DNA from: Gammaproteobacteria bacterium | GTDB lineage: Bacteria > Pseudomonadota > Gammaproteobacteria > SURF-13 | Direction of reading: 5' to 3' | DNA: 62,471 bases | NCBI GenBank assembly: GCA_016195665.1 | Contig: JACPZD010000039.1 | Coordinates: 1 to 62,471 of the forward strand | Shown here: piece after piece, positions 1 to 62,471 of the stretch | Numbering within the stretch: the first letter of the stretch is position 1 | Layout of the letters: each line of letters opens with the position of its first letter | The notes under the pieces: generated by a model | What the model was told of the DNA's origin: nothing | The model's input: only the letters and a program-made list of their open reading frames with translations | The model's database searches: none | Position numbers and translations under genes: made by a program

Positions 1-918
1 CGATCAGGGCATAGGCGCCGGCCACCCCGGTCTTGCGCTCGATCTTGAAGCCGCTTTCATTGTTGCTGTTGTCCGTCCAACTTAGGTTGATCGGCCCGCT
101 GGGAGAGGCGCTGGCAGCAAGATTGCTGGGGGCCGCGGGCACAGTCACGGGGGTGCTAACCCCATACGCCTCGAGTTCAACGATGCGGCTCCAGTCCTTG
201 GACGCTGAGTTGTTGACAAGCACCCGGATTTTGCCGGTGCTGATGCTTGCAAAGGTGAATTGCCGCCAGACTTGATTGTTGCCGGTGACCGAACCCCCGG
301 GAATAGCCGCCCAGGCAGAGCCGTTCCAGTATTGAACGTCGAAGGTGGTGATGCCGTAGAGGCTGAAGCTCATCGCCTGACTCGGTTCAACCGGACTCTG
401 AGCGTTGTCCTGGACGGTGATCACATCGATCTCGCTGATTGATTTGAGGCCGTTGAAATCGATCTCTACCCAGTCGGGATAAACCTTATAAGTCGCATCA
501 TTCCAGCCTCCGCCCGCACCCCAGTTGGCTCCGGTGCGATCCCCGTTGTTGATCGCCTGCACAGGATAGCCACTCGAATAGGTACTTGAAGCCGAAGCAA
601 CTCCCCCATTGGCGGCGAGGGCCACGTTGATCGAAGCCGTCGCAGCGGTGGCGGCGCTCGCTTCGTTGGAATAGGCCGAGTCACCCGAGGCATTGGTGGC
701 GCTGATGCGATAGTAGTACGTGGTGGAAACGGCCAGCCCGCTGTCTACATAGCTCAGCGCATTGGCCGCGGTGGTGGCGATCAGGGCATAGGCGCCGGCC
801 ACCCCGGTCTTGCGCTCGATCTTGAAGCCGCTTTCATTGTTGCTGTTGTCCGTCCAACTTAGGTTGATCGGCCCGCTGGGAGAGGCGCTGGCAGCAAGAT
901 TGCTGGGGGCCGCGGGCA
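1..918 (-). pseudogene. FnIII-discoidin-FnIII tail of the subtilase, out of frame with it
   Basis: Read on the minus strand in the frame entering near 917, this stretch is open to the window edge. It encodes a fibronectin type III module (ending in motifs such as SYVDSGLAVSTTYYYRIS), then an F5/8 type C (discoidin)-like domain with NWGAGGGWNDATY and DWVEIDFNGLKSISEID, then the start of a second FnIII module cut by the window edge. The two FnIII starts share 141 identical bases (1-141 and 778-918). The catalytic domain upstream is in another frame: GTTGCCCGC at the junction where the downstream copy has GTGCCCGCG. I infer one secreted multidomain protease gene broken by a one-base difference (mutation, repeat recombination or sequencing error). 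Discoidin and FnIII modules on such enzymes usually bind surfaces or carbohydrate. Confidence 0.7.
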
Positions 919-2144
919 ACATTGGCGAGAATATTGGTGACAAGTTGTGAGGTGCTTAGTGAGCATCGGGAAAGGATTAAGGCCGCTGCTCCCGATACAT
1001 GCGGCGTCGCCATCGAGGTGCCACTCATATAGCCGTACCGGTTTCCCTGGATTGTCGACAGAATACTCACACCCGGCGCACCAAGATCCACGGTCAGTGC
1101 CCCGTAATTGGAAAATGACGCTCGATTGTCGTTGATGTCGGTCGCCGCGACGGCAATGACATTGTTGGCCTGGTAGCTCGCCGGATATGCCGGAGTCGTA
1201 TCGTTGTTCGTTCCCGAGTTGCCGGCAGCCGCGACGAACAGCATGTCCGCCGCGTTGGCGCGATTGATCTCGTTTAGCAGCGCCTGCGAAAAGCCGTCGC
1301 CGCCCCAACTGTTTGATAAAACCCGGACGTTTGCGCCAGTCGGCGCAAATGCGTTCTTCGCCTGAATCGCAAATTCGATTGCGTCAATCGCGTCGGAAAT
1401 CGTGCCGCTGCCCGTAGAATCGAGGAACTTCACTGCCATGATGCGCGCAACTCTGTTGACGCCAACCACACCTATGCCGTTGTTTCCAACCGCTCCTACG
1501 GTGCCGGTGACATGAGTACCGTGATTATTGTCGTCAGCCGGATCGCAGGTGCGAATGATCGCATTGAAGCCATGAGTGCCGGCCGCACAGGTTATCGTCA
1601 CGCCGCCAATGCTGACGCTGAACGACGTCGGCGCCGACCACATGTTGGCAGAGATATCCGGGTGACTGTAGTCGGTCCCCGTATCGACGACCGCAACGAC
1701 GTTGGCCGCGGAGCCGACCGAAATATCCCAGGCCGGGACAGCGCTGATGTCGGCGCCGAGAGTGGTGGTATTCCGAAGCCCCCATAGACTGGGGAAGCTC
1801 GGATCGTTGGGGATATCGAAGAGATGGACGATGTAGTTCGGTTCCACAAAAACAACATCGGGACGCGACCTAAGGCTCTTGATGAGGGCGTCAACTTTCT
1901 TGCTGCGCGAACGCAAACGATGAACCTCGCCATCCCCTATTCTTTCACTCACCTCGATATCTTCGGTCTGCTTGACGCTGTCGTCCGGTTCGTTACGCGG
2001 AGTCGCAAATTTTACGAGAACTTCGTTGGCCGCGACCTCGCGGCCGTTGTGAAAATCGATCTTATCCTGGGCGTAAGTTGTCCCAGCGATCAATGACGCA
2101 ATCAGTAGAAACGCGAATGTTCGAAGCACGGAGGTAAGTTTCAT
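834..2144 (-). CDS. Secreted subtilisin-family serine protease (S8)
   Basis: Signal peptide of about 25 residues (MKLTSVLRTF, hydrophobic core, cleavage after TYA). An inhibitor-I9-like propeptide follows at about residues 35-105 (VLVKFATP, VFVEPNY). The S8 catalytic domain shows the triad: Asp in VVAVVDTGTDYSHPDI, His in NNHGTHVTGTVGA, Ser in GTSMATPHVSGAAAL. The reading frame runs past the end of the catalytic domain (LVTNILANV) into about 30 residues of nonsense made by the frame change near 915; in the other frame a FnIII/discoidin tail follows. The protein is predicted to be exported and to cleave extracellular protein. Start chosen at the ATG opening the signal peptide. Confidence 0.9.
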   Translation of the reverse strand: MKLTSVLRTFAFLLIASLIAGTTYAQDKIDFHNGREVAANEVLVKFATPRNEPDDSVKQTEDIEVSERIGDGEVHRLRSRSKKVDALIKSLRSRPDVVFVEPNYIVHLFDIPNDPSFPSLWGLRNTTTLGADISAVPAWDISVGSAANVVAVVDTGTDYSHPDISANMWSAPTSFSVSIGGVTITCAAGTHGFNAIIRTCDPADDNNHGTHVTGTVGAVGNNGIGVVGVNRVARIMAVKFLDSTGSGTISDAIDAIEFAIQAKNAFAPTGANVRVLSNSWGGDGFSQALLNEINRANAADMLFVAAAGNSGTNNDTTPAYPASYQANNVIAVAATDINDNRASFSNYGALTVDLGAPGVSILSTIQGNRYGYMSGTSMATPHVSGAAALILSRCSLSTSQLVTNILANVARGPQQSCCQRLSQRADQPKLDGQQQQ

Positions 2145-2566
2145 TTAAAGGTCGTGATGCAAGTCGTAACGTTCAAGCTGCCACTGAGAACTTGGCATGC
2201 GCAACTCCTAAACCGGGAACTAATTTTTGAATTTTATCAGAATGTTAGTAACATGTGCAAAATGCGCATTGTCGAGGGGTGTTGAGTGAGGTCAGGCACC
2301 CGGCTCTCGGTTTTCGCGGCCAAAGCCGCTCCTGCAAAAGCGTTCGAGGCTGAGTCAGCTTCTGGTGCTGTCGTCCAGGGCCGTCTGCTTAAGGCTGGTG
2401 AGTTGCTCCTGCTCGTATTCCTTGGTGACGTGGCTGACTTCGATGATGGACATTTTAATTCAGTAATTAGCAGTTAGCGGTTAGTCACACGGGCGCGTTA
2501 TACGCACCGTTTTGTGTGGCATGGAATGCACCCTACTTGGCTCCCTATAATCCTTCCCTGGACGTG
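2145..2566. other. Intergenic stretch, no convincing gene
   Basis: About 420 bases between the protease start and the DUF2281 gene. It holds a REP-like fragment near 2313-2345 (CGCGGCCAAAGCCGCTCCTG) and a degenerate ATTAGCAGTTAGCGGTTAG run at about 2461-2485, similar to runs at 2836-2910 and 4920-4985. A 63-codon frame on the plus strand (2286-2477) has no recognisable domain and lies over the repeat; I do not call it. Confidence 0.5.
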
Positions 2567-2779
2567 TCACTGCCATTTCTCCTTCATATCCTCGTTCCGA
2601 TACTCAGGCCACACTTCGTCTTCTAAACCACGCAACGCCGCAGCCACGGATAGCTCAGACCAGCCAGCGTTTTCTTTTTGAAGTTTATGCACCAAGTACT
2701 CGACAAAATCGAGCACTTCTCTCTGCACCGTTTCGGGTATGGCTCTTGCTTCCTCATAAATGCGATCGACCGTCTTCAT
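2567..2779 (-). CDS. DUF2281-family small protein (probable antitoxin)
   Basis: Seventy residues with the DUF2281 signature: an N-terminal helix with IPETVQREVLDFVEYL and a C-terminal DEVWPEYRNEDMKEKWQ tail. Family members are commonly annotated as antitoxin components paired with a PIN-domain or other toxin gene immediately downstream. No partner toxin is visible downstream here, so it looks orphaned. An AGGTATG-rich leader precedes the ATG. It is the first of several toxin-antitoxin relics in 2.5-6.6 kb. Function is inferred from family only. Confidence 0.7.
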   Translation of the reverse strand: MKTVDRIYEEARAIPETVQREVLDFVEYLVHKLQKENAGWSELSVAAALRGLEDEVWPEYRNEDMKEKWQ

Positions 2780-3110
2780 ACCATACCTCCACTATTCTCA
2801 AGTCAAATGGTCAGACACCAATTCTCGGTTCTTATAGCGATTAGTTATTAATGAATAGGGGGTAGTTTAAAGGGTATGGCGGATAGTGCATAGCGCTTAG
2901 TCGGTGGCGTGTAGGCCATACGTTGCCGGTCATTTGAGTTTTTTGATGGTCGGGCTCTGTGTTATAAATATCTTCCAAGACTGATGGGATCTTAAAATGA
3001 GATAAACGAGCATTCATAGTTTTCTCGGCTGACCCAAGGGATGCACCTGGACACCCTGCGTAATAGCGAGCGGCATCTTCGTCCTCGACTAAGGTGTTGC
3101 TAATGATCGG
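2780..3110. other. Intergenic stretch with degenerate TTAG repeat
   Basis: Contains a degenerate run (GCGATTAGTT, GTAGTTTAAAGGGTATGG) at about 2836-2910 that shares the block GTAGTTTAAAGGG with 4970-4983. A minus-strand frame starting near 3015 could encode about 50 residues (MNARLSHFKIPSV) but shows no domain and runs into the repeat. I see no supported gene. Confidence 0.45.
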
Positions 3111-3423
3111 TCAGGCGTGAGAAGGTTTTGGCGCCTTCTTGATTTTGATTTCGACAACCTTGCCAACCGCCCTGGCCGCTTTGATGAGCGTATCCAGTTG
3201 GATCGACGTGTTGTTGGGATCCAACACCCGGTCGAGTTGAGATCGACTCGTTTCCATTTTTTGCGCCATGTCGACCTTGGTCAGCTTAGCCGCTTGCATG
3301 CTGTCTTCGAGCTGCTCGGACAGCACGTGCTTGAGCGCCTTGGCTTGCACTTCTTCATAGACGCCCTCTTCTTTTAATAAAGTCGTCAAAGTCAGAACCG
3401 GTATAAGGGTTACGTTTCGCCAC
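3111..3423 (-). pseudogene. HigA-like XRE antitoxin, frameshifted near its start
   Basis: The main frame gives EEGVYEEVQAKALKHVLSEQ and a helix-turn-helix region (LTKVDMAQKMETSRSQLDRV) typical of the small antitoxins that follow Gp49/HigB-like toxins. The family's usual N-terminus (KRNPYTGSDFDDF) is present in a different frame, opening with GTG at 3423 behind an AAAGGAG ribosome site at 3431-3437 (seven-base spacing). The frames meet at the four-T run 3372-3375 (AAAA on the coding strand): one base fewer would give one continuous protein VAKRNPYTGSDFDDFIKEEG. This is either a one-base insertion that kills the antitoxin or a homopolymer sequencing error. Confidence 0.75.
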
Positions 3424-3499
3424 GATGCCACTCCTTTAAACGTTTTTCCGCCAGATCTATGTCCTTCGTCGGGATCTGCTGCGTTTGCAGACTAATCAT
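3410..3499 (-). pseudogene. C-terminal remnant of a HigB/Gp49-like toxin
   Basis: A 29-residue frame (begins MISLQTQQIPTKDIDLAEKR) matches in pattern the last helix of Gp49/HigB-type toxins (usually KTQKTP-x-x-EIxLAxxRxxEW), and it sits exactly where that toxin should be, directly before the HigA-like antitoxin. Its ATG overlaps the TGA stop of the MazF gene (ATGA), so the remnant may be translated by coupling. I infer that the rest of the toxin was lost when MazEF became joined here. Too short for certainty. Confidence 0.5.
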
Positions 3500-3801
3500 G
3501 TTAATCCCAAAGCGGTTTTTACACCTTTCTCGACAGTTGCCAGAGAGCGGGCCGACAGCATACCCAGTCTCTGCTTTAAGAGGCCCTTGTATACGGCTGT
3601 TACCGTCTCACACTTGACGTAACTTGCCTTGTCCAGGAATGGTTCTGAAATATGCGGGCGCAACGGTGCGGGTTTTCCGGTAATAGGCACTACGATGACA
3701 TCAGGGTGCAGATCATTGATAGGGTTAATGGATAAAATCACGGCGGGCCGCGGTTTCGGGTACTCAGGCCGTTGCACTACCCATATCTCGCCACGCTTCA
3801 T
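3496..3801 (-). CDS. MazF/PemK-family endoribonuclease toxin
   Basis: At 101 residues it has the usual length of the CcdB/PemK fold. The N-terminal MKRGEIWVVQ strand, KPRPAVILSI and VIVVPITGKPAPLRPHI segments and the C-terminal LSARSLATVEKGV helix are characteristic. Family members cut mRNA and are held inactive by the upstream-encoded antitoxin. The start overlaps the antitoxin stop by four bases (ATGA), the classical coupling of these operons. The stop in turn overlaps the HigB remnant. Confidence 0.85.
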   Translation of the reverse strand: MKRGEIWVVQRPEYPKPRPAVILSINPINDLHPDVIVVPITGKPAPLRPHISEPFLDKASYVKCETVTAVYKGLLKQRLGMLSARSLATVEKGVKTALGLT

Positions 3802-4067
3802 GTATCGGCGCCTGGTGGAGCGTTGTTACCCAGATCACGCCAGAAGGCAAACTCTTGTTCCTCTTGCTCCCGCTCCTTGACGCTCAGGCGGGAATAGTAG
3901 CTGGAAAGTTCATTTCGGATTGCCCCCTCTTCGGCGAAGTGCTTCAGGCGGCGTAACGCCTCCTCCACTTTGGCGCTGCGATTCTTGCCGGGCATAGCGC
4001 TTTCGGCAAAACGCAAGAGGTCTTCGTCTATAGTAAGACTAACCTTACTTTTCATTGCATCATCCAA
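3798..4067 (-). CDS. MazE-like ribbon-helix-helix antitoxin
   Basis: Eighty-nine residues. The N-terminal part KSKVSLTIDEDLLRFAESAM followed by KNRSAKVEEALRRL is a ribbon-helix-helix DNA-binding motif. The acidic, glutamate-rich C-terminal tail (VKEREQEEQEFAFWRDL) is the likely toxin-wrapping segment. It is expected to neutralise the MazF-like protein encoded immediately downstream and to repress its own promoter. An internal start at MKSKVSLTID is possible. Confidence 0.8.
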   Translation of the reverse strand: MDDAMKSKVSLTIDEDLLRFAESAMPGKNRSAKVEEALRRLKHFAEEGAIRNELSSYYSRLSVKEREQEEQEFAFWRDLGNNAPPGADT

Positions 4068-4171
4068 AGGTAGGATATTAGGAAAGACAAGAGGAGGATA
4101 ACCTTCTCATAACGATCTGTCAAACTGTGGGTTCAGGGCATTTCATGTCGCTTTTCTCCCCCGTAAACAGA

Positions 4172-4603
4172 TTAAGAGATGACCACGAGATGCTCAGGCA
4201 ATGCCCTGCCAACGGCATCAAGGGGAATACCCCGATCCAGGGTGACAAAACGCCCGCCTTGCTGGACGGCGAGCGCCAACAGATAGGCATCGGTTACATG
4301 CCGAGAACTCAGAATCCGCTCCCACATCAGGTATCCAGATTGCAACAAGCTGATGGAGTCAGCCCAGAATGCGTGAGACGGGTGCTGGGCCGCTTCTGCA
4401 AGTCGCTTGGCCACTGCTGCGGCGGGAACCGGATTGGGATAACCCGGCTGAGAAAGGATACGGATACATCCGTTTTGAGTGATTGGGCTCGAAGCCCAAC
4501 CTTCATCAATATGGCCGGCAAGCCAATCTGTTACAAGATCATGATGCAGGTGACTGCCGTCAAGCAACGCGATCAGGACGTTAACGTCCAACAAGGCACG
4601 CAC
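4172..4603 (-). CDS. VapC-like PIN-domain ribonuclease toxin
   Basis: At 143 residues the protein fits a single PIN domain. Metal-binding acidic residues are visible: Asp in MRALLDVNVLIALLD, Asp in RHVTDAYLLALA and Asp in RFVTLDRGI. VapC toxins cut tRNA or rRNA when freed from their antitoxin. The ATG overlaps the end of the VapB-like gene, indicating a two-gene operon. No inactivating lesion is visible. Confidence 0.88.
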   Translation of the reverse strand: MRALLDVNVLIALLDGSHLHHDLVTDWLAGHIDEGWASSPITQNGCIRILSQPGYPNPVPAAAVAKRLAEAAQHPSHAFWADSISLLQSGYLMWERILSSRHVTDAYLLALAVQQGGRFVTLDRGIPLDAVGRALPEHLVVIS

Positions 4604-4860
4604 TACAGGCCTTCAGCTTCCCGCAGGCGATTGACCGCATCGTTCGTTACGACAGCCTTACCCGCCCGGAAAGGGCGAAACCCCGCGACAGTTTGAGCTC
4701 CCGAACCTGCATCTTCCGGGGCCGTGGATTGCCCGGCCTGACCGGTCAGCGCCTTCCGCAGCATCTGAGACACCACTTGCCCAGCCGACAAATTCTGACG
4801 CCTGGCGAGCTCCTTCACCGCCACCAGAACGTCTTCATCGATATCCAGTGTTGTTCTCAT
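4603..4860 (-). CDS. VapB-like ribbon-helix-helix antitoxin
   Basis: Begins MRTTLDIDEDVLVAVKELA, a CopG/RHH-type N-terminus, followed by SAGQVVSQMLRKAL and a proline/alanine-rich C-terminal tail. I placed the start at 4860 rather than the longer open frame (to 4917) because an AAGGAG ribosome site lies eight bases upstream and the family normally begins at MRTTLDID. It should bind the PIN toxin encoded next and autoregulate. Confidence 0.82.
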   Translation of the reverse strand: MRTTLDIDEDVLVAVKELARRQNLSAGQVVSQMLRKALTGQAGQSTAPEDAGSGAQTVAGFRPFRAGKAVVTNDAVNRLREAEGL

Positions 4861-4919
4861 TTCATGTCTCCTTAAATTGATGTCATGATGCGATGATTCT
4901 ATAACATCAATCGCCAAAA

Positions 4920-4986
4920 CACAATAAAATAGCGAATAGGGGATAGCGATTAGTTAATGGCGGGTAGCGGGTAGTTTAAAGGGCAT
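4920..4986. repeat. Degenerate GCGATTAG/GGTAG repeat run
   Basis: AT-rich, loosely tandem run (GCGAATAGGGGATAGCGATT, GGCGGGTAGCGGGTAGTTT) sharing GTAGTTTAAAGGG with the run at 2836-2910. Related fragments lie at about 5187-5215. It replaces the 3' half of the four-helix-bundle gene. Confidence 0.5.
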
Positions 4987-5174
4987 AACGTATTCCTTAG
5001 TTCCTCGCATGTGGCCTTCCGCGATGTTTGACGGCATCAATACCGCGCTACGCCGCATCTGGCTGTCAGTCCGTAAAGCTCCGCCGGGGGAAAAGAACCC
5101 GTCAATTCATAGACCGCGAGTACGAGCTGGTAAGCCTTTTGATGCGCGATCAGCTCTTTGTAGCTTTGCACCAT
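4954..5174 (-). pseudogene. Four-helix-bundle (23S rRNA intervening-sequence-type) protein, frameshifted and truncated
   Basis: From the ATG at 5174 the frame reads MVQSYKELIAHQKAYQLV and then AVYELTGSFPPAELYGLTA. It then needs one extra base near 5060 to continue as QMRRSAVLMPSNIAEGHMRG and TKEYV, the conserved core of this family. After TKEYV (about 4990) homology stops and the frame runs into a degenerate GTAGTTTAAAGGG repeat, ending at 4954. So the gene has lost both its frame and its C-terminal half. The family often occurs as short hitch-hiker genes; its cellular role is not established. Confidence 0.7.
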
Positions 5175-5227
5175 TGCTCTTATCCAATGCCCAATCGCTA
5201 TCCCCTAATCCCTGCCTTTCCCTGCCG

Positions 5228-6046
5228 TCAAATCACGTCCGCGAAATACGATTCGGCGCGTTTGAAATACAGATAGCTGAATGGCAACAGTGCCAGTGTG
5301 AGCGCCAGGCCGGGCAGGAGGGCGCCGGCATCCGGCGGGAGGCCGCGCAGGGAGATGTTCTGGAAGGCGTCGATCAGCCCGGCCAGGGGGTTGAGGGTGA
5401 ACAGGGTATAGAGCGTGTTGGACCATTCGCCGGCGGCTTGTTGTACCAGTAACTTGTCCTTGACCAGCGCCAGCGGGTAGATCACCGGTGACATGTACAT
5501 CATGAGGGAGAGCAGCACAGGCAGGGCGGTGGCTACGTCGCGGTAATAGACGTTTAGGGCTGCACCGATGAAGGCGATGGTGAGGGCAGCCAGCATTGCG
5601 TAGAGCACGAGCAAGGGCAGCCAAAGGATCTGCCAGGTGGGGACGATGCCATACCAGGCCATGAGAACGGCGAGTATCAAGAGGCTGATGGACAGTTCCA
5701 CCAATTTGGTAATCACGCTGGTCAGCGGAAAGACTTCACGCGGGAAGTAGATCTTGCGGATGAGGTTGGCGTTGCCGACTACGCTGGTGACCCCTTCCGA
5801 GGCGGATTCCTGGAAGAAGATCCAGATTGTTAATGCCGAATAGGTGAGCACGGGGTAGGGGATGGCGCCACTGTCGATGCCGACGATGCTGCGCAGAATC
5901 ATAAAGATGAGCACCAGTACAATGGGCTTGAGCACAGCCCAAAGGATGCCCATGTAGGACTGCTTGTAGCGAACGGCGATGTTCTTCCAGGCGAGTACGG
6001 CTATAAGCTCACGGTAGTCTGCGATGTTTTTGATGACGTTGATCAT
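5228..6046 (-). CDS. ABC-2 type polysaccharide export permease (Wzm/KpsM-like), orphan
   Basis: A 272-residue inner-membrane protein. The N-terminal cytoplasmic segment (ELIAVLAWKNIAVRYKQSYM) and GILWAVLKP are hallmarks of the ABC-2 permeases that export lipid-linked O-antigen, capsule or teichoic acid chains. About six hydrophobic segments follow, and the C-terminus LYFKRAESYFADVI is typical. The ATPase partner (Wzt/KpsT) normally lies next to it, but neither neighbour encodes one in this window. It may work with an ATPase elsewhere or be a leftover of a larger glycan locus; the adjacent surface-glycan genes support that role. Confidence 0.85.
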   Translation of the reverse strand: MINVIKNIADYRELIAVLAWKNIAVRYKQSYMGILWAVLKPIVLVLIFMILRSIVGIDSGAIPYPVLTYSALTIWIFFQESASEGVTSVVGNANLIRKIYFPREVFPLTSVITKLVELSISLLILAVLMAWYGIVPTWQILWLPLLVLYAMLAALTIAFIGAALNVYYRDVATALPVLLSLMMYMSPVIYPLALVKDKLLVQQAAGEWSNTLYTLFTLNPLAGLIDAFQNISLRGLPPDAGALLPGLALTLALLPFSYLYFKRAESYFADVI

Positions 6047-6111
6047 GTTTTCCTGAGTATTATAAACAACGGTGATAATGATCAGATTTTGAGAAAGGGT
6101 TATTTTTCAGC

Positions 6112-6405
6112 TTACGCCGCTACAGAGTGCCGTTTTGGCAATGGCGCTGGAGGATACTTATCAAGCATCAGGTTCCAATAAGTCCAGGAGCGCGCGTCAA
6201 ACGTCCCCGCAGGGGGCTGCTTCAACACTTCCAGGAAGTCTTTATTCGAAAAATATCTTTTGGCAATGATGACATCTTCTGCTGTTCCGTAGATCATGAC
6301 CTGTGCAAGAAAGCGCAGCGGATCGCTTAGTGCATCCTCCGGTGATTTCCACCAGAACAGCCTGGACGCAACCCTATGTAAGTCTGTTATAGGCTCGGTT
6401 TTCAT
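6112..6405 (-). CDS. Small conserved protein next to a nucleotidyltransferase remnant
   Basis: About 97 residues from MKTEPITDLHRVASRLFWWK. The protein has conserved aromatic-rich motifs (SRLFWWKSPEDALSDPLRFL, FDARSWTYWNLML). I recognise it as a short family found beside AbiEii-type nucleotidyltransferase genes and sometimes annotated as its partner. Here the upstream partner survives only as a 52-codon 5' fragment. I chose the ATG at 6405 over 6420 because homologues, as I recall them, begin at MKxEPxTDLHRV. Function unknown. Confidence 0.6.
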   Translation of the reverse strand: MKTEPITDLHRVASRLFWWKSPEDALSDPLRFLAQVMIYGTAEDVIIAKRYFSNKDFLEVLKQPPAGTFDARSWTYWNLMLDKYPPAPLPKRHSVAA

Positions 6406-6407
6406 TT

Positions 6408-6566
6408 TTAGAGGCCCCATTGCTTCACAGATACTCGATGACCCAATCGGATTGCCAGGGCTGTTCCGCCATACAAGACAAAATCATGCGGAACCTGGGC
6501 CAGGTCCGGCCATAATGCAAGCTGCGCCCCTGTAAACAGCTCGGTATGGGGTTTTAATACCGACAT
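6408..6566 (-). pseudogene. 5' fragment of an AbiEii-type nucleotidyltransferase
   Basis: A 52-codon frame reading MSVLKPHTELFTGAQLAL, then VPHDFVLYGGTALAIRLGHR, then VSVKQWGL and a stop. The YGGTA-LRLGHR segment is the N-terminal signature of the nucleotidyltransferase AbiEii/AbiGii family (normally followed by the catalytic D-x-D, as in SVDFDFF). The frame ends where the catalytic acids should begin and merges with the leader of the next gene. I infer a deletion that removed almost the whole enzyme, leaving its start and its small neighbour. Confidence 0.65.
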
Positions 6567-6647
6567 TTACGATTGTCCCAATTTATACCACATCTGCAAA
6601 ATAGGTCTCTGCCTGTTTGAAAATAGTGACTGGAATATGATGCGGCA

Positions 6648-8444
6648 TTAACGCAGATAGCCTTCCATGGCCAATTTGTTCAACACCAGTTGCGCCGCCT
6701 CCAGGGGAGAGTAATCCTGGGTGTCTATGACGAGTTCTGCATCTTGGGGTATTTCATAGGGATCGCTGATCCCGGTAAACTCCTTGATCAATCCCGCCCT
6801 GGCCTTGGCGTAGAGGCCCTTGCGGTCGCGTCTTTCGCAGATTTCCAGCGGGGTGGAAACATAGATCTCGATAAAGCCGCCGTAGGCAGACATCATCTCC
6901 CTGACCTGCCTGCGCGTCGCTTCATAAGGCGCAATTGGCGCGCAAATCGCAATCCCGCCGTGCTTGGTGATTTCACTTGCCACAAAACCGATGCGCAGGA
7001 TGTTCAAGTTCCGGTGTTCGCGCGAGAATCCCAGTTCGCTAGAGAGGTGTTTACGAACCACGTCGCCGTCCAGCAACGTCACCGAGCGGTTTCCGAGCTC
7101 CATCAGCTTGGCGAGCAGCGCCCTGGCGATGGTGGACTTTCCCGAACCGGACAGGCCGGTAAAAAAGAGGGTAACGCCCTGTCTATATTTCGGAAGATGA
7201 ATCCTGCGCAACTCCGCCACGATCTCCGGGTAGGAAAACCACGGGGGAATCTCCAGATCCTCCGCGAGCCTTCTCGTCAATTCGGTATTTGAAAGAGCGA
7301 GGACCCGTTGCGTTGGTTTTACCTGATCGCTGGGGAGATACTCCGCGCGCTCTTCCACGTAAAGCATGTTGTGTACAGGCAAAATCTCAATGCCTAATTC
7401 TGACGTACAGGGAAGAGCGACAGCGAAGGGTTCTACTAATGTCGTGGGTCGCTCCCGGCGTCCTGCCTCCCGCGACATTAGTTCTTCCCTGTACGTCAGA
7501 GGCAGGACGCCGGGAGCGACTTGATGGGTGGAAAGCGGCTGATCCGAATGTTCAGTTATGCCCCCCGCCGAGTCCATCATGAGGATATGGGAACAGCCGA
7601 AGTTCTTGCGGATGATGGCGAACAATAGCGCCTCACGCGGGCCCGCATGGCGCAGTGGCAGCGGCAGCAATGATAGCAGCGCGCTCCCTTCCGGATAATA
7701 TCTTAATGCTTGTTCATGGCAACGTATGCGTGTGTAATGCCCGCCGTCCCCCGGATTCGATGGTCCCGCTACGGGATGGATAAAGAGATTTGCCTCGGCC
7801 ATCCTGGCGGCAAACGCGGCTGCTTCAATCTGAGCGCGGTGCATGGGTTGCTGCGTGTGTACGGCGACTGTTTTACGCCAGCCGGCGCGAGTAAACGCCT
7901 CTCTCACTTCTCTCGGGGTGAGGCGTAAATGAATGAAATCATAATGGGCCGGCAGTTCGATGCCGAAGACACGGCCGCCCAGGTAAACGGGATGAACTTG
8001 ATGCAGCAGGAAATGCACTCCGGGATGGCTGTTATCCCGAGAACCGTGGATCTGTGTGGCTTCCAATGACTTATCTGGTCTCCAGATGTCCGTTACCTGC
8101 ATCACGGCAAGCAGAACGCCTTCCGGGTCGCGCAATGCGATGGGCTGGCCCGCTGAGAGCCCCTCGGCAAATTTTTCCGTCACATCGAGCATAATAGGTA
8201 TCGGCCAGAGCAGGCCATTTGCAAGCCGGCCGTGCTGGAGCACGCTTGCATAGTCGGCCTGATTCATGAACCCTATCAGCGGTGAAAACGCACCGGTTAG
8301 CAAGAGTTCAAGATCGCTTAGCTGGGGGGCGGTGAGATCCCAGGAGGGAAAATCCTTGGAGGCGGCCCTATATTGAGCCGCCTCTGCCGGAGAGACTAAC
8401 AACTCGGTCAGTTTGCCGCCGTGGGGAGAGGGGAGGGCAGTCAT
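6648..8444 (-). CDS. cysC: Sulfurylase-like/APS kinase fusion with an in-frame palindromic insert
   Basis: A 598-residue fusion: PUA-like and ATP-sulfurylase-like domains (about 1-425), then APS kinase. The kinase domain looks intact: P-loop GLSGSGKST (430-438), DGDVVRKHLSSELGFS, and the ICERRDRKGLY region; it would make PAPS from APS. The sulfurylase core is degenerate: where active enzymes carry QTRNPxHxxH this one has HTQQPMHRAQ (196-205), losing the arginine and the second histidine, so sulfate activation by this domain is doubtful. Residues 309-348 are encoded exactly by a 120-bp palindromic repeat (7401-7520) whose relative lies at 20491-20607; the conserved sequence resumes at ELGIEILPVHNMLYVEE. 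Divergent from the glycan genes; PAPS could serve glycan sulfation or assimilation. Confidence 0.85.
   Translation of the reverse strand: MTALPSPHGGKLTELLVSPAEAAQYRAASKDFPSWDLTAPQLSDLELLLTGAFSPLIGFMNQADYASVLQHGRLANGLLWPIPIMLDVTEKFAEGLSAGQPIALRDPEGVLLAVMQVTDIWRPDKSLEATQIHGSRDNSHPGVHFLLHQVHPVYLGGRVFGIELPAHYDFIHLRLTPREVREAFTRAGWRKTVAVHTQQPMHRAQIEAAAFAARMAEANLFIHPVAGPSNPGDGGHYTRIRCHEQALRYYPEGSALLSLLPLPLRHAGPREALLFAIIRKNFGCSHILMMDSAGGITEHSDQPLSTHQVAPGVLPLTYREELMSREAGRRERPTTLVEPFAVALPCTSELGIEILPVHNMLYVEERAEYLPSDQVKPTQRVLALSNTELTRRLAEDLEIPPWFSYPEIVAELRRIHLPKYRQGVTLFFTGLSGSGKSTIARALLAKLMELGNRSVTLLDGDVVRKHLSSELGFSREHRNLNILRIGFVASEITKHGGIAICAPIAPYEATRRQVREMMSAYGGFIEIYVSTPLEICERRDRKGLYAKARAGLIKEFTGISDPYEIPQDAELVIDTQDYSPLEAAQLVLNKLAMEGYLR
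7401..7520. repeat. 120-bp nested palindromic element inside the APS kinase gene
   Basis: Ends TGACGTACAGGGAAGA (7401-7416) and TCTTCCCTGTACGTCA (7483-7498) form a perfect 16-bp inverted repeat. A 14-bp arm (7435-7448) pairs with 7469-7482 with one mismatch. A perfect 22-bp arm at 7448-7469 pairs with 7499-7520. The length is exactly 40 codons with no stop in the host frame, and a diverged copy sits between genes at 20491-20607. This is like the Rickettsia palindromic elements, which also insert in-frame into proteins. Confidence 0.8.
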
Positions 8445-8612
8445 GAGGTTCTATATGTTACCTATTCGGATCGCGTGGCTGGCTCTAGGCGCCCTCTAGG
8501 CGACATCGTCAAGTTATTACAGATGAAAACTAGTAAAATCACATTGTTATCCACTTAATTCTAATTGGATAACGCATGCCGGGCAACCTCTATATTTGAA
8601 GGGCTGCGCATA

Positions 8613-10076
8613 ATGAAAAAAATATTTTTAAATACGAGCATTTTTTGGGTATTTGCCGGCATCATCGTGCTCGCCCTATTCAGCATCCCAAAATTGAGTT
8701 TAACCCTCCTAGGGGGGGAGATAAGTTCCCTTGGCACGGTCTCAGGCGCCGCTGCAGCCGGTTTGCTGCTGTTTTTTGTTTGGAGGCATCATTCATGGCT
8801 GGCAGCTCTGATACAACGTCCCATTCATAATCTGACGAGAATACCCGTAACCGTGTGGTTGATATCGTTGATAGTGATGGGGGTATTGTTGAGATATATG
8901 TGGGCAGTGAGCTTTCCGGCGCCGCTCAGTTCCGATGGCGCAACGTATTTTGGTCTGGCGGAGAGGCTGCTGAAGTTTGGTTATTATCGTGACGCCGTAG
9001 GAAATTATGCCTATTGGCCACCGGGATACCCCTTTGCCCTCTATGCCGTTTTCATGTTGACGGGCGCCAAGACGTGGGTCATTGTTTTGATCAATCTTCT
9101 CGCCTACTCCCTGAGTATCCTGATTGCCTGGAGACTGGCGCAACTGCTATTCAACGAGGCGGTGGCGAGGTTCTCGACGCTCATTGTCGCACTGTGGCCA
9201 AACGCCATCTTCTCCACCGTTGTGGCGGGCAAAGAGATGCTGCTGGTGCTTTTGTTGCCGTTAGCGCTGCTGTTATATATGTATAGCACCCGATCGGTCA
9301 AACAGGGCGGGATATTTTCATTGCTAACAGGCGCTACGCTGGGCTTTGCAAGTTTGACACAGCCCTCCCTGCTGTTGTTTCCTGCCGTGCTTGCACTATA
9401 TGAATATTTGACCTCTGACAAGTGGAGTAAATCTGCCATAAGGATGGCCATAATATTGCTCGGTATGAGCGTGGTCATTACGCCATGGGCGGTCAGAAAT
9501 TATTCGATTTTTAATGCCCCCGTGTTGATTTCCACTAATGGCGGCGATGTCTTTTATAGGGCCAATAATCCGCTCGCGACGGGTGGTTATACACCGGTGG
9601 GTGAACGTGACCTGTGGCAATACGGTGAAATAGAGCGCAACAAACTGGGCTATCAATGGGCCAAGGAATGGATCGTGGCAAATCCTGCGTCATTTCTCGT
9701 GCTCGCCGTGAAAAAACAAATCCTGTTTCTGGGTGACGACGCGAACGGCGTCTATGAAACACTGAAAAGAGGTCTGGGGATAACGGATTTGCGTTATCCG
9801 CTCATTAAGGCGCTGAGTAACGCCTATTGGCTGGCGATATGGATACTTCTATTGATAATGCTTCGGCGTTACCACAGCACCGGCGCGGCTGATAACCCGG
9901 CAGTGATCCTGCTGATGTTGAGTGTGATCTATTTCTTTGCGATAGACAGTGTCTTTGAAAGCGGCAGCCGTCATCATCTGCCGCTGATTGTAATCCTGTC
10001 TACGCTCGCGTCCATGACGGCCTTGAAGAGCGCAGAGGTTTCATCTTCTGTTCGATCAGGCAGATCCGTATGTTGA
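8613..10076 (+). CDS. Polytopic GT39/ArnT-like glycosyltransferase
   Basis: About 487 residues with about ten or more hydrophobic segments. The first large periplasmic loop carries PAPLSSDGATYFGLAERLLK and YAYWPPGYPFALYAVF, the acidic-residue and proline pattern of family-39-like transferases that use polyprenyl-phosphate sugars. I placed the start at 8613 (MKKIFLNTSIFWVF) behind GAAGGG, rather than the upstream ATG at 8565, because the shorter form begins at the first membrane segment. The following gene overlaps its end by seven bases, so the two are probably co-transcribed. Likely attaches sugars on the periplasmic side in surface-glycan assembly. Confidence 0.78.
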   Translation: MKKIFLNTSIFWVFAGIIVLALFSIPKLSLTLLGGEISSLGTVSGAAAAGLLLFFVWRHHSWLAALIQRPIHNLTRIPVTVWLISLIVMGVLLRYMWAVSFPAPLSSDGATYFGLAERLLKFGYYRDAVGNYAYWPPGYPFALYAVFMLTGAKTWVIVLINLLAYSLSILIAWRLAQLLFNEAVARFSTLIVALWPNAIFSTVVAGKEMLLVLLLPLALLLYMYSTRSVKQGGIFSLLTGATLGFASLTQPSLLLFPAVLALYEYLTSDKWSKSAIRMAIILLGMSVVITPWAVRNYSIFNAPVLISTNGGDVFYRANNPLATGGYTPVGERDLWQYGEIERNKLGYQWAKEWIVANPASFLVLAVKKQILFLGDDANGVYETLKRGLGITDLRYPLIKALSNAYWLAIWILLLIMLRRYHSTGAADNPAVILLMLSVIYFFAIDSVFESGSRHHLPLIVILSTLASMTALKSAEVSSSVRSGRSVC

Positions 10077-13000
10077 GCAGGGTTCCGCGTCAACCTTGGT
10101 ACAAAGTGACTGCAGAGGGCAAGCTACAGCCTAACCACTTAGCGCCTCGGAGCGACGCTCTGATACCGAGCCGCCGGCTCTTCTATGCCGGTTTGATCTA
10201 TCTGGCGTTTGTCATATACGGCAGTCTTGTGCCGCTGGATTTCCACTATCATCCTCTCGCCGAGGCATGGCGGTCTTTTACCAACATCCCTTATTTGCGA
10301 TTAGGGGTTGGATCACGCGCCGACTGGGTGGCGAACATTCTGTTGTACATCCCGCTGGGATTCATAGGTGCAGCTTTGCTGGGAAGCAGGAATAGGTCAC
10401 TCATTGGAACCCTTGTTGCCGCCCTGTTGGTGTTCGCCTTTTCCGCGCTTATTGCCCTTGGCGTGGAGTTCAGCCAGCAATTTTTTCCGCCACGTACCGT
10501 GTCGCTCAACGATCTCATCGCTGAATTATTGGGTGCAGCGAGTGGGATTTTTCTATGGCAGGTAACCGGCAAAAGACTCACGCGGCTGGGGGTTGAAGTG
10601 GCCGTGGGGGGCGCCAATGCTATGCGCGCACTGATGGTGCTGTATGCTCTTGGTTATCTCATCATCAGTGTGTTCCCTTATGACTTTTTAGTGTCGGCCT
10701 CGGAGATTTCCTGGAAATTAGAGCATGCCGCGGACAGTGTGAGTTTTTGGCCCGCATCCTGTAACAGCCGGTTGTTATGTCTGATTAAACTCATGGCGGA
10801 AGCCGCTGCTGTGGCGCCATTGGGAGCATTGTTTGGCAAGTACCTTGCTAAACCACGCCACGGATTGTTTCCGGCATTATTGCTCGGTGCATTGCTCGGT
10901 CTGGTCATTGAGACGCTGCAATTCTTCCTTGCTTCAGGCGTCACCGAAGGTATTTCGGTGCTGACACGCGCCGTAGGCGTAGCGGCCGGATTAAAGCTAT
11001 TCAATTTCGCCAGTGTGGCCAATTTCAGGCGTTTGGAGGGCTATTTACGCCCAGCCGTGTTGTTGATGCTGCCCTTATATTTGCTCGGCTTGGCGCTGGT
11101 CAGTGGTTGGTTCAGAGCTGATTGGATCAGCATCGAGAAGGCGCTTGCCAAGCTCGATACGCTGCGATTCATCCCGTTTTATTATCACTACTACACGAGC
11201 GAAACCACAGCCTTGCGTAGCCTCCTGGTCACTGTAGCGATGTATCTGCCTGCGGGTCTCGGCTATTGGGCTTGGTCGCAACGCCGTGTTCATTATTCCG
11301 GAAACGCTGGCGGGGTGACGGCAGGATTGATCGGCGCGTTCATCGCGCTATTGATGGAGTCGAGCCGGTTGTTTCTGGAAGCTAAACGGCCTGATCCGAC
11401 GGATCTTCTCATCGCTGCACTGGCGGCGGGCTTTGCCTACATACTCACTGATAGGATAGCCCGCTGGTTTACGCAAGGGCCGGATAAGATGTCGGCGGTC
11501 AAGGCCGATGTCATGGCGCATCACATCGCTAAGGGCCTCGATCTAGGGCGCATGGCATTACGCCTGGTGGCGCTGCTCGCGGCTGCCGTTGTCCCCGCTG
11601 CTCTGTTGTATTATCCGCTGAAGCCTGTCTGGTTGGCGGCGGCGCTGATTTTGTATGGGTTGGCACTATGGCGGCGGCCGGCGCTTTGGCTGATCGTAAT
11701 TCCCGCTCTGCTCCCCGTGTTGGACCTGGCGCCCTGGTCAGGATGGTTCTTTCTGGATGAATTTGATCTTTTCGTCCTGGTCACGCTTGCGGTAGGCCTA
11801 TGGAGGCTCCCCAGTGAATGGCATACGGATATATCCAAAATCTCTGTGGTATTGCTCTTATTTGCAGTGGCGTCTTATGGCATCAGTGCGCTGATCGGAC
11901 TTTTGCCTTGGCAAGCGCTGGATGCCAACGCCTTTTCTAACTATTACAGTCATTACAACGCCGTCAGGATTCTTAAAGGTTTTGTCTGGGCCGTGGCGCT
12001 GCTCCCGCTCTGGCTGCATGCCGTGAGGCAAGGGGTAGAGGTTGGTAAACATTTTACAGCTGGTATGGTGCTGGGTTTGCTTGCCGTAACCACTGTGGCG
12101 CTGTGGGAGAGACTGGTTTTTCCGGGGTTATTTGACTTCACCAGCGATTACCGCATCAGTGCCACTTTTTCTGGGATGCACGTCGGCGGGGCCTATATAG
12201 ATGCTTATCTCAACGCCGCACTGCCGTTTGTCGCGCTTTGGCTCATCACCACCCGAGATGGGTGGACGCGTGGCGCTGCGCTGCTGTTGTTCTGCCTCGG
12301 CGGTTATGTGCTGCTGGTTACCTACTCCAGAGGCGCGTATCTGGCATTCGCCGTGGCAGCGACTATCATGAGCGTGGCCGCTATGCTGCAAGCGATCAGA
12401 CACAAGGAAGCAAAAATGCCGAGAGCCGCCGCCCTCATCGCCGTGGCGACGGCAATAGGGATTGCGGCGCTGGCGGTATATCAAGGCGGATATATGCAAG
12501 CGCGTTTCAGTCAAACCGGCAAAGACATCGGTATCAGAACTGCACACTGGAGTGACGCACTGCGTATGATGGATAAAGATGGGCTGACGCAATGGTTCGG
12601 TATGGGGCTCGGCAGTTATCCGCGCATCTATTCCAAAAAAAATTCCGAAGGAGTCATGCTGGCCACCTATCGCTACGAAACGGAAGACGGTAATATTTTT
12701 CTGCGGCTGTATTCCGGCGATGCGCTTTACCTCAATCAGGCTGCCGCGCTGAATCCGCACCAGCATTACCTCTTGTCCTTCGACGCCCGCAGTACAACTC
12801 CCGGGGCGCTATTGTCCGCGCCGGTGTGCGAGAAAGGATTACTGTATTCTTACCGCTGCGTGTGGCTCAGTAAAAATATATCGAATCCGGGCTGGGAGCG
12901 GCATGCCATCGCCTTTGATTCGGGCGAGACCGGTGCCGGCTGGTGGTTCCTGCGCCGTCCGGTCAAACTGTCGCTCTACGTTCCGCAATCACATACGGTG

Positions 13001-13432
13001 GTGGATGTGGATAATGTGCAACTCATCGGACCGGACGGAGTTGATCTCATCAGCAACGGCGATTTTTCCCAAGGAAACGCACGCTGGTTGTTTTCGACCG
13101 ATAATCACTGGCCCTGGCACATTGAAAATCTCTGGCTGCATCTATTCTTTGAGCAAGGCTGGATAGGCGTAGTGGCAACCGGGTTGTTAGTCATTGCCGC
13201 TCTGATGAGGTTGGTGAGTAGAATGCGTCAGGGTGAACTGTTTTCCGGTGCAGTCCTGGCCGCGCTTGGGGGCATGCTGGTGGTGGGGGCGGTTAACAGC
13301 CCGCTTGATGCGCCGCGCCTTATGCTGCTATTTTATTTTCTGCTGCTGATTGCTGTGATGGAGATACCAAGGCTGTTGTCAGGCAGGATCCAAGACGCAG
13401 CAAAGTGCTATAATACCGCCGGCGTTCAGTAG
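10070..13432 (+). CDS. Giant VanZ/O-antigen-ligase fusion membrane protein
   Basis: A 1120-residue protein with many membrane segments. Residues about 30-180 form a VanZ-like module (YGSLVPLDF, ADWVANILLYIPLGFIGA, VEFSQQFFPPRTVSLNDLIA). VanZ-like segments recur at about 190-310 and 320-460. From about 490 the protein resembles O-antigen ligase/Wzy-type polymerases, with a long loop (YVLLVTYSRGAYLAF, WFGMGLGSYPRIY). Within that loop, at about 860-1010, lies a beta-rich jelly-roll-like insertion (LSFDARSTTPGALLS, LISNGDFSQGNARW) resembling carbohydrate-binding modules, followed by the closing PWHIENLWLHLFFEQGWIG. I infer a polymerase or ligase for an exopolysaccharide or O-antigen. It starts within the preceding gene and is followed by GtrA and GtrB-like genes. 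Confidence 0.8.
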   Translation: MLSRVPRQPWYKVTAEGKLQPNHLAPRSDALIPSRRLFYAGLIYLAFVIYGSLVPLDFHYHPLAEAWRSFTNIPYLRLGVGSRADWVANILLYIPLGFIGAALLGSRNRSLIGTLVAALLVFAFSALIALGVEFSQQFFPPRTVSLNDLIAELLGAASGIFLWQVTGKRLTRLGVEVAVGGANAMRALMVLYALGYLIISVFPYDFLVSASEISWKLEHAADSVSFWPASCNSRLLCLIKLMAEAAAVAPLGALFGKYLAKPRHGLFPALLLGALLGLVIETLQFFLASGVTEGISVLTRAVGVAAGLKLFNFASVANFRRLEGYLRPAVLLMLPLYLLGLALVSGWFRADWISIEKALAKLDTLRFIPFYYHYYTSETTALRSLLVTVAMYLPAGLGYWAWSQRRVHYSGNAGGVTAGLIGAFIALLMESSRLFLEAKRPDPTDLLIAALAAGFAYILTDRIARWFTQGPDKMSAVKADVMAHHIAKGLDLGRMALRLVALLAAAVVPAALLYYPLKPVWLAAALILYGLALWRRPALWLIVIPALLPVLDLAPWSGWFFLDEFDLFVLVTLAVGLWRLPSEWHTDISKISVVLLLFAVASYGISALIGLLPWQALDANAFSNYYSHYNAVRILKGFVWAVALLPLWLHAVRQGVEVGKHFTAGMVLGLLAVTTVALWERLVFPGLFDFTSDYRISATFSGMHVGGAYIDAYLNAALPFVALWLITTRDGWTRGAALLLFCLGGYVLLVTYSRGAYLAFAVAATIMSVAAMLQAIRHKEAKMPRAAALIAVATAIGIAALAVYQGGYMQARFSQTGKDIGIRTAHWSDALRMMDKDGLTQWFGMGLGSYPRIYSKKNSEGVMLATYRYETEDGNIFLRLYSGDALYLNQAAALNPHQHYLLSFDARSTTPGALLSAPVCEKGLLYSYRCVWLSKNISNPGWERHAIAFDSGETGAGWWFLRRPVKLSLYVPQSHTVVDVDNVQLIGPDGVDLISNGDFSQGNARWLFSTDNHWPWHIENLWLHLFFEQGWIGVVATGLLVIAALMRLVSRMRQGELFSGAVLAALGGMLVVGAVNSPLDAPRLMLLFYFLLLIAVMEIPRLLSGRIQDAAKCYNTAGVQ

Positions 13433-13464
13433 TGAAAGATAGGTAAGGTGTCTGACGGGGTGAG

Positions 13465-13932
13465 GTGAGTGTGGGAACAAAGCCAACTAAGGCATCCAAA
13501 ACAGCCCTTGGTTTCTCAGCAGACGGCGTCCCTCTAAATCTTATAACCCAGTTTATCCGCTACGCAGGGGTCGGCGCGATAGGAACCGCCGCCCAATACC
13601 TTACGCTGATTCTGCTGGTTCAATTCCTCAAATTCGATCCGGTGACGGCTTCTGTTCACGGCTTCATTGTGGGGGGCTTCGTCAATTACTTCCTAAACTA
13701 CCGGATTACGTTCAAAAGCGATATCCCTCACAAGCAGGCAATACTGAAGTTTTTTGCAATTGCCTTTATAGGGCTCGCCATAAACTCCATGATGATGGCC
13801 GTTGCGATTGAATTTTTTAAGCTGCATTATCTGTTGAGTCAGGTGATCGCCACCGGCGTCATATTGATTTGGACCTTTTTAGGCAACAGATTATGGACTT
13901 TCAAGGGAGCCGGCCATGGAACAAAATATTAA
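13465..13932 (+). CDS. GtrA-family membrane protein
   Basis: 155 residues with four membrane segments, including FIRYAGVGAIGTAAQYLTLI and FIVGGFVNYFLNYRITFKSD, the latter a GtrA family signature (NY-x-xNRxxTF-like). GtrA proteins are thought to flip or present undecaprenyl-phosphate-linked glucose. The start is a GTG at 13465. The next gene, a GtrB/ArnC-like transferase, overlaps its 3' end by 17 bases, a typical gtrA-gtrB pair. Confidence 0.88.
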   Translation: MSVGTKPTKASKTALGFSADGVPLNLITQFIRYAGVGAIGTAAQYLTLILLVQFLKFDPVTASVHGFIVGGFVNYFLNYRITFKSDIPHKQAILKFFAIAFIGLAINSMMMAVAIEFFKLHYLLSQVIATGVILIWTFLGNRLWTFKGAGHGTKY

Positions 13933-14905
13933 GCCGGGGCAAACGGCGATTGCCGGCATACTGCTGTCGGTAGTCGTGCCCGCCTTCAACGAACAGGCGG
14001 TGTTGCAGGAATGCCATAGCCGCCTTTCCAAAGTCTTGGACACCCTCGGCATTCCCGCCGAGATCGTTTTCGTCAACGATGGAAGCACAGACAATACGCC
14101 GGAGGTGTTATACCGGTTGAGGGAGCAGGACCCGCGAGTCGCGGTCGTCGAGTTGAGCCGCAATTTTGGTAAGGAGATTGCGCTAAGCGCCGGATTGGAT
14201 CACGCCCTGGGTGAGGCGGTGGTGGTGATAGATGCAGATCTCCAGGATCCTCCGGAATTGATTCCAGAGCTGATAAAGCAGTGGCATGAGGGCTACGATG
14301 TGGTCTATGCGACACGTGTCGCGAGAGATGGTGAAACCTATTTGAAAAAGGCGACCGCAGGCGCTTTTTATCGCTTGATTCAGAAAGTCAGCCGGGTCAA
14401 GATTCCGGCGGATACCGGCGATTTCCGTCTGCTGAGCCGCCGGGCGGTGGATGCGCTCAAACAATTACGGGAACAGCATCGCTTCATGAAGGGCCTGTTC
14501 TCCTGGATAGGTTATCCGCAAAAGTCCGTGCCTTACCGCCGCGATCCGCGCTTTGCGGGCGAAACGAAATGGAATTATTGGCGGCTGTGGAATTTGGCCT
14601 TGGAGGGTATCACCTCGTTTACCATCGCCCCGCTGAAGCTGGCGTCATATATAGGAGTGCTCACGTCGTTGGCGGCATTTATCTACGCGGTCAGGGTGAT
14701 CTACAAAACATTGGTGTACGGAGACCCCGTGCAAGGCTATCCCTCATTGATGGTGGTGGTGTTGTTTTTGGGAGGGATACAGCTCCTCACGCTCGGCGTA
14801 ATAGGCGAATATCTTGGGCGCATGTTTGACGAGACCAAAAGCAGACCCTTGTATTTTACCAAGGCCTATCATCCGCCTAAAGTTCAGGCTTCACCACGGC
14901 TTTAA
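13916..14905 (+). CDS. GtrB/DPM1-like GT2 glycosyltransferase
   Basis: 329 residues. The N-terminal GT-A domain shows SVVVPAFNEQ, FVNDGSTDNT, the nucleotide-sugar DxD motif VVIDADLQDPPELIP and the QLREQHRFMKGLFSW region. Two C-terminal membrane helices follow (about 235-310; KLASYIGVLTSLAAFIYAV and SLMVVVLFLGGIQLLTLGVI). These enzymes load a sugar onto undecaprenyl phosphate at the cytoplasmic face. It overlaps gtrA, with which it should act; the GT39-like enzyme upstream is a plausible user of the product. Confidence 0.9.
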   Translation: MEQNIKPGQTAIAGILLSVVVPAFNEQAVLQECHSRLSKVLDTLGIPAEIVFVNDGSTDNTPEVLYRLREQDPRVAVVELSRNFGKEIALSAGLDHALGEAVVVIDADLQDPPELIPELIKQWHEGYDVVYATRVARDGETYLKKATAGAFYRLIQKVSRVKIPADTGDFRLLSRRAVDALKQLREQHRFMKGLFSWIGYPQKSVPYRRDPRFAGETKWNYWRLWNLALEGITSFTIAPLKLASYIGVLTSLAAFIYAVRVIYKTLVYGDPVQGYPSLMVVVLFLGGIQLLTLGVIGEYLGRMFDETKSRPLYFTKAYHPPKVQASPRL

Positions 14906-15335
14906 GGGACTGACGCGCCCGCTTGAACAGCCATAATCCCAGCGCTACTCCCGCCATATCCAGCAACACATCGGAAAGCGAGCTATAGCGGCCGATGACA
15001 AAGGATTGATGCCACTCATCCAGCACGCCGTATCCCGCGCTCCAGATAAAGGCAGTGGCGACCGCTGCGAAGACACTCGGCGTCCAGGCTTGCAGCGCCC
15101 AACCCGCGAGCCAGCCGAGCGCGCCGAACACGGGAACGTGCAGCAGGTTTTGCACGTTGGGCGGCACCCATACAAACAACCGATATACGAGCGGGTCATC
15201 GGGATAGAGAGTGCCGGGGATGGATGACAGCCAAAATAGCAACGCCATCATCGCCAGCGGATAGATGATATGCCAGCGCCGCACCGGCGCCTGTGCGCAA
15301 CGCACGAACAGATGTTTGAGGCCGCGGTTTTGCAT
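14877..15335 (-). CDS. VanZ-family membrane protein
   Basis: 152 residues with four membrane segments and the family pattern LLFWLSSIPG, NLLHVPVFGALGWLAGWAL, YGVLDEWHQSFVIGRYSSLS and DVLLDMAGVALG. VanZ-like proteins are common in exopolysaccharide and teicoplanin-resistance contexts, but their biochemical activity is unknown. It is transcribed towards the GT2 gene, overlapping its 3' end by 29 bases, and lies back to back with polA. Confidence 0.85.
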   Translation of the reverse strand: MQNRGLKHLFVRCAQAPVRRWHIIYPLAMMALLFWLSSIPGTLYPDDPLVYRLFVWVPPNVQNLLHVPVFGALGWLAGWALQAWTPSVFAAVATAFIWSAGYGVLDEWHQSFVIGRYSSLSDVLLDMAGVALGLWLFKRARQSLKAVVKPEL

Positions 15336-15380
15336 TAGACTAGCATCTTCATTAAAAAATCTTCACGCCACAGCCCCACT

Positions 15381-18134
15381 ATGAGCAAGATCAAACCCCT
15401 GGTATTGATAGACGCCTCGTCTTATCTCTACCGCGCATTTCACGCGCTGCCGCCGTTGATGACCTCGAAGGGTCAGCCGACGGGCGCGGCGTACGGCGTC
15501 ATCAACATGGTGCGCAAGCTGCTGGCCGATTACGACCCCGACTACGTCGCGCTGGTGTTTGACGCCAAGGGCAAGACCTTTCGCGACGACCTCTACCCTG
15601 AATACAAGGCGCACCGGCCCAGTATGCCGGATGATCTGAGCGTTCAGATCGAACCGTTACACGCGATTATACAGGCGCTGGGGTTACCCATGCTCATGAT
15701 AGAAGGCGTCGAGGCCGACGATGTCATCGGCACGCTGGCCGCGCAGGCGGCGGCGCAGGGTATTCCTGCTCTGATATCCACGGGCGACAAGGATATTGCT
15801 CAGCTTGTCAACGAACACGTCACGCTCATCAACACCATGTCGAATCAGGTGCTCGATCCGGCCGGTGTGGAGCAGAAGTTCGGCATTCCACCCAACCTGA
15901 TCGTGGATTATCTCACCCTGGTGGGAGATCCGGTGGACAATGTTCCCGGTGTCGCCAAGGTGGGACCGACGACGGCGGTGAAATGGTTGAAGCAATACGG
16001 CTCGCTCGACAACATCATCGCGCATGCCGGTGAGATAAAGGGCAAGGTCGGCGAGAATCTGCGCGCCGCATTGCCCCAACTGCCCATGTCACGCGAGTTG
16101 CTCATCATCAAATGCGATGTGCCGCTCGCTGTGTCCGTTACCGGTCTTAAGCGGCGTTCCCCGGAACTGGAAACCTTGCGCGAGTGGTATACCCGTCTGG
16201 AATTCAAGGGCTGGCTCAAGGAGTTAGAAAAAGGTGAGGCGTTAGGCGCGAGGGGTGCGGGTGAGGCGTTAGGCGTTAGGCGTGATGACTCCTCACTCCT
16301 CACTCCTCACAGGTTTCAAGCCCCTCACCCCTCACCCGTGCAAATCATCACCAACCCCACGCAGTTCAATGAGTGGTTTGCCAAGCTGGAACAGTCCCCG
16401 CTCATTTGTATAAGTGTACAGACGGACACTGGCGATTACATGCAGGCCAAGATCGTCGGTCTTTCCTTTGCCTGGCCTGATGAGGCCGTTTATATTCCGC
16501 TGGGCCACATTTATGCCGATGCTCCGCAGCAATTGTCGCTGAATGATGTGCTTGAGCGTCTGCGCCCTTTGCTTGAGGACGCAGCATTGCCGAAACTCGG
16601 ACACGATCTCAAATACGCGATGTGCGTGCTGCGCAATCACGGCATCAAGCTCGCGGGCCTTTGTTACGACTCCATGCTGGAGTCCTATGTGCTGGACAGC
16701 ACCGCAACGCGGCATGACCTCGATTCACTCGCCTACAAATATCTCGGCGGCAGGCGTTCCAATTTCGAGGAATTCGCCGGCAAAGGCGCGAAGCAACTTA
16801 GCTACAATCAAATCCCCATCGAACAGGCGGCCGCCCATGCCGCGGAAGACGCCGCGCTTACGTTGCGGCTGCATGAAGTCCTGTGGCCCAGAATCATCGC
16901 GCTGCCCGGCCTGCATAAACTGTACGCCGAGATCGAGATGCCTCTCGCGGCGGTGCTGGCGCGGATGCAACTGAGCGGCGTGCGGATAGACGCCGCGATG
17001 CTGCGCCAGCAAAGCCAGGAACTCGCCGCGCGCTTGCAGGAACTTGAGCGGCAGGCCCACGACGTTGCAGGGCAGCCGTTTAATCTCGGCTCGCCGTTGC
17101 AGATCCAGGAGATTCTCTACGATAAGATGGGTCTGCCGGTGTTGCAGAAGACGCCCAAGGGTCAACCCTCCACCGCCGAGGCGGTGTTGCAGGAACTCGC
17201 CCTGGACTATGCGTTGCCCAAACTCATACTCGAACACCGCGCACTCAGTAAACTCAAATCCACGTACACGGATACGTTGCCCGAGCAAATCAATCCCAGC
17301 ACCGGCCGTATACACACATGCTACCAACAGGCAGTCGCCGCGACCGGCCGGCTTTCGTCCAGCGATCCCAACCTTCAGAATATTCCCATCCGTACCCAGG
17401 AGGGACGGCGTATCCGCCAGGCCTTTACTGCCGAACCGGGTTACAAAATTCTCGCCGCCGATTATTCTCAAATCGAGTTGCGCATCATGGCGCACCTGTC
17501 CGGCGATACGGGGTTGATACGCGCCTTCGCCGAGGCGGCCGACATCCACCAGATCACCGCCGCCGAGGTGTTCGGCGTGCCGCTCGCAGAGGTCAGCACC
17601 GAACAGCGGCGCAGCGCAAAGGCGATCAACTTCGGCTTGATCTACGGCATGTCATCCTTCGGTCTCGCCCGCCAACTCGGTGTGGATCGCGCCGCGGCGC
17701 AGGACTATATTGACCGCTATTTCAGGCGCTACCCCGGCGTGCAGGCCTTCATGGATAAGACTCGCATACAGGCCCGCAAGCTCGGCTATGTCGAGACCCT
17801 GTTCGGCCGCCGTTTGTATCTGCCGGAGATCAACGTGAGCAACGCGCAGCGCCGTCAATACGCCGAGCGCACCGCCATCAACGCCCCCATGCAGGGCACC
17901 GCGGCCGACATCATCAAACTCGCCATGCTGCGCGTGCAGGAGTGGCTGGATAGTGAGGCCTTAGACGCCAGGATGATCATGCAGGTGCACGACGAACTGG
18001 TCTTTGAAGTCGCCGAACAGGCCTTAGAACAGGCCAGAGAGCCGATCCGGCGCTTGATGTCCGAAGTAGCAAAGCTCTCAGTGCCCCTGGTGGTGGATAT
18101 TGGGGTAGGAAATAATTGGGATGAGGCGCATTGA
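15381..18134 (+). CDS. polA: DNA polymerase I, proofreading residues lost
   Basis: 917 residues, the normal length. The 5'-3' nuclease domain (1-280; LVLIDASSYLYRAFHALPPL, EGVEADDVIG, STGDKDIAQLV) and the polymerase domain (about 520-917; DPNLQNIPIR, DYSQIELRIMAHLSGD, MQVHDELVFEV) are intact. In the 3'-5' exonuclease domain the metal ligands are replaced: the E. coli motif FDTETD reads ISVQTD, and LKYDRG reads LKYAMC, so D355, E357 and D424 equivalents are missing. Proofreading should be absent, as in Taq polymerase. The linker at about residues 285-319 is encoded by a GTGAGGC/CCTCAC repeat (16233-16337) with no counterpart in usual PolA. Roles: Okazaki fragment processing and repair. Confidence 0.95.
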   Translation: MSKIKPLVLIDASSYLYRAFHALPPLMTSKGQPTGAAYGVINMVRKLLADYDPDYVALVFDAKGKTFRDDLYPEYKAHRPSMPDDLSVQIEPLHAIIQALGLPMLMIEGVEADDVIGTLAAQAAAQGIPALISTGDKDIAQLVNEHVTLINTMSNQVLDPAGVEQKFGIPPNLIVDYLTLVGDPVDNVPGVAKVGPTTAVKWLKQYGSLDNIIAHAGEIKGKVGENLRAALPQLPMSRELLIIKCDVPLAVSVTGLKRRSPELETLREWYTRLEFKGWLKELEKGEALGARGAGEALGVRRDDSSLLTPHRFQAPHPSPVQIITNPTQFNEWFAKLEQSPLICISVQTDTGDYMQAKIVGLSFAWPDEAVYIPLGHIYADAPQQLSLNDVLERLRPLLEDAALPKLGHDLKYAMCVLRNHGIKLAGLCYDSMLESYVLDSTATRHDLDSLAYKYLGGRRSNFEEFAGKGAKQLSYNQIPIEQAAAHAAEDAALTLRLHEVLWPRIIALPGLHKLYAEIEMPLAAVLARMQLSGVRIDAAMLRQQSQELAARLQELERQAHDVAGQPFNLGSPLQIQEILYDKMGLPVLQKTPKGQPSTAEAVLQELALDYALPKLILEHRALSKLKSTYTDTLPEQINPSTGRIHTCYQQAVAATGRLSSSDPNLQNIPIRTQEGRRIRQAFTAEPGYKILAADYSQIELRIMAHLSGDTGLIRAFAEAADIHQITAAEVFGVPLAEVSTEQRRSAKAINFGLIYGMSSFGLARQLGVDRAAAQDYIDRYFRRYPGVQAFMDKTRIQARKLGYVETLFGRRLYLPEINVSNAQRRQYAERTAINAPMQGTAADIIKLAMLRVQEWLDSEALDARMIMQVHDELVFEVAEQALEQAREPIRRLMSEVAKLSVPLVVDIGVGNNWDEAH
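16233..16337. repeat. GTGAGGCGTTAGGC-type repeat inserted in polA linker
   Basis: Left half made of GTGAGGCGTTAGGCG units, right half of CCTCACTCCTCAC units, so the whole can fold back on itself. It is read through in the polA frame (EALGARGAGEALGVRR then LTPHRFQAPHPSP). Related blocks occur at 21245-21402 and 24995-25048. Confidence 0.75.
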
Positions 18135-18189
18135 TGTTGGCAGGCGCCCAAGGCACAATTTAGGCAACGGAATTCACATAATGAGACTA

Positions 18190-18316
18190 AGAACTTATCC
18201 ATAAATAATTTACCGCAGAGGGCGCAGAGGAATCAAGAAGGATTTGTTTCTCCTCCGCGTCCTCCGCGGTGAAGCTTTTTCACCGCAAGGGACACAGGGG
18301 AACTATTTATGGATAT
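18190..18316. repeat. CGCAGAGGGCGCAGAGGA-type intergenic inverted repeat
   Basis: TTATCCATAAATAATTTACC at the left and ACTATTTATGGATA at the right are inverted copies. Between them lie ACCGCAGAGGGCGCAGAGGA and CCTCCGCGTCCTCCGCGGTG, also inverted, plus TTTTTCACCGCAAGGGACAC. This motif type is common between genes in many proteobacteria. It separates polA from the delta-60 repeat gene. Confidence 0.65.
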
Positions 18317-18328
18317 GCTCTAAGCCAA

Positions 18329-20284
18329 ATGCCATCACGCTGCTTATCAACTCTTCTGATGCTGACTCTCACTGCGTTGGCGCCATTATGCGCCTACGCC
18401 GCGCCGGGAGATCTTGATCCCTCCTTCGGCAATGGCGGCAAGGTCGTCACTAATTTTTTCGGCAGCTCGGACGAGGCCAATGCAGTGGCCCTGCAGCCCG
18501 ACGGCAAGATTGTGGTGGTGGGGGAGAACGGCACGGACTTTCTGGTGGCGCGTTACAACGCCGACGGCAGCCTGGATTCCAGCTTCGGCACAGGCGGCCG
18601 GGTGACCACCGACTTTGGAGCAGAGGATGTGGCTCAGGCCGTTGCGATTCAGCCAGATGGGAAGATTATAGTAGTAGGCTACACTATTAACGGCAGCAGC
18701 GGTGATTTTGCCCTGGCGCGTTACAACCCTAACGGCAGTCTGGACAGCGGCTTTGGCGGAAGCGGCAAGCTCGTCACTGACTTCGGCGGATACGATCTCG
18801 CCTATGCCGTAGCCCTACAACCGGACGGCAAGCTCATCGCTGGCGGATTATCTACCACTCCCAGTAACCTGGGTGATTTCGCCTTGGTGCGTTATAACCC
18901 GAACGGTACATTGGATTTGAGCTTTGGTGTCGCGGGCCTGCAGAGAACCAGCTTTGGAGCGGTTGAAGTTATTGACGCCTTGGTGCTGCAACCTGACGGC
19001 AAGATTTTGGCTGCGGGGGCTACTGCTACCGTCAGCCTTAGTGACGCCAATTTTGCCCTGGTTCGCTATAACAGTAACGGCACGCTGGACAGCGGCTTCG
19101 GACTCGGCGGCGGCGTCACCACCGACTTCGGCGGTTTCGACGAAGCGGTTGACATCAAACTGCAAGCTGATGGCAAGATTGTCGCGGCGGGTTATTCTGG
19201 CGGTGCGGGAGGAACGTTGGGCAATTTCGCCCTGGCAAGATATACTTCCAGTGGCGGTCTGGATACCAGCTTCGGCACGGGCGGAAAGGTGACAACGGAC
19301 TTTGGCTCCTTCGATGGAGCTGGTAGTCTTATCATTCAACCCGACGGGAAAATTATTGCGGCAGGCGCTACAGGAACCACCACCAACGCCGACTTCGCCT
19401 TGGTGCGTTATAACCTTGACGGGAGTTTGGATACCAGCTTCGGTACCGGTGGCAAGCGCACCACCGACTTTGGACGTATTGATGCCTCGAGAGATGCTGT
19501 CCTGCAACCCGACGGCAAGATGGTCTTGGTAGGCACCAGCTACAATAGCAGCGCCACTGACGGCGACTTCGTCCTAGCCCGTTACCTGGGCGACTCCGGC
19601 CTGCCCCAGCCCGGCTGGTGGTGGAATCCCGACCAGAGCGGCCGCGGCTTCTCTATTGAAGTGCGGGGCAACAACCTGTTCATGGCCGGTTACCTGTATG
19701 CCGATGACGGCCGCGCCACCTGGCTCGTCTCCGGCGGCCCCATGACCAACGTCAGCACCTACAGCGGCCCGCTGCTGGCCTTTGGCAACGGTCAGACCCT
19801 TACCGGCCAATATAAATCCAACACACCAACGGGCTCTGCAGGCACTATCACTCTCCAATTCAGCGATGCCAGCCACGGCACGCTAACCTGGCCGGGCGGG
19901 ACCATGCCCATCGAGCGGTTCCCCTTTGGCTCAGGCTCGCCCAGCTTCCAGCCCGAGTCCGGCTGGTGGTGGAATGAGGCCGAAAGCGGGCGCGGCTTTG
20001 CCATCGAGGTGCAGGGCAATAACCTGTTTATGGCGGGTTATATGTACGATAGCAGCGGAAATCCGATCTGGTATGTCTCGCCAGGCGGCATGACCTCACC
20101 CACGCTCTACCAAGGCAGTTGGCTCCAGTTTGCCAACGGCCAGACCTTGACCGGGGCTTACAAAGCGCCTAGCCAGCCGCCCACTAATGTCGGTGCGGTA
20201 GCATTGCAATTCACCAGCACCACCACGGCCACCCTCACTTTGCCCGATGGAAGGCAAATTCCGCTGACGCGCTTCTTGTTTTAA
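18329..20284 (+). CDS. Secreted delta-60 repeat protein
   Basis: About 652 residues. Signal peptide MPSRCLSTLLMLTLTALA followed by AYA cleavage. Then about eight copies of a 55-residue delta-60 (beta-propeller-like) repeat, recognisable by LDxSFGxGGxVTTDFG, AVALQPDGKIVVVG and FALARYNPNGSLD. The C-terminus holds two copies of another module starting GWWWNxxxSGRGFxIEVxGN and containing LFMAGYxYxxxGxxxWxVS. I chose the internal ATG at 18329 because it begins a clean signal peptide; the open frame extends to 18269 into the upstream repeat. Probably a surface or secreted protein; the function of the repeat is unknown. Confidence 0.82.
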   Translation: MPSRCLSTLLMLTLTALAPLCAYAAPGDLDPSFGNGGKVVTNFFGSSDEANAVALQPDGKIVVVGENGTDFLVARYNADGSLDSSFGTGGRVTTDFGAEDVAQAVAIQPDGKIIVVGYTINGSSGDFALARYNPNGSLDSGFGGSGKLVTDFGGYDLAYAVALQPDGKLIAGGLSTTPSNLGDFALVRYNPNGTLDLSFGVAGLQRTSFGAVEVIDALVLQPDGKILAAGATATVSLSDANFALVRYNSNGTLDSGFGLGGGVTTDFGGFDEAVDIKLQADGKIVAAGYSGGAGGTLGNFALARYTSSGGLDTSFGTGGKVTTDFGSFDGAGSLIIQPDGKIIAAGATGTTTNADFALVRYNLDGSLDTSFGTGGKRTTDFGRIDASRDAVLQPDGKMVLVGTSYNSSATDGDFVLARYLGDSGLPQPGWWWNPDQSGRGFSIEVRGNNLFMAGYLYADDGRATWLVSGGPMTNVSTYSGPLLAFGNGQTLTGQYKSNTPTGSAGTITLQFSDASHGTLTWPGGTMPIERFPFGSGSPSFQPESGWWWNEAESGRGFAIEVQGNNLFMAGYMYDSSGNPIWYVSPGGMTSPTLYQGSWLQFANGQTLTGAYKAPSQPPTNVGAVALQFTSTTTATLTLPDGRQIPLTRFLF

Positions 20285-20377
20285 GGAGGGCTGTGGCCTA
20301 AGTGATTGAAATAAAAGGATTCATAAATCGCGTAATGTCGGAGTGAACTTTTTTGAGGCAGTTTAGTCTTATCCTGT

Positions 20378-20488
20378 GAGCGCTTAGCGCTCCCCGTTTT
20401 CTCCCTAAACGGGTTAATTGTCCGGTGTCCCCCACCCGGACAATTGTTTGGCCCCGGTTCTTCCCCCCTTAGAACCGGGGCTTTTTTT
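20378..20488 (+). ncRNA. Candidate C-rich-loop small RNA at the polA-engB locus
   Basis: Four consecutive perfect hairpins: GAGCGC-TTA-GCGCTC (20378-20392); CCCGTTT-TCTCCCT-AAACGGG (20393-20413); AATTGTCCGG-TGTCCCCCAC-CCGGACAATT (20416-20445); and GCCCCGGTTCT-TCCCCCCTT-AGAACCGGGGC (20451-20481) followed by seven Ts. Three loops are C-rich and could pair with G-rich Shine-Dalgarno regions. E. coli Spot 42, Pseudomonas ErsA and Xanthomonas sX13 occur downstream of polA, and sX13 has three C-rich hairpin loops. I infer an sX13-like regulatory RNA. No clear promoter was recognised; the true 5' end may be up to about 40 bases earlier. A readthrough terminator of the preceding gene is the alternative. 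Confidence 0.6.
20451..20488 (+). terminator. Rho-independent terminator
   Basis: An 11-bp perfect stem (GCCCCGGTTCT/AGAACCGGGGC) with a nine-base C-rich loop and a run of seven Ts. It ends the candidate small RNA and any readthrough from the delta-60 repeat gene. Confidence 0.9.
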
Positions 20489-20490
20489 GC

Positions 20491-20607
20491 TGCGTAGGGA
20501 AGAGCGGCAGCGAAGGGTTCTGCGAATGTCGCGGGCGGTCGCTCTCGGCATCCTGCCTCCCGCGACATTAGTACGTCCCTGTACGTCACAGGACGCGCAG
20601 GAGCGAC
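20491..20607. repeat. Second copy of the nested palindromic element
   Basis: Diverged relative of the 120-bp element at 7401-7520: shares GGGAAGAGCGRCAGCGAAGG, CCTGCCTCCCGCGACATTAG and TCCCTGTACGTCA in the same order, with small indels. Here it is intergenic, between the sRNA/terminator and the 3' end of engB. Confidence 0.75.
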
Positions 20608-20613
20608 GGCCCA

Positions 20614-21243
20614 CTAGAGCTCCAGCCAGCTCGCCAGGCGCTGTTTCGCCTCGTCAATCCCCATTTTCTTTAAGACAGAGAACGCCTGTACTTCAAAAAG
20701 CGGTTGAGATTCAACGCCCTGTTTATCATAGCCGGGATAACGCTGGGTTAAGCCCGCGGTTACATGGCGTAAGGCGAGATGCATGGCGGACCTGCTCAAT
20801 TTATCGGCCTTGCTGAGCAGGATGTAGACCGGCAGCCCCCCCTCGAAACAGGCGTCGAGCCGCTCCAGGTCCGCCGGGGTCATGGGATGGCGGATGTCCA
20901 TGATGAGCACCAGGCCGCACAGCGATTGCCGGCTTGCCAAATACTGCTCCAGGGTATGCGTCCAGTGACGCCGGCTGCGCTCCGGGGCCTTTGCATAACC
21001 ATAGCCGGGGAGGTCCACCAGGCGGCGCTGCGGCCCTAGTTCAAAAAAGTTGAGCTGCTGGGTGCGGCCGGGGGTCTTGCTGACACGCGCCAGCGACTGT
21101 ATCCCGGTGAGGGCGTTGATGGCGCTCGATTTACCCGCATTGGAGCGACCCGCAAAGGCAATCTCCCTCCCGGTATCGGGAGGCGCCTGGGAGAGCGTGT
21201 GAGCGCCGGATATAAAGCGCGCGGCCGGGAAGTGTTGCGGCAT
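20614..21243 (-). CDS. engB: Ribosome-biogenesis GTPase EngB/YihA/YsxC
   Basis: 209 residues, the usual length. The GTPase motifs are present: G1 GRSNAGKSSAINAL, G2 SKTPGRTQQLNFF, G3 LVDLPGYGYAKAP, G4 LLSKADKLS, and a G5-like FSVLKKMG (the usual second serine is valine). EngB is needed for 50S ribosomal subunit assembly. The convergent polA/engB neighbourhood is conserved in many Gammaproteobacteria. Confidence 0.95.
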   Translation of the reverse strand: MPQHFPAARFISGAHTLSQAPPDTGREIAFAGRSNAGKSSAINALTGIQSLARVSKTPGRTQQLNFFELGPQRRLVDLPGYGYAKAPERSRRHWTHTLEQYLASRQSLCGLVLIMDIRHPMTPADLERLDACFEGGLPVYILLSKADKLSRSAMHLALRHVTAGLTQRYPGYDKQGVESQPLFEVQAFSVLKKMGIDEAKQRLASWLEL

Positions 21244-21244
21244 G

Positions 21245-21402
21245 AGTGAGAGGTTAGAAGAAAGTGAGGCGTTAGGCGTTAGAAAAAAGTGAGGCGTGAG
21301 GAGTTAGGCGTAAAGACTGTAAGGCGTGAGGCGTGAGGCGTAAAAAAGCGTCACGCTGCGAAGCTGCGTGTCTCACCCCTCACCCCTCACGTCTCACTCT
21401 CA
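21245..21402. repeat. Long GTGAGGCGTTAGGC/CCTCACCCCTCAC inverted repeat
   Basis: Left arm: repeated GTGAGGCGTTAGGCG and GGCGTGAGGCGTGAGGCG units. Centre: a small GCGTCACGCTGCGAAGC hairpin. Right arm: CACCCCTCACCCCTCACG. Same family as in polA (16233-16337) and in the diguanylate cyclase gene (24995-25048). It fills the space between engB and the cNMP-binding gene. Confidence 0.7.
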
Positions 21403-21888
21403 TTTAGGTCCTGCGCCGTAGATATACTTCGCAAACGTCGCCAAATCCATGCTGACGCGGCGGATCAAATGATCCAGACTGATGATGGCGTGTTCTAACA
21501 GGTTCACGGCTATGAAGGGGTGCTCTACCCGTAGCCGTTGATATTTGACGCGGGGGAGCTTGAGCACCTGCGTGTCTTCACTCATCGCACGCATCCGCAC
21601 CAGGCGCGGCTTGCGGTCGAAGAACGACATCTCGCCCATCAGCTCGCCTTCCTTCATCCGGCCGACCTCGATCTCTTCGCCACCCTCGTCATACATCAGC
21701 GCCGCCTCGCCTTTGACGACGAAATACAGCGCCTCGCCCACTTCACCGATATTCGCGATAATGTCTTTCTTGTGAAAGCTCACCAGCTCGGTATAATCGA
21801 GCAGGATGTTGACTTCCTTGAGGGTAAGGGACTCGCATAGATATTGCTGGTTGAGAAATTGGCTGAGGGCGATTTGTTCCGAGGTCAT
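21400..21888 (-). CDS. Cyclic-nucleotide-binding-domain protein
   Basis: 162 residues, essentially one cNMP-binding beta-barrel: VSFHKKDIIANIGEVGEALY, FVVKGEAALMYDEGGEEIEV, MKEGELMGEMSFFDRKPRLV and RAMSEDTQVLKL. A phosphate-binding-cassette-like GELMGEMSFFDRKPRLVRMR is present. There is no C-terminal helix-turn-helix, so it is not a DNA-binding Crp; a C-terminal helix (LLEHAIISLDHLIRRVSMDL) may mediate oligomerisation. It could act as a stand-alone nucleotide sensor; the nearby diguanylate cyclase makes c-di-GMP a speculative ligand. Confidence 0.8.
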   Translation of the reverse strand: MTSEQIALSQFLNQQYLCESLTLKEVNILLDYTELVSFHKKDIIANIGEVGEALYFVVKGEAALMYDEGGEEIEVGRMKEGELMGEMSFFDRKPRLVRMRAMSEDTQVLKLPRVKYQRLRVEHPFIAVNLLEHAIISLDHLIRRVSMDLATFAKYIYGAGPK

Positions 21889-21977
21889 GGCTAGGCTCCT
21901 TAATTCTTATTAAATATAGCATAAAGACTCTGCGGCAAACGAACAACCCGTCCCGCGACACAACATAAAACCACACC

Positions 21978-23609
21978 ATGAAAGCCGCCGAACTGTTTGT
22001 CAGATGTATAGAGAATGAAGGCGTGGAATACATCTTCGGCATCCCCGGCGAGGAGAATCTCGCGGTCATGGACGCCCTGCTGGATTCTCCTATCAAGTTT
22101 ATCACTACCCGTCACGAGCAGGGCGCGGCCTTTATGGCCGACGTGTACGGGCGGCTGACGGGCAAGGCCGGCGTGTGCTTCTCCACCCTGGGACCGGGCG
22201 CCACCAACCTGGTCACCGGCGTGGCCGACGCCAATATGGATCGCGCGCCGCTGGTCGCCATCGCCGGGCAGGCCAGCACCACCCGGCTGCACAAGGAATC
22301 GCATCAGGTGTTGGATCTGGTGAATATGTTTCAGCCGATCACCAAATACGCCACCCAGATCCTGGAACCCGAGATCATCCCGGAGGTGGTGCGCAAGGCC
22401 TTCAAGCTCGCCCAGGCGGAAAAGTCGGGCGCCTGTTTTATTGAATTTCCAGAGAATATCGCCGCACTGGAAGTGGCCGAGGCGCCGCTGCGGCGTCAGG
22501 CGGCGACGACACCGGAACCTCCCGCCGGCCGGGTGTCTGAAGCCGCTGCGCTCATCTCCGCGGCGCGGAATCCGATCATCCTGGCCGGTAACGGGGTGGT
22601 GCGGGCGGGCGCCTCGCGTGAACTCGCCGACTTCGCCGGCCGGCTCAACATCGGCGTCGCCAACACCTTCATGGCCAAGGGGGTAATCCCGTTCAAGCAT
22701 CCCATGGCGCTGGGTAGCGCCGGCCTGCAGGCGCGCGATTATGTAAGCTGCGGTTTTGAGGAGGCCGATGTCATCATCTGTGTGGGTTATGACCTGGTGG
22801 AATATCATCCCTACCTCTGGCACCCGACCCGCGACCGCAAGATCATCCACATTGACATGTCGCCCGCGGAGGTGGATGCGAGTTACATCGTCGAAGTCGG
22901 AGTGGTGGGGGACATCAAGCTGAGCCTCGACCGGATCGCGGCGCTTGCCACGCCCCATGTGGGCCACCAGCTTCGCAGCCTGCGCAGTGCGCTCAAGGAG
23001 GAGATGGCCCTGCACAGCAATGACAGCGATTTTCCCCTCAAGCCGCAAAAGATCATCTGGGATTTGCGCACCGCGCTGGGGCTGGAGGACATCGTGGTCT
23101 GTGACGTGGGCGCGCATAAAATGTGGATGGCGCGCATGTTCCGTTGCGAACATCCCAATACCTGCATCATCTCTAACGGTTTTGCGAGCATGGGCATCGC
23201 GGTGCCGGGCGCCATCGCGGCGAGTCTCGCGCGGCCCGGCCGCGCGGTAGTGGCGGTCACCGGTGATGCGGGATTTCTCATGAATTCACAGGAGATCGAA
23301 ACCGCCATACGCATCAAGGCGCCGATCGTGGTCCTGGTCTGGACGGACAACGCCTACGGCCTCATCCAGTGGAAGCAAATGAATTGTTTCGGGCGCGAAT
23401 CCCATGTACGCTTCGGTAATCCGGATTTCGTCAAATATGCCGAGGCCTTCGGCGCCAAGGGTTACCGCATTGAACAGGCGAGCGAGTTATTACCGACCTT
23501 GAAACGGGCGATTTCCGATAACACAGTGAGTATTATAGATTGTCCTGTAGACTACAAAGAAAATCTCAAACTCGCTGAGAAACTGGGTGAGATGATTTGT
23601 CCGCTATGA
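21978..23609 (+). CDS. Acetolactate synthase-type ThDP enzyme, catabolic AlsS-like
   Basis: 543 residues with the three domains of the ThDP-dependent acetolactate synthase family. Catalytic glutamate in ITTRHEQGAAFMADVYGRLT, ADANMDRAPLVAIAGQ, then the ThDP/Mg site VAVTGDAGFLMNSQEIETA with the DNAYG motif. No small-subunit gene follows, and the overall pattern (HKESHQVLDLVNMFQPITKY) is that of the AlsS-type or related decarboxylases. Expected reaction: two pyruvate to acetolactate plus CO2. The stop overlaps the ATG of the next gene (ATGA), suggesting one operon with the EEP-family gene. Confidence 0.85.
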   Translation: MKAAELFVRCIENEGVEYIFGIPGEENLAVMDALLDSPIKFITTRHEQGAAFMADVYGRLTGKAGVCFSTLGPGATNLVTGVADANMDRAPLVAIAGQASTTRLHKESHQVLDLVNMFQPITKYATQILEPEIIPEVVRKAFKLAQAEKSGACFIEFPENIAALEVAEAPLRRQAATTPEPPAGRVSEAAALISAARNPIILAGNGVVRAGASRELADFAGRLNIGVANTFMAKGVIPFKHPMALGSAGLQARDYVSCGFEEADVIICVGYDLVEYHPYLWHPTRDRKIIHIDMSPAEVDASYIVEVGVVGDIKLSLDRIAALATPHVGHQLRSLRSALKEEMALHSNDSDFPLKPQKIIWDLRTALGLEDIVVCDVGAHKMWMARMFRCEHPNTCIISNGFASMGIAVPGAIAASLARPGRAVVAVTGDAGFLMNSQEIETAIRIKAPIVVLVWTDNAYGLIQWKQMNCFGRESHVRFGNPDFVKYAEAFGAKGYRIEQASELLPTLKRAISDNTVSIIDCPVDYKENLKLAEKLGEMICPL

Positions 23610-24409
23610 GCCAGACTGCTATGGCGCCGCAGACGCATAAAGGACTGCGGTCGCAACTGCGCCTGCTGAGTTACAACATTCAGGCGGGTATGGCGACCAC
23701 GCGTCCGCATCACTATGTCACACAGAGCTGGAGGCATGTCCTGCCTCATGCGCAGAGTCTCGGCAATCTGGACAAGATCGCCCATCTCATCAGCGAGTTC
23801 GACATCGTCGCCCTGCAAGAAGTGGATGCCGGCAGTCTGCGCAGCGGGTTTGTGAATCAGGCCGAATATCTGGCCGGCCGGGGGCATTTCCCCTATTGGT
23901 ATTGTCAAACCAACCGTGACCTGGGTCAGTTCGCGCAGCACAGCAATGTCCTGCTGAGCCGCTTCCGCCCCAGCGCGGTGGCCGAACACAAGTTGCCGGG
24001 CTTCATTCCGGGGCGCGGCGTCATGATGGCCCGCTACGGCGGCCCGGGTGAAGAATTGATTGTGTTTCATGTGCACCTCGCCCTCGGCAAACGGGCCCGC
24101 CTGTTGCAGCTTGAGTACATCGGCGGATTGGTCAATGAGCACGAGCACGTGGTGTTGATGGGTGATCTGAATTGCCAGCTGCACAGCCGCGAGATGGAAA
24201 TCCTTTTCAAGCGTACACACCTGCGCGAACCGGAATACCGGGTCAAGACCTTTCCCAGTTGGCGGCCGCAACGCAATCTCGATCACATCCTGGTGACGCC
24301 CTCTCTGGAAGTCAGCAACCCACGTGTATTGCATTCCAGCCTATCCGATCACCTGCCGATCTCTATTGAGGTGAGCCTTCCGGAAGGGATAAATCTGGGT
24401 GCGTACTAG
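23606..24409 (+). CDS. Endonuclease/exonuclease/phosphatase-family protein
   Basis: About 267 residues of the EEP fold: LLSYNIQAGM, metal-binding VALQEVDAGS, HSNVLLSRF, VFHVHLALG, LMGDLNCQ and the catalytic LDHILVTP plus LSDHLPISIEV. The enzyme could hydrolyse DNA ends, phosphoinositide-like or other phosphodiester substrates; the substrate cannot be told from sequence. Start placed at ATG 23606, which overlaps the preceding stop. A diguanylate cyclase gene begins ten bases downstream. Confidence 0.88.
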   Translation: MSQTAMAPQTHKGLRSQLRLLSYNIQAGMATTRPHHYVTQSWRHVLPHAQSLGNLDKIAHLISEFDIVALQEVDAGSLRSGFVNQAEYLAGRGHFPYWYCQTNRDLGQFAQHSNVLLSRFRPSAVAEHKLPGFIPGRGVMMARYGGPGEELIVFHVHLALGKRARLLQLEYIGGLVNEHEHVVLMGDLNCQLHSREMEILFKRTHLREPEYRVKTFPSWRPQRNLDHILVTPSLEVSNPRVLHSSLSDHLPISIEVSLPEGINLGAY

Positions 24410-24418
24410 GAGGGGATA

Positions 24419-26359
24419 GTGGTGGCCGAAGAGATTGAAAGCATTGCCCGCTGGAAGCAGAAATATTACGACAGCCTGGAGCAGGTCGAGCGTAAGGAAA
24501 AACAATGGTCTGAAGTTGAAGGGCTGCTGCGGCGCTGCATCACCCGCCTCACGATGGTGGCGAGCGGCGACCCCGATCTCAATCAGCAAATAGAAACCTT
24601 GCGTAACGCGATTCGCGACGGCCGTGACAGTCTGGGGCTAAAGAACCTTATCGAACGGCTCGGCGATGCGGTATTGCGGCAGGACCGGCGCGACGGCGCC
24701 GGCAAAAGGTCCGGCCCCGAGCCCGGCGAGGTCTTGCTTGAACTGCTCGACGCGCTCAGTTTCCCGCGGGGCATGGGGAGGAAGGTCAAGGCGCTGCGTA
24801 TGCGCCTGGGCGACAAGGGTGCAAAAAACGACAAGACGTTGCCCAGGGATTTTGCCGAACTGGTGCGCGAGGCCCTTACACTGGCGGCCTCGGAAGGTGC
24901 AGAAGAAATCTCCGAAGGCCGCAAGACAGAACAGCGCACTGACACACCCAAGGCAGGGCTGTTCGGCAGATTGTTCGGCAAGAGCGATGACGTCCCACCC
25001 CTCACCCCTCACGCCTCACCCCTCGCCGCGTCTAGCGCCTCACCCCTCGAGCCGCCCGTTGCGACACCCGCCGCGCCGCCGGTCAAGTCAGCACCTGCGC
25101 CCGATGGCTTTGATCTGATATCAAGGTTGCTGAGCAATCTAACCTTACCGGAGCCCTCACAGCCGCGCCTGGCGATATTAAAGCAGCAGGCCACGGCGGA
25201 CCTCGCCGTGTCGGAGTGGGAGCGCCTTACCGACGATATCGCCGCCCTTATCAGCGCATCGTATCGTCTGCAAAAGCAAGAAGAGCAACCTGTCGAGCAA
25301 CCCACCCCGCTCGCTCTGCATGAGGTGTTGGTGCAATTACTCGAACGGTTGGAAATCACCAGTCAGGACGAGCGCATCGAATCATTAAAGACGCGCCTGG
25401 AGCAGCAAGTCAGCGACGAGGAATTGCCTGAAATACTGGAGACTATCGCCAATCTGGTGGTGGATGAACGCGCCAAAGTTCAGCGCGAAAAACAGGAGAT
25501 CGAGGGTTTCCTCCAACAGCTCACCCAGAGATTGCAAGATCTGGATTCACAATTGCAAGGCAGTGAACGTGTGCGTGTCGAGGCCTTGCACGGTGGGCGT
25601 AAACTGGGTGAGGTGATCCAGGCGCAGGTGCAAGGCATGGCCAGCAATGTGCAGGAGGCCGCCGACCTCGGCCAGCTAAAACTCATGATCGGAGAACGTA
25701 TAGAGGCTATCCACCAGCATCTGAATGAATACCGCCGCGCCGAGGAGCAACGCGCCGAACAGGCCGAATATCACGTTCAGACCCTGACCGAAAAATTGCA
25801 GCACATGGAGCATGAAACCAGCGTGCTACGCTCCCACCTGCAGAAAGAGCATACGCTGGCATTGCTGGATAGTCTGACAGGAATACACAATCGTCTGGCC
25901 TACCGGGAACGGCTGGAGCAGGAATACGCACGCTGGAAGCGCTACCAAACCCCGCTCACGCTGATAGTCTGGGATGTAGACCGCTTCAAGAAAATCAATG
26001 ATACGTATGGCCACAAGTCCGGCGACAAGGCCCTCGTCACCATCGCGCAATTATTCAAGGAGCAGATTCGTGAAGCCGATTTTTTCGCGCGTTACGGCGG
26101 TGAGGAATTCGTTGTCCTGTTGCCGGCTACGCCGCTCGATACCGCAGCGCTGGTCGCCGAGAAGCTGCGCGCCGCCGTTGAAAATTGTCACTTCCACTTC
26201 CGTGACCAGGATGTCCCCATCACCATCTCCGGCGGCCTTGCCCAATGTGCCGCTGACGACACCCCGGAAACCCTGTTCGAACGCGCCGACGCCGCGATGT
26301 ATCGGGCCAAGCGCAACGGCGGAAATCAATGTCTCGAAGAAGAAAAGAAGATTGCTTAG
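24419..26359 (+). CDS. Diguanylate cyclase with long coiled N-terminal region
   Basis: 646 residues. A C-terminal GGDEF domain (about 480-646) has LDSLTGIHNRLAYRERL, WDVDRFKKINDTYGHKSGD and active-site YGGEEF (559-564). The product-inhibition I-site RxxD (READ) lies five residues before GGEEF. The N-terminal part is charged, with coiled-coil stretches (ERKEKQWSEVEGLLRRC; KVQREKQEIEGFLQQLTQRL) and no recognisable membrane helix, so it is probably cytoplasmic. Start GTG 24419 (or 24422) follows AGGAGG. A linker at about 193-210 (VPPLTPHASPLAASSASPL) derives from the CCTCAC repeat at 24995-25048. Expected to make c-di-GMP; a 222-bp copy of its 3' end lies at 29431-29652. Confidence 0.92.
   Translation: MVAEEIESIARWKQKYYDSLEQVERKEKQWSEVEGLLRRCITRLTMVASGDPDLNQQIETLRNAIRDGRDSLGLKNLIERLGDAVLRQDRRDGAGKRSGPEPGEVLLELLDALSFPRGMGRKVKALRMRLGDKGAKNDKTLPRDFAELVREALTLAASEGAEEISEGRKTEQRTDTPKAGLFGRLFGKSDDVPPLTPHASPLAASSASPLEPPVATPAAPPVKSAPAPDGFDLISRLLSNLTLPEPSQPRLAILKQQATADLAVSEWERLTDDIAALISASYRLQKQEEQPVEQPTPLALHEVLVQLLERLEITSQDERIESLKTRLEQQVSDEELPEILETIANLVVDERAKVQREKQEIEGFLQQLTQRLQDLDSQLQGSERVRVEALHGGRKLGEVIQAQVQGMASNVQEAADLGQLKLMIGERIEAIHQHLNEYRRAEEQRAEQAEYHVQTLTEKLQHMEHETSVLRSHLQKEHTLALLDSLTGIHNRLAYRERLEQEYARWKRYQTPLTLIVWDVDRFKKINDTYGHKSGDKALVTIAQLFKEQIREADFFARYGGEEFVVLLPATPLDTAALVAEKLRAAVENCHFHFRDQDVPITISGGLAQCAADDTPETLFERADAAMYRAKRNGGNQCLEEEKKIA
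24995..25048. repeat. CCTCACCCCTCACGC repeat inside the diguanylate cyclase gene
   Basis: Right-arm type units (CACCCCTCACCCCTCACGCC, GCGCCTCACCCCTCGAG) of the family seen at 16233-16337 and 21245-21402, read in-frame as a proline/serine-rich linker. Confidence 0.7.
26090..26311 (+). repeat. 222-bp direct repeat, copy 1 (GGDEF tail)
   Basis: Aligns without gaps to 29431-29652 (constant offset of 3341) with a handful of substitutions. It covers the codons from RYGGEEF to the AMYRAK motif of the diguanylate cyclase. Confidence 0.9.
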
Positions 26360-26441
26360 ATAAGCAACTTATCTACTGTGTCGGGGTATTTTTAAGGGTT
26401 TTTTTATTCGATATGTTTACTATTAATGGAGGATAAGGCAT

Positions 26442-28004
26442 ATGTATCACGCACATAAGTTGTCAGGTTTAACGAAACGGTTATGCTTGGTGGGTGTTTT
26501 GTTTGCTTTCCCTTCTTTAGGATTTACCGAAGGGAAGTGTTACTACGATACGGTTCGTTACAACCAATTATCCATTGACCGGTTCATTACTAACCAGGTT
26601 CCCGCATCCACTGACATGGCTTTGAATAGAATACTTAACTCAAATACTCAGTTACAACCCGCGGATGGACTGTCCTACCTAGGGATAAAGCATATGGGGG
26701 ATCCAGGTAGCTACGCCCTAGCGCATCAAGCTGATGTAAGTAGTTTTCCAAACTTAAACATATATACGGGTGTCAATACCCTATATCAAAAAGGTTACAG
26801 CTCCAGCTCACTTTTCCCGCCTAACGCTTTCCAGTTTGGATACGAAGAGCAATCTGGTGGGAACTTTAATGCTGTAGGGATACTGATTAATACAAAACAA
26901 TTTCCTCATACACAACCTATCCAGGGGGGTGGCCCACACGCTATTCATCAAATTATATATAGTAACAATACATACCCTTGGGCGGCAAACAATAACCCCT
27001 TGCTAGATGACCACTTTTCTGAGTTAGTATTTCAGGTTTATCTAAGAAACAAACTATTAACTACAGAAGGAACAGCAAGTGCTGGAATTGGATGGGGAGC
27101 ATATTTTCAAGATGAATTTGGCAATGTCTTCCCGTATGTTATTCAGATAGCTGACTCGCGCGCTTTGGGAAATGGTAATGGATCAGAAACAACGGCTCAC
27201 GATACCGGCACTCCTTTTGTTTCAGTGCCACTACTCTCAAATACGTGCTACGCTACTAGGAGTCCATTTTCAGCCTCAATGAAAAATGTAACGCCCTTTG
27301 GGAGGCAATTTTTCCGTGTTCATATTCCTCGACAAAGTTTTCTTGATGCGGTTACCGCGCTTCGTGCCAGGAACAATATAAATTTCTCAACTGATATAAA
27401 AAAATATAGGTTAACGAGTATCAATGTAGGTACCGAAGTAAACGTGGTGGGAAATAGCAACAACGTAACTACCGGAATAGCAATTGACAATCTTTCTGTA
27501 TTTATAGGAAAATCCCCTGTTACTGCAACATGGGCACCGGTGATGCTTGTCAACGGTAGTTTTGAGGCACACCGTTTCGCCCCTGGGTTTAATGCATTTG
27601 TCTACACGCCAAGCCCCACTGGATGGACTTTTTCAGGTGCTTCTGGGGTCCAAAGAGACGGCAGCGCGTGGGGGGCTACAAAAGCGCCTGATGGGGACAA
27701 TACAGCTTTTCTTCCAAGCGGAACTGGTGTGGGTATATCTCAGAACGTACACTTTGCGGCACCCGGAGGGTATAGACTCTCTTTCAAGGCCGCGAGGCGC
27801 GCGGGACAAATTCAGCCCATTAGTTTAAGACTTGATGGGATTGAAAAGCTTTTCTTCACACCACCAGGTATCAGTTTTTCATCTCACTCTATTGATTTTA
27901 ATGTCGCGACAGCCGGGTCTCGTCAAATAAGCTTTATAGCTACAGACCAGTCTGGGGATAAAACTACGTTTATTGATAATGTTAGTATCGCTAAAATTTA
28001 TTAG
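26442..28004 (+). CDS. AT-rich secreted protein of unknown function
   Basis: 520 residues. An N-terminal signal peptide (LTKRLCLVGVLFAFPSLGFT) is followed by a large domain I do not recognise (FPNLNIYTGVNTLYQKGYSS). The C-terminal module of about 150 residues (LVNGSFEAHRF, PTGWTFSGASGVQRDGSAW, SFKAARRAG, FIDNVSI) has the layout of DUF642/CBM-like jelly-roll domains. Base composition is clearly more AT-rich than its neighbours, with codons such as TTA and ATA frequent, pointing to recent transfer. A GGAGG ribosome site precedes the ATG. It lies between two copies of the GGDEF tail and just upstream of an IS5-type element, so the block 26.36-29.43 kb looks acquired. Confidence 0.8.
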   Translation: MYHAHKLSGLTKRLCLVGVLFAFPSLGFTEGKCYYDTVRYNQLSIDRFITNQVPASTDMALNRILNSNTQLQPADGLSYLGIKHMGDPGSYALAHQADVSSFPNLNIYTGVNTLYQKGYSSSSLFPPNAFQFGYEEQSGGNFNAVGILINTKQFPHTQPIQGGGPHAIHQIIYSNNTYPWAANNNPLLDDHFSELVFQVYLRNKLLTTEGTASAGIGWGAYFQDEFGNVFPYVIQIADSRALGNGNGSETTAHDTGTPFVSVPLLSNTCYATRSPFSASMKNVTPFGRQFFRVHIPRQSFLDAVTALRARNNINFSTDIKKYRLTSINVGTEVNVVGNSNNVTTGIAIDNLSVFIGKSPVTATWAPVMLVNGSFEAHRFAPGFNAFVYTPSPTGWTFSGASGVQRDGSAWGATKAPDGDNTAFLPSGTGVGISQNVHFAAPGGYRLSFKAARRAGQIQPISLRLDGIEKLFFTPPGISFSSHSIDFNVATAGSRQISFIATDQSGDKTTFIDNVSIAKIY

Positions 28005-28012
28005 GTATTATA

Positions 28013-29225
28013 GAGACCTCTGAACAACCCCCGTATTTTTGATAGTCGCTGTTGTACAGCGGTAAAAATAGATGTCGCGGGTGATGTTATTTATGTTTTT
28101 GGTTCGGTTTGACCTGTTTTTCCTTTGTTTTACCGGCTTTATCGTCCTTCGCGGACGGATGGCGGGCGCACCTGTCCTACACTGGACACACCATCGACGC
28201 CGCACGCTTGAGATTATATGCCACACACAGCAGGCTCGGGTGCTGGGCATTCTTCTTCAGGCCACGATAACGCACCATCAGCTTGCCGAACGGCTTTTTA
28301 ATCCACGCAAAGGGATGCTCGACCCGCGCGCGGAGTTTTGACTTGACGCGGTTGGCCTGTTTTTGTTCTTCGCTCAACGCCGCCTGACCCCGCACGCGCT
28401 TCTCCACGATACCGTTCTTGATGCCGCGTCCGGCGAGGACTTCATCCACCGCCCGGCTCTTGTACGCGCTGTCCGCATGCACCGCCACCGTCTCGTGGGC
28501 GATGAGCGGTTCAAGCTTCCGGCTGTCGTGGACGTTGGCGGCCGTCGTCTCTTTGTGCGTGATCAATCCGCTGTGATCTACCGCCACGTGCATTTTATAG
28601 CCGTGGGAGGTCTTGCCATTCTTTTTGGTGAAGCCGGCTTCGGGATCGCGCGTGCTGCTCTCGTCTTCTTTCTTGCGGCCCTTGGGCGCCTCCAGGATCG
28701 TGGCATCCACCAGGGCGCCTTGTTTTACCAATACACCCAGTCTATCCAGATGACGGTTGACCACGGCGAACAGGGGGTCCCACGCACCGGCGTCCACCAG
28801 GCTCTTGCGGTACAAGCACACCGTGGTCTCGTCCGGGATCGCTTCATCAAACCCCAAGCCCACAAAGCGCCGGAACGACAGGCGGTCGCGGAGCTGTTCT
28901 TCCATTTGTGGGTCGGATAAGCCATACCACTGTTGCAACAGCATGCAGCGCACCAGTACTTTATGCGGATACCCTGGGGCACCGCCTTTCTGGCGGGGCG
29001 CGTCCCGAAACGACACGATCGCGACGATCTCGTCCCACGGAATCAGCGTCTCGACCCGATCCAGAAACTCCGTGGTGCGGCGTCCCGCCTGGCTCATCAC
29101 CACACTGTCAAACAAGCTGTTCTGGATCGCGTCGCGTCGCATCGGAGACCTCTGATTCATTGGGTTTCTACTGCTTGAAGTATAGTGTACAGTAGTCAAA
29201 AAAGGGGGGGTTTTTCAGAGGTCCC
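28013..29225 (-). mobile_element. IS5-family insertion sequence with TATA target duplication
   Basis: 1213 bp. Terminal inverted repeats: GAGACCTCTGAACAACCCCC at the left and, read inwards from the right, GGGACCTCTGAAAAACCCCC. Both ends are flanked by TATA (28009-28012 and 29226-29229), a likely target duplication. One intact transposase gene fills it. Inserted nine bases after the stop of the AT-rich secreted-protein gene. Confidence 0.9.
28177..29199 (-). CDS. IS5-family DDE transposase
   Basis: 340 residues; the ATG-started core probably begins at MNQRSPMRRDAIQNSLF. N-terminal domain with LIPWDEIVAIV and GAPGYPHKVLVRCMLLQQWY; catalytic Asp in ALVDATILEAPKG, Asp in AVHADSAYKSRA, and Glu in the C-terminal RARVEHPFAWIKKPFGKLMV (Y-R-x-K-E-like signature: RVEHPF/GKLMVRYRG). 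Complete and uninterrupted, so the element may still move. Confidence 0.92.
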   Translation of the reverse strand: MTTVHYTSSSRNPMNQRSPMRRDAIQNSLFDSVVMSQAGRRTTEFLDRVETLIPWDEIVAIVSFRDAPRQKGGAPGYPHKVLVRCMLLQQWYGLSDPQMEEQLRDRLSFRRFVGLGFDEAIPDETTVCLYRKSLVDAGAWDPLFAVVNRHLDRLGVLVKQGALVDATILEAPKGRKKEDESSTRDPEAGFTKKNGKTSHGYKMHVAVDHSGLITHKETTAANVHDSRKLEPLIAHETVAVHADSAYKSRAVDEVLAGRGIKNGIVEKRVRGQAALSEEQKQANRVKSKLRARVEHPFAWIKKPFGKLMVRYRGLKKNAQHPSLLCVAYNLKRAASMVCPV

Positions 29226-29409
29226 TATACATAGCGTCATAAATCTACTGCGCGGCTTTGATGCGGGTGCGTGCGGTGCTCGGAATCCTCATGTACTCTT
29301 ATGTACACTCCGGTTCCTGCGCTCCGCCGCCCCCGCCTGAAATCCGCTCGCTACGATTTCTGTCGCTATGTATAGATACTAAGCATGGACTCAATGAAGG
29401 CGCAGCGAT

Positions 29410-29700
29410 CAATGGACCAATTTCCTGGTTCGTTACGGCGGTGAGGAGTTCGTTGTCCTGTTATCGGCTACGCCGCTCGATACCGCAGCGCTGGTTGCCG
29501 AGAAGCTGCGCGCCGCCGTTGAAAATTGCCACTTCCACTTCCGTGACCAGGATGTCCCCATCACCATCTCCGGCGGCCTTGCCCAATGTGCCGCTGACGA
29601 CACCCCGGAAACCCTGTTCGAACGCGCCGACGCCGCGATGTATCGGGCCAAGAAGCAGGGTGGGAATAAGTGCTTGGCAGAGGAACTGGTTAATAGTTAA
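29410..29700 (+). pseudogene. 3' fragment of a duplicated GGDEF domain
   Basis: In frame with RYGGEEFVVLL and AADDTPETLFERADAAMYRA, ending KKQGGNKCLAEELVNS at 29700. The first 74 codons (29431-29652) are nearly identical to the tail of the intact diguanylate cyclase, while the last residues differ. Upstream, stop codons interrupt the frame and no start exists. It lacks the substrate-binding half of the domain and cannot be active. Confidence 0.88.
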
Positions 29701-31076
29701 GCATTTCGATGGAGTGACTTATCGAGAGATTTTTCACTTTGTCGTGCAGTCCACGCAAGGAGCAGGCTCAGGAGTGCTGCTGGAAATAGCCATCCGCAAT
29801 AGCGCAGTTCGGCACTGGGAGCGATGATGGCCAGTGGGGCTACGTAAAACAGCGCGCTGGTCGCTGTAGCGATGGATACCCCCGCGAGTGGATGGCTTGT
29901 GAAGCGCCTGGAGATCAGGATTGCACCTAGGCATATCAATATGTAAGGCAGTGGGGAAAATATCCATGATTTGCGCAACCTCATAATTCTCTTTTCGACC
30001 TGCTTCGTTAGCAAGCTATCGTTCGCTATGACGGGTGGGTTGTCCTTAAACGAAACGATGTGGAACGCATACACCAATCCACCGCCTTGCTCAAAATTAT
30101 GGCGCCCGAATAAGCCTAGTGCGAGCATGGCTCGATGTTCCAGATATGCGCTTGGATGGGCTAGGATGCTGTTGGCCCAGACTGAGGCAAGTGCGATTTG
30201 TTCATCTCTGGAATAGGGTTTCCCGCCAATGCCGTCCCTGACCCAGTGGTGGGGCAGGGTGTAAAGAGGGGTGTTGGAGTAGGGCGTGTAGGCCTTGGTT
30301 TCTTTGAGTTCTTGAGCAGTTAGGCCGGGTTGATGCGTGAATTCGGGTAGCAGCAGTTTATCGACCCTGACGGAGATTCCCGCCAAATCCCATAAAGCGA
30401 TTACCGGCCAGACTGATCGGGCCTCCTTGACCAAGACGCGATCAAGCATTTGTCCTAATGCGACGACAGAGAGCGCAAATACCAAAGTGGCTAGCACGGC
30501 ATGAGATCGGTCTGCTGCTTGGAAAGTTGATCTCCATGCCAGCCAGAATAGCGGCAGTACGGCCAGTAGTGCATTATGCCGTATCGAACCCGCTACAACC
30601 AATAGAATGACCATAATCAAAAAATATCGGCGCTTTCGGCTTATGACGATCAGGCCAAGCAGGGCGGAGGCAAGAGTCAGCGCCGCAAGCAGGGTTGTAT
30701 CAGTCCAGACATGGCCCAACAACATGAAGGTGGGAGGCCAGATACCGGCTAAGATGACTAAGAATATCTTCTTAAATCCCGACGCTTTCAGGACGTAAGA
30801 GAAGATGAGCAATCCAGTCCAGTAGATCGTTATATTCAAAAGAAACATCCCATACGATGATTTAAAAATGCTTTCTGACAACGAAAACAAAAGTATATAG
30901 AATGTGGGGTTAACACCGTCAAAGTAGTTTGTTCTTGCCATCCAATATTGATAAGCTGAGTCAAGAGACAGATAACCGGGGAAAAAGGAAAACCCGGTAA
31001 TCACGGCGCCTAAGGCAGCGATTGCGAAGGGTGAGCCACTAGCTGCTCGGAGTGCTTGTTTAATCGAATTGAACAT
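29697..31076 (-). CDS. Polytopic membrane protein, glycosyltransferase-like
   Basis: About 459 residues from MFNSIKQALRAASGSPFAIA with roughly ten membrane segments. The first periplasmic loop has FFPGYLSLDSAYQYWMARTN with a conserved-looking acidic residue and, later, GHVWTDTTLLAALTLASALL. The layout resembles the polyprenyl-sugar-dependent GT-C glycosyltransferases, but I see no diagnostic motif. The open frame continues upstream to 31460 over non-membrane sequence; I set the start at 31076 where the hydrophobic protein begins. Divergent from the next gene, with which it may share a promoter region. Its stop overlaps the GGDEF fragment by four bases. Confidence 0.7.
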   Translation of the reverse strand: MFNSIKQALRAASGSPFAIAALGAVITGFSFFPGYLSLDSAYQYWMARTNYFDGVNPTFYILLFSLSESIFKSSYGMFLLNITIYWTGLLIFSYVLKASGFKKIFLVILAGIWPPTFMLLGHVWTDTTLLAALTLASALLGLIVISRKRRYFLIMVILLVVAGSIRHNALLAVLPLFWLAWRSTFQAADRSHAVLATLVFALSVVALGQMLDRVLVKEARSVWPVIALWDLAGISVRVDKLLLPEFTHQPGLTAQELKETKAYTPYSNTPLYTLPHHWVRDGIGGKPYSRDEQIALASVWANSILAHPSAYLEHRAMLALGLFGRHNFEQGGGLVYAFHIVSFKDNPPVIANDSLLTKQVEKRIMRLRKSWIFSPLPYILICLGAILISRRFTSHPLAGVSIATATSALFYVAPLAIIAPSAELRYCGWLFPAALLSLLLAWTARQSEKSLDKSLHRNA

Positions 31077-31256
31077 TTGGTTTTGGGACGAGTTTCGGGC
31101 GTCAATGTGCAGAGCCCACTCGTGGCGGGTATCATAGCGACGGATAATATCGGCTGAGTGGTTGTGGTGTCCAGCATTATCCGGGCGCTTACGGTTATGC
31201 GTAGAGTCAGACGTGTTTTCGCAGTGCCTGCATAATGGTTTTATTCGAGAAGGATC

Positions 31257-32993
31257 ATGGAAATCCTGATGCAGCAGCAAGTGAACCCAGAAACAACTAT
31301 CCGCAACACTTATCTGGATATAGTGGGCTCTCGGAAGGTAAATCTCCTGGCGACCGGGTTCATCGGGTTGCTCATCGTGGTTTATGGCTTGATGGTGTCG
31401 CGCTTTGCGCTCAACGTCCCGAAGATGGATGACTTTATCCAATTTCTGGGGTATCAGCACTATCTTGCTCAGTCAGCGAGTATAAAAGAGCAGTTGCTAT
31501 TGTTTTTATCCCAGCCTGCCTGGGATGGAGGGCCGCAAACCGAGCATCGCATCGTTGTGGCACGTTTGGCGATGTTTTTTTCACAAGCATTATTCGGGAC
31601 GATTAATTTTACATTCCTGATCATTCTGGGCAACGTCTTTCTGGTGCTTTTGTTCGTCCTGTTGATCTGGCATTCGCCTTATCGTAGCAATAAAATAGTT
31701 GTGCTACCCGTGGCAATCCTGCTGTTTTCGCTCATCCATTACGAGGCGTCTTTCTGGAGTAGCGGCGCGTTGCTCTATTATCCAGCGGCGTTTTTTTCGC
31801 TCGTTACATTTCATTTCCTGGCAGATAACCGTGCCCCGGGTCTGGCCGTCCCAGCGAGTGCGGCTGGAGGAATCTTAGCTGTCTTCTCCCAATCAAACGG
31901 CTTGATAGTATTCCCGGTAGCTACATTTGCCCTGGGGCTGGCTAAACGTTACAGAATGGCGCTCCTCTTCCTGCTCTTCACGGTCTTGTCGTTTTGGCTG
32001 TACTTCTGGGACTTCTCTCGCCCAGGGGCAGTCCCCGGCTATGAGAGCCCCATGCAGGCGGCTTATCTGATTTCGAAGGCTTGGGTGAATCTGCTGGGGT
32101 GTGCATTCTCGCGTTTGTCCTTGCCAATCGGGCTACTGCTGATTGGCGCTTGGCTGGTCTTGCTGAGGAGGCAGTATTGGAAAAAAAACATCGTCCTATT
32201 CTGTTTCGGAGGGTGGCTCGTAGGAACAATGCTATCTATCGCCATCGGGCGTGGCAGCCTTGATTACGATTACAGCACCATCAGCCGGTACAGGCTCTAT
32301 TCTGCATTGTTTGCCTCGGTGACTTACCTGGCAATACTGGAGATGTTCGTGGACAGGGAAAAGTTGAAACAGGCTGTTTTCTATGCGTTCATGACGCTAA
32401 CAAGCCTGGTTTATTTATATGGGACGCCTCTGGCCTATGCCCTGGCCACCAGCGAGCGCATTGACGCTGTCCACGACGCGGACTTTTATCACATAGCGGG
32501 CGTAACGCCTTATTCAGAGGATGGTTTTCCTACCGCCAGATTGGCAAACCATCTGATAACTCTAAACGGGAAACTGGGTACCTATACCTATCCTTCACAG
32601 TTGGGCAAAGTGGCTTTACCACGCGATGTGTCTCAGTTATCTATAGGTGATCCAAGCAGCTTGTCCTTCAAGTACGCGAGAATCAGGTTCCAGGACAAGG
32701 TCATTGCCGTCAGAGGGGATGCCCGGCTGTCAGATGGGTGGTGTGGCAACACTGAAACCCTGGTGGTCGTTGCTGCCGAGGATCGGAAGTACTATTTCAA
32801 GGCCGAGCGTTACTCCAGGCCTCGGTACAGGGAGGTACTGCTTCAGCCATGCCGTCAGTTCTCCGCTCTTGTGAATCTGCATGGCATACCACCGGGCAGT
32901 TACCGTCTCGGGATCGCTATAGTGAGGGAGGGTACGACCTTGTTCGAGCAATTGTCCGAACATAGCCTCGTAGTGGGGCACGATAAGCAGTGA
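31257..32993 (+). CDS. Large polytopic membrane protein, unknown function
   Basis: 578 residues. The N-terminal two thirds contain about ten hydrophobic helices (NLLATGFIGLLIVVYGLMVS, FTFLIILGNVFLVLLFVLLI). A first-loop motif MDDFIQFLGYQHYL and later EASFWSSGALLYYPAAFFSL recall uncharacterised DUF6056-like or GT-C proteins. The last 170 residues form a soluble, probably periplasmic domain (LSIGDPSSLSFKYARIRF, GIPPGSYRLGIAIVREG). An AAGGA site precedes the ATG closely. Possibly part of surface-glycan biology with the divergent neighbour; this is inference. Confidence 0.7.
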   Translation: MEILMQQQVNPETTIRNTYLDIVGSRKVNLLATGFIGLLIVVYGLMVSRFALNVPKMDDFIQFLGYQHYLAQSASIKEQLLLFLSQPAWDGGPQTEHRIVVARLAMFFSQALFGTINFTFLIILGNVFLVLLFVLLIWHSPYRSNKIVVLPVAILLFSLIHYEASFWSSGALLYYPAAFFSLVTFHFLADNRAPGLAVPASAAGGILAVFSQSNGLIVFPVATFALGLAKRYRMALLFLLFTVLSFWLYFWDFSRPGAVPGYESPMQAAYLISKAWVNLLGCAFSRLSLPIGLLLIGAWLVLLRRQYWKKNIVLFCFGGWLVGTMLSIAIGRGSLDYDYSTISRYRLYSALFASVTYLAILEMFVDREKLKQAVFYAFMTLTSLVYLYGTPLAYALATSERIDAVHDADFYHIAGVTPYSEDGFPTARLANHLITLNGKLGTYTYPSQLGKVALPRDVSQLSIGDPSSLSFKYARIRFQDKVIAVRGDARLSDGWCGNTETLVVVAAEDRKYYFKAERYSRPRYREVLLQPCRQFSALVNLHGIPPGSYRLGIAIVREGTTLFEQLSEHSLVVGHDKQ

Positions 32994-33229
32994 AGAGTCA
33001 GCAGAAGACGTTTTCGAATGATCTGTCCCGAACACAGCATGGGGGCGCTTAACCCAAGTGGGTGGTCATCTCGGTTCCAGCGCCTCTCCTGAGCTAACCC
33101 AGGTTTTCCAGAGAGGTTAATTGAGCGCTGGTGGGCAAGTACCTATCGGCAGCGTTATCTGGATAAAATTGCGGCTGGCAAGTAGTCGGCTGTGTTGTTA
33201 CGGGATATCCGGCAATAAAGTGGGCGACC

Positions 33230-34510
33230 ATGAAGAATAATCAGACTGTCATTCTGAAAAAGAAGCCGCTCTGGAAAAGGCTGGGGCCAGGTCTCATCAC
33301 CGGGGCGGCGGATGATGATCCAAGCGGCATTGCCACGTATTCCCAGGCGGGGGCCGGTTTCGGCTATGGGATGCTGTGGACGGCATTCTTCACGTTCCCC
33401 CTCATGGTCGGAATCCAGAGCGTGAGCGCCCGCATCGGCCGGGTGACGGGCAACGGGCTCGCCGCCAATATCCGCCGGCATTACTCTCCCTGGCTCCTCT
33501 ACGGTCTCGTCGGGCTGCTGCTGATTGCAAACACCATCAACATCGCCGCCGATATCGGCGCGATGGCGGCTGCGCTGAAGCTTCTCATCGGCGGACCGGC
33601 GCATTGGTATGCGATAGCCTTCGCCGTGGTGTCTCTGGTGTTGCAAATCTTTATTCCCTTTCCGCGCTATGCGCCCATTCTGAAGATGCTGACCTTGGCT
33701 CTGTTCGCTTACGTGGCTACTGTGTTCGTCGTCGAGGTGCCATGGGGCGAGGTGTTTTTGCGCACACTGATGCCGTCCGTGTCGTTCAAAACGGAATACG
33801 TGGTTACGGTGGTTGCCGTGTTCGGCACGACCATCAGCCCGTATCTCTTCTTCTGGCAGGCCTCACAGGAGGCGGAGGAGCAGAGAGCAGCGAAAGGCGA
33901 GAAACCGCTGAAGGACGCGCCGGAACAGGCTCGCGCCCACCTGCGGCGCATCAAGATCGACACCTGCATCGGGATGGGTTTTTCCAACCTCGTCGCTTTC
34001 TTTATCATATTGACGGCTGCTGTGACCCTGCACCTGCATGGCGTCACGGACATTCAAACCTCCGCCCAGGCCGCGGAGGCGCTGCGTCCCCTGGCCGGCG
34101 AATTCGCGTTCGTGCTGTTCTCCGCAGGGATCGTCGGCACGGGATTGCTCGCCGTGCCGATTCTCGCCGGCTCGGCCGCATACGCCGTGGCGGAGGCGTT
34201 CAAGTGGCGGATCGGTCTGGGCCGCACGCTTCCGCATGCGAAAGATTTTTACACGATACTGGCCATCGCGACCCTGTTGGGCGTGGCGCTTAATTTCACA
34301 TCCATTGATCCTATCAAGGCCCTCTTCTGGAGCGCCGTCATCAACGGCGTCATTGCAGTGCCCATCATGGTAGTGATGATGCTAATGGCGGCGAGACCGG
34401 ATGTCATGGGACAATTTGTGGTCACGCGCCGGCTCCGGATTCTCGGCTGGCTGGCGACGGCCGTGATGGCGCTCGCGGTGCTCGCCATGCTTGCGACGTG
34501 GGGGAAGTAA
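33230..34510 (+). CDS. Nramp-family divalent metal transporter, non-canonical metal site
   Basis: 426 residues, about eleven membrane segments with the Nramp/LeuT layout (KRLGPGLITGAADDDPSGIA in TM1). Canonical Nramps carry DPGN in TM1 and MPH in TM6; here these read DPSG and ISPYLFFWQ, so the methionine and histidine metal ligands are absent. Such variants occur in a distinct bacterial Nramp-related branch, where Mg or other hard ions have been proposed. Substrate therefore uncertain: Mn, Mg or another divalent ion. No regulator gene is adjacent. Confidence 0.85.
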   Translation: MKNNQTVILKKKPLWKRLGPGLITGAADDDPSGIATYSQAGAGFGYGMLWTAFFTFPLMVGIQSVSARIGRVTGNGLAANIRRHYSPWLLYGLVGLLLIANTINIAADIGAMAAALKLLIGGPAHWYAIAFAVVSLVLQIFIPFPRYAPILKMLTLALFAYVATVFVVEVPWGEVFLRTLMPSVSFKTEYVVTVVAVFGTTISPYLFFWQASQEAEEQRAAKGEKPLKDAPEQARAHLRRIKIDTCIGMGFSNLVAFFIILTAAVTLHLHGVTDIQTSAQAAEALRPLAGEFAFVLFSAGIVGTGLLAVPILAGSAAYAVAEAFKWRIGLGRTLPHAKDFYTILAIATLLGVALNFTSIDPIKALFWSAVINGVIAVPIMVVMMLMAARPDVMGQFVVTRRLRILGWLATAVMALAVLAMLATWGK

Positions 34511-34564
34511 ACGACATTACCGCATTGTTGTTCTGCCAGACACCTTCGGCGATTTTGGGTGCGG

Positions 34565-34661
34565 TTATTCTATGACCGCGTGGAGGTGTATGCTCACCTC
34601 GACAGTGTGTTCCTGGCGGTCGCCAACAAGGAGAATCGTCTTGTCCCGTTGCTCGCTGCCT
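34565..34661 (-). pseudogene. C-terminal remnant of a second NdvB-type glucan synthase
   Basis: On the minus strand the frame ending at TAA 34565 reads GSEQRDKTILLVGDRQEHTV then EVSIHLHAVIE. This aligns with the last residues of the intact synthase gene ending at 37700 ([20 protein letters not shown] then EVKVMALSS). The nucleotide similarity is partial, so it is an older relic or a relative rather than a fresh duplication. Upstream of it, homology is lost in a proline/alanine-rich stretch. Confidence 0.6.
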
Positions 34662-34740
34662 GCGGAGGCGGCAGGCACGGCTGGAAATGCTTTCGACGCA
34701 GTGGGTGAGGGAGGTGGAGACTGCGCGTCCGGCGTTGGCA

Positions 34741-34998
34741 CTACCTCACGCTTGCGTACTGGCTTGTGTTCGCTTCCATGCTTGGGTCGGTCACCTGCAG
34801 ACTGTGTCCGCGTTGACGGAAGGCCGCCTTGATATCGGCGACTTCGAGTCGGGTTTCGTCGTAGCGCACTGTAGCGTTTCCCGCAGCGAAATTCACTGTA
34901 GCGCTTTCGACACCCGGTACCTTGCCAATCCGCTTCTCCACTTCGTCCCCGCCCAATACCGACAGCAAGCCGTGCACTTCAATAACGCTCGTTTTCAT
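34741..34998 (-). CDS. HMA-fold protein lacking the CxxC metal site
   Basis: 85 residues, ferredoxin-like heavy-metal-associated fold: EVEKRIGKVPGVESATVNFA and GNATVRYDETRLEVADIKAA. The loop that normally holds MxCxxC reads GLLSVLGGDEVE, so copper binding by cysteines is impossible. Such domains occur as leaders of metal P-type ATPases; no ATPase follows here. The tail (DPSMEANTSQYASVR) runs towards the glucan-synthase remnant. Probably a leftover or regulatory domain. Confidence 0.7.
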   Translation of the reverse strand: MKTSVIEVHGLLSVLGGDEVEKRIGKVPGVESATVNFAAGNATVRYDETRLEVADIKAAFRQRGHSLQVTDPSMEANTSQYASVR

Positions 34999-35048
34999 CG
35001 CGCCTCCTTAATGGTCTTCATATTCAAAATATCTTGTTACGTCTCCGA

Positions 35049-35855
35049 TCACTTTGCAAGCTGGCCGTTTTCGATGGTTGAGACATCGTATGCAAATACG
35101 ATTTGTGGGTCAGGACGGATCAGTCGCTCATCTTTGCCGGTGTAGTGAAGCCGGCCGAGCATATCCTTGATGATGTTGAGCCGCGCCAGATGTTTGTTGT
35201 CGGCGCGCACGAGGGTCCACGGTGCGATGGCGTTGTGGGTGTGTGCCAGCATCTCGTCGCGAGCCAGGCTATACTGCTTCCATTTCTTGAGCGCCAGGTC
35301 GTCAAGCGTACTGACTTTCCATTGTGTGAGTGGGTCACTCTTTCGCTCATCCAAGCGTTTCTCTTGCTCTGTTTTGCTGATGTCAAGGTAGTACTTGAGG
35401 AGCTTGATTCCCGAGCGCACTAACATATGCTCGAACTCTGACACAGAGCCCATGAACTCTTGGTACTCGGCCTCGGTGCAGAAACCCATTACCCGCTCCA
35501 CCCCGGCACGGTTATACCAACTGCGGTTAAACAGCACGAGTTCCTGGGCCGCTGGCAAATAAGGAACATAACGCTGGAAGTACCAAGAGGTACGGTCCCG
35601 GTCAGAGGGTTTGCCGAGGGCGACAACGCGGGTTTCGCGTGGGCTCAGATGCTGGACAATGCGCTTGATCGTGCCATCCTTGCCGGACGCATCCCGGCCC
35701 TCCAGGATGATCAGTATCTTGTCATCGCATTTGATGAAGTGCCGTTGCAGCTTGACCAGTTCGATCTGGAGCTTGCGCAGGCTGTTCTTATAGCTCTTTT
35801 TCGAAATCGAGGGCGCGTGCCCGCTCGATTCAGTTTCGTGGGCTTTCTTGCTCAT
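35049..35855 (-). CDS. ppk2: Polyphosphate kinase 2 (PPK2)
   Basis: About 268 residues. P-loop-type core: LEGRDASGKDGTIKRIVQHL (Walker A), GKPSDRDRTSWYFQRYVPYL, lid FNRSWYNRAGVERVMGFC and a Walker-B-like LLKYYLDISKTEQEKRL. One-domain PPK2 enzymes use polyphosphate to phosphorylate GDP or ADP. I set the start at ATG 35855; the frame extends to a TTG at 35897 without a better ribosome site. Neighbouring HMA and Met-rich genes suggest a metal or stress setting. Confidence 0.9.
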   Translation of the reverse strand: MSKKAHETESSGHAPSISKKSYKNSLRKLQIELVKLQRHFIKCDDKILIILEGRDASGKDGTIKRIVQHLSPRETRVVALGKPSDRDRTSWYFQRYVPYLPAAQELVLFNRSWYNRAGVERVMGFCTEAEYQEFMGSVSEFEHMLVRSGIKLLKYYLDISKTEQEKRLDERKSDPLTQWKVSTLDDLALKKWKQYSLARDEMLAHTHNAIAPWTLVRADNKHLARLNIIKDMLGRLHYTGKDERLIRPDPQIVFAYDVSTIENGQLAK

Positions 35856-35947
35856 CTGACGATGTCGTTGCCCATGTGTGTGCGAGTGAAGAGACAACTT
35901 GTCATGGCGTGTTCCTGTAACAGTGGGTAAAGAAGTCTCGGCGCAAG

Positions 35948-36202
35948 TTAGCCGCAGCAGCCACCCTTGCCTTGAGGTTCCGGAGTAGTATTGGTGGTAT
36001 TCACACCATAGCCCGCGTCTCTCACGGCCGATTGTAGTTGCTCAGGCGAGGTCAGCCGCTCGTCGTATTGCACCGTGGCTTCGCCGGCAGCGAGCGACAC
36101 TTTTACGTCACCGACTCCGGTAATCGCCTTCAGCGCGTGCGTTACATTGCTGGTGCAGCCGCCGCAGGTCATTCCCGTTACTTTTAAAAGTTCAGTTTGC
36201 AT
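35948..36202 (-). CDS. Copper-chaperone-like HMA protein
   Basis: 84 residues beginning MQTELLKVTGMTCGGCTSNV. The MTCGGC motif is the metal-binding site, followed by VTHALKAITGVGDVKVSLAA and ATVQYDERLTSPEQLQSAV of the ferredoxin-like fold. The C-terminus GKGGCCG adds a second cysteine pair. Likely a Cu(I) chaperone. Start at 36202 behind AGAGG; a longer start at 36220 is less likely. Confidence 0.88.
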   Translation of the reverse strand: MQTELLKVTGMTCGGCTSNVTHALKAITGVGDVKVSLAAGEATVQYDERLTSPEQLQSAVRDAGYGVNTTNTTPEPQGKGGCCG

Positions 36203-36344
36203 GGTGATGCCTCTTTCCAAAGGGTTGAATAAAAACTACATGGTAATATGCCCTTAAGTTGTTGTACCTTCGCCGACGATGATCATGTCGCCCAATGCAT
36301 AGCGATGTGACGGAGTGTTGACTTCATGGGGCTCTACTAAAATT

Positions 36345-36605
36345 CTATGAGTGATAAATCTGGCATTTCGCGCCGGGTTTATGTTTGATGTCGAAATAGG
36401 CGCGCAGCTCCACTTCTGTCGGCTGTTTCAGGAACACGACCTCATCGTCCACCATCAGATTCGGCGAATGCCGGATGCCGAATTTTTGAACAAGGTCGCA
36501 GTCTTCCACGAAACATACGCGGTACGGAATCCGCAAGAATTTGAGTTCTTTTTCCAGGTTTTTACGATGCGTACAAGCCTTCGTCGCGATGATCGTTACA
36601 TCCAT
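36345..36605 (-). CDS. Glutaredoxin/thioredoxin-fold small protein
   Basis: About 86 residues from MDVTIIATKACTHRKNLEKE. The active-site loop reads ACTHRKNL, so only one cysteine of the usual CxxC remains. FGIRHSPNLMVDDEVV contains the cis-proline of the thioredoxin fold. Family members sit in copper/mercury resistance contexts. A GGAGG site precedes the chosen ATG; the open frame extends to 36677. The C-terminus GAKCQIYHS adds another cysteine. Confidence 0.75.
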   Translation of the reverse strand: MDVTIIATKACTHRKNLEKELKFLRIPYRVCFVEDCDLVQKFGIRHSPNLMVDDEVVFLKQPTEVELRAYFDIKHKPGAKCQIYHS

Positions 36606-36706
36606 GGCGGCCTCCAAAAAAACTTTGCGTTGTGCTGCGCCCCTCAACCCTTGTAAACCGCTGGCGGGCAGCGGCACAGCGCGTCACGCTGTGCCGTGCG
36701 GGTCCT

Positions 36707-37060
36707 TTACATGCCTTTCATACCGCCATCCATCTTGCCGTCCTTGGCATCGCCGCCCATCATTCCATGGCCGCCCATCATGCCCTGCTTCATGTGCATG
36801 CCGTCCTGCATCATCTTTGAGTGCTCTTGCATAAGCCGCTCGCGCTCCTGCGGATTTTTCGCATCCATGATCTTGTGCATCTGCTCGTGCATCCGGAGCA
36901 TGTGCTCCTGCATTTTGCCCATCTGTATCTGTTTGTCCTGGTCTGTCATGGCCTTGGACGGGGTCTTTTCCATGTCGGAGCGATGAGCCTCATCTGCCCA
37001 GGCAAGCGGCATGGATAATGGCAGGGTGGTTAGTACAGCTATGAGAAGTGATTTATTCAT
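36707..37060 (-). CDS. Periplasmic Met/His-rich protein (metal-binding candidate)
   Basis: 117 residues. Signal peptide MNKSLLIAVLTTLPLSMPLA with AWA cleavage. The mature part is extremely rich in methionine, with MxxM, HxxM and MMxGHxMM patterns (KMQEHMLRMHEQMHKIMDAK, KQGMMGGHGMMGGDAKDG). This resembles Cu-binding Met-rich periplasmic proteins. Located with two HMA proteins and a thioredoxin-fold protein, which supports a copper-handling role; direct evidence is lacking. Confidence 0.78.
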   Translation of the reverse strand: MNKSLLIAVLTTLPLSMPLAWADEAHRSDMEKTPSKAMTDQDKQIQMGKMQEHMLRMHEQMHKIMDAKNPQERERLMQEHSKMMQDGMHMKQGMMGGHGMMGGDAKDGKMDGGMKGM

Positions 37061-37523
37061 TTTTGAGTCTCCACGTTGAGATTGATAGAAAGGGTGTTTT
37101 ACTGAGGTCCAAGTGGCGCCACGCAGGCACCGCTCCGCTATTTACGTATACTTTTCGCATCACAGCCCATTTGTTGGTCCACGTCTTGCGAGTTTTCATC
37201 CTGTTCTTAAAAAATCAACTGATCAGCAAACCTTAAAATCCAAGGCTCGCATGATCATATTTACACTGAAAGCCAAGGTTGTTCTGTGCGTTACCGAACA
37301 TAGATTGACTTGATTAGTGGTCGGGCTGCCCTTGATATCGACGCCAATGTTCACCTGTATTATTCCGCACTCGGTGATTGATCGCCTGCCAAGATCAAAA
37401 ATCTTCTGATTCATGGGGATATCGTTGTGGCACCGGGCGCGGCTGGTTTGGAGGCATAAGGCAGGCCCCTTACAGTCTATGTTCTGCCACGTGGCGACCT
37501 TGCCGGCAGATTGGCGCCCGCTA
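37061..37523. other. Intergenic stretch, nothing recognised
   Basis: No supported gene. Open frames here lack ribosome sites and domain patterns. The block 37223-37543 overlaps the DUF3096 gene in another frame. No repeat or strong hairpin noticed. Confidence 0.4.
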
Positions 37524-37679
37524 TTACCGGATATGAAAACCACTCCCCCCGAACAGCCCGATCAAGCCGATAATAATCAAATATATTGCGACGATGTAGT
37601 TCAGTAGACGAGGTACAACCAGAATGAGAATGCCGGCGATCAGCGAAACCAGCGGGGCGAGACTTAGAGTCATGTTCAT
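37524..37679 (-). CDS. DUF3096-family small membrane protein
   Basis: 51 residues, MNMTLSLAPLVSLIAGILIL then VVPRLLNYIVAIYLIIIGLI. It has two hydrophobic helices and the PRLLNYIVAIYL signature of DUF3096. An AAGGAG site (37692-37697) lies 12 bases before the first ATG; the second ATG at 37673 is the alternative. The family is found near stress and envelope genes; function unknown. Confidence 0.85.
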   Translation of the reverse strand: MNMTLSLAPLVSLIAGILILVVPRLLNYIVAIYLIIIGLIGLFGGSGFHIR

Positions 37680-37699
37680 GTTTATGTTTATCTCCTTGG

Positions 37700-40600
37700 T
37701 TATGAGTGAACTGAGGATAGTGCCATTACTTTCACTTCGACCGCGTGATCCTGGCGGTCGTCTATCAGTGGAATGATTTTGTCGGGACGTTCGACGCCAT
37801 CCACTGTTACGCGCATGGTGTCGCGCTGCGAAGCATCGGTGGCTTCAGTTTGCGTCACGGCAATATGATAGACCGTCTCCCGGTACCGATAGTGTATCTT
37901 GAACGCTTTCCAGTGCACAGGGAGGCACGGAGCGAAATGCAGTTTGTCCACTTCCAGTCTCAACCCCAGGAGTGATTCCACGATCAGCCGGTACATCCAG
38001 CCGGCCGAGCCCGTGTACCAGCTCCATCCACCGCGGCCGGTGTGCGGCGAGAGCGCATAGACGTCGGCCGCGACGACGTACGGTTCCACTTTGTAGGTCG
38101 CCACACCCTCCGGAGACTTTGCATGGTTCACCGGGTTGATCATGGTCAACAGTTCCCACGCGCGCCGGCTGTCGCCCAATGCGGCAAACGCCATCGCCGC
38201 CCAGATTGCCCCATGGGTATATTGCCCGCCATTCTCTCTCACACCGGGGACGTACCCTCTTATATAACCGGGATCCAAATTCGACTTGTCGAAGGGCGGG
38301 TCCAAGAGTTGGATGAGTGCGTGGTCGCGGCGCACCAGGCGCTCATCTACCGCTTTCATTGCCATCCGTGAGCGTTTGGCATCGCCCGCGCCGGATAGCA
38401 CCGACCAGCTCTGCGCAATCGAATCAATTTGGCATTCTGGATTGCTCGCCGAGCCGAGCGGGGTGCCGTCGTCGAAGTAGGCGCGGCGGTACCACTCGCC
38501 ATCCCAGCCATTTTGCTCGATATTCCGGGTGAGCCGAATCCGCTCCCCTTCGCAACGTTCGGCAAAGGATGGGTCACCATGCAGGCGCGCAAGGCCAGTG
38601 AACTGTGTGAGCACTTCACAAAGGAAAAAGCCCAACCAGACGCTTTCGCCTTTGCCGTGTTTGCCCACCCTATTCATGCCGTCGTTCCAGTCGCCGGAGC
38701 CGATGAGCGGCAGGCCGTGCTCACCAAATCTGAGTCCTCTCAGGATGGCTCGCACACAGTGTTGGTACAAGCTGGCCGTCTCGATAGACCGGCCGGGTAG
38801 ATCGTAATACGAGTCGTCCTCTGCGTTGACGGGGCGGCCTTCGAGGAAGTGGATGGATTCATCCAGCACCCCGGTGTCCCCGGTGTTCAGAACGTAGCGG
38901 CACGTCGCCAGCGGCAGCCAGAGGTAATCATCCGAACAATGCGTACGCACGCCCCGGCCCATGGGGGGATGCCACCAATGCTGGACATCGCCTTCCAGGA
39001 ACTGACGGCCCGCGCAGAGGAGCAGGTGTTCGCGCACGCGCTGCGGCTCGGCGTGGATAAGCGCCATCACGTCTTGCAACTGGTCGCGGAAACCGAATGC
39101 GCCGCCCGATTGGTAGTATCCGCTGCGCGCCCAAAGACGGCACGCGATCGTTTGATACAAGAGCCAGCCGTTGGTCAGCACGTTCAGGGATTCATCGGGT
39201 GTTGCCACCTGCACGGCGCCGAGAGTGTGGTTCCAGTACTGCCATACCTTTTCCAGCGCCTCGCGCGCGGCAGTGGGTCCGCGCAAGCGACGCACCAGGT
39301 TGCCGGCGTCGCCGACGTCATGCCCCATGCCGAGCCTGAATGTGATCTCGCGCCCTTGTCCGGCGGCCAGCTCGAAGGCCACTTGAATAGCGGCGCAGGG
39401 ATCCAGGCCCGCCCCGATCTTGCCGGAGAGGCGCGACCGGCCCATTGCGGCCGGATTCTTGAGCGTGCCGTTGCGGCCGAGGAATTCAGTGCGGTCGCCG
39501 CTTAAGGTCCGCGTCGTATCGTCCACATCGAAGAACGCTACCCGATCGGTGAACTCCGTGTTGTAGGGGTTGCGCGCGTAGAGCGCCCCGCTGTGGGCGT
39601 CCACCTCGGTGGTCACGTGCATGGCCGATTTCGGCCGCAGATCTCCCAGCACCCATTCCGCATAGCCCGTGGCGGAAAGCCGGCGCGGCCGGCCTGACTC
39701 GTTATACACCTTGAGCACCGAGAATTTTATCGCTGCGTCCAGGGCCACGTATACCCACAGCTCCGAGCGGATGCCATCCTCGGCGTGCTCGAAGACGCTG
39801 TAGCCGAATCCGTGCCGGCTGACGTAGGAACCCGCTCCGCGACTGGGAAGCGGCGTGGGAGACCAGAAGTGGCCGCTCTCTTCGTCGCGGAGGTAAAAGG
39901 CTTCTCCGCTCGAATCGCACACGGGGTCGTTGTGCCAGGGGGTGAGGCGGAACTCGTGGGCGTTCTCGCTCCAGGTATAGGCGAGGCCGTTCTCCGAGAT
40001 GACGCTTCCAAACTGCGGATTCGCCAGCACGTTCACCCACGGCGCGGGCGTCACCTGTCCGGGTGCGGTCGTAATCACGTATTCGCGTCCGTCGGGAGTA
40101 AATCCCCCGAGTCCGTTGAAGAGAATCAGATCGCGATGCGGCCTTGCTGCACCCTCCGGGGCCTCGGGGCGATGACGCCGGGTCGGTTTGAAGCGCGGAA
40201 TGCGCACTTCTCTCAGGCCACTGCGGCTGATTTGTTCCGCCAGGGTTCCCCGGCTGTCGGAGATGATGATGCGCGCGACCGATTGCAGCAGAAAGCGGTC
40301 TTCGTTGGGTATCTGTTCCGCAGGGCGTACGAAGATTCCGCCCGGCCGATCCACAATATTGGCCTCGACGCCCGCGGCAATCAGCCCCATGATGTGTTCC
40401 TGGAGTAGTTGCCGGTAACCGGCGCGATCTTCGTTCCAGATCACCAGGTCCACCACCAGTCCCTTCAGGCGCCAGTATGCGTGGGCCTGCACCAGTTGGC
40501 GTACCAGATCAATATTGTCCGGGTCACCAATCTGCAGCAGCACGATCGGCAGATCGCCGGAAATGGCGTAGCCCCATAGACCGGATTGTCCGCGCCGGTT

Positions 40601-43600
40601 CTTGAGGAGGACACTCACGTCGGCGCGCAGTGAAGCATTGGCGTAGATGACGGAATTGGCCAGGTGTCCATAAAGTTGCGCGTCGGCCTCGGTGGCGTTG
40701 ATCTGCCGCAGCACCACCTGGGCATGGGTCCATGCCAGATCGAAGACGCGGTCCGCGAGCCGCCGATCCTGGTATTTTTCGACCAGGCCTAAGACGATGT
40801 CGCGGGTTTCGCCAATGCCGGTAACCATATCAATGATCACCGATTGTTCCGGATCGAGTGTTATTCGATAACGGATTGCGGCAATCGGATCCAGTACCGA
40901 GCCCTCATTACCCGAGAGCGCCGCGAAATCCGTCAATGCCTGGGGATCGGCGACGGTGCGTCCGCGACCGATGAATTGCATGCGCTGCGTTTCATAGGAA
41001 ATCTCTCCGGGGTCCGCTCCGTGCATGGCCATGAGGTGAAACATGCATGGCGTGTGTTCGCCGAGGGAACGGGGGCGGCGAGTGCAGAGGATGGCCCGCC
41101 GCGGGCGGATGATCTCGGTCTGAACAAACAGATTGCCGAACGCCGGATGCAGGGCGTCCGCGGCGGGCACTGCGAGCACCACCTCCGCGTAACTCGTGAT
41201 GTCCATCGTCCTGCGTGTCTGGGAACGGTTGGTGATGCGCACCCGGCGCAGTTCGATATCATCTTCCGGCGAAACAACGATCTCGGTATGGGTATCGAAA
41301 TCGCCATCGCCGACGAAATCCCGGCGGCGAAACTCCGCGCGTCCCTCCGAAAAAATCACAGCGTAATGCCTGGGCTGCTTCAGGGTGGGTTGATAGGCGG
41401 TTGACCAGAATGAACCGCTCGCCACGTCGCGGAGGTAACAGAACGTGCCCCAATTGTCGCACGTACTGTCTTCACGCCAGCGTGTGACGGCGAGGTCTTT
41501 CCAGCGGCTGTAGCCGCCGCCTGCGTTGGTGACCATCACGTGGTATCTGCCGTTGGACAACAACTGCACCTCCGGTACCGGCGTGTTGGGGCTGTTGAGT
41601 GTGCGTACCGGCGTCTCCGGAGCGCCGGAGGTCGCACGAATATCGGAAAGCTCGGTGATGTGCGAATAGAACGCCGTGGCTTTTGGAATGCGCTCATGGA
41701 GCAACAACAGGGTCGCCTGGAACAGGGGATCCGACTCGAATCGCTTCTGCATCGGACGGTCCAGCAGCAGATAGGCCAGAGACAACAGACTCATGCCCTG
41801 GTGATGCGCCATGAAGGACCGAACCACTGTGCTCGATCGCCCGCGCCGTTGCCGTGACGCGGTATAGTCGAGGGCTTCATAAAAGCCGAATCGTCCTGTC
41901 AGCCGTTCGGCGGCGAGCCGTTGCAAATTCAGGCAGGCCGCCTCGGGCGCCACCATCAACGCGAGCGCCGAGGCGTACGGTGCGATGACCAAGTCCTCGG
42001 CGAGCCCGCGTTTGAGTCCCAGACCGGGTACGCCAAAGGCACGATACTGGTAATTGAGGTGAACGTCCACCAGGTCGTAGCCGGATTCCGACATGCCCCA
42101 CGGTACGCCACGCTGCCTCCCATACTCGATGTGTTTCTCCACCGCCGCCTTATAGGTCCGGTCGAGCAGCGTGTTATCAAAAGTCGGCATCACCAGGAGC
42201 GGCATCAGATACTCGAACATCGAGCCGCTCCACGACAGTAGAACCGGTTCGCCACCGATGCTCGTGAGCAGGCGCCCCAGGGCAAACCAACTCTCCTGCG
42301 GCAGGCGTCCCTGTGCAATCGCCACGAAACAGCATAATCTCACTTCCGAAGCCAGCAGATCGTAGCAGCTGGAGTCCAGCCGCAGATCATTCACGTTGTA
42401 TCCGATAGCCAGCAGACGACGCCCCTTGTCGTACAGGAAGTCGTATTCCATGTCTGCGATCTCGCTTGCTTGCAATGCAAGGCGCCCGATTGTCGCGATC
42501 CGCTCCTGGGCGCGGCGACCGGCTTCCGCAATCAGCCGGCTAATCTCGGTAAGCCACTCGCGTTCCGCCGGTGTCGCCTCCGAGTCGAGCCGGCGCTCGA
42601 TTAACGGCAGCAACTCAAGCTCGAGTTTCGCCAGTTCGCGCAGCGTGGGTGTCTCGCGGAGGCCGGGAAGATCGCTGATCCCGCTCGGCCCGGCGGGCAG
42701 CGCGACCCAGGGGGCGAGAAACGTCAACTCGTCGAGAGCGCTCCGGCATTGTTGGGCCAGTGCCTGCGCCCACCCAATCGCTTCGCTCTCAGGGGCGGCA
42801 TCGAGGCTGCCGGCGATGTGGGCGGCGCTTGTTGCCAGCCGGGCCAGACATCGCTGCGCTGCGGCGAGTGTGGCCGGCCGGGCAGCGCATACGGATTCGA
42901 GATCCTTCCGGAATTGAGCGAGCGGGGCCGACGTGACACCTTCCGCTGCATCCATTAGAACGTCCAATGTGTCGTGGAGCCCGTCAAACAATCGCGCTCC
43001 CAGAATCGTGTCATCGGGAAGCGCCAGCAGCCCCGGCCGCAATGTCAGCAAATGTCCCGCAAGGTTGCCGCTGTCCACCGTTGAAACGTAGCGAGGGGAC
43101 AGCGGTTGCAGAGACTGCGTGTCATACCAGTTGTAAAAATGGCCGCGGTGCCGCTCCAAGGCCTGCATCGTGCGTAGCGCATTCGCCGTGCGCTCCACGA
43201 GTACTCCGGCCGGAATGTAGCCGAAGTCGTACGCGGACAGATTTGCAAGCAGCGCAAGCCCCATGTTGGTCGGAGAGGTGCGATGCGCAATCGTGGCTCC
43301 GCGATACTCCTGATAGTTATCCGGCGGCAGCCAATGATCTTCCGGGCCGATGAAGATCTCGAAGAACGCCCAGGTCTTGCGGGAAATTTTCCGGAGAAAG
43401 AGGATCTGCGCGGCCGTCAGTTTCGCCGCACGGCGAGCGAGCGGCCGGCTGATCCACCAGGCGATGGCGGGGGAGGCAAACCAGAGGAACAGTATCGGCC
43501 CGGCCGCGGTCAACGCGGCCGGGTTCGACTGCGCCAGAACCATCGTTGTAGCGGAGGCGATAACGGGGGCGATCCACATTGTCCGGAAAGAAGCAACGAG

Positions 43601-46453
43601 ACCGGTATGACTCAGACGCTCCCGGTCACTGTATGGATTCCATTCGAGCAGCCGTTGGTGTGTGACCAGCAGCCGCCACGCAGTCCGCATGATCGCATCC
43701 AGACTGAAGAACGCCTCGTAGGGCAGACACACCAGCTCAAAGGCCGCTTGGGCGAAGCGCCGTCCGGCGGAGTGGACGGCGGTGGCGAGATGCTGGCGCA
43801 ACAGCATATCGTCCGGCTTATCGAACAGCTCCATAATGGAGACGAGCAAGGCCGGAAGCAGGACGACTCCGATCACCGCAAAGGTCCAAAACCAGAACGG
43901 CGACAAGACCGTCCAGCCCAGCAGTAACAGGAATGTCAGCGCCGCCGGCGTGAGACTGCGCCGCAGGTTGTCGAGGATCTTCCAGCGGGACAATGCCGAG
44001 AGCGGATTTTTCAGACGAAGCCCTCCAGGACCGGGAACGCTTGGAAACAGCCAGCGAACAAGCTGCCAATCTCCGCGAATCCAGCGGTGCCGGCGGCTCA
44101 CGTCCGCACTGTAGAGAGAGGGATAGTCCTCGTATAACTGCACATCGCTCAACAACCCGGCGCGCGCATAGCACCCCTCCAGAAGGTCGTGGCTGAGTAT
44201 CCGGTTCTCGGCAAAGCGGCCTCTGAGCGATTGCTCGAACGCAGCGACGTCGTAGATTCCCTTGCCTATGAACGAGCCTTCACCGAACAGGTCTTGATAA
44301 ACGTCGGAGACGGCGCGTGTGTATGGGTCTATGCCCGACTCTCCCCCATACAGCCTGGCATAGTACGACCGGTTCGTGCCAGGCAGGCTCGAGCTCACGC
44401 GCGGTTGCAGGATGCCGTAGCCCTCGCAAACACGTTGCTTGTCTTCGTAGTATTGCGGACGGTTCAGGGGGTGCGCCATGGCGCCGACGAATTGCCGGGC
44501 GGAATCACGCGGCAATTGCGTATCCATGTCCAAAGTGATCACGTACTTTATGTTTGATAAGATGGTTGTCTCGCCGATAATTAGAGAGAAGCCCTCTTTC
44601 ACGCCGTCGCGCAACAGCGAATTCAGATCTGCGAGCTTGCCTCGTTTACGCTCGTAGCCCATCCAGACTCCCTCTTGCCGATTCCAGCGGCGCGGGCGGT
44701 GAAAAAGAAAGAACGTGTCACTTTTCGCGCCGCTGTACTTTTCATTCAGCTCCCCGATCCGTGTTTCAACCAGCCGCAGTAGCGGCTCGTCCTCCGGCAG
44801 CGTTTCCTGATGGGCGTCCTGAAAATCGGTCAATAGACCGAAGTGCAAGTTCTCATCCCGATTTGCCAGAAACCGGACTTCCAACGCCTCAACCAGATCC
44901 TCGATGCCCTGAGTGCTGGTGAGTAATGTCGGGACTACGACCAAAGTACGGAAATGCGGGGGAATTACTTTGGAGAAGTCCATGCGCGGCAGCAGATACG
45001 GCGATGTCAGCAACGTCGCCAGCCAATTCACCAGCGCTATCGCCAGTTGGCTTGCGGACAGGACTGAGAGGAACCCGATCAGCGCAAGCAGCCAATCAGA
45101 TAACCCATTGGCCTGAGCCTTTGCCAGTAAGATTCCGGCAAACAACACCGTGATCAGCGTGATTGCGCCCACGTATAGGAACAAGGGGAACCGGCGTCCT
45201 GTTTTACGCAACGCCTCGGTGATGGACACGCGCACCTTCGCCGTTCGTTCGAGTTGCTGCAATCCCCGATCAATCAGATAAAAGCCGACGTGCGCCGTGC
45301 GATCGTCGTTGCCTTTCCGGGCTGCGCCTTCCTGCGCAAGGTGGATCGCACTGTGCGCCACCTCGCCTTCGGTCAGGCCGCTGCCCTTGGCGATCTTTTC
45401 CACGACATGACGGTAGCGATCACGGGTGGCGAAATCCATCTCGCCGTAATATCCGCCGGGGTCCTCGCACAGCATCCGCTCGACGACGCTGGTCGCCTCG
45501 ACGAACTCACGCCAGTCCATCGCCCCCAGAAATCGGAGGCTGCCAATGCTGTTGCTGATGGAGACCTGATCAGCGGCCTGTTGTTGGGTTCCGGACTGAA
45601 CCAACTGCTCGATCGTCAGATTCGATTCCGAGAGATGTTGCTCAATCCACGTCAACGGCAAAGCCAACGCGGGGCTCTGGCCTTGCAGGCGTCGCGCAAA
45701 TTCCGAAACAAACGAGGTCGTCATCGGTGGGCTCGACCTTGCCATATCCGCGATGACCAGAATCAGATTTTTTGGATCCTTCTCGGCGACCTCGGTCATC
45801 TGGTCCGCCCAATGACCGGCGACGTCCCGGTCCATCCTGTCGGCGGCGATGCGGGAGGCGACACGGCGGAGATTCTCGATCAGCGCCAGCCGCAGCATGA
45901 TGGGGATGGCCCACAATTCGCCTAATTTGAGGGCGGTGATCGTCTGGTAAGCCGTCACGAAACTGCTGAGACTTTCCCGATCCAACCGCCCATCGCCGTG
46001 CGAGATCGTTTCCAGCGCGATGTCATGTACGCGCGGCAGTCCGGCCGAAGGGCCATTCAGCAGGCAGGGCAACTCGCGGCTGTACCCTTTGGGCAAGTGC
46101 CGCCTAGCCGTGCTAATCTGTTCTTCAATCAGATAAAAGTTATCGAGCAGCCATTCTCCCGCCGGCGTAATCCGCTGGTTCGCCTTGACCGACGCCGTCA
46201 GCAGATTGCAGACTTCAATCAGGACGCGTTCATTTTCAGCCAGCCGTATCAATAGCCGGCCCAGAGTGCGTCCCGATGTCAACGTGTGCGAGGCCGCGAG
46301 ATGCTTGCCATGCTGCTTCATCTGATCGGCGCTGAACAACTCCGATCGCAGCGGTGGCTCTTCATTAGGGTGCTTGCGCGATATGCCGCTTCCGCGAAGG
46401 CGCGTCTTCAACAGGAGTAAATTTCCGAAGATAGCTGTGCTGCTCGCTTTCAA
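37700..46453 (-). CDS. ndvB: Cyclic beta-1,2-glucan synthase-like giant protein (GT84-GH94, NdvB type)
   Basis: 2917 residues, close to the size of rhizobial NdvB/ChvB. After an N-terminal region (about 1-420) come membrane helices. The GT84 glycosyltransferase part shows [20 protein letters not shown] and [20 protein letters not shown], then further membrane helices. The C-terminal half holds two beta-sandwich repeats (ARGGYSRW-like pattern: [32 protein letters not shown]) and a GH94 phosphorylase-like domain with [13 protein letters not shown] and [20 protein letters not shown]. Expected role: inner-membrane synthesis of periplasmic cyclic beta-glucans for osmotic adaptation. No transporter (NdvA) is adjacent. 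No frameshift over 8.7 kb. Confidence 0.92.
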
Positions 46454-46533
46454 TTCAGAGTCCCCTTATTTCGATTTACTCATAAGTCAATAAGTAAGGC
46501 TACACTTCACGTCACGTCCCCGCCCCCTATGTA

Positions 46534-46628
46534 GGGGGCGGGACAGGGTGGGGGTAGGTAAAACAGGGTATTTACTCAGGAGTCACGTCATAAGCATTGT
46601 TGCCTTGCTTTGTGACTCCTGAGTAAAT
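46534..46628. repeat. TTTACTCAGGAGTCAC inverted-repeat element, copy 1
   Basis: TTTACTCAGGAGTCAC (46571-46586) and GTGACTCCTGAGTAAA (46612-46627) form a perfect 16-bp inverted repeat. The adjoining GGGCGGGACAGGGTGGGGGT also recurs. The same unit, in opposite orientation, is at 62373-62471. It lies upstream of ndvB. Confidence 0.85.
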
Positions 46629-46629
46629 C

Positions 46630-46670
46630 AACCGCCAAGGCGAGTTAGCGCGGTTGGCGTCTTGGCGGTT
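46630..46670. repeat. CGCCAAG-type hairpin
   Basis: AACCGCCAAG (46630-46639) pairs with CTTGGCGGTT (46661-46670); a common proteobacterial intergenic motif abutting the previous element. Confidence 0.55.
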
Positions 46671-46756
46671 AAACAGCCATGCCGGGACTCGACCTTATTG
46701 AGCTATGACGCAGTTAAAGGTCGCGATAATTTTTTGGGCAGAGATTGTATTTTGAG

Positions 46757-47053
46757 CTAGGCCTGGCGCCGCGGCCATTGCTTACGGACCGCTTCGAACA
46801 ACTCCCAGGCAGTGAACAGACGGCTGGCCCAGAGCAGCATCCTGTTCCGGGGGGTGCGCAACAGCAACGTAGCGCTGGTCACCGCCAGCAGAGGATGGAT
46901 ACGCACCGCCTGTACCACGGCAAATCCAATATCCAGCAACCGCAAACGTTTTTGCAGGTGGGACGCGACATAGGACACCTCACTCCTCTGGGCCGCCGCC
47001 TGCGACACCAGGAACTCGCGCCGCCGTCGCAGAAATTCCATACGCGCATTCAT
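46757..47053 (-). CDS. YqjK-like family protein
   Basis: 98 residues, arginine-rich start (MEFLRRRREFLVSQAAAQRS), then one hydrophobic stretch (DIGFAVVQAVRIHPLLAVTS). It is the third gene of a yqjD-yqjE-yqjK set; its ATG overlaps the end of the YqjE-like gene. Function unknown; E. coli relatives are stationary-phase membrane-associated proteins. Confidence 0.75.
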   Translation of the reverse strand: MNARMEFLRRRREFLVSQAAAQRSEVSYVASHLQKRLRLLDIGFAVVQAVRIHPLLAVTSATLLLRTPRNRMLLWASRLFTAWELFEAVRKQWPRRQA

Positions 47054-47460
47054 GACCGGGATGTCAACCGTTCACGGTCTTTTCCCAGTTCGGACAGGGT
47101 GGCGGAAAACAGTCGTGGCCGGGTCCTGAGCTTGTGACGCACCACCAGTGCGGCGATGGCGCCGATACCCAGGTAAAAGACGCTGAAGCCGGCCAGCACA
47201 TACAACCGGTGAGTTTCCCAGAAGGCCACCACGATGAATACGGTAGCGAGCAGCAGGCCCAGTCCGAGAAAAAATAACGACACCAGTCCGTATATGAATA
47301 GTTGGCGGACCCTTTGCCCTTCCTCTTCCATCTCAGTGGAAAGGAGTTCTATCCGGGTATGCAGGATCTCCGTAAAAGTTGCCAGTAACCGCTGCAACGT
47401 GGCCAGCAGACCGGTCGCCCGACTTAGCGCCGGTTCCGGATCTGTGTCGTCGTATGCCAT
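47050..47460 (-). CDS. YqjE-like (phage-holin 3_6 superfamily) membrane protein
   Basis: 136 residues. An amphipathic N-terminal helix (LATFTEILHTRIELLSTEME) is followed by two membrane helices (LFIYGLVSLFFLGLGLLLAT, YVLAGFSVFYLGIGAIAALV). It lies between YqjD-like and YqjK-like genes with four- to five-base spacing or overlap. Confidence 0.82.
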   Translation of the reverse strand: MAYDDTDPEPALSRATGLLATLQRLLATFTEILHTRIELLSTEMEEEGQRVRQLFIYGLVSLFFLGLGLLLATVFIVVAFWETHRLYVLAGFSVFYLGIGAIAALVVRHKLRTRPRLFSATLSELGKDRERLTSRS

Positions 47461-47464
47461 GAGG

Positions 47465-47779
47465 TTAGTGGCGAGAGGTCAGCATGCCGAGCAGAAAGCC
47501 CACCCCTGCGGCAATGGCGACCGCCTGCCAGGGGTTTTCATGGACGAGTTCATCGGTCACCTCGGCCGCTGCCTTGGCCCGGTCAATCAAGTCGCTCTCC
47601 ACTTCCTCAAGCTTGCGTCGCGCCTCTTGCAGGCTTTCCTCGGCCCGTGCGCGCACTGCGCCGATTTTGTCTCCGGTCTGGTTGGCGGTCACCTTTATCA
47701 GTTCTTCGGCGTCGTGCATAACCGTTTTGAAATCATTGATCAGTCTATCCCTTACAACTTGTGTTGATTTAATGGCCAT
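47465..47779 (-). CDS. YqjD/ElaB-like (DUF883) ribosome-associated membrane protein
   Basis: 104 residues: long amphipathic helix (VMHDAEELIKVTANQTGDKI, ARAEESLQEARRKLEEVESD) ending in a C-terminal membrane anchor with HENPWQAVAIAAGVGFLLGM. This is the DUF883 pattern; E. coli YqjD binds ribosomes and tethers them to the inner membrane in stationary phase. First gene of the yqjD-E-K operon. Confidence 0.88.
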   Translation of the reverse strand: MAIKSTQVVRDRLINDFKTVMHDAEELIKVTANQTGDKIGAVRARAEESLQEARRKLEEVESDLIDRAKAAAEVTDELVHENPWQAVAIAAGVGFLLGMLTSRH

Positions 47780-48095
47780 ATCCTACTCCTTATGTCTTCT
47801 TTGCAGGTTTAATAAAAACACCGGTTGTGCCGCCATTCACGTAACACCATCATCAACTCTCAATCTAATTCCCGGACAGTGCTCGAGCCAGTCCACTCCC
47901 GAAGCAATCTCTTTGGCGGCCACACAGGTCACTATTTCGAGAGAATTCACTGTAGCATAGCAGCCGCTATAACTCGCTTACATTTTCACAGAAATGGTTC
48001 GGAAAAATAATTGATCCATATCAAGAAAGGTTGTTTTTTTCTCAATCCATCCTGAAAGCTCGTTCGCACTCCATCCAGGTTGCGTAGACATCCTG
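47780..48095. other. Intergenic region before yqjD-like gene
   Basis: No gene recognised. Apart from the FNR-type palindrome at 48011-48024 there is only AT-rich sequence. Confidence 0.5.
48011..48024. promoter_or_regulatory. Perfect FNR-box-like palindrome
   Basis: TTGATCCATATCAA matches the FNR/ANR consensus TTGAT-N4-ATCAA at every position. It lies 230 bases upstream of the yqjD-like start and 72 bases after the AI-2E transporter stop. No -10 hexamer at the ideal distance was obvious, so regulation of the yqjDEK operon by oxygen is only a suggestion. Confidence 0.55.
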
Positions 48096-49322
48096 TTATT
48101 CTCCCAGCAGCTCGCCCACACGTTTTAAATCTTCCACATGGTCGCATACGGCCTTGATGGCCATGAGAACGGGTATGCCTAGCAATAAACCCCACACGCC
48201 CCACAACCAGCCCCAAAACAGCACGCCTGCGAAAATCACCACCGCGTTCATCCGGCTTGCCCGGCTGGTAAGCCACGGCGTCAGCAATAAACCTGCGAGA
48301 CTGTGGATGACCAGTGAGATCCCGGAGACCATGATCGCCATGCCTACTGTTCCGAATTGGAGAAAGGCGACCAGTGCCGTGCCACCGGTAACGATAACCG
48401 CACCGAGGTAGGGGATAGTATTTAATATCGCGGCGGCGATTCCCCAAATTGCCGCATGCTCCAAGCCGATCCACATAAACGCGAGCCAGGTCGCCACCCC
48501 CACAAGAAGACTGGTGAATACCTGCACCAGCAGATAACGTTGAATCTGGCCGGTGATTTCATCCAACACTTGGAGGGTGATTTTTTTCTTGCTAAAGGTG
48601 GGGCCGCTGATCCTGACCAGTTTGCGCCGGAAGCTGTCGCCTGAAACCATCAGAAAATACGCGAGAAACAATACTATGACGACCTGACCGGCAAACCCGA
48701 CCGCACCCATCGTTCCGGCCCAAAGATAGTCCTGAATATTAAACTTGGGTTTTTCGATTTGCACACGGGTCACCCCCTGCGGGGGGGTGGGAGACGGGGT
48801 TGGTGTATCGCTCACCGCCTTCTCCATCTCGGTGGTGGCTTTTTGCACTTTCTCGATCGCGCTTTCGGACGTCCCCCGTTCCCTGCGCAGCGTCTGGCGG
48901 AACTTCTGCGCCGCTTCGGGCAAAGTTTCTATCGTCGCGGCGGCATCGTCGCTGAGTGAGTAAGCCAGAGAGCTTATCCCGCCCACGATACCCATCAACA
49001 ACACTGCGGCCCCTATTGCCCGCGGGATTCGCCATTTTTGCATCAAGTTGACGAGGGGGAAAAGCGCATAGCTGATCATCACGCCAAACATCAGCGGGAT
49101 GAAAAACGCACGGGCCCAATACAGCGCGAAGATGACTGCAACCACCGTGAGCAGCGCGAGCGAAAGGCTGTGCACGTCAACCGGCATGCGGACAGTGGGC
49201 TGCTGTGTAGCGTCCGGCGCGACCGTCTCCTGACTGGCCAGGGATTCTCCAGCATGGTTTTCTGCGCCGTCCTGGGGTTCAGAGTTCATGGGTGCAGCAG
49301 ATGAAATAGCAGTGGTGTTCAT
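48096..49322 (-). CDS. AI-2E/PerM-family membrane transporter
   Basis: 408 residues, seven to eight membrane segments: FALYWARAFFIPLMFGVMIS, IPRAIGAAVLLMGIVGGISS, GQVVIVLFLAYFLMVSGDSF and FWGWLWGVWGLLLGIPVLMA. A cytoplasmic/periplasmic loop with SESAIEKVQKATTEMEKAV and a threonine/proline stretch sits between TM3 and TM4. The first 45 residues are polar and not part of the family core. Substrates of the family are diverse (AI-2, Na+/H+ exchange). Confidence 0.88.
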   Translation of the reverse strand: MNTTAISSAAPMNSEPQDGAENHAGESLASQETVAPDATQQPTVRMPVDVHSLSLALLTVVAVIFALYWARAFFIPLMFGVMISYALFPLVNLMQKWRIPRAIGAAVLLMGIVGGISSLAYSLSDDAAATIETLPEAAQKFRQTLRRERGTSESAIEKVQKATTEMEKAVSDTPTPSPTPPQGVTRVQIEKPKFNIQDYLWAGTMGAVGFAGQVVIVLFLAYFLMVSGDSFRRKLVRISGPTFSKKKITLQVLDEITGQIQRYLLVQVFTSLLVGVATWLAFMWIGLEHAAIWGIAAAILNTIPYLGAVIVTGGTALVAFLQFGTVGMAIMVSGISLVIHSLAGLLLTPWLTSRASRMNAVVIFAGVLFWGWLWGVWGLLLGIPVLMAIKAVCDHVEDLKRVGELLGE

Positions 49323-49440
49323 GGCACCTTGTCCTAGGCAGGGTGGCGTGGATTAGTGGAGCGTAAACCCTCCGATGCTGGAGTCAAGCCTTCACACACT
49401 CGCCATGTGGTTATACGGCCAAAGCTCATTGAGCGTTTGT

Positions 49441-49518
49441 TTAGTGCATAAAGAAATAAACAATCACTAACACAAACACCGGAACACCGAGCAGCCACGC
49501 AATCAGATATTTACCCAT
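49441..49518 (-). CDS. Tiny single-helix membrane protein
   Basis: 25 codons: MGKYLIAWLLGVPVFVLVIV then YFFMH. One hydrophobic helix. A GAAGGGGAA ribosome site precedes the ATG. I have the impression of similar short proteins beginning MGKYLLAWLLGVP in other proteobacteria. Function unknown. Confidence 0.65.
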   Translation of the reverse strand: MGKYLIAWLLGVPVFVLVIVYFFMH

Positions 49519-49624
49519 GACGTTTCCCCTTCATGAAGCTACTGTATGAAAGCGCTGCCTGGGCTAGTCAACCATTTCGCGGCTGACTCAGCACCAGCGA
49601 TCACTTGCCAGTGGTCAAATAATC

Positions 49625-49661
49625 GCGCGCCCTGCTGGACAGGATGTCCAGCAGGGCGCGC
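49625..49661. terminator. 16-bp hairpin after the BON gene
   Basis: GCGCGCCCTGCTGGAC (49625-49640) pairs perfectly with GTCCAGCAGGGCGCGC (49646-49661), loop AGGAT. It lies just after the BON lipoprotein stop. There is no strong T-run, so it may be a weak terminator or mRNA stabiliser. Confidence 0.6.
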
Positions 49662-49681
49662 GGCCAGCCTATTTAGTGTTG

Positions 49682-49993
49682 TTACTTGCGCAGCAAGTCA
49701 TTCTTGACGGATTTCACACCCTTGACCTTGCGCGCAACTTCGACCGCTTTGTTAATGTCGGCCTTGTCATGGACGAAGCCGCTTAACTGAACCACGCCTT
49801 TGAAGGTTTCAACGTTGATCTCGGCCACTTTCAGGGAAGGTTCATTGAGAATTGCCGCCTTCACGTTGGCAGTAATGATAGAGTCGTCAATATACTCTGC
49901 GGTGCCTTCATGTTTTGCCGTCGAGGCGCAACCGAGCATAATAGCCAATATAAGGGCGAAGAAGAAAGTAGAAACATTTTTAAGTTGATTCAT
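49682..49993 (-). CDS. BON-domain lipoprotein
   Basis: About 103 residues. Lipoprotein signal MNQLKNVSTFFFALILAIML with lipobox ending GC. One BON domain: SIITANVKAAILNEPSLKVA, EINVETFKGVVQLSGFV, KAVEVARKVKGVKSVKNDL. BON proteins (OsmY-like) bind phospholipid surfaces and respond to osmotic or envelope stress. Start at 49993; the longer frame to 50008 has no advantage. Confidence 0.9.
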   Translation of the reverse strand: MNQLKNVSTFFFALILAIMLGCASTAKHEGTAEYIDDSIITANVKAAILNEPSLKVAEINVETFKGVVQLSGFVHDKADINKAVEVARKVKGVKSVKNDLLRK

Positions 49994-50158
49994 GGTGAAA
50001 CCCTCCAAATATATAATTAAGCCAAATACCCTTCAATGCTGAAAACATAAAGGGTTCCTACGACACACCCTTGTCGCGATGCTAAAATCCGAACTTCGCC
50101 CCCGCGCTTTGCTTTTCGACGGGTATCCGCCGCCGGAAAGAAAAATTGAATTAGCAGG

Positions 50159-50317
50159 TTATATCCGGCCCAGCAGAAACAGAATCAAAACTATCACCAG
50201 CACCAATCCAAGAGCGCCACTGGGGCCATAACCCCACGCCCTGCTGTGCGGCCAGGTTGGAATCGCACCAAGCAACATCAGAATCAAAACTACCAACAGT
50301 ATCGTTCCTAATGACAT
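50159..50317 (-). CDS. DUF3309-family small membrane protein
   Basis: 52 residues: MSLGTILLVVLILMLLGAIP, TWPHSRAWGYGPSGALGLVL, then VIVLILFLLGRI. It has the DUF3309 pattern with two hydrophobic helices and a central TWPHSRxWGYGPSG. An AAGGAG site precedes the ATG. Its upstream region carries operator A (50375-50390) and a -10-like TAGACT. Function unknown. Confidence 0.9.
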   Translation of the reverse strand: MSLGTILLVVLILMLLGAIPTWPHSRAWGYGPSGALGLVLVIVLILFLLGRI

Positions 50318-50374
50318 TTCATTTCTCCTTCGAAAAACCTTAGAGACAGTCTAGCCGCACAACCGGGCGTAGTC

Positions 50375-50390
50375 GGTGCGGTGGCGCACA
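50375..50390 (-). promoter_or_regulatory. Operator A of the TGTGCG-N4-CGCACA family
   Basis: GGTGCGGTGGCGCACA, followed by TAAGG. On the minus strand a TAGACT hexamer (50348-50353) lies so that the palindrome centre falls at -41.5, the class II Crp/Fnr activator position. It drives the DUF3309 gene start at 50317. Confidence 0.65.
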
Positions 50391-50559
50391 TAAGGTGGGC
50401 CTGCCGGTGATGCCATGGGCGGGAGCCAATACGGAGAACGAAAACTCTGCGGCGTCGGTACTCAAGCTGCTTACGTGTTGGTGGAGTCACCTTGAACACA
50501 GAATTTCGGATAGGTCCCGTGCGTCAGGAAATGGGTATTCGCGGTCTGTAACAGCGAAG

Positions 50560-50904
50560 TCAGTTCGCCGCTTCCGGCGCCTTCATAACCTCAACGTTGT
50601 CCGGTACGGGTGGTGGCACCGGAGGAATATGGTAGATCGCTGCCTGGGATTCCACATACTCTTCGATTTGTTCGTCGGTGAGAGCAAGCAGCCTGCCTTT
50701 GTCCATCCAGGCGCCCAGTACATGACTCATAATTTCATCGTAGAGCTCGGGGTCCCATTGCCGCTCCTTCCCGACGATGAGTATCGGACTGATGCGGAGA
50801 TGGAGTGCCTTATAAATACGATTGAGGTTGTCTGCAGCAAGTTGATCTTGGCCACCCCAATTACCTACAGTGCTTGCATCTACGAGATATTTATTTAGGT
50901 CCAT
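50560..50904 (-). CDS. Hypothetical protein
   Basis: 114 residues, acidic, with no signal peptide or membrane helix. Begins MDLNKYLVDASTVGNWGGQD; middle part RISPILIVGKERQWDPELYD; C-terminal proline run (HIPPVPPPVPDN). I recognise no domain. It sits between stress-type genes and a repeat. Confidence 0.55.
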   Translation of the reverse strand: MDLNKYLVDASTVGNWGGQDQLAADNLNRIYKALHLRISPILIVGKERQWDPELYDEIMSHVLGAWMDKGRLLALTDEQIEEYVESQAAIYHIPPVPPPVPDNVEVMKAPEAAN

Positions 50905-50945
50905 AGTTGCTTCTCCTGGCTGGTTGTAAAGTGTGAAACTGCGCT

Positions 50946-51047
50946 AACAGGTTGTTGAAAAAGCCCGTCCATGGGCTTTTTCAACCCGCAAGGCGAAAAA
51001 TGCGATTTTCGCTTTGCTTCGCAGGCTGTTTTTCAACAGCCTGCTAA
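50946..51047. repeat. GTTGAAAAAG-type inverted repeat between genes
   Basis: GTTGAAAAAGCCC (50954-50966) pairs with GGGCTTTTTCAAC (50973-50985), followed by a second fold CAGGCTGTTTTTCAACAGCC. It includes T-runs on both strands and may serve as a bidirectional terminator after the catalase gene. Confidence 0.65.
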
Positions 51048-51105
51048 TCCATTAAGTGTGTTGCGGCTGGGGCAGCGGCGCCGCTGGGAACGCAGTGTTC
51101 TCTTT

Positions 51106-52557
51106 TTATGGTTTCAATCCCATGGCAACACGCTTGCCAAGCTCAGGGTCGGCTTTGGTAAGGTGATCTACCATGCGCTGCTGGATGGGTTTGTCCGCTT
51201 TGCCTAAAGAGTCGGTAATGTTATCCACCAAATGATTTTGTTCCTTCTTGCTGAATAAGCGATAGCGTTCGCCTGCCTGAGTGTAGTCATTGGCCAAAGT
51301 GATTTTCTGGCGCACGATACCGGCTGCAACGTGATCAACGGCAGGCGTGCCTGTCAGCGGCGCCTCACAAGGCATCCCGCCCGCCAGCGTATTGGGCTCG
51401 TAGTTCACCGTTCTGCCACCCTGCGGTGCATACTGCATGGCTCCATCGCGCTGGTTATTATTGACGGGCGCCAAAGGCCGATTGATGGGAAGTTGCAGGT
51501 TGTTCGTGCCCACCCGATAGCGCTGGGTATCGGTATACGAGAAGACCCTGCCTTGCAGAAGTTTGTCGGCTGAAAGCTCGATGCCGGGGACGATGGCGGC
51601 CGGAGAGAAAGCGGCCTGTTCCACATCGGAAAAATAATTTTCCGGATTGCGGTTCAACACCATTTTACCCACCGGCATCAGCGGGAATTTATCTTCAGGC
51701 CAGGTTTTTGTGGCATCCAGAGGGTCGAAGTTCTGCTTCAATTCGTCGGCGATCTCCATCGTCTGGACCTTCAGCTCAAACTCCACCGTTGCGCCGGAGG
51801 CAATCGTGTCATGCAGGTCGCGGGTGGCGACGTCCGGGTCTTCCCCGGCAAGCCGGGTCGCCTCGCCGCGATCTATCGTTTCAATCCCGGCGGCGGGTTT
51901 CCAGTGATACTTGACGTAGATCGCCTTGCCCTCGGCATTTACCCACTTATAGGTGTTGACGCCAAACCCCTCCATCTTCCTGAAGCTCTTGACCGTGCCA
52001 CGGTCGGAAAAGAGCCAGACGATCATGTGGGTGGATTCGGGAGTCAGCGAGATGAAGTCCCAAAAGCGGCTGTTCGCGGACGAGCTGGTGGGGATGTTCG
52101 TATCGGGAGCGGGCTTAAAGGCATGTACCATGTCGGGAAACTTGACGGCATCCCGAATAAAGAAGACGGGCAGGTTGTTACCAACCAGATCGTAATTTCC
52201 TTCTTCGGTATAGAATTTCACAGCAAAACCCCTGGGGTCACGCACTGTTTCTGCTGACCCCCGCGCCCCCACCACCGTGGAGAAACGGACAAACACCGGC
52301 GTCTGCTTGGCCGGGTCCTGAAAAACATTTGCGCGCGTGTAGCTCGCCATTGTTTTATACACCTGGAAGTAACCGTGGGCGCCCGCGCCCCTGGCATGCA
52401 CCACGCGTTCCGGGATGCGCTCACGGTCGAAGTGCGCGAGCTTCTCAATCAGATGTACGTCTTGCAGCAAGACCGGTCCACGCTCACCCACGGTCAGTGA
52501 GTTCTGATTGTCGGTGACGGGGACGCCTTGATTCGTTGTAAGGTATTTGTTTTTCAT
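51106..52557 (-). CDS. katA: Monofunctional haem catalase (KatA type)
   Basis: 483 residues, the small-subunit clade length. Catalytic His in ERVVHARGAGAHGYF, Asn in GNYDLVGNNLPVFFIRDAV, and the haem-ligand Tyr in GRVFSYTDTQRYRVG. NADPH-site-like LNRNPENYF is present. It decomposes hydrogen peroxide in the cytoplasm. Single-gene unit within a stress-gene neighbourhood. Confidence 0.96.
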   Translation of the reverse strand: MKNKYLTTNQGVPVTDNQNSLTVGERGPVLLQDVHLIEKLAHFDRERIPERVVHARGAGAHGYFQVYKTMASYTRANVFQDPAKQTPVFVRFSTVVGARGSAETVRDPRGFAVKFYTEEGNYDLVGNNLPVFFIRDAVKFPDMVHAFKPAPDTNIPTSSSANSRFWDFISLTPESTHMIVWLFSDRGTVKSFRKMEGFGVNTYKWVNAEGKAIYVKYHWKPAAGIETIDRGEATRLAGEDPDVATRDLHDTIASGATVEFELKVQTMEIADELKQNFDPLDATKTWPEDKFPLMPVGKMVLNRNPENYFSDVEQAAFSPAAIVPGIELSADKLLQGRVFSYTDTQRYRVGTNNLQLPINRPLAPVNNNQRDGAMQYAPQGGRTVNYEPNTLAGGMPCEAPLTGTPAVDHVAAGIVRQKITLANDYTQAGERYRLFSKKEQNHLVDNITDSLGKADKPIQQRMVDHLTKADPELGKRVAMGLKP

Positions 52558-52568
52558 GGCGGATATTC

Positions 52569-52787
52569 CTAGGACTGCTTGCCCACAACCAGCAGTAGCG
52601 CGCCCGCTACGATGGCCCCTACGCCGGCCCAGACCGGGACATTGATTGTCTTCGTGTCCTTGATCGATAGTTCGAGCGAGCCCAGCTTGGCCTGTTGGGT
52701 ATCCTTGGTGTAGCTGAACTTGCCATACGCCAGCCCCAGGGCGCCCGCCACGATCAACACGATTGCCACGATTTTGATTGCATTCAT
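52569..52787 (-). CDS. Small two-helix membrane protein
   Basis: 72 residues: MNAIKIVAIVLIVAGALGLA, then YGKFSYTKDTQQAKLGSLEL, then VPVWAGVGAIVAGALLLVVG. Two membrane helices flank a short beta-like loop. Start at 52787 behind AGGAG; the longer frame to 52877 is not supported. A conserved but uncharacterised family in my recollection. Confidence 0.8.
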   Translation of the reverse strand: MNAIKIVAIVLIVAGALGLAYGKFSYTKDTQQAKLGSLELSIKDTKTINVPVWAGVGAIVAGALLLVVGKQS

Positions 52788-52848
52788 CTCATCTTCTCCT
52801 GAAAGTGATACCTCTGAATCCGCGCCGCATAGATCCCTTCCGGGGTTG

Positions 52849-52998
52849 CTACAGAGGCTTTCGACCTTGAATGACACGAATCAGAATCACCACGACCGCG
52901 ATGACCAAGAGAGCGTGAATGAATCCGCCCAGGGTGTACGAGGAGAGCAAACCCACCAGCCACAGGACAATCAAGATGACTACTAGTGTCTCGAGCAT
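52849..52998 (-). CDS. Lmo0937-family small membrane protein
   Basis: 49 residues: MLETLVVILIVLWLVGLLSS, YTLGGFIHALLVIAVVVILI, then RVIQGRKPL. It has the lmo0937 family pattern (two helices, YTLGGxIHxLLVIA, GRKP tail). It precedes the two-helix protein by 61 bases, probably in one transcript. Confidence 0.88.
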   Translation of the reverse strand: MLETLVVILIVLWLVGLLSSYTLGGFIHALLVIAVVVILIRVIQGRKPL

Positions 52999-53028
52999 TT
53001 TTTGCCGCCGGGTAAGAAGCCGCGACGA

Positions 53029-53888
53029 TTATATTGCTTGCCTTCTGCGCATCGCGGCGAAGCCCACGATAACCAGGAGCGCGGCAAACATGACCATCGC
53101 CCACTCGGAGAGCGTAGGGATGGCTCCGGTGCCGCCCACGAATCCGGCGCAAGTGGGGACAGTAATGGTATTTGCATCTGTCGTGACTGTTCCGCTAAAT
53201 GCCAGAGCTCTTCCAGTCAAGTTTGCAAAATGTCCTATCGTGATACCAGCATTATCAAGGATATTTCCCACGAACGTAGGTGTAAGCGATAGCGCAGCGT
53301 TTGCTCCCAGCGTCGTGGCGCCGACGGGCGCCCAAAATACATCGGAAGCACAGGCCCCGCCGGCCAGGGTAACGAGGGAATTGTCTCCTGTGTTAAGCGC
53401 CCCACCGGGCCTGAAGATGTAAACACCGGCGCCGCTGAGGGTCACGGTCGTGCCTAGAGTTACATTCATTGCGCCACCGCTGAAATAACACCCGGGGGGA
53501 TAGTTCCTGGCGGATTAGCCCCGATAATTACCGAGTCTAGGGCAATCGCACCCGCGCCGAGAAATGTACAGGCTTGACCATTCACATCCGCCAAGGCGGC
53601 GAGTAGATCCACTCCTGTCGCGGGAGGACAAGGTACAACCGTTGTGCCGGTAACTGTCAGCGGAGGTGTTACGGGCGCCGTGGTATAACAAACTGCGGGT
53701 AAACCAGCAGTGCCATTGATAATCGTTTGCGGCGCGGTGTTGGAGTTGGTGAAGGTACTGGAAACGACACCGTATGTGCTAGTCGTTCCAAGGTTTGGCG
53801 CGGTCGCGGCATGTACCAAGGAGGGCCCGTAAAGCAGCGCGAGCCATCCCATACTTACTGCCAAAAAAATAAAATTGTTACGCTTCAT
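53029..53888 (-). pseudogene. Ice-binding (DUF3494) protein with IPTL-CTERM, frameshifted in a G6 run
   Basis: Two frames of one gene. The first (53466-53888) has a signal peptide (FIFLAVSMGWLALLYGPSLV) and the start of a DUF3494 domain (APNLGTTSTYGVVSSTFTNS, VDLLAALADVNGQACTFLGA). The second continues as PGCYFSGGAMNVTLGTTVTL, SGAGVYIFRPGGALNTGDNS and ends with the IPTL-CTERM sorting signal: IPTLSEW, membrane helix, RRR. Frames meet at six Gs (53494-53499; CCCCCC on the coding strand); a seventh would restore one 287-residue protein ending its repeat as TIPPGCYFSGG. Either phase variation, decay or a sequencing error. Operator B lies upstream. Confidence 0.8.
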
Positions 53889-54086
53889 TTTGAACCTCCC
53901 CAGAGAAACTGATCGCAGAAAACCCAGCGCCCATTGAACGCCCGTTGACTGAATTAAGAGCCTGTTCAGCTACCGGTTATCCACCGTCCCGATAGGGACT
54001 AAAATAAATACTCTCGTCGTGCGGCGAGAGTTTGTCAGGTGGGCGAAACCTTAAAAACAGTTTAGTCCAACAACCACTGTGCAGTA

Positions 54087-54102
54087 TGTTCGTTGCCGCA
54101 CA
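54087..54102 (-). promoter_or_regulatory. Operator B of the TGTGCG family
   Basis: TGTTCGTTGCCGCACA, followed by TAAGG. A minus-strand TAAACT (54059-54064) puts the centre near -42. The surrounding 55 bases also resemble the region of operator A (AACCTTAxAxACAGTxTAG). About 200 bases upstream of the ice-binding gene; the rest of 53889-54380 shows no gene. Confidence 0.6.
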
Positions 54103-54380
54103 TAAGGCGGCCCTGCAATCGCCTCGCCACGAAAACCCAGGCTAAATATGTGTAGGGTCGAATTCATTCGGGCAGAGTGTTTCCTTAAAAAATCTCGTCT
54201 GACCCGGATCGAAAAGAATGGCTCAGCCCTGAGTTGAGGGGAGTTCCCGGTATACCGTTTCCCAGGGGATCAAATCCCATATGATTCTCCTTCACGATAA
54301 GAATCTATATACAAGAGACGGCTGGCGAGGCGGCCGCATGGGATGCAGACCGACTCGCGCGCCTGTTTATTATTGCTGTG

Positions 54381-54596
54381 CTATTTTCCGACCTGGCTGC
54401 CTATGACGCCACCGACCGCCGCACCGCCGACCGTTCCGATGGCGCTGCCGCCTGTAAGCACGGCGCCCCCGACGGCCCCGGCCCCGGCCCCGATCGCGGT
54501 GTTCTTGTCTCGCGTCGTCATTCCCTCACAACCGCCCAAGCCGAGCAGTACTGCCACGGCAACCGTACCGACTGCACATCTTTGCATCGTTTTCAT
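54381..54596 (-). CDS. Glycine-zipper lipoprotein (OsmB-like)
   Basis: 71 residues. Lipoprotein signal MKTMQRCAVGTVAVAVLLGL with lipobox GGC. The mature part is a double glycine zipper (AIGAGAGAVGGAVLTGGSAI, GTVGGAAVGGVIGSQVGK). Envelope-stress proteins of this type embed in the outer membrane; role uncertain. Confidence 0.88.
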   Translation of the reverse strand: MKTMQRCAVGTVAVAVLLGLGGCEGMTTRDKNTAIGAGAGAVGGAVLTGGSAIGTVGGAAVGGVIGSQVGK

Positions 54597-54758
54597 TGGA
54601 ATACCTCTGTGTTAAACATCGGGTTATACGGAGTCGCACCCGGTCGAGTGCGGCTTACTACTTGACGTACGGCGCATTCGCCTCGGTCATACAATGGTAC
54701 TTGGCATCGCTGATATTTATGTGGTGACACGGGAATAATGCATAGTCGAAAGCTGACG

Positions 54759-54983
54759 CTAAGTGGAGCTTGTCGGGCTATAGTCCTTATTGAGCCTTTC
54801 AAAGCTCTTGATCTGCTTCTCGGCTTCGTCCTGGGTGATGCCATAGACTTCCTGAATCTTGCCCGCCAACTGAACGCGCTTCCCGGCGATCACGTCGAGG
54901 TGATCGTCGGTGAGCTTGCCCCACCGTGTAGTCACCTTGCCCTTGAACTGCTTCCAGTTGCCTTCAACGATATCCCAATTCAT
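54759..54983 (-). CDS. CsbD-family stress protein
   Basis: 74 residues: MNWDIVEGNWKQFKGKVTTR, WGKLTDDHLDVIAGKR, then LAGKIQEVYGITQDEAEKQI. The CsbD signature (GNWKQFKGKVKxxWGKLTDDxL) is clear. It is a general-stress protein of unknown mechanism. Start at 54983 behind GGAGATGGAGAT. Confidence 0.92.
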   Translation of the reverse strand: MNWDIVEGNWKQFKGKVTTRWGKLTDDHLDVIAGKRVQLAGKIQEVYGITQDEAEKQIKSFERLNKDYSPTSST

Positions 54984-55012
54984 ATCTCCATCTCCTGTCA
55001 TGTGTAACTCAC

Positions 55013-55153
55013 TCAATGGGCGGAATTGCCGATCGAGCTTTCTATTTCAGCCGGTGTCCCCGCTCTGTGCATCTTTCCAACGTCAACTCCGGCGGATGCC
55101 AGCTACGCAGTCGCGGCGAGACACGTTGCGACAACTACTTGGATTGTTTTCAT
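55013..55153 (-). pseudogene. Small exported-type protein with in-frame TAG
   Basis: A strong AGGAGG site precedes an ATG at 55153 (MKTIQVVVATCLAATA), then TAG, then LASAGVDVGKMHRAGTPAEI and ESSIGNSAH in the same frame. It looks like a tiny lipoprotein-like gene broken by one stop codon. Operator C lies 51 bases upstream. Low certainty because the protein is so short. Confidence 0.4.
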
Positions 55154-55203
55154 AGAACCTCCTAATTGGAAATAGCACCTTAGTCGCAAAACCAAACGCA
55201 GTC

Positions 55204-55219
55204 TGTGCGGTGACGTACA
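55204..55219 (-). promoter_or_regulatory. Operator C of the TGTGCG family
   Basis: TGTGCGGTGACGTACA, followed by TAAGG. A minus-strand TAAGGT (55177-55182) lies at the distance that puts the centre at -41.5. Upstream of the small broken gene at 55013-55153. Confidence 0.6.
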
Positions 55220-55369
55220 TAAGGCTACGGTTCGTCACAGTGAGTGTAAGAGAGCCGTGAGCAGGTAAAAAATGGTGCGGCGAACCGCACCCAAGGAGAG
55301 AACTGTCAAGACGCTGCCCACTTCCTCTGTGGGCATGTGAAAAGGTTGCGCCAGATCCGCTGGCGGGTC

Positions 55370-55385
55370 TGTACGCTGGCGTACA
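55370..55385. promoter_or_regulatory. Operator D of the TGTGCG family
   Basis: TGTACGCTGGCGTACA, a perfect palindrome apart from its centre. It lies 186 bases before the Crp/Fnr-family gene; no -10 hexamer is at class II distance, so it may be a second, upstream or repressing site. Confidence 0.55.
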
Positions 55386-55448
55386 TAGCGCGATTGTCCT
55401 GCAAGTCCGGCGAGCGGCAACTCGCTCAGGTTGACGGCCAATGTACTC

Positions 55449-55464
55449 TGTGCGGTGTCATGCA
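55449..55464 (+). promoter_or_regulatory. Operator E of the TGTGCG family
   Basis: TGTGCGGTGTCATGCA, less symmetrical. TACACT (55483-55488) downstream could be a -10. About 90 bases before the Crp/Fnr-family gene start, so probably autoregulation. Confidence 0.5.
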
Positions 55465-55555
55465 TAGGGGAGGTGGATCGTTTACACTATGTTTGTAGTG
55501 GCCATGTTGGCGTCGTACAATCTTGTGCTGGGGGATTGGAGGGTAGAGGTTGTAT

Positions 55556-56284
55556 ATGGCTGACGCGAATAGCCCAAATCAAAATCATCTTGTCGCTGCG
55601 CTGCCCACGGCCGAATTCGAGCGCCTGGCTCCCCATCTGGAACTGGTCGCGATGCCGCTCGGAGAAGTCCTCTACGAATCCGGCGGCAAATTGCAACATG
55701 TCTATTTCCCCACGACCGCCATCGTGTCTCTGCAATACATCATGGAGAGTGGTGCATCGGCCGAAATCGCGGGTGTGGGCAATGAGGGCATACTCGGCAT
55801 TTCGCTTTTCATGGGGGGCGAAACCACGCCCAGCCGGGCTGTCGTGCAGACTGCGGGCTACGGCTATCGGCTGAAGGCGCAATTAATGATGCAGGAATTC
55901 AATCGCGCCGGGCTGATGATGCGCTTGTTGCTGCGTTACACCCAGGCGCTGCTTACGCAGACGGCGCAGACTGCGGTGTGCAACCGGCACCATTCGGTGG
56001 AGCAGCAACTGTGCCGCTGGCTGTTGCTGACCCTCGATCGCTTGCCCGCGAATGAATTGACCATGACGCAGGAATTGATTGCCGGCATGCTCGGCGTGCG
56101 CCGTGAAGGTATCACCGAGGCCGCCGGGCATTTGCAGCAAGCGGGGTGTATTCGCTACCGCCGCGGCCACATCACTGTCCTCGACCGGCCGGGCCTGGAG
56201 TCGCGCGTGTGCGAGTGCTACGCCGTAGTCAAGAAAGAATTCGATCGCTTGCTCTGCGATGTACAGAACCGCCAAGGCATTTAA
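55556..56284 (+). CDS. Crp/Fnr-family transcriptional regulator
   Basis: About 242 residues. N-terminal cNMP-type barrel (LVAALPTAEFERLAPHLELV, MPLGEVLYESGGKLQHVYFP, SLQYIMESGASAEIAGVGNE) without the Crp cAMP-binding RxS pattern or Fnr cysteine cluster. C-terminal winged helix with MTQELIAGMLGVRREGITEA as recognition helix and IRYRRGHITVLDRPGL. The GVRREGITEA helix differs from Crp and Fnr, matching a different operator. Palindromes TGTGCG-N4-CGCACA lie on both sides of the gene and throughout the neighbouring stress genes. Start at ATG 55556 (a TTG at 55550 is possible). Ligand unknown. Confidence 0.9.
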   Translation: MADANSPNQNHLVAALPTAEFERLAPHLELVAMPLGEVLYESGGKLQHVYFPTTAIVSLQYIMESGASAEIAGVGNEGILGISLFMGGETTPSRAVVQTAGYGYRLKAQLMMQEFNRAGLMMRLLLRYTQALLTQTAQTAVCNRHHSVEQQLCRWLLLTLDRLPANELTMTQELIAGMLGVRREGITEAAGHLQQAGCIRYRRGHITVLDRPGLESRVCECYAVVKKEFDRLLCDVQNRQGI

Positions 56285-56294
56285 AACAGCCTTA

Positions 56295-56310
56295 TGTGTG
56301 CCAGCGCACA
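56295..56310 (+). promoter_or_regulatory. Operator F of the TGTGCG family
   Basis: TGTGTGCCAGCGCACA, with CCTTA on its other side (the reverse of TAAGG). A weak GATGAT hexamer starts at 56332, the class II distance. Between the regulator and the histidine-kinase gene. Confidence 0.55.
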
Positions 56311-56569
56311 GAGGGCAGTGGGGATGAGGGGGATGATAGCCATGAAACCAGGGCGTAGCCGCTCGAAGCACCGCTCGCTAGACGCCGACCGCTCCAATGG
56401 ATCACGGACTGGGCGTATCCCGCGGCACCCTCAAACAAAATATACGTTTATATCTGGCGGCATTAGAGTATAAGTAGACTGAGCACCAGCTAGTATTTCT
56501 GTGCCTTTCTCGCGACCCCGTCCGCGTGATCTGCCTCCAGACCATTTCACGCTTTACACGGAGTCGGCC

Positions 56570-58288
56570 ATGTCCGGAAAAAACTGCGATTCAGCCATGC
56601 CCAACAACGAGGCCAGCACGGCGGCTGGCCTCACCGAGGTTCGGCGCCAAGCGGCATTGCTTAAAACCGGGGCGTTACAGAACGCGATTCTCAACAGCCC
56701 CAACTTCTCGATTATTGCCACCGACGAGAAAGGCATCATTCAATTATTCAATGTCGGCGCCGAGCGCATGCTGGGTTATATGGCCGCTGAAGTCGTGAAC
56801 AAGATCAACCCCAGCGACATTCATGATCCGCAGGAGGTCAAGGCGCGCGCTCAAGCCTTGAGCCACGAACTGGCCACTCCGATTACGCCGGGCTTCGAGG
56901 CATTGGCCTTCAAGGCTTCGCGCGGGATCGAAGACAGCTATGATTTGACCTATATCTGCAAGGATGGCAGCCGCTTTCCGGCGATCGTGTCGATCACGGC
57001 GCTGCGCGATGATTATGATGAAATTATCGGCTATCTGTTGATCGGCGCCGATAATTCCGTGCGCAAGCAGGTGGAAGCGGAGCTGACCAACGCCATGGCC
57101 GCGGCGGAAAAAGCCAACCTCGCGAAATCGGATTTCCTTTCCAGTATGAGCCATGAGCTGCGTTCCCCGCTCAATGCGATCCTCGGTTTCGCCCAATTAA
57201 TGGAGTCCGGTTCGCCGCTGCCAACGCCCACCCAGAAGGAAAGCATTGGCCAGATTCTTAAGGCGGGATGGTATCTGCTGGAGTTGATTAACGAAGTTCT
57301 CGATCTCGCGCTGATCGAGTCCGGCAAGCTGTCACTGTCGCTGGAATCCATGTCGCTGGTTGACGTCATGCTCGAATGCCAGGCCATGATCGAACCGCAG
57401 GCACAAAAAAGCGGCATCCGCATGACCTTTCCCCCGTCCGACTGCCCATTCTATATCAAGGCCGACCGGACCCGCTTGAAGCAGGTTCTCATCAACCTTC
57501 TTTCCAACGCGATCAAATACAACCGGGAGGGGGGAACGGTCATCGTGGATTGCAGCGCGAGCACCGCAAAACGCATACGCATCAGCGTGCAGGATACCGG
57601 TGAAGGATTGTCTCCCGAAAAACTCGTACAACTTTTCCAGCCGTTCAATCGTCTCGGGCAAGAGGCCAGCGCCGAGGAGGGCACCGGCATCGGCCTGGTG
57701 GTGAGCAAGCGGTTGGTCGAATTGATGGGGGGCGAAATCGGCGCGGAAAGCACCGTCGGGGTGGGCAGTGTGTTCTGGATCGAACTGAACTTGGCGGCTG
57801 AACCACAAGCTGCCGTCGGCGCAGCCGAACCACTTGCGCCGATTCAAGCGCATGTTCAGCATGGTGCAGCGCTGCGCACCCTGCTGTATGTAGAAGACAA
57901 CCCGGCTAACTTGAAGCTGGTCGAGCAACTCATCGCGCGCCGTCCCGATATGCGCTTGCTGACTGCTGAGGATGGTACGCGCGGCATCGCATTGGCGCGC
58001 GTCCATCAGCCGGAAGTGATCCTGATGGACATCAATCTGCCCGGCATCAGCGGTATCCAAGCGCTGAAAATTCTGCGCGAAGACCCGGCAACGGCGCACA
58101 TTCCCATCGTTGCCCTCAGTGCCAACGCCATGCCGCACGATATCAAGAAAGGCCTGGAGGCAGGATTCTTCCGCTATCTCACCAAGCCTATCAAGGTCAA
58201 CGAGTTCATGGATACGTTGGACGTGGCGCTGGAATTTGCGGAAACAGGATTAGACGGCGCACACAGCCGGTACCCAAGTGATGAATAG
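56570..58288 (+). CDS. PAS-sensor hybrid histidine kinase
   Basis: About 572 residues. PAS domain at about 30-150 (FSIIATDEKGIIQLFNVGAE), kinase dimerisation box with phospho-His (KSDFLSSMSHELRSPLNAIL), ATPase motifs LINLLSNAIKYNREGG (N box) and GTGIGLVVSKRLVELMGG (G2), then a C-terminal receiver domain (LLYVEDNPANLKLVEQLI, phospho-Asp in VILMDINLPGISG, TKPI). No membrane helix, so a cytoplasmic sensor. Start at ATG 56570 behind GGAG; a GTG at 56501 would add 23 residues. The next gene overlaps its end, forming a two-component unit. Confidence 0.9.
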   Translation: MSGKNCDSAMPNNEASTAAGLTEVRRQAALLKTGALQNAILNSPNFSIIATDEKGIIQLFNVGAERMLGYMAAEVVNKINPSDIHDPQEVKARAQALSHELATPITPGFEALAFKASRGIEDSYDLTYICKDGSRFPAIVSITALRDDYDEIIGYLLIGADNSVRKQVEAELTNAMAAAEKANLAKSDFLSSMSHELRSPLNAILGFAQLMESGSPLPTPTQKESIGQILKAGWYLLELINEVLDLALIESGKLSLSLESMSLVDVMLECQAMIEPQAQKSGIRMTFPPSDCPFYIKADRTRLKQVLINLLSNAIKYNREGGTVIVDCSASTAKRIRISVQDTGEGLSPEKLVQLFQPFNRLGQEASAEEGTGIGLVVSKRLVELMGGEIGAESTVGVGSVFWIELNLAAEPQAAVGAAEPLAPIQAHVQHGAALRTLLYVEDNPANLKLVEQLIARRPDMRLLTAEDGTRGIALARVHQPEVILMDINLPGISGIQALKILREDPATAHIPIVALSANAMPHDIKKGLEAGFFRYLTKPIKVNEFMDTLDVALEFAETGLDGAHSRYPSDE

Positions 58289-59111
58289 CACTGCCGACAT
58301 TCTTAACGCCAGCATTCTGATCGTAGACGATCAGGAAGCCAATGTGCGGCTGCTGGAGCAAATGCTGCGTGATGCCGGTTATGCATGCATTTCATCTACG
58401 ATGAATCCGCATGAGGTTTGCGAGCTGCATCGCAAGAACCGCTACGACCTGATTCTGCTTGATCTCCAGATGCCCGGCATGGATGGCTTCCAGGTACTGG
58501 AAGGCCTGAAGGAAATTGAAACGGACAGCTACCTTCCAGTCCTCGTGATCACCGCCCAGCCGGGCCACAAGCTGCGCGCGCTGCAAGCCGGTGCGAAGGA
58601 TTTTATTAGCAAGCCGTTTGATCTGGTCGAAGTAAAGACGCGCATCCACAACATGCTGGAAGTGCGGCTGTTGTACAAAAAAATCGAGAACTACAACAAG
58701 GTGCTGGAACAGACGGTGCTGGAGCGGACCGCCGAACTACGTAAAAGTGAAGCGCGGTTTCGCCGCCTGACTGAGCTATCGTCCGACTGGTATTGGGAAC
58801 AGAACGAAAATGGACATTTCACCAAGATTTTCGGCCCGGTGTTTGAAATGCTCGGAATCCGGGTCGACGACGCGCTGGGCAATACAAGGGAAGAGCGGGG
58901 CGCGCGCTGGAATGAGGCCGAGCGAAAAATACTTGAAGCGAACCTGGCCGCCAGACGGCCGTTCCTGGATTTCGTCTATAGCCGGACCAGCCCCGACGGC
59001 TCGCAGCAATATTTGATGGTGAGCGGGGAGCCGATGTACGACTCGTTCGGCCACTTTACCGGCTACCGCGGGATCGGCAAGGATGTCACCGAAAGCATGC
59101 GTCCCGATTAG
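58281..59111 (+). CDS. Response regulator with PAS output domain
   Basis: About 276 residues. Receiver domain 1-125: ILIVDDQEANVRLLEQMLRD, phospho-Asp in LILLDLQMPGMDGFQVL, KPF lysine in FISKPFDLVEVKTR. A coiled linker (VLEQTVLERTAELRKSEARF) leads to a PAS-like domain (SSDWYWEQNENGHFTKIFGP, TGYRGIGKDVTE). No DNA-binding or enzymatic output is present; the frame ends after the PAS. It overlaps the kinase gene stop by eight bases. Probably passes signals to a further kinase or cyclase. Confidence 0.85.
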   Translation: MNSTADILNASILIVDDQEANVRLLEQMLRDAGYACISSTMNPHEVCELHRKNRYDLILLDLQMPGMDGFQVLEGLKEIETDSYLPVLVITAQPGHKLRALQAGAKDFISKPFDLVEVKTRIHNMLEVRLLYKKIENYNKVLEQTVLERTAELRKSEARFRRLTELSSDWYWEQNENGHFTKIFGPVFEMLGIRVDDALGNTREERGARWNEAERKILEANLAARRPFLDFVYSRTSPDGSQQYLMVSGEPMYDSFGHFTGYRGIGKDVTESMRPD

Positions 59112-59471
59112 GGTCTGTGGCGCTTTCGCTCGGCAATGGACGCCGCCACCGTTGCGATTTTTCTGTTCAACCAGGCCACCATAGCGAGGTCCAGCTTCGG
59201 CGCAAGGACGGCTTGCGGTTGTCGTGGGGGGTAACAACCGGTAGTCACAGATCTCGGATGATGGATAGATTATTGCTGCCTCCGCCCGCGCTATGTGCGA
59301 TAGCGCACGGAATCGGCCGATTATTCAGCTTATCCTTAGACAAGCTCTGAAAAAGCCATTCGTGACGTTTTTCAGCATGCACTAGTCATCGTTACCAATG
59401 ACTGATTAAGCTTGCCAGGCTGCTCACAATAAAGTGCGCAGTTTTTATATTCACTCTTAAGAGGTGCCACC
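59112..59471. other. Intergenic region with operator G
   Basis: Leader of the collagen-like lipoprotein gene. No convincing gene; an open frame of 77 codons at 59117-59350 has no domain. Confidence 0.5.
59294..59309 (+). promoter_or_regulatory. Operator G of the TGTGCG family
   Basis: TGTGCGATAGCGCACG, nearly perfect. TATCCT at 59331-59336 is a good -10 hexamer and puts the palindrome centre at -41.5. It would drive the collagen-like lipoprotein gene with a leader of about 135 bases. Confidence 0.65.
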
Positions 59472-59753
59472 ATGAAATATTCGATACTATTTACAGCACT
59501 CATAGCGGTGCTCGGATTGAGCGCATGTGAAAGACCGGGCGTGGTCGTGGTCCCAGCAGCGCCAGTCGCAGTCCCGGGTCCAGCCGGCCCGCAAGGCGCT
59601 ACCGGTACGCAAGGCAATGAAGGGAGTAAAGGAGACGCCGGCAAAACTGGCACACAAGGCACAACTGGAACGCAAGGCTCTGAAGGTGCCAAAGGGGAAA
59701 CCGGCAAAACCGGCGGTGACACCATCGTGATTGTCCCGGCTCCGGCCAAGTAG
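59472..59753 (+). CDS. Collagen-like repeat lipoprotein
   Basis: 93 residues. Lipoprotein signal [19 protein letters not shown] (lipobox LSAC). The mature part is a run of Gly-X-Y triplets ([40 protein letters not shown]), then a short hydrophobic tail ([11 protein letters not shown]). Bacterial collagen-like segments form triple helices on the cell surface; here it is probably anchored to a membrane by lipid. Repeat number may vary between strains. Confidence 0.9.
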
Positions 59754-59758
59754 AAATA

Positions 59759-60068
59759 GTGCATGGGGCAACGACGGTAGCCTCGCCACCCACAAAGCGC
59801 ATCCACGCCGCAAATCGTCTGCTTGCCGCCCTGCCCCGCAAAGACCGTCAACATTTCCATGCGGGCTGCGAGCAAGTCGAGTTGATTTTCGCCGATGTTC
59901 TCGGCCAGCGTGGGGATCGCATCCGGCATGTTTACTTCCCGACCGACAGATTCATCTCTTTGCTCACCCCGGGAGATGGGCTACGCCGGTTTGGAAGCCT
60001 TCTCTTGCGGGTGTTACCGGGCCGACAAAGAAACGTACAAACGTGTCATGGTATCAGGGCGGCGATGA
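59759..60068 (+). pseudogene. Crp/Fnr-family regulator with internal deletion
   Basis: N-terminal fragment [20 protein letters not shown] with [20 protein letters not shown] and [12 protein letters not shown] belongs to the same regulator family as 55556-56284. The following bases, in another frame, encode [20 protein letters not shown] and RVMVSGRR, the C-terminal end of that family. The middle (about 150 residues, including the winged helix) is missing, with the junction near 59975. A clear deletion relic. Confidence 0.75.
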
Positions 60069-60444
60069 TGGGCTGGAACGCATTCTGTACCTCCGGCGAG
60101 ACACGGGAGCCATTGACGGTACTACTCTTGAGCTTCATGAGAGGATTTTGCTTCGTAGATACCGAAGAATGTGCTCGTCGGAAAGCTTTACACCTGGTGT
60201 TCATGTCTGTCCACAGATAACAAAAATATACCATTAAATCAATATGCTATGATAAGTCGCTCGATTCTTACATAGACATCTAAATCAGTTCATTAATGGT
60301 AGTGCGGTTCTTGCACCGGTGCTTTTAATCTGCCGTGTCCGCACGTTAGTAAAGTGATTTTTTCCACCATTTGGGCGAGCCTTTGAAGCCAGCCTTTGAA
60401 GCCTTTAATGATACATAACGAATAACGATTTAGGAGTGTATGTG
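60069..60444. other. Intergenic stretch, nothing convincing
   Basis: AT-richer in its second half. Open frames on either strand (for example 60046-60234 minus) show no domains. A direct repeat AGCCTTTGAAGCC (two copies, 60379-60401) precedes the ice-binding gene. Confidence 0.4.
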
Positions 60445-61335
60445 ATGAAAACACCAAAATACTTGTCGCTACTGTCATTGGCAGTGATCGGAGCGCTTTA
60501 CGGCGTCTCTCCAGCGTTGGCCACGCCCATTCTGGGTTCGGATTTGGCGAGCTTTGCGGTCCTGGGCGCTGCGGGAGTGACCAATGTCGCCGTGAGCACC
60601 ATTGGCGGAAATCTGGGTTCCGCCCCGAATGCCTCGGTCGGCGGGGGGTACGTTTTCACAACTGGATCGTTCCAACAAAATACCCCACTAGCGCAGCAGG
60701 CCCAGCTTGATCTCGACCAGGCGATCATTGATCTGTCTGCCTTTGGGGTGGGCATTAACATTCCCGTGTCGGTTGGGGGGAACCTAGATGTATTCCAGGC
60801 TGCCAATGGCGGTACGATCGGTCCGGGCACCTATACGGTTGCCGCCCAGGGTGTGAATTTGACGGGAAACCTCATTCTCGACGGAGGAACCAGCAACAGC
60901 GCGGTGTGGGTTTTTCAGTTTCCCAGCACGCTCATCACCTCGACCACCTCGAACGTTACCGTGCAAAATGTAGGTGACGGTGCAAATGTCGGGCTGTATT
61001 GGAATGTTCACGACGCCGCGACCCTCAACGGCCCTACGTTCTCAGGAAACGTCCTCGCGAGTAATCTCATCAGCAGTGACGGCAATCTGACAATTGGTTG
61101 CGGCAGACTCTTGTCGGCCGAGAAACAAGTGACGTTGATTCAAGACACCATCTCCATCGGCTGCGGGGTTCCCGGGTCTACCGGGTTCGGAAGCGGCGGC
61201 TTTGACCAAGGCGTGGCTATTGGGTCGGGGGGCACTGGTGGGTCGAACGGCCAAGTCGTCCCCGAGCCAGCCACACTGGCGCTGCTGGGACTCGGACTCG
61301 CGGGACTCGGATTTGGTCGACGTCGGCACGCTTGA
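60445..61335 (+). CDS. Ice-binding-like (DUF3494) protein with PEP-CTERM signal
   Basis: About 296 residues. Signal peptide MKTPKYLSLLSLAVIGALYG with ALA cleavage. DUF3494 beta-solenoid: DLASFAVLGAAGVTNVAVST, GTIGPGTYTVAAQGVNLTGN, VWVFQFPSTLITSTTSNVTV, FSGNVLASNLISSDGNLTIG. C-terminal PEP-CTERM: VPEPATLALLGLGLAGLG then GRRRHA, for recognition by an exosortase, which is not encoded in this window. Family members bind ice or act as surface adhesins. AGGAG lies eight bases before the ATG. A terminator follows. Confidence 0.93.
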   Translation: MKTPKYLSLLSLAVIGALYGVSPALATPILGSDLASFAVLGAAGVTNVAVSTIGGNLGSAPNASVGGGYVFTTGSFQQNTPLAQQAQLDLDQAIIDLSAFGVGINIPVSVGGNLDVFQAANGGTIGPGTYTVAAQGVNLTGNLILDGGTSNSAVWVFQFPSTLITSTTSNVTVQNVGDGANVGLYWNVHDAATLNGPTFSGNVLASNLISSDGNLTIGCGRLLSAEKQVTLIQDTISIGCGVPGSTGFGSGGFDQGVAIGSGGTGGSNGQVVPEPATLALLGLGLAGLGFGRRRHA

Positions 61336-61358
61336 GATAGACAGTCGGTCACGATAAG

Positions 61359-61380
61359 CCCTGCTTCGGCAGGGTTTTTT
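61359..61380 (+). terminator. Rho-independent terminator after the PEP-CTERM gene
   Basis: Six-base-pair stem CCCTGC-TTCG-GCAGGG followed by six Ts; 24 bases beyond the stop codon. Confidence 0.85.
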
Positions 61381-61436
61381 GTTTGTGCGCCGCTATGGAG
61401 CCTCTGATTACGTCAGAGGTTCCTGCGGTGATCGAA

Positions 61437-61490
61437 TGGGTGTGCTCTAGGTGATTCGAACCTCTGACCTGTTGGATTGGGATCGTATTT
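61437..61490 (-). other. tRNA 3'-end-like fragment
   Basis: The minus strand reads CAACAGGTCAGAGGTTCGAA then TCACCTAGAGCACACCCA. GGTTCGAATC is the T-loop signature, and CACACCCA resembles a degenerate CCA end, but the stems are imperfect and no 5' half exists. Possibly an attachment-site scar or decayed tRNA. Confidence 0.3.
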
Positions 61491-61518
61491 CTAGTCTTTA
61501 TTGTAACAAGGGCTTATA

Positions 61519-61554
61519 GGATATATCATTTAATTTCAATAGCTTGATATATCC
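61519..61554. promoter_or_regulatory. Secondary TetR-type operator
   Basis: GGATATATCA (61519-61528) and TGATATATCC (61545-61554) are perfect inverted copies separated by 16 bases. The half-site matches that of the palindrome at 61641-61666, so the same regulator may bind both. Confidence 0.5.
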
Positions 61555-61640
61555 GTAGTCGTCATCAGTTATCGCTACTTGTCATAGTGAACGTGGCAAA
61601 ATTGATGCTGCGATGTGAGCCGTCCCGAAGCAGCCCTACT

Positions 61641-61666
61641 AAATATATCAAACGTTTGATATATTT
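61641..61666. promoter_or_regulatory. 26-bp perfect palindromic operator of the TetR gene
   Basis: Half-site AAATATATCAAAC followed directly by its exact inverse. It lies just upstream of the TetR coding region, where a promoter would be, so negative autoregulation is likely. Confidence 0.75.
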
Positions 61667-61682
61667 TTTTTCATGTAGTACA

Positions 61683-62426
61683 GTGGTAGTCGTGAAATCC
61701 CCCCGCCTCCCGGCCCGCGCCACACCTGAAAGCCGTCCCCGCACCGCGCGCAGCGATGGCGAACAGTCGCGCGAGCGATTACTGTACGCCGCGCTGAATC
61801 TGTTCGCGCTGAATGGCTTCAGTAAGACCTCTACACGCGACATCGCTAAGGCGGCCAATAGCAACATTGCCGCCATCAGCTACTATTTCGGCGACAAGGC
61901 CGGGCTATATCGCGCTGTATTTCTCGAACCGCTGGGCTCGCCGACCCACGACATGGCGTTGTATGCCAACACTAAACTCACACTGAACCAAGCCTTGCGC
62001 GGGTTCTACACTGACTTCCTGGAACCGCTCAAACAGGGTGACGTGGCACGTCAGTGCGTGAAACTGCACTTCCGCGAAATGCTCGAACCCACCGGCCTGT
62101 GGGAAGAGAAAATAGACCACGGCATCAAGCCGATACACGACGTGCTGGTAAAAGTGCTGTGCCGTCACTTCGGGCGTAAACGCGCCGACGACGACCTGCT
62201 GCGGCTGGCGGTGTGTATCGCAGGTTTGGGTGTGCACCTACATGTGGGGCGCGACGTGATAGACGTACTGGCGCCGACACTCAATGCCGATCCCAAGGCG
62301 CTGGATCTGTGGATGGGACGCCTGGTGATGTACGCGGAAGCCATGGTCGCCGCCGAGATGCAGCGGCGTAAGTTACTCAGGAGTCATAAAACAAGGCTAC
62401 AACGTTATAATGTGACTCCTGAGTAA
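61683..62426 (+). CDS. TetR-family regulator (CecR-like, DUF1956 type)
   Basis: About 247 residues. N-terminal helix-turn-helix: LYAALNLFALNGFSKTSTRD, IAKAANSNIAAISYYFGDKA, GLYRAVF. The C-terminal ligand domain (LREMLEPTGLWEEKI-like: FREMLEPTGLWEEKIDH) resembles CecR/DUF1956 regulators, which control efflux or membrane genes. A GTG at 61683 or 61692 is the likely start; the frame extends to 61587 across the operator, which argues against the longer form. The last 18 residues (from about LLRSHKTRLQRYNVTPE) and the stop codon are encoded by a repeat element, so the original C-terminus is lost. Confidence 0.85.
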   Translation: MVVVKSPRLPARATPESRPRTARSDGEQSRERLLYAALNLFALNGFSKTSTRDIAKAANSNIAAISYYFGDKAGLYRAVFLEPLGSPTHDMALYANTKLTLNQALRGFYTDFLEPLKQGDVARQCVKLHFREMLEPTGLWEEKIDHGIKPIHDVLVKVLCRHFGRKRADDDLLRLAVCIAGLGVHLHVGRDVIDVLAPTLNADPKALDLWMGRLVMYAEAMVAAEMQRRKLLRSHKTRLQRYNVTPE

Positions 62427-62471
62427 AAACCCTGTTTACTCTACCCCCACCCTGTCCCGCCCCCTCAATAG
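62373..62471. repeat. TTACTCAGGAGTCA inverted-repeat element, copy 2
   Basis: TTACTCAGGAGTCA (62373-62386) and TGACTCCTGAGTAA (62413-62426) are exact inverses; the following CTACCCCCACCCTGTCCCGC matches the reverse of 46534-46560. The element overlaps the end of the TetR gene and runs to the window edge. Confidence 0.85.

Follow-up and report, generated by a model that had tools for sequence, protein, structure and literature searches.

A triple-VanZ block, a polymerase/O-antigen-ligase-type membrane core and a carbohydrate-binding-module-type insert combined in one gammaproteobacterial protein

The ligase motif of Wzy_C-type enzymes is HN-x9-GxxG. Inverting polymerases carry a Glu or Asp at the position of the ligase His, according to passages of PMC10920833, which add that in inverting polymerases of the GT-C1 type the conserved Asp/Glu may lie elsewhere, for example in GT127. 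In its abstract, the lipocone paper of 2025 (PMC12419801) describes VanZ proteins as enigmatic; passages of that paper associate VanZ-1 domains with exopolysaccharide genes, WaaL included, and present the VanZ reactions as proposals, without experimental demonstration. In the literature that we searched, mostly outside subscription journals and without supplements, no described precedent was found for a protein built of triple VanZ, a polymerase and a carbohydrate-binding module (CBM) insert. Neither was any paper found that treats VanZ together with an exosortase, and VanZ in combination with heparinase returned nothing that we judged related from titles and abstract openings.

The gene under study lies in the window, the whole stretch of 62,471 nucleotides that was analysed (contig JACPZD010000039.1 of assembly GCA_016195665.1, Gammaproteobacteria, SURF-13). 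We confirmed that its 1120-aa product consists of a triple-VanZ block, a polymerase/O-antigen-ligase-type core and a CBM-type insert; the original prediction had named up to three VanZ-like segments, a polymerase/ligase-like membrane part and a beta-rich inserted domain, all of which were recovered. Domain searches of the ORF at 10070-13432 placed the three VanZ copies first, followed by the core carrying the inserted jelly roll. The features of the locus are the following:

8613..10076, + strand: upstream gene, PMT_2-type membrane glycosyltransferase (PF13231, 42.1 bits); its ATG at 8613 was picked by eye, the ORF list beginning at a TTG, 8565
10070..13432, + strand: fusion gene, 1120 aa, ATG start, zero internal stops
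10196..10564, + strand: VanZ copy 1, aa 43-165, 52.5 bits alone; N89, E133, Q136, R142 and D148 retained
10640..11008, + strand: VanZ copy 2, degenerate, 29.9 bits alone; E281/Q284 present, helix-4 Asp missing
11147..11449, + strand: VanZ copy 3, degenerate, 22.8 bits alone; E430/D442 present, helix-2 Asn and helix-3 Gln missing
11582..12649, + strand: first part of the core, aa 505-860, with invariant E680/R681, R754, R812 and R823
12329..12331, + strand: R754, equivalent to the first conserved Arg of Wzy_C-type ligases (Arg in 24/25 ordinary relatives)
12536..12538, + strand: R823, equivalent to the second conserved Arg (Arg in 23/26 ordinary relatives)
12650..13105, + strand: jelly roll of carbohydrate-binding-module type, aa 861-1012, with the Cys pair C920/C930
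13118..13168, + strand: acceptor-side motif H1017-x-E1019-N1020-x9-G1030-x2-G1033, from the alignment to ordinary ligases
13163..13375, + strand: C-terminal membrane segments of the core, aa 1032-1102, from hydropathy
13465..13932, + strand: GtrA-type membrane protein, putative lipid-P-sugar flippase (PF04138, 93.6 bits)
13916..14905, + strand: GT2 glycosyltransferase, GtrB/PgfS-like, putative lipid-P-sugar synthase (NF047588)

We propose that the fusion may act on polysaccharide in the inner membrane, as a polymerase or a terminal transferase belonging to the sugar-diphospholipid class (GT-C1 type), and that it may be accessory to an exosortase-associated exopolysaccharide system, a reading to which we give an even chance.

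The VanZ family PF04892 matched the whole protein with 69.2 bits over three stretches, above the Pfam cut-off of 30.1. Copy 1 is the sole copy to pass individually, since it reaches 52.5 bits against 29.9 and 22.8 bits for copies 2 and 3. The NCBIfam VanZ models scanned on the fusion protein stayed below their cut-offs (19.5 against 20 bits and 25.4 against 250). Among the 23 aligned triple-VanZ proteins, N89, E133, R142 and D148 of copy 1 are present in all and Q136 in 22. The VanZ-1 lipocone hallmarks, a helix-2 Asn and a helix-3 ExxQ, were found together in copy 1 only; one or both are missing in copies 2 and 3, in which active-site residues were lost in the window protein and in most relatives. 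The full form of the VanZ-1 helix-4 motif, DxDDxxxN, is absent from copy 1, which reads SLNDLIAE, and the core Asp of this motif is D148 (23/23).

A domain-architecture search recovered 10 whole fusions including that of the window, hence nine other genomes with the same architecture; L009 was left out of this count, as a contig end cuts its gene and the match begins at residue 338. Triple VanZ was joined to a heparinase II/III-like part at six loci (five by scan, L052 by similarity) and stood alone at six. At L061 it carries a different membrane tail, a homologue of which (31%) is a separate ORF adjoining the block in L058, and the core occurs without VanZ in L045, L046, L060 and L062. The triple-VanZ block is a module paired with polymerase, lyase and other partners; the label of fusion given in the original prediction holds, yet understates this. 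At E 1e-20 and with at most four candidates scored per genome, the triple-VanZ alignment found 3 of 398 genomes of the phylum, including the source genome; in the order, where the core served as query, the source genome was the only one of 6 with a match. Trees of the VanZ block and of the core were both weakly resolved and are compatible with one fusion event or with several. It is a serious possibility, if short of probable, that the VanZ block acts simply as a membrane scaffold or lipid-binding anchor and that the C-terminal polymerase core does all the chemistry. The lost active-site positions and the separate scores of copies 2 and 3 (29.9 and 22.8 bits) argue for this, as does the standing of VanZ reactions as proposals lacking experimental proof in passages of PMC12419801, whereas the conservation of the copy 1 residues (23/23, and 22/23 for Q136) goes beyond an anchor's needs and the block occurs alone too.

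The assignment to an exosortase-associated system, the other part of our favoured reading, draws on a class search in which 36 genomes had any match. Twelve of them, whose match covered only a short stretch or one or two VanZ units, did not enter the exosortase count: G041, G085, G106, G155, G321, G324 and G360, which also have an exosortase, and G090, G188, G213, G231 and G278. An exosortase was found in 23/24 carriers, which span 15 families, against 103/345 non-carriers (Fisher p 7.5e-11, kinship ignored); the carrier without an exosortase match was G057. The genomic link points to exosortase/PEP-CTERM exopolysaccharide and away from O-antigen or a classical capsule, the two glycans on which a knockout effect had originally been suggested as a check. 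The family is present in just 23 of the 126 exosortase-bearing genomes of the class sample and is therefore not a core part of the system. The exosortase lies on the contig of the family gene in at least 13 of the 24 carriers, 12 of those 3-100 kb apart (the nearer exosortase was used where a contig has two), several same-contig distances being uninformative because the contig is short; in G252 the two are 1 Mb apart. Genes beside relatives encode an amidotransferase-like protein (297 bits when scanned in L010, far under the family cut-off of 817), a PrsK kinase, a TIGR03013 sugar transferase and GalE. The exosortase-A-associated O-glycosylation ligase family TIGR03097 was above its cut-off in 11 of 13 core-bearing genomes (two genomes of the family-control set of this search came out below it). 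It gave no match to the window protein at E 1, the curated cut-off being 188.1 bits, and matched two fusion relatives at 18-26 bits. The window protein is an enzyme additional to TIGR03097.

The window is contig C39, and the exosortases of this genome lie on C28, with its own TIGR03097 O-ligase alongside, and on C5, not at the window locus. This counts against the exosortase assignment, as does the presence of GtrA, GT2 and PMT-like neighbours in place of exosortase genes. Genes of the GtrA, GtrB and PMT types form a make-flip-use trio. Here the PMT_2-type gene overlaps the fusion start by 7 bases, and the best NCBIfam match of the GT2 gene was NF047588 (E 3.1e-85, 286 bits, under the cut-off of 500). 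The gene could accordingly belong to a Gtr-type glycan-tailoring operon (PMT_2, GtrA, GtrB-like) and polymerise or ligate the operon product, with no part in the exosortase system. In favour of this are the close or overlapping genes at 8613-14905 on one strand and the location of the exosortase on another contig; we consider it somewhat unlikely, as a comparison with the ORFs at the loci of 27 relatives (E 1e-6) found no counterpart of the PMT_2 and GtrA genes and, for the GT2 gene, a single long match (33%, L046) plus two short ones, whereas the exosortase link recurs. No sigma-54 site was found upstream of the operon in 8445-8612 at ≤2 mismatches, and over the whole window the sigma-54 pattern occurred at chance level (79 observed against 77.6 expected).

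The jelly roll is inserted between R823 and the N1020-x9-GxxG segment. Residues 861-1012, modelled with AlphaFold from 3 rows, came out as all strand at a pLDDT of 78.7; structure prediction, advised from the start, succeeded for this domain, while the model of the full 1120-aa chain, also from 3 rows, was set aside at a pLDDT of 39.9. In structure searches the best matches were carbohydrate-binding modules, CBM16/CBM4 in one search (E from 1.2e-5) and 4mgq in another (Z 11.7, rmsd 2.8 over 124 residues), and the lower-ranked matches of both include jelly rolls other than sugar-binding modules. A profile match to 4mgq was also obtained (E 6.9e-5). The Pfam family CBM_4_9 was matched by 2 of the 15 family inserts (best 1.6e-4), and a Pfam scan of the window protein's own insert returned 0 families. 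C920 is present in 15/15 and C930 in 14/15 family members.

For the core, PF04932 (Wzy_C) reached 43.0 bits (cut-off 31.7) when 12230-12640 was scored by itself and 44.8 bits on the fusion in a genome-wide search; the genome has two further Wzy_C proteins. When proteins were scanned whole, Wzy_C was passed by 2 of 11 core-bearing proteins, and for the fusion PF04932 was unlisted and PF13425 weak (E 0.021). After the columns of the insert had been taken out, hhalign matched the family of 15 to 26 ordinary Wzy_C-type proteins at 99.1%, with a pairwise E of 4.5e-19 over 358 columns. The comparison set, which covers 26 of 30 loci and replaced a first set of 16, includes at least three rows (L081, L085, L090) whose motif blocks suggest misalignment or a lack of kinship; they were kept in the counts. 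Both profile similarities on which the original prediction hinged, VanZ (PF04892) and ligase (PF04932), were thus found. Searched by profile against the PDB, the core matched only two CBM-type chains, both weakly, and no WaaL, and the host's own C38 ligase as query gave zero chains at E 0.1. Because the PDB searches gave no WaaL chain, the Args and the His position were mapped via ordinary Wzy_C relatives. E680, R681, R754, R812 and R823 are each present in 15/15 members of the core family. At position 1019, where 22/26 ordinary relatives have the ligase His, this residue was found in 0/15 relatives; the window protein has E1019, and the position is occupied by E (6), K (5), D (2) and L (2), so the acid is not uniform. 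Position 1017 carries H (10), R (4) or N (1), and E680 and position 1028 (E/D) are acidic in 15/15. Of the loop said to hold a catalytic Arg and His, the Args and the placement of the insert were borne out and the His was not.

It seems improbable that the ligase core has lost its catalytic activity and that the protein serves as a platform for sensing glycans or for docking: the ligase His is missing in 15/15 and the VanZ block is fused to lyase-type domains as well, but R754, R812, R823 and E680 are invariant and His-less inverting polymerase families are described in passages of PMC10920833. A genuine O-antigen ligase (WaaL, GT121) acting on lipid A-core is highly improbable, for although the Wzy_C-type core retains both Args, the absence of the defining His in 15/15 next to invariant Args means that the fusion is not WaaL by the residue test, and in addition the genome has two other Wzy_C proteins and the relatives lie among exopolysaccharide genes.

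In the polymerase or terminal transferase that we favour, R754 and R823 would hold the diphosphate of an undecaprenyl-PP-linked glycan, and an acidic residue (E680 or E/D1028) would replace the His as acceptor-activating base, for which the inverting polymerases of PMC10920833 offer a precedent. The jelly roll may lie above the active site and grip the acceptor or the growing glycan. The triple-VanZ block would dock the same lipid-linked glycan, copy 1 perhaps cleaving off the lipid head group or exchanging it and copies 2-3 serving as scaffold or binding units; the heparinase-like fusions would fit a general platform that delivers lipid-linked polymer to a cutting or building enzyme. Judged from sequence, it is plausible, as first predicted, that lipid-carrier handling, glycan binding and polymerisation are coupled in one chain. 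The active-site set of VanZ copy 1, the phosphate-binding Args, the CBM-type insert and the sugar-polymer genes beside relatives are consistent with such coupling. A bolder reading, which we regard as distinctly unlikely, is that triple VanZ is a dedicated docking and head-group-processing platform within the exosortase-associated exopolysaccharide pathway. Copy 1 would release the completed polymer from its undecaprenyl diphosphate carrier or transfer it, and what becomes of the chain would depend on the fused partner: a His-less polymerase that has a glycan-binding clamp built in would extend it, a heparinase-like lyase would cut it. If true, it would give VanZ an assignable role within a polymer-building machine. 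Triple VanZ shares its chain here with an enzyme of inferable substrate class (undecaprenyl-PP-glycan) and elsewhere with a polysaccharide-lyase-type domain, so that the lipid-head-group hypothesis lends itself to a direct test. Under the polymerase reading, the exosortase/PEP-CTERM polymer pathway would gain a further candidate enzyme, and the missing His together with the inserted sugar-binding-type domain offers a test case for acceptor and base choice by inverting lipid-linked polymerases.

Compared with known systems, the fusion resembles WaaL and Wzy_C proteins (PF04932; GT121, clan GT-C1) in its membrane core, two Args, long near-C-terminal loop and N-x9-GxxG, and differs from them in the absence of the ligase His (0/15), the CBM-type domain of ~150 residues in the loop and the three N-terminal VanZ domains. 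With TIGR03097 it shares the broad ligase class and the kind of genome. WadA, a bimodular protein of O-antigen ligase and GT25 (PMC10920833), likewise joins a membrane enzyme of ligase type to another glycan enzyme; its partner is a soluble glycosyltransferase and not VanZ, and the passage on WadA mentions no inserted CBM. The insert is like CBM4/9/16-type modules (4mgq, 2zey, 1gu3) in its jelly-roll fold and its weak sequence match to 4mgq, at ~16-20% identity to the three, and it sits within a membrane glycosyltransferase as a putative sugar-binding domain. With the VanZ/lipocone superfamily (VanZ-1, as treated in passages of PMC12419801), the fusion shares the PF04892 match, the Asn, ExxQ and helix-4 Asp of copy 1 and an exopolysaccharide setting, whereas it has three copies per chain, two of them degenerate, in a block that is joined here to a polymerase and elsewhere to a heparinase-like lyase.

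The open reading frame at 10070-13432 (+) runs uninterrupted over 1120 amino acids. In a hydropathy scan, this fusion protein had 21 membrane-like segments, and residues 805-1031 formed its one long soluble region. As the original prediction of up to three VanZ-like segments had it, Pfam found three VanZ stretches in the whole protein (69.2 bits). The genome scan placed them as follows, with the score of each copy alone (Pfam VanZ cut-off, 30.1 bits):

10196-10564, + strand, VanZ copy 1, 52.5 bits
10640-11008, + strand, VanZ copy 2, 29.9 bits
11147-11449, + strand, VanZ copy 3, 22.8 bits

The protein scored below the cut-offs of the NCBIfam VanZ models. Passages of PMC12419801 give an Asn, an ExxQ motif and a helix-4 Asp as features of the VanZ family. 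Among the aligned triple-VanZ proteins, copy 1 had N89, E133, R142 and D148 in 23/23 and Q136 in 22/23, copy 2 had E281 in 23/23 and Q284 in 21/23, and copy 3 had E430 in 23/23 and D442 in 21/23. Copy 2 lacked the helix-4 Asp in the window protein and most relatives, and copy 3 lacked the Gln and Asn in most of the aligned proteins; loci L058 and L061 were exceptions to the residue pattern in these two copies. Passages of the same paper predict that VanZ acts on lipid-linked sugar head groups, associate VanZ-1 with exopolysaccharide genes (WaaL among them) and mention duplicated VanZ with one inactive copy; its main text has no occurrence of lyase, trypsin, tandem or triplicat*.

The C-terminal polymerase/ligase-like core was barely detectable in the whole-protein scan (PF13425, E 0.021). 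When cut out and scanned alone, it reached 43.0 bits for Wzy_C (cut-off 31.7), and 44.8 bits in the genome search. Profile searches, whose failure had been named beforehand as a refutation, recovered both VanZ and ligase similarity. Eleven core-bearing proteins, including that of the window, were scanned whole for Wzy_C: two exceeded the cut-off (L060, 32.3 bits; L040, 37.0 bits), five fell below it and four were unlisted. Taking out the insert columns allowed the 15-member family to be aligned with 26 ordinary Wzy_C-type proteins from the window's genome and genomes related to it; the alignment spans 358 columns (99.1%, pairwise E 4.5e-19). With these columns left in, the alignment to the two ligases of the host itself stopped directly before the insert (82.6%, E 9.6e-6).

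The insert was predicted to interrupt the loop that normally holds the catalytic Arg and His, and the arginine half of this claim held. R754 aligned to an Arg kept in 24/25 ordinary Wzy_C-type proteins and R823 to one kept in 23/26; both, like E680, R681 and R812, were present in all 15 relatives with the core. The histidine half did not hold: the ligase His position is E1019 in the window protein and E (6), K (5), D (2) or L (2) across the family, never His (0/15), as against His in 22/26 ordinary relatives. Position 1017, two residues earlier, was H in 10, R in four and N in one, and position 1028 was acidic in 15/15 (E 10, D 5). Since the arginines are kept and the His is never present, the core resembles ligases in its fold and donor site but, judged by the His, is not a WaaL. 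Candidates for the base would be E680 or position 1028.

The model of residues 861-1012, built from three rows, was all strand (pLDDT 78.7, pTM 0.77), in agreement with the beta-rich domain anticipated there. Among solved structures, Foldseek ranked modules of CBM16 and CBM4 highest (E from 1.2e-5), and the top match of a structural aligner was the xylanase CBM 4mgq (124 residues, Z 11.7). The 4mgq chain was also matched by sequence with a profile built from 15 inserts (E 6.9e-5). Pfam CBM_4_9 was found in two of these 15 (best 1.6e-4), the window's own insert having no match to it. Because further jelly rolls, some of non-sugar-binding types, matched at Z of about 9, the fold by itself is no proof of sugar binding. 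C920 (conserved in 15/15) and C930 (in 14/15) perhaps form a disulfide.

A search of the class sample (369 genomes) with the fusion protein at E 1e-3 matched 36 genomes; 24 of them were counted as carriers, with long matches to the triple-VanZ block or to the core. The domain-architecture search called for at the outset found the same architecture whole in 10 loci: the window, L038-L044, L047 and the Sulfuricella contig L010. An additional fusion (L009), outside these 10, is cut by a contig end. By Pfam, the window, L010, L038, L040 and L043 have three VanZ stretches each, while L041 and L047 have two; L039, L042 and L044 were assigned by alignment. Six loci (L048-L053) encode the block as a fusion with a heparinase-type lyase, with Hepar_II_III_C over its cut-off in 5/5 scanned (L048-L051, L053), DUF4962 in 2/5, and L052 counted by similarity. 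A second lyase-type ORF, without a VanZ match, adjoins that of L050 in tandem. Six loci (L054-L059), three of them from one genus, encode the block on its own. In L061 it carries a membrane tail, and a 31% homologue of this tail is encoded in L058 by a separate ORF adjoining the block. Four loci (L045, L046, L060, L062) have the core without VanZ; that of L046 (7395-8711, -) is extended at its C-terminus by about 440 residues, for which Pfam gave no match at E 1e-5. Trees of the block and of the core were weakly resolved.

Exosortase (PF09721) occurred in 126/369 genomes, 23/24 carriers versus 103/345 others (p 7.5e-11 without phylogeny correction). At least 13 carriers had it on one contig with the fusion-family gene, 2.8-100 kb away in 12 and 1 Mb in one, a closeness that is informative in genomes G112, G245 and G250, whose contigs measure 3.7-4.4 Mb, and uninformative on short contigs. 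The exosortase-A-associated ligase TIGR03097 was over its cut-off in 11/13 core-bearing genomes, so the fusion enzyme comes in addition to that ligase. Neither VanZ nor ligase occurs in the main text of Haft 2006 (PMC1569441).

Neighborhoods of 28 loci, window included, were grouped into BLAST clusters named from one or two scanned members each. The recurring clusters were a trypsin-like protease (11), an amidotransferase-like protein (7), a secreted beta-helix-looking protein (6), GalE (6), and PrsK kinase, TIGR03013 sugar transferase and HprK-related kinase A (4 each). The scanned members of the last three were over their cut-offs; the L010 amidotransferase scored 297 bits against TIGR03108, far under the cut-off of 817. 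Trypsin_2 led a Pfam tally of 87 neighbors from 14 loci, picked from 169 listed in 24 loci (6 occurrences; best 25 of 72 families). The beta-helix label is our own, suggested by the look of the sequence, and Pfam and NCBIfam gave nothing for this protein at the thresholds used. Its gene was found in 13/369 genomes, nine of them carriers (p 2.5e-9 without phylogeny correction) and three of these nine from one genus. It lies near triple-VanZ genes in L038, L043, L049 and L054-L056; in genome G299 about 50 bases separate it from the fusion, and in some genomes it lies within open frames of about 940-1140 aa. In L052 and L053, the lyase fusion adjoins an amidotransferase-like gene, and its VanZ match is 2.8 kb away from an exosortase.

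The window's setting differs from that of the relatives: a PMT_2-type gene overlaps the fusion upstream, and GtrA and then a GtrB/PgfS-like GT2 gene follow downstream. The exosortase locus of this genome, which includes TIGR03097 and the amidotransferase TIGR03108 (1117 bits, above its cut-off), is on contig C28 (the window is C39). The same contig encodes a homologue of the trypsin-like neighbor with 47% identity, and C5 has another, shorter match of exosortase type. Directly past the GT2 gene lies a single-domain VanZ gene (14880-15335, -); two loci with triple VanZ, L057 and L059, have ORFs about 43% identical to it. Divergent from the fusion operon is a bifunctional sulfate adenylyltransferase/APS kinase gene (6648-8444, -). 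L048 (55%) and L010 (47%, APS-kinase part only) have homologues of it close to their triple-VanZ genes, which could point to a sulfated polymer or be a coincidence. The window also holds a 671-aa protein with DUF5122 beta-propeller repeats directly after polA (18269-20284, +) and an ORF of 2917 aa (37700-46453, -).

The fold, residues, architecture and co-occurrence were observed, whereas the substrate, the reaction and the role of VanZ are our inference. The likeliest reading of the fusion is a polymerase or terminal transferase for lipid-PP-glycans that lacks the ligase His and has a built-in glycan clamp, and whose VanZ block would present or process the lipid-linked chain. Such an enzyme would probably serve an exosortase-associated polymer or, in the window's genome, a tailored product of the adjacent Gtr-type genes. 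By comparison with Gtr systems, the PMT_2-type/GtrA/GT2 trio beside the fusion could make, flip and use a lipid-P-sugar.

Follow-up and report, generated by a model that had tools for sequence, protein, structure and literature searches.

Several bacteria carry a small RNA (sRNA) near polA. Spot 42 lies beside polA in E. coli, and the polA locus of alpha-proteobacteria harbours alpha-r7, an RNA of three hairpins bearing C-rich motifs; the authors who described sX13 had already noted sRNAs with such motifs at this locus in other bacteria (PMC3771888). They called sX13 exclusive to the Xanthomonadaceae and saw no resemblance in sequence between it and Spot 42 or alpha-r7 (PMC3771888). The gammaproteobacterial locus analysed here raises the question of whether the gap before engB holds an sRNA of this kind, what would switch it on, and how it is related to the RNAs already named. 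An earlier note had proposed an sX13- or Spot 42-like RNA at positions 20378-20488 of the window, by which we mean the whole stretch of DNA that was analysed (62,471 nucleotides).

Here we establish by computation the structure, covariation, loop conservation, promoter pattern and locus linkage of this element, together with the presence of rpoE-rseA and hfq in the source genome. Positions 20378-20488 very probably encode a regulatory RNA that is switched on by cell-envelope stress. We regard it as likely that this RNA is a trans-acting sRNA of envelope stress, transcribed by sigma-E and using its C-rich loops to pair with ribosome-binding sites rich in G, and that it forms one family with ErsA, sX13 and anti-hemB.

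Results

Architecture of the predicted sRNA and its locus

The features of the locus are as follows.

15381-18134, + strand: polA, the upstream neighbour (PF00476 and exonuclease domains)
18269-20284, + strand: gene for a delta-60-repeat (DUF5122) protein, not part of the sRNA (TIGR02608, 381.6 bits; PF17164)
20345-20371, + strand: predicted sigma-E/AlgU-type promoter (GAACTT at 20345-20350, 16-nt spacer, TCTTA at 20367-20371)
20378-20488, + strand: whole predicted sRNA, about 111 nt (family model R1, 74.3 bits; RF02837, 46.3 bits)
20378-20392, + strand: SL0, the 5' hairpin, 6 bp with loop UUA, starting at the predicted transcription start
20393-20413, + strand: SL1 hairpin, 7 bp with loop UCUCCCU at 20400-20406
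20415-20446, + strand: SL2 hairpin, loop region UGUCCCCCAC with a C-rich loop at 20426-20435
20450-20482, + strand: SL3 hairpin, 12 bp including one terminal G-U, loop UCCCCCCUU, C-rich at 20462-20470
20482-20488, + strand: T-run (T7), forming with SL3 an intrinsic terminator (20450-20488)
20614-21243, - strand: engB/yihA/ysxC, the convergent neighbour (TIGR03598 equivalog, 212 bits)

The earlier note had described four adjacent hairpins ending in a T-run, three of them with C-rich loops, and a delta-60-repeat gene between polA and the RNA; folding and the TIGR02608 match bear out all of this at the positions listed. When folded, 20378-20500 reaches a minimum free energy of -57.7 kcal/mol, while dinucleotide shuffles give -36.2 +/- 3.5 (z -6.2, 0 of 200 shuffles as stable). 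The source genome holds a single copy of the sRNA, the runner-up match to R1 (16.6 bits, E 0.7) being at chance level.

Two other parts of the window were recorded in passing. Short degenerate direct repeats (gaggcgtgaggcgt ... cacccctcacccctcacg) lie at 21270-21400, between engB and a gene for a cyclic-nucleotide-binding protein. At 29291-29364 (+) the Rfam family sX9 (RF02228) matches above its cut-off (49.9 versus 44 bits), although its fold beats shuffles by a moderate margin only (z -2.6); this match adjoins an ORF (28177-29199) that by eye is IS5-transposase-like. The ORF after the sX9 match (29450-29650, +) repeats, in the same off-frame, a stretch from the end of a GGDEF gene (24419-26359; repeated part 26100-26360, +), as though a piece of that gene had been duplicated beside the transposase.

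A family model and its distribution

A scan of engB loci for motifs showed that the promoter and hairpin series are common to many gamma- and beta-proteobacteria, with records from Nitrosomonas, Comamonadaceae, Natronospira and Thiotrichaceae among them. RNAalifold on an unaided MAFFT alignment recovered the terminator stem alone, because loop lengths differ, so a seed blocked by hand and padded with N was used in its place. From this seed of 11 sequences, the window included, a covariance model of SL1-SL3 (R1) was built and searched against 276 genomes drawn evenly across the class. It matched in 139 of the 276, representing 112 of 216 genera at about one copy per genome, and had no match in the other half of the sample. 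The window scored 74.3 bits (E 2.2e-14), being itself a seed. It has the features of the family (three covarying hairpins, CUCCC in the first loop, a C-rich second and third loop, and a terminator) as well as its context, an N16/N17 sigma-E-type box just upstream and engB/polA beside it. Nearly all members, folded singly, give the same architecture from different stem sequences.

The Rfam anti-hemB model (RF02837), which was not trained here, matched 32 of 56 sampled genomes, and 18 of its best 20 matches fell at places found by R1. The weaker matches of the sX13 and ErsA models likewise fell mostly at R1 places. Since the three Rfam models mostly converge on the same sites, anti-hemB, sX13 and ErsA seem to belong to a single widespread family.

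Some genomes depart from the single copy. Tandem or multiple copies occur in G170 and G263 (family f157; L174, L218) and also in G026, G108, G148, G150 and G248; G170 and G263 carry four copies each, and tandem rows reach up to four at a spacing of about 200 nt. These copies suggest dosage amplification or sibling sRNAs. In two Xanthomonadaceae (L251 and L252, from G259 and G017) a second RNA-like element, its terminator right behind a gene, has two C-rich hairpins with loops containing CCCUCCCC and CCCUCCC and scores 31-32 bits with R1; it may be a two-hairpin paralogue or an unrelated C-rich RNA.

Covariation of the stems and conservation of the loops

The structure was tested on 110 aligned members. 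Standard pairs filled 95.3% of pair cells, all 24 of 24 pairs had changed on both sides, and 490 cells held double changes as against 118 in shuffles. Controls in which the partner column was slid paired at 25-53% (50-53% for a slide of one column). Because the alignment had been fitted to the structure, these counts are biased in its favour, yet the gap is still very large. Every helix contributed: helix 1 (SL1) was paired in 97.0% of cells with double changes in 7 of 7 pairs, helix 2 (SL2) in 97.7% with 7 of 7, and helix 3 (SL3) in 92.6% with 10 of 10. The earlier note had set out a check for compensatory changes in the stems of relatives, and such changes are present.

The loops behave differently from their surroundings. 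The core of loop 1, CCUCCCU, is 87-100% identical per column, whereas the linkers are near random. A CUCCC-type motif is present in loop 1 of 103 of the 110 members and CCCC in loop 2 of 88, while GGG is almost never found in a loop. Conserved loops carried on covarying stems are what is predicted for an RNA that pairs through its loops. One relative, L003 (G001), lacks CCCC in loop 2 (CCCGGC-ACAA-GCCGGG) but retains the stem together with loops 1 and 3, and so amounts to a naturally occurring mutant of loop 2.

Linkage to polA and engB

The proposal that the sRNA had been kept beside engB agrees with a conserved linkage to engB and polA, 105 of 131 loci adjoining one or both genes. In 64 of the 86 genomes that had both a listed match and a listed engB, the best R1 match lay within 1.5 kb downstream of engB, where about 0.04 would be expected by chance (1.5-kb target, genomes of about 3 Mb). 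Convergence with engB was seen in 61 of these 64, mostly at 140 nt or less.

BLAST with 171 nt returned three close homologues, all from the window's own family. In these the sRNA adjoins a ResB gene (PF05140), engB is not alongside, and polA lies upstream in both of the loci that extend far enough to reveal it. Two further genomes of that family (G002, G004) also have the sRNA before resB. Across the group (G001, G003, G005, G002, G004) it sits downstream of polA or of an inserted gene and faces resB, not engB. EngB-like matches in G001 and G003 are weak only, and engB may have been lost from the G001-G005 group or become very divergent.

A conserved predicted promoter of sigma-E type

Upstream of SL0, and absent from the earlier note, is the predicted promoter GAACTT-N16-TCTTA, which has the form of sigma-E/AlgU promoters; it stops 6 nt before SL0. 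On both strands of the 62-kb window, GAACT-N-N(15-17)-TCNNA has its sole match at 20345-20371. The conservation of this promoter places the predicted start of the transcript near 20378. In the upstream regions of 125 relatives the exact GAACT...TCNNA box occurs with N16 in 63 and with N17 in 10, as against at most 2 for each other spacing from 10 to 23, 0-1 on the reverse strand and 0 in shuffles. Allowing one mismatch, an N16/N17 box is found in 103 of the 125, other spacings yielding 4-19 each, and 22 have no recognisable box within that limit. About 9 of the 125 regions belong to seeds picked partly for their promoter, and omitting them alters little; the R1 model itself has no promoter sequence. 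Where the box is present, the first paired base mostly lies 5-8 nt past the -10 element.

The source genome encodes RpoE (333.8 bits), followed by rseA (PF03872) and an ORF that by eye resembles mucB/rseB; hfq is also present. Upstream of its own rpoE is GAACTA-N16-TCTAT, a box like that of the sRNA.

Discussion

Envelope stress frees RpoE from RseA. RNA polymerase carrying the freed RpoE would then transcribe the sRNA from GAACTT-N16-TCTTA and raise its level, and the RNA's own terminator, read from the sequence as SL3 and the T-run, would end it at about 111 nt. The three stem-presented C-rich loops (CUCCCU, CCCCC and CCCCCC) would pair with G-rich stretches of ribosome-binding sites. For the source organism, transcription of 20378-20488, its sigma-E dependence and its targets are all predictions of this kind. 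Pairing through the loops would repress the translation of target mRNAs, an effect demonstrated for sX13 (PMC3771888).

The hairpins might instead form a terminator array that ends the upstream genes and shields the convergent engB, with no functional independent RNA. SL3 and its T-run do make a good terminator, and the surrounding genes are convergent; an array, however, could do without a conserved single-stranded CCUCCCU loop, two extra covarying hairpins and a promoter of fixed N16 spacing, and the homologues from other genera are sRNAs that are expressed (PMC3771888, PMC7565897, PMC5688073). We think an array very unlikely. Still harder to credit is that the RNA mainly sequesters an RNA-binding protein rather than pairing with mRNA. 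Repeated similar loops and the tandem copies, four each in G170 and G263, resemble the layout of a sponge RNA, but the loops are C-rich and not GGA as CsrA needs, and sX13, whose loops are alike, targets mRNAs at G-rich motifs (PMC3771888).

A different doubt concerns the promoter, since a box match does not prove use. If a C-rich sRNA were transcribed mainly by another sigma factor, it would be no envelope-stress RNA in the source organism; in three genomes of one family (G014, G163, G258) the box is missing and sigma-70-like hexamers can be made out by eye. A scan for sigma-70 promoters near the window RNA found no such site, however, and the box there is exact, well spaced, unique in 62 kb and common to the region upstream of rpoE. 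This possibility therefore seems unlikely to us, and we retain the sigma-E-transcribed, mRNA-pairing sRNA as the preferred reading.

By position and structure the window RNA corresponds to ErsA, sX13 and anti-hemB, as a member of an old family that spans gamma- and beta-proteobacteria. More tentatively, and with less than even confidence, we suggest an ancestral gammaproteobacterial sigma-E sRNA (beta included), kept beside engB since the common ancestor, of which ErsA, sX13 and anti-hemB would be descendants. Spot 42 would be a derived occupant of the slot with changed promoter and pairing sequence, the enteric sigma-E role having moved to MicA, RybB and MicL. In the open-access literature, no paper that we found connects sX13 with ErsA or reports a shared promoter. 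The joining of the sRNA families and their common sigma-E box appear to be new; the single RNA adds one more example to a kind already known. Three sRNAs, from Pseudomonas, Xanthomonas and Burkholderia, that are catalogued as separate and lineage-specific appear to be parts of one family with a common locus and stress promoter, so that findings on targets or regulation from one genus could be tested in others. A further question can also be put to the test: what sRNA did the sigma-E response use beyond the enterics, in bacteria that lack MicA and RybB?

Comparison with known sRNA families

In covariance searches against Rfam, similarity to sX13 is detectable, but the window RNA falls below the cut-offs of sX13, Spot 42 and ErsA. 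Its nearest families are, in order, anti-hemB, sX13 and ErsA, and because it misses every Rfam cut-off it is not filed under any Rfam family.

Anti-hemB (RF02837) matches over its full length, 1-81, at 46.3 bits (E 6.6e-10), short of the gathering score of 49.5. This RNA, also known as Burkholderia RNA 7, was detected as the transcript ncS04 (PMC5688073). Like the window RNA it has C-rich loops, CUCCCU in hairpin 1 and a terminator hairpin, and the window RNA shares its C-rich loop hairpin and terminator beside engB. Members above the cut-off (L042, L051, L023) lie beside engB with a GAACTT-N16/17 promoter as in the window, and two gamma-proteobacterial members of the R1 family (L120, L129) pass the anti-hemB cut-off. 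The beta copies examined differ in that the middle hairpin lacks a CCCC loop.

With sX13 (RF02232) the score is 37.6 bits against a gathering score of 50. Both RNAs have three hairpins with C-rich apical loops downstream of polA, one unrelated gene intervening in the window. Three features set sX13 apart from the window RNA: its 5' part is unstructured, engB is not its neighbour, and its sigma-E-like box is no more than a degenerate GAACC...TCTATA or GTTATA. R1 locates sX13 at exactly its coordinates with a weak 26-28 bits, the best match in its loci. In X. campestris pv. vesicatoria sX13 is flanked by polA and a hypothetical gene, not by engB; it accumulates at high salt and 37 C, and its C-rich loops act on G-rich mRNA targets without need for Hfq (PMC3771888). 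The earlier idea of an sRNA with C-rich loops in the polA-engB slot is strongly supported; what needs correcting is the placing of sX13 itself beside engB.

Spot 42 (RF00021) shares location alone: membership was rejected at 17.3 bits against a gathering score of 80 (E 0.58, chance level), with no sequence evidence of kinship, and the likeness claimed in the earlier note is positional only. The class survey held no Spot 42 above the cut-off, its draw having few taxa that carry it. In E. coli Spot 42 is Hfq-dependent and CRP-controlled. Alpha-r7 (RF02342) reached 26.5 bits against a cut-off of 60.

ErsA (Pseudomon-1, RF01719) gives 26.7 bits with the window RNA, where the gathering score is 50, and 19 bits with R1, weak and yet the best match in its locus. 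It shares with the window RNA the polA-engB region, a C-rich terminator loop and a promoter sequence of sigma-E type; a bona fide ErsA (L260, 121 bits with RF01719) has GAACTT-N17-TCATA upstream. It differs in its 5' half, in having no CCUCCCU hairpin, and in a U-rich unstructured domain that pairs with anr. ErsA is sited in the polA-engB region, and its activation of anr needs Hfq (PMC8575079). In P. aeruginosa ErsA is strictly sigma22-dependent (PMC7565897), and it is this dependence that anchors the sigma-E control predicted for the window RNA.
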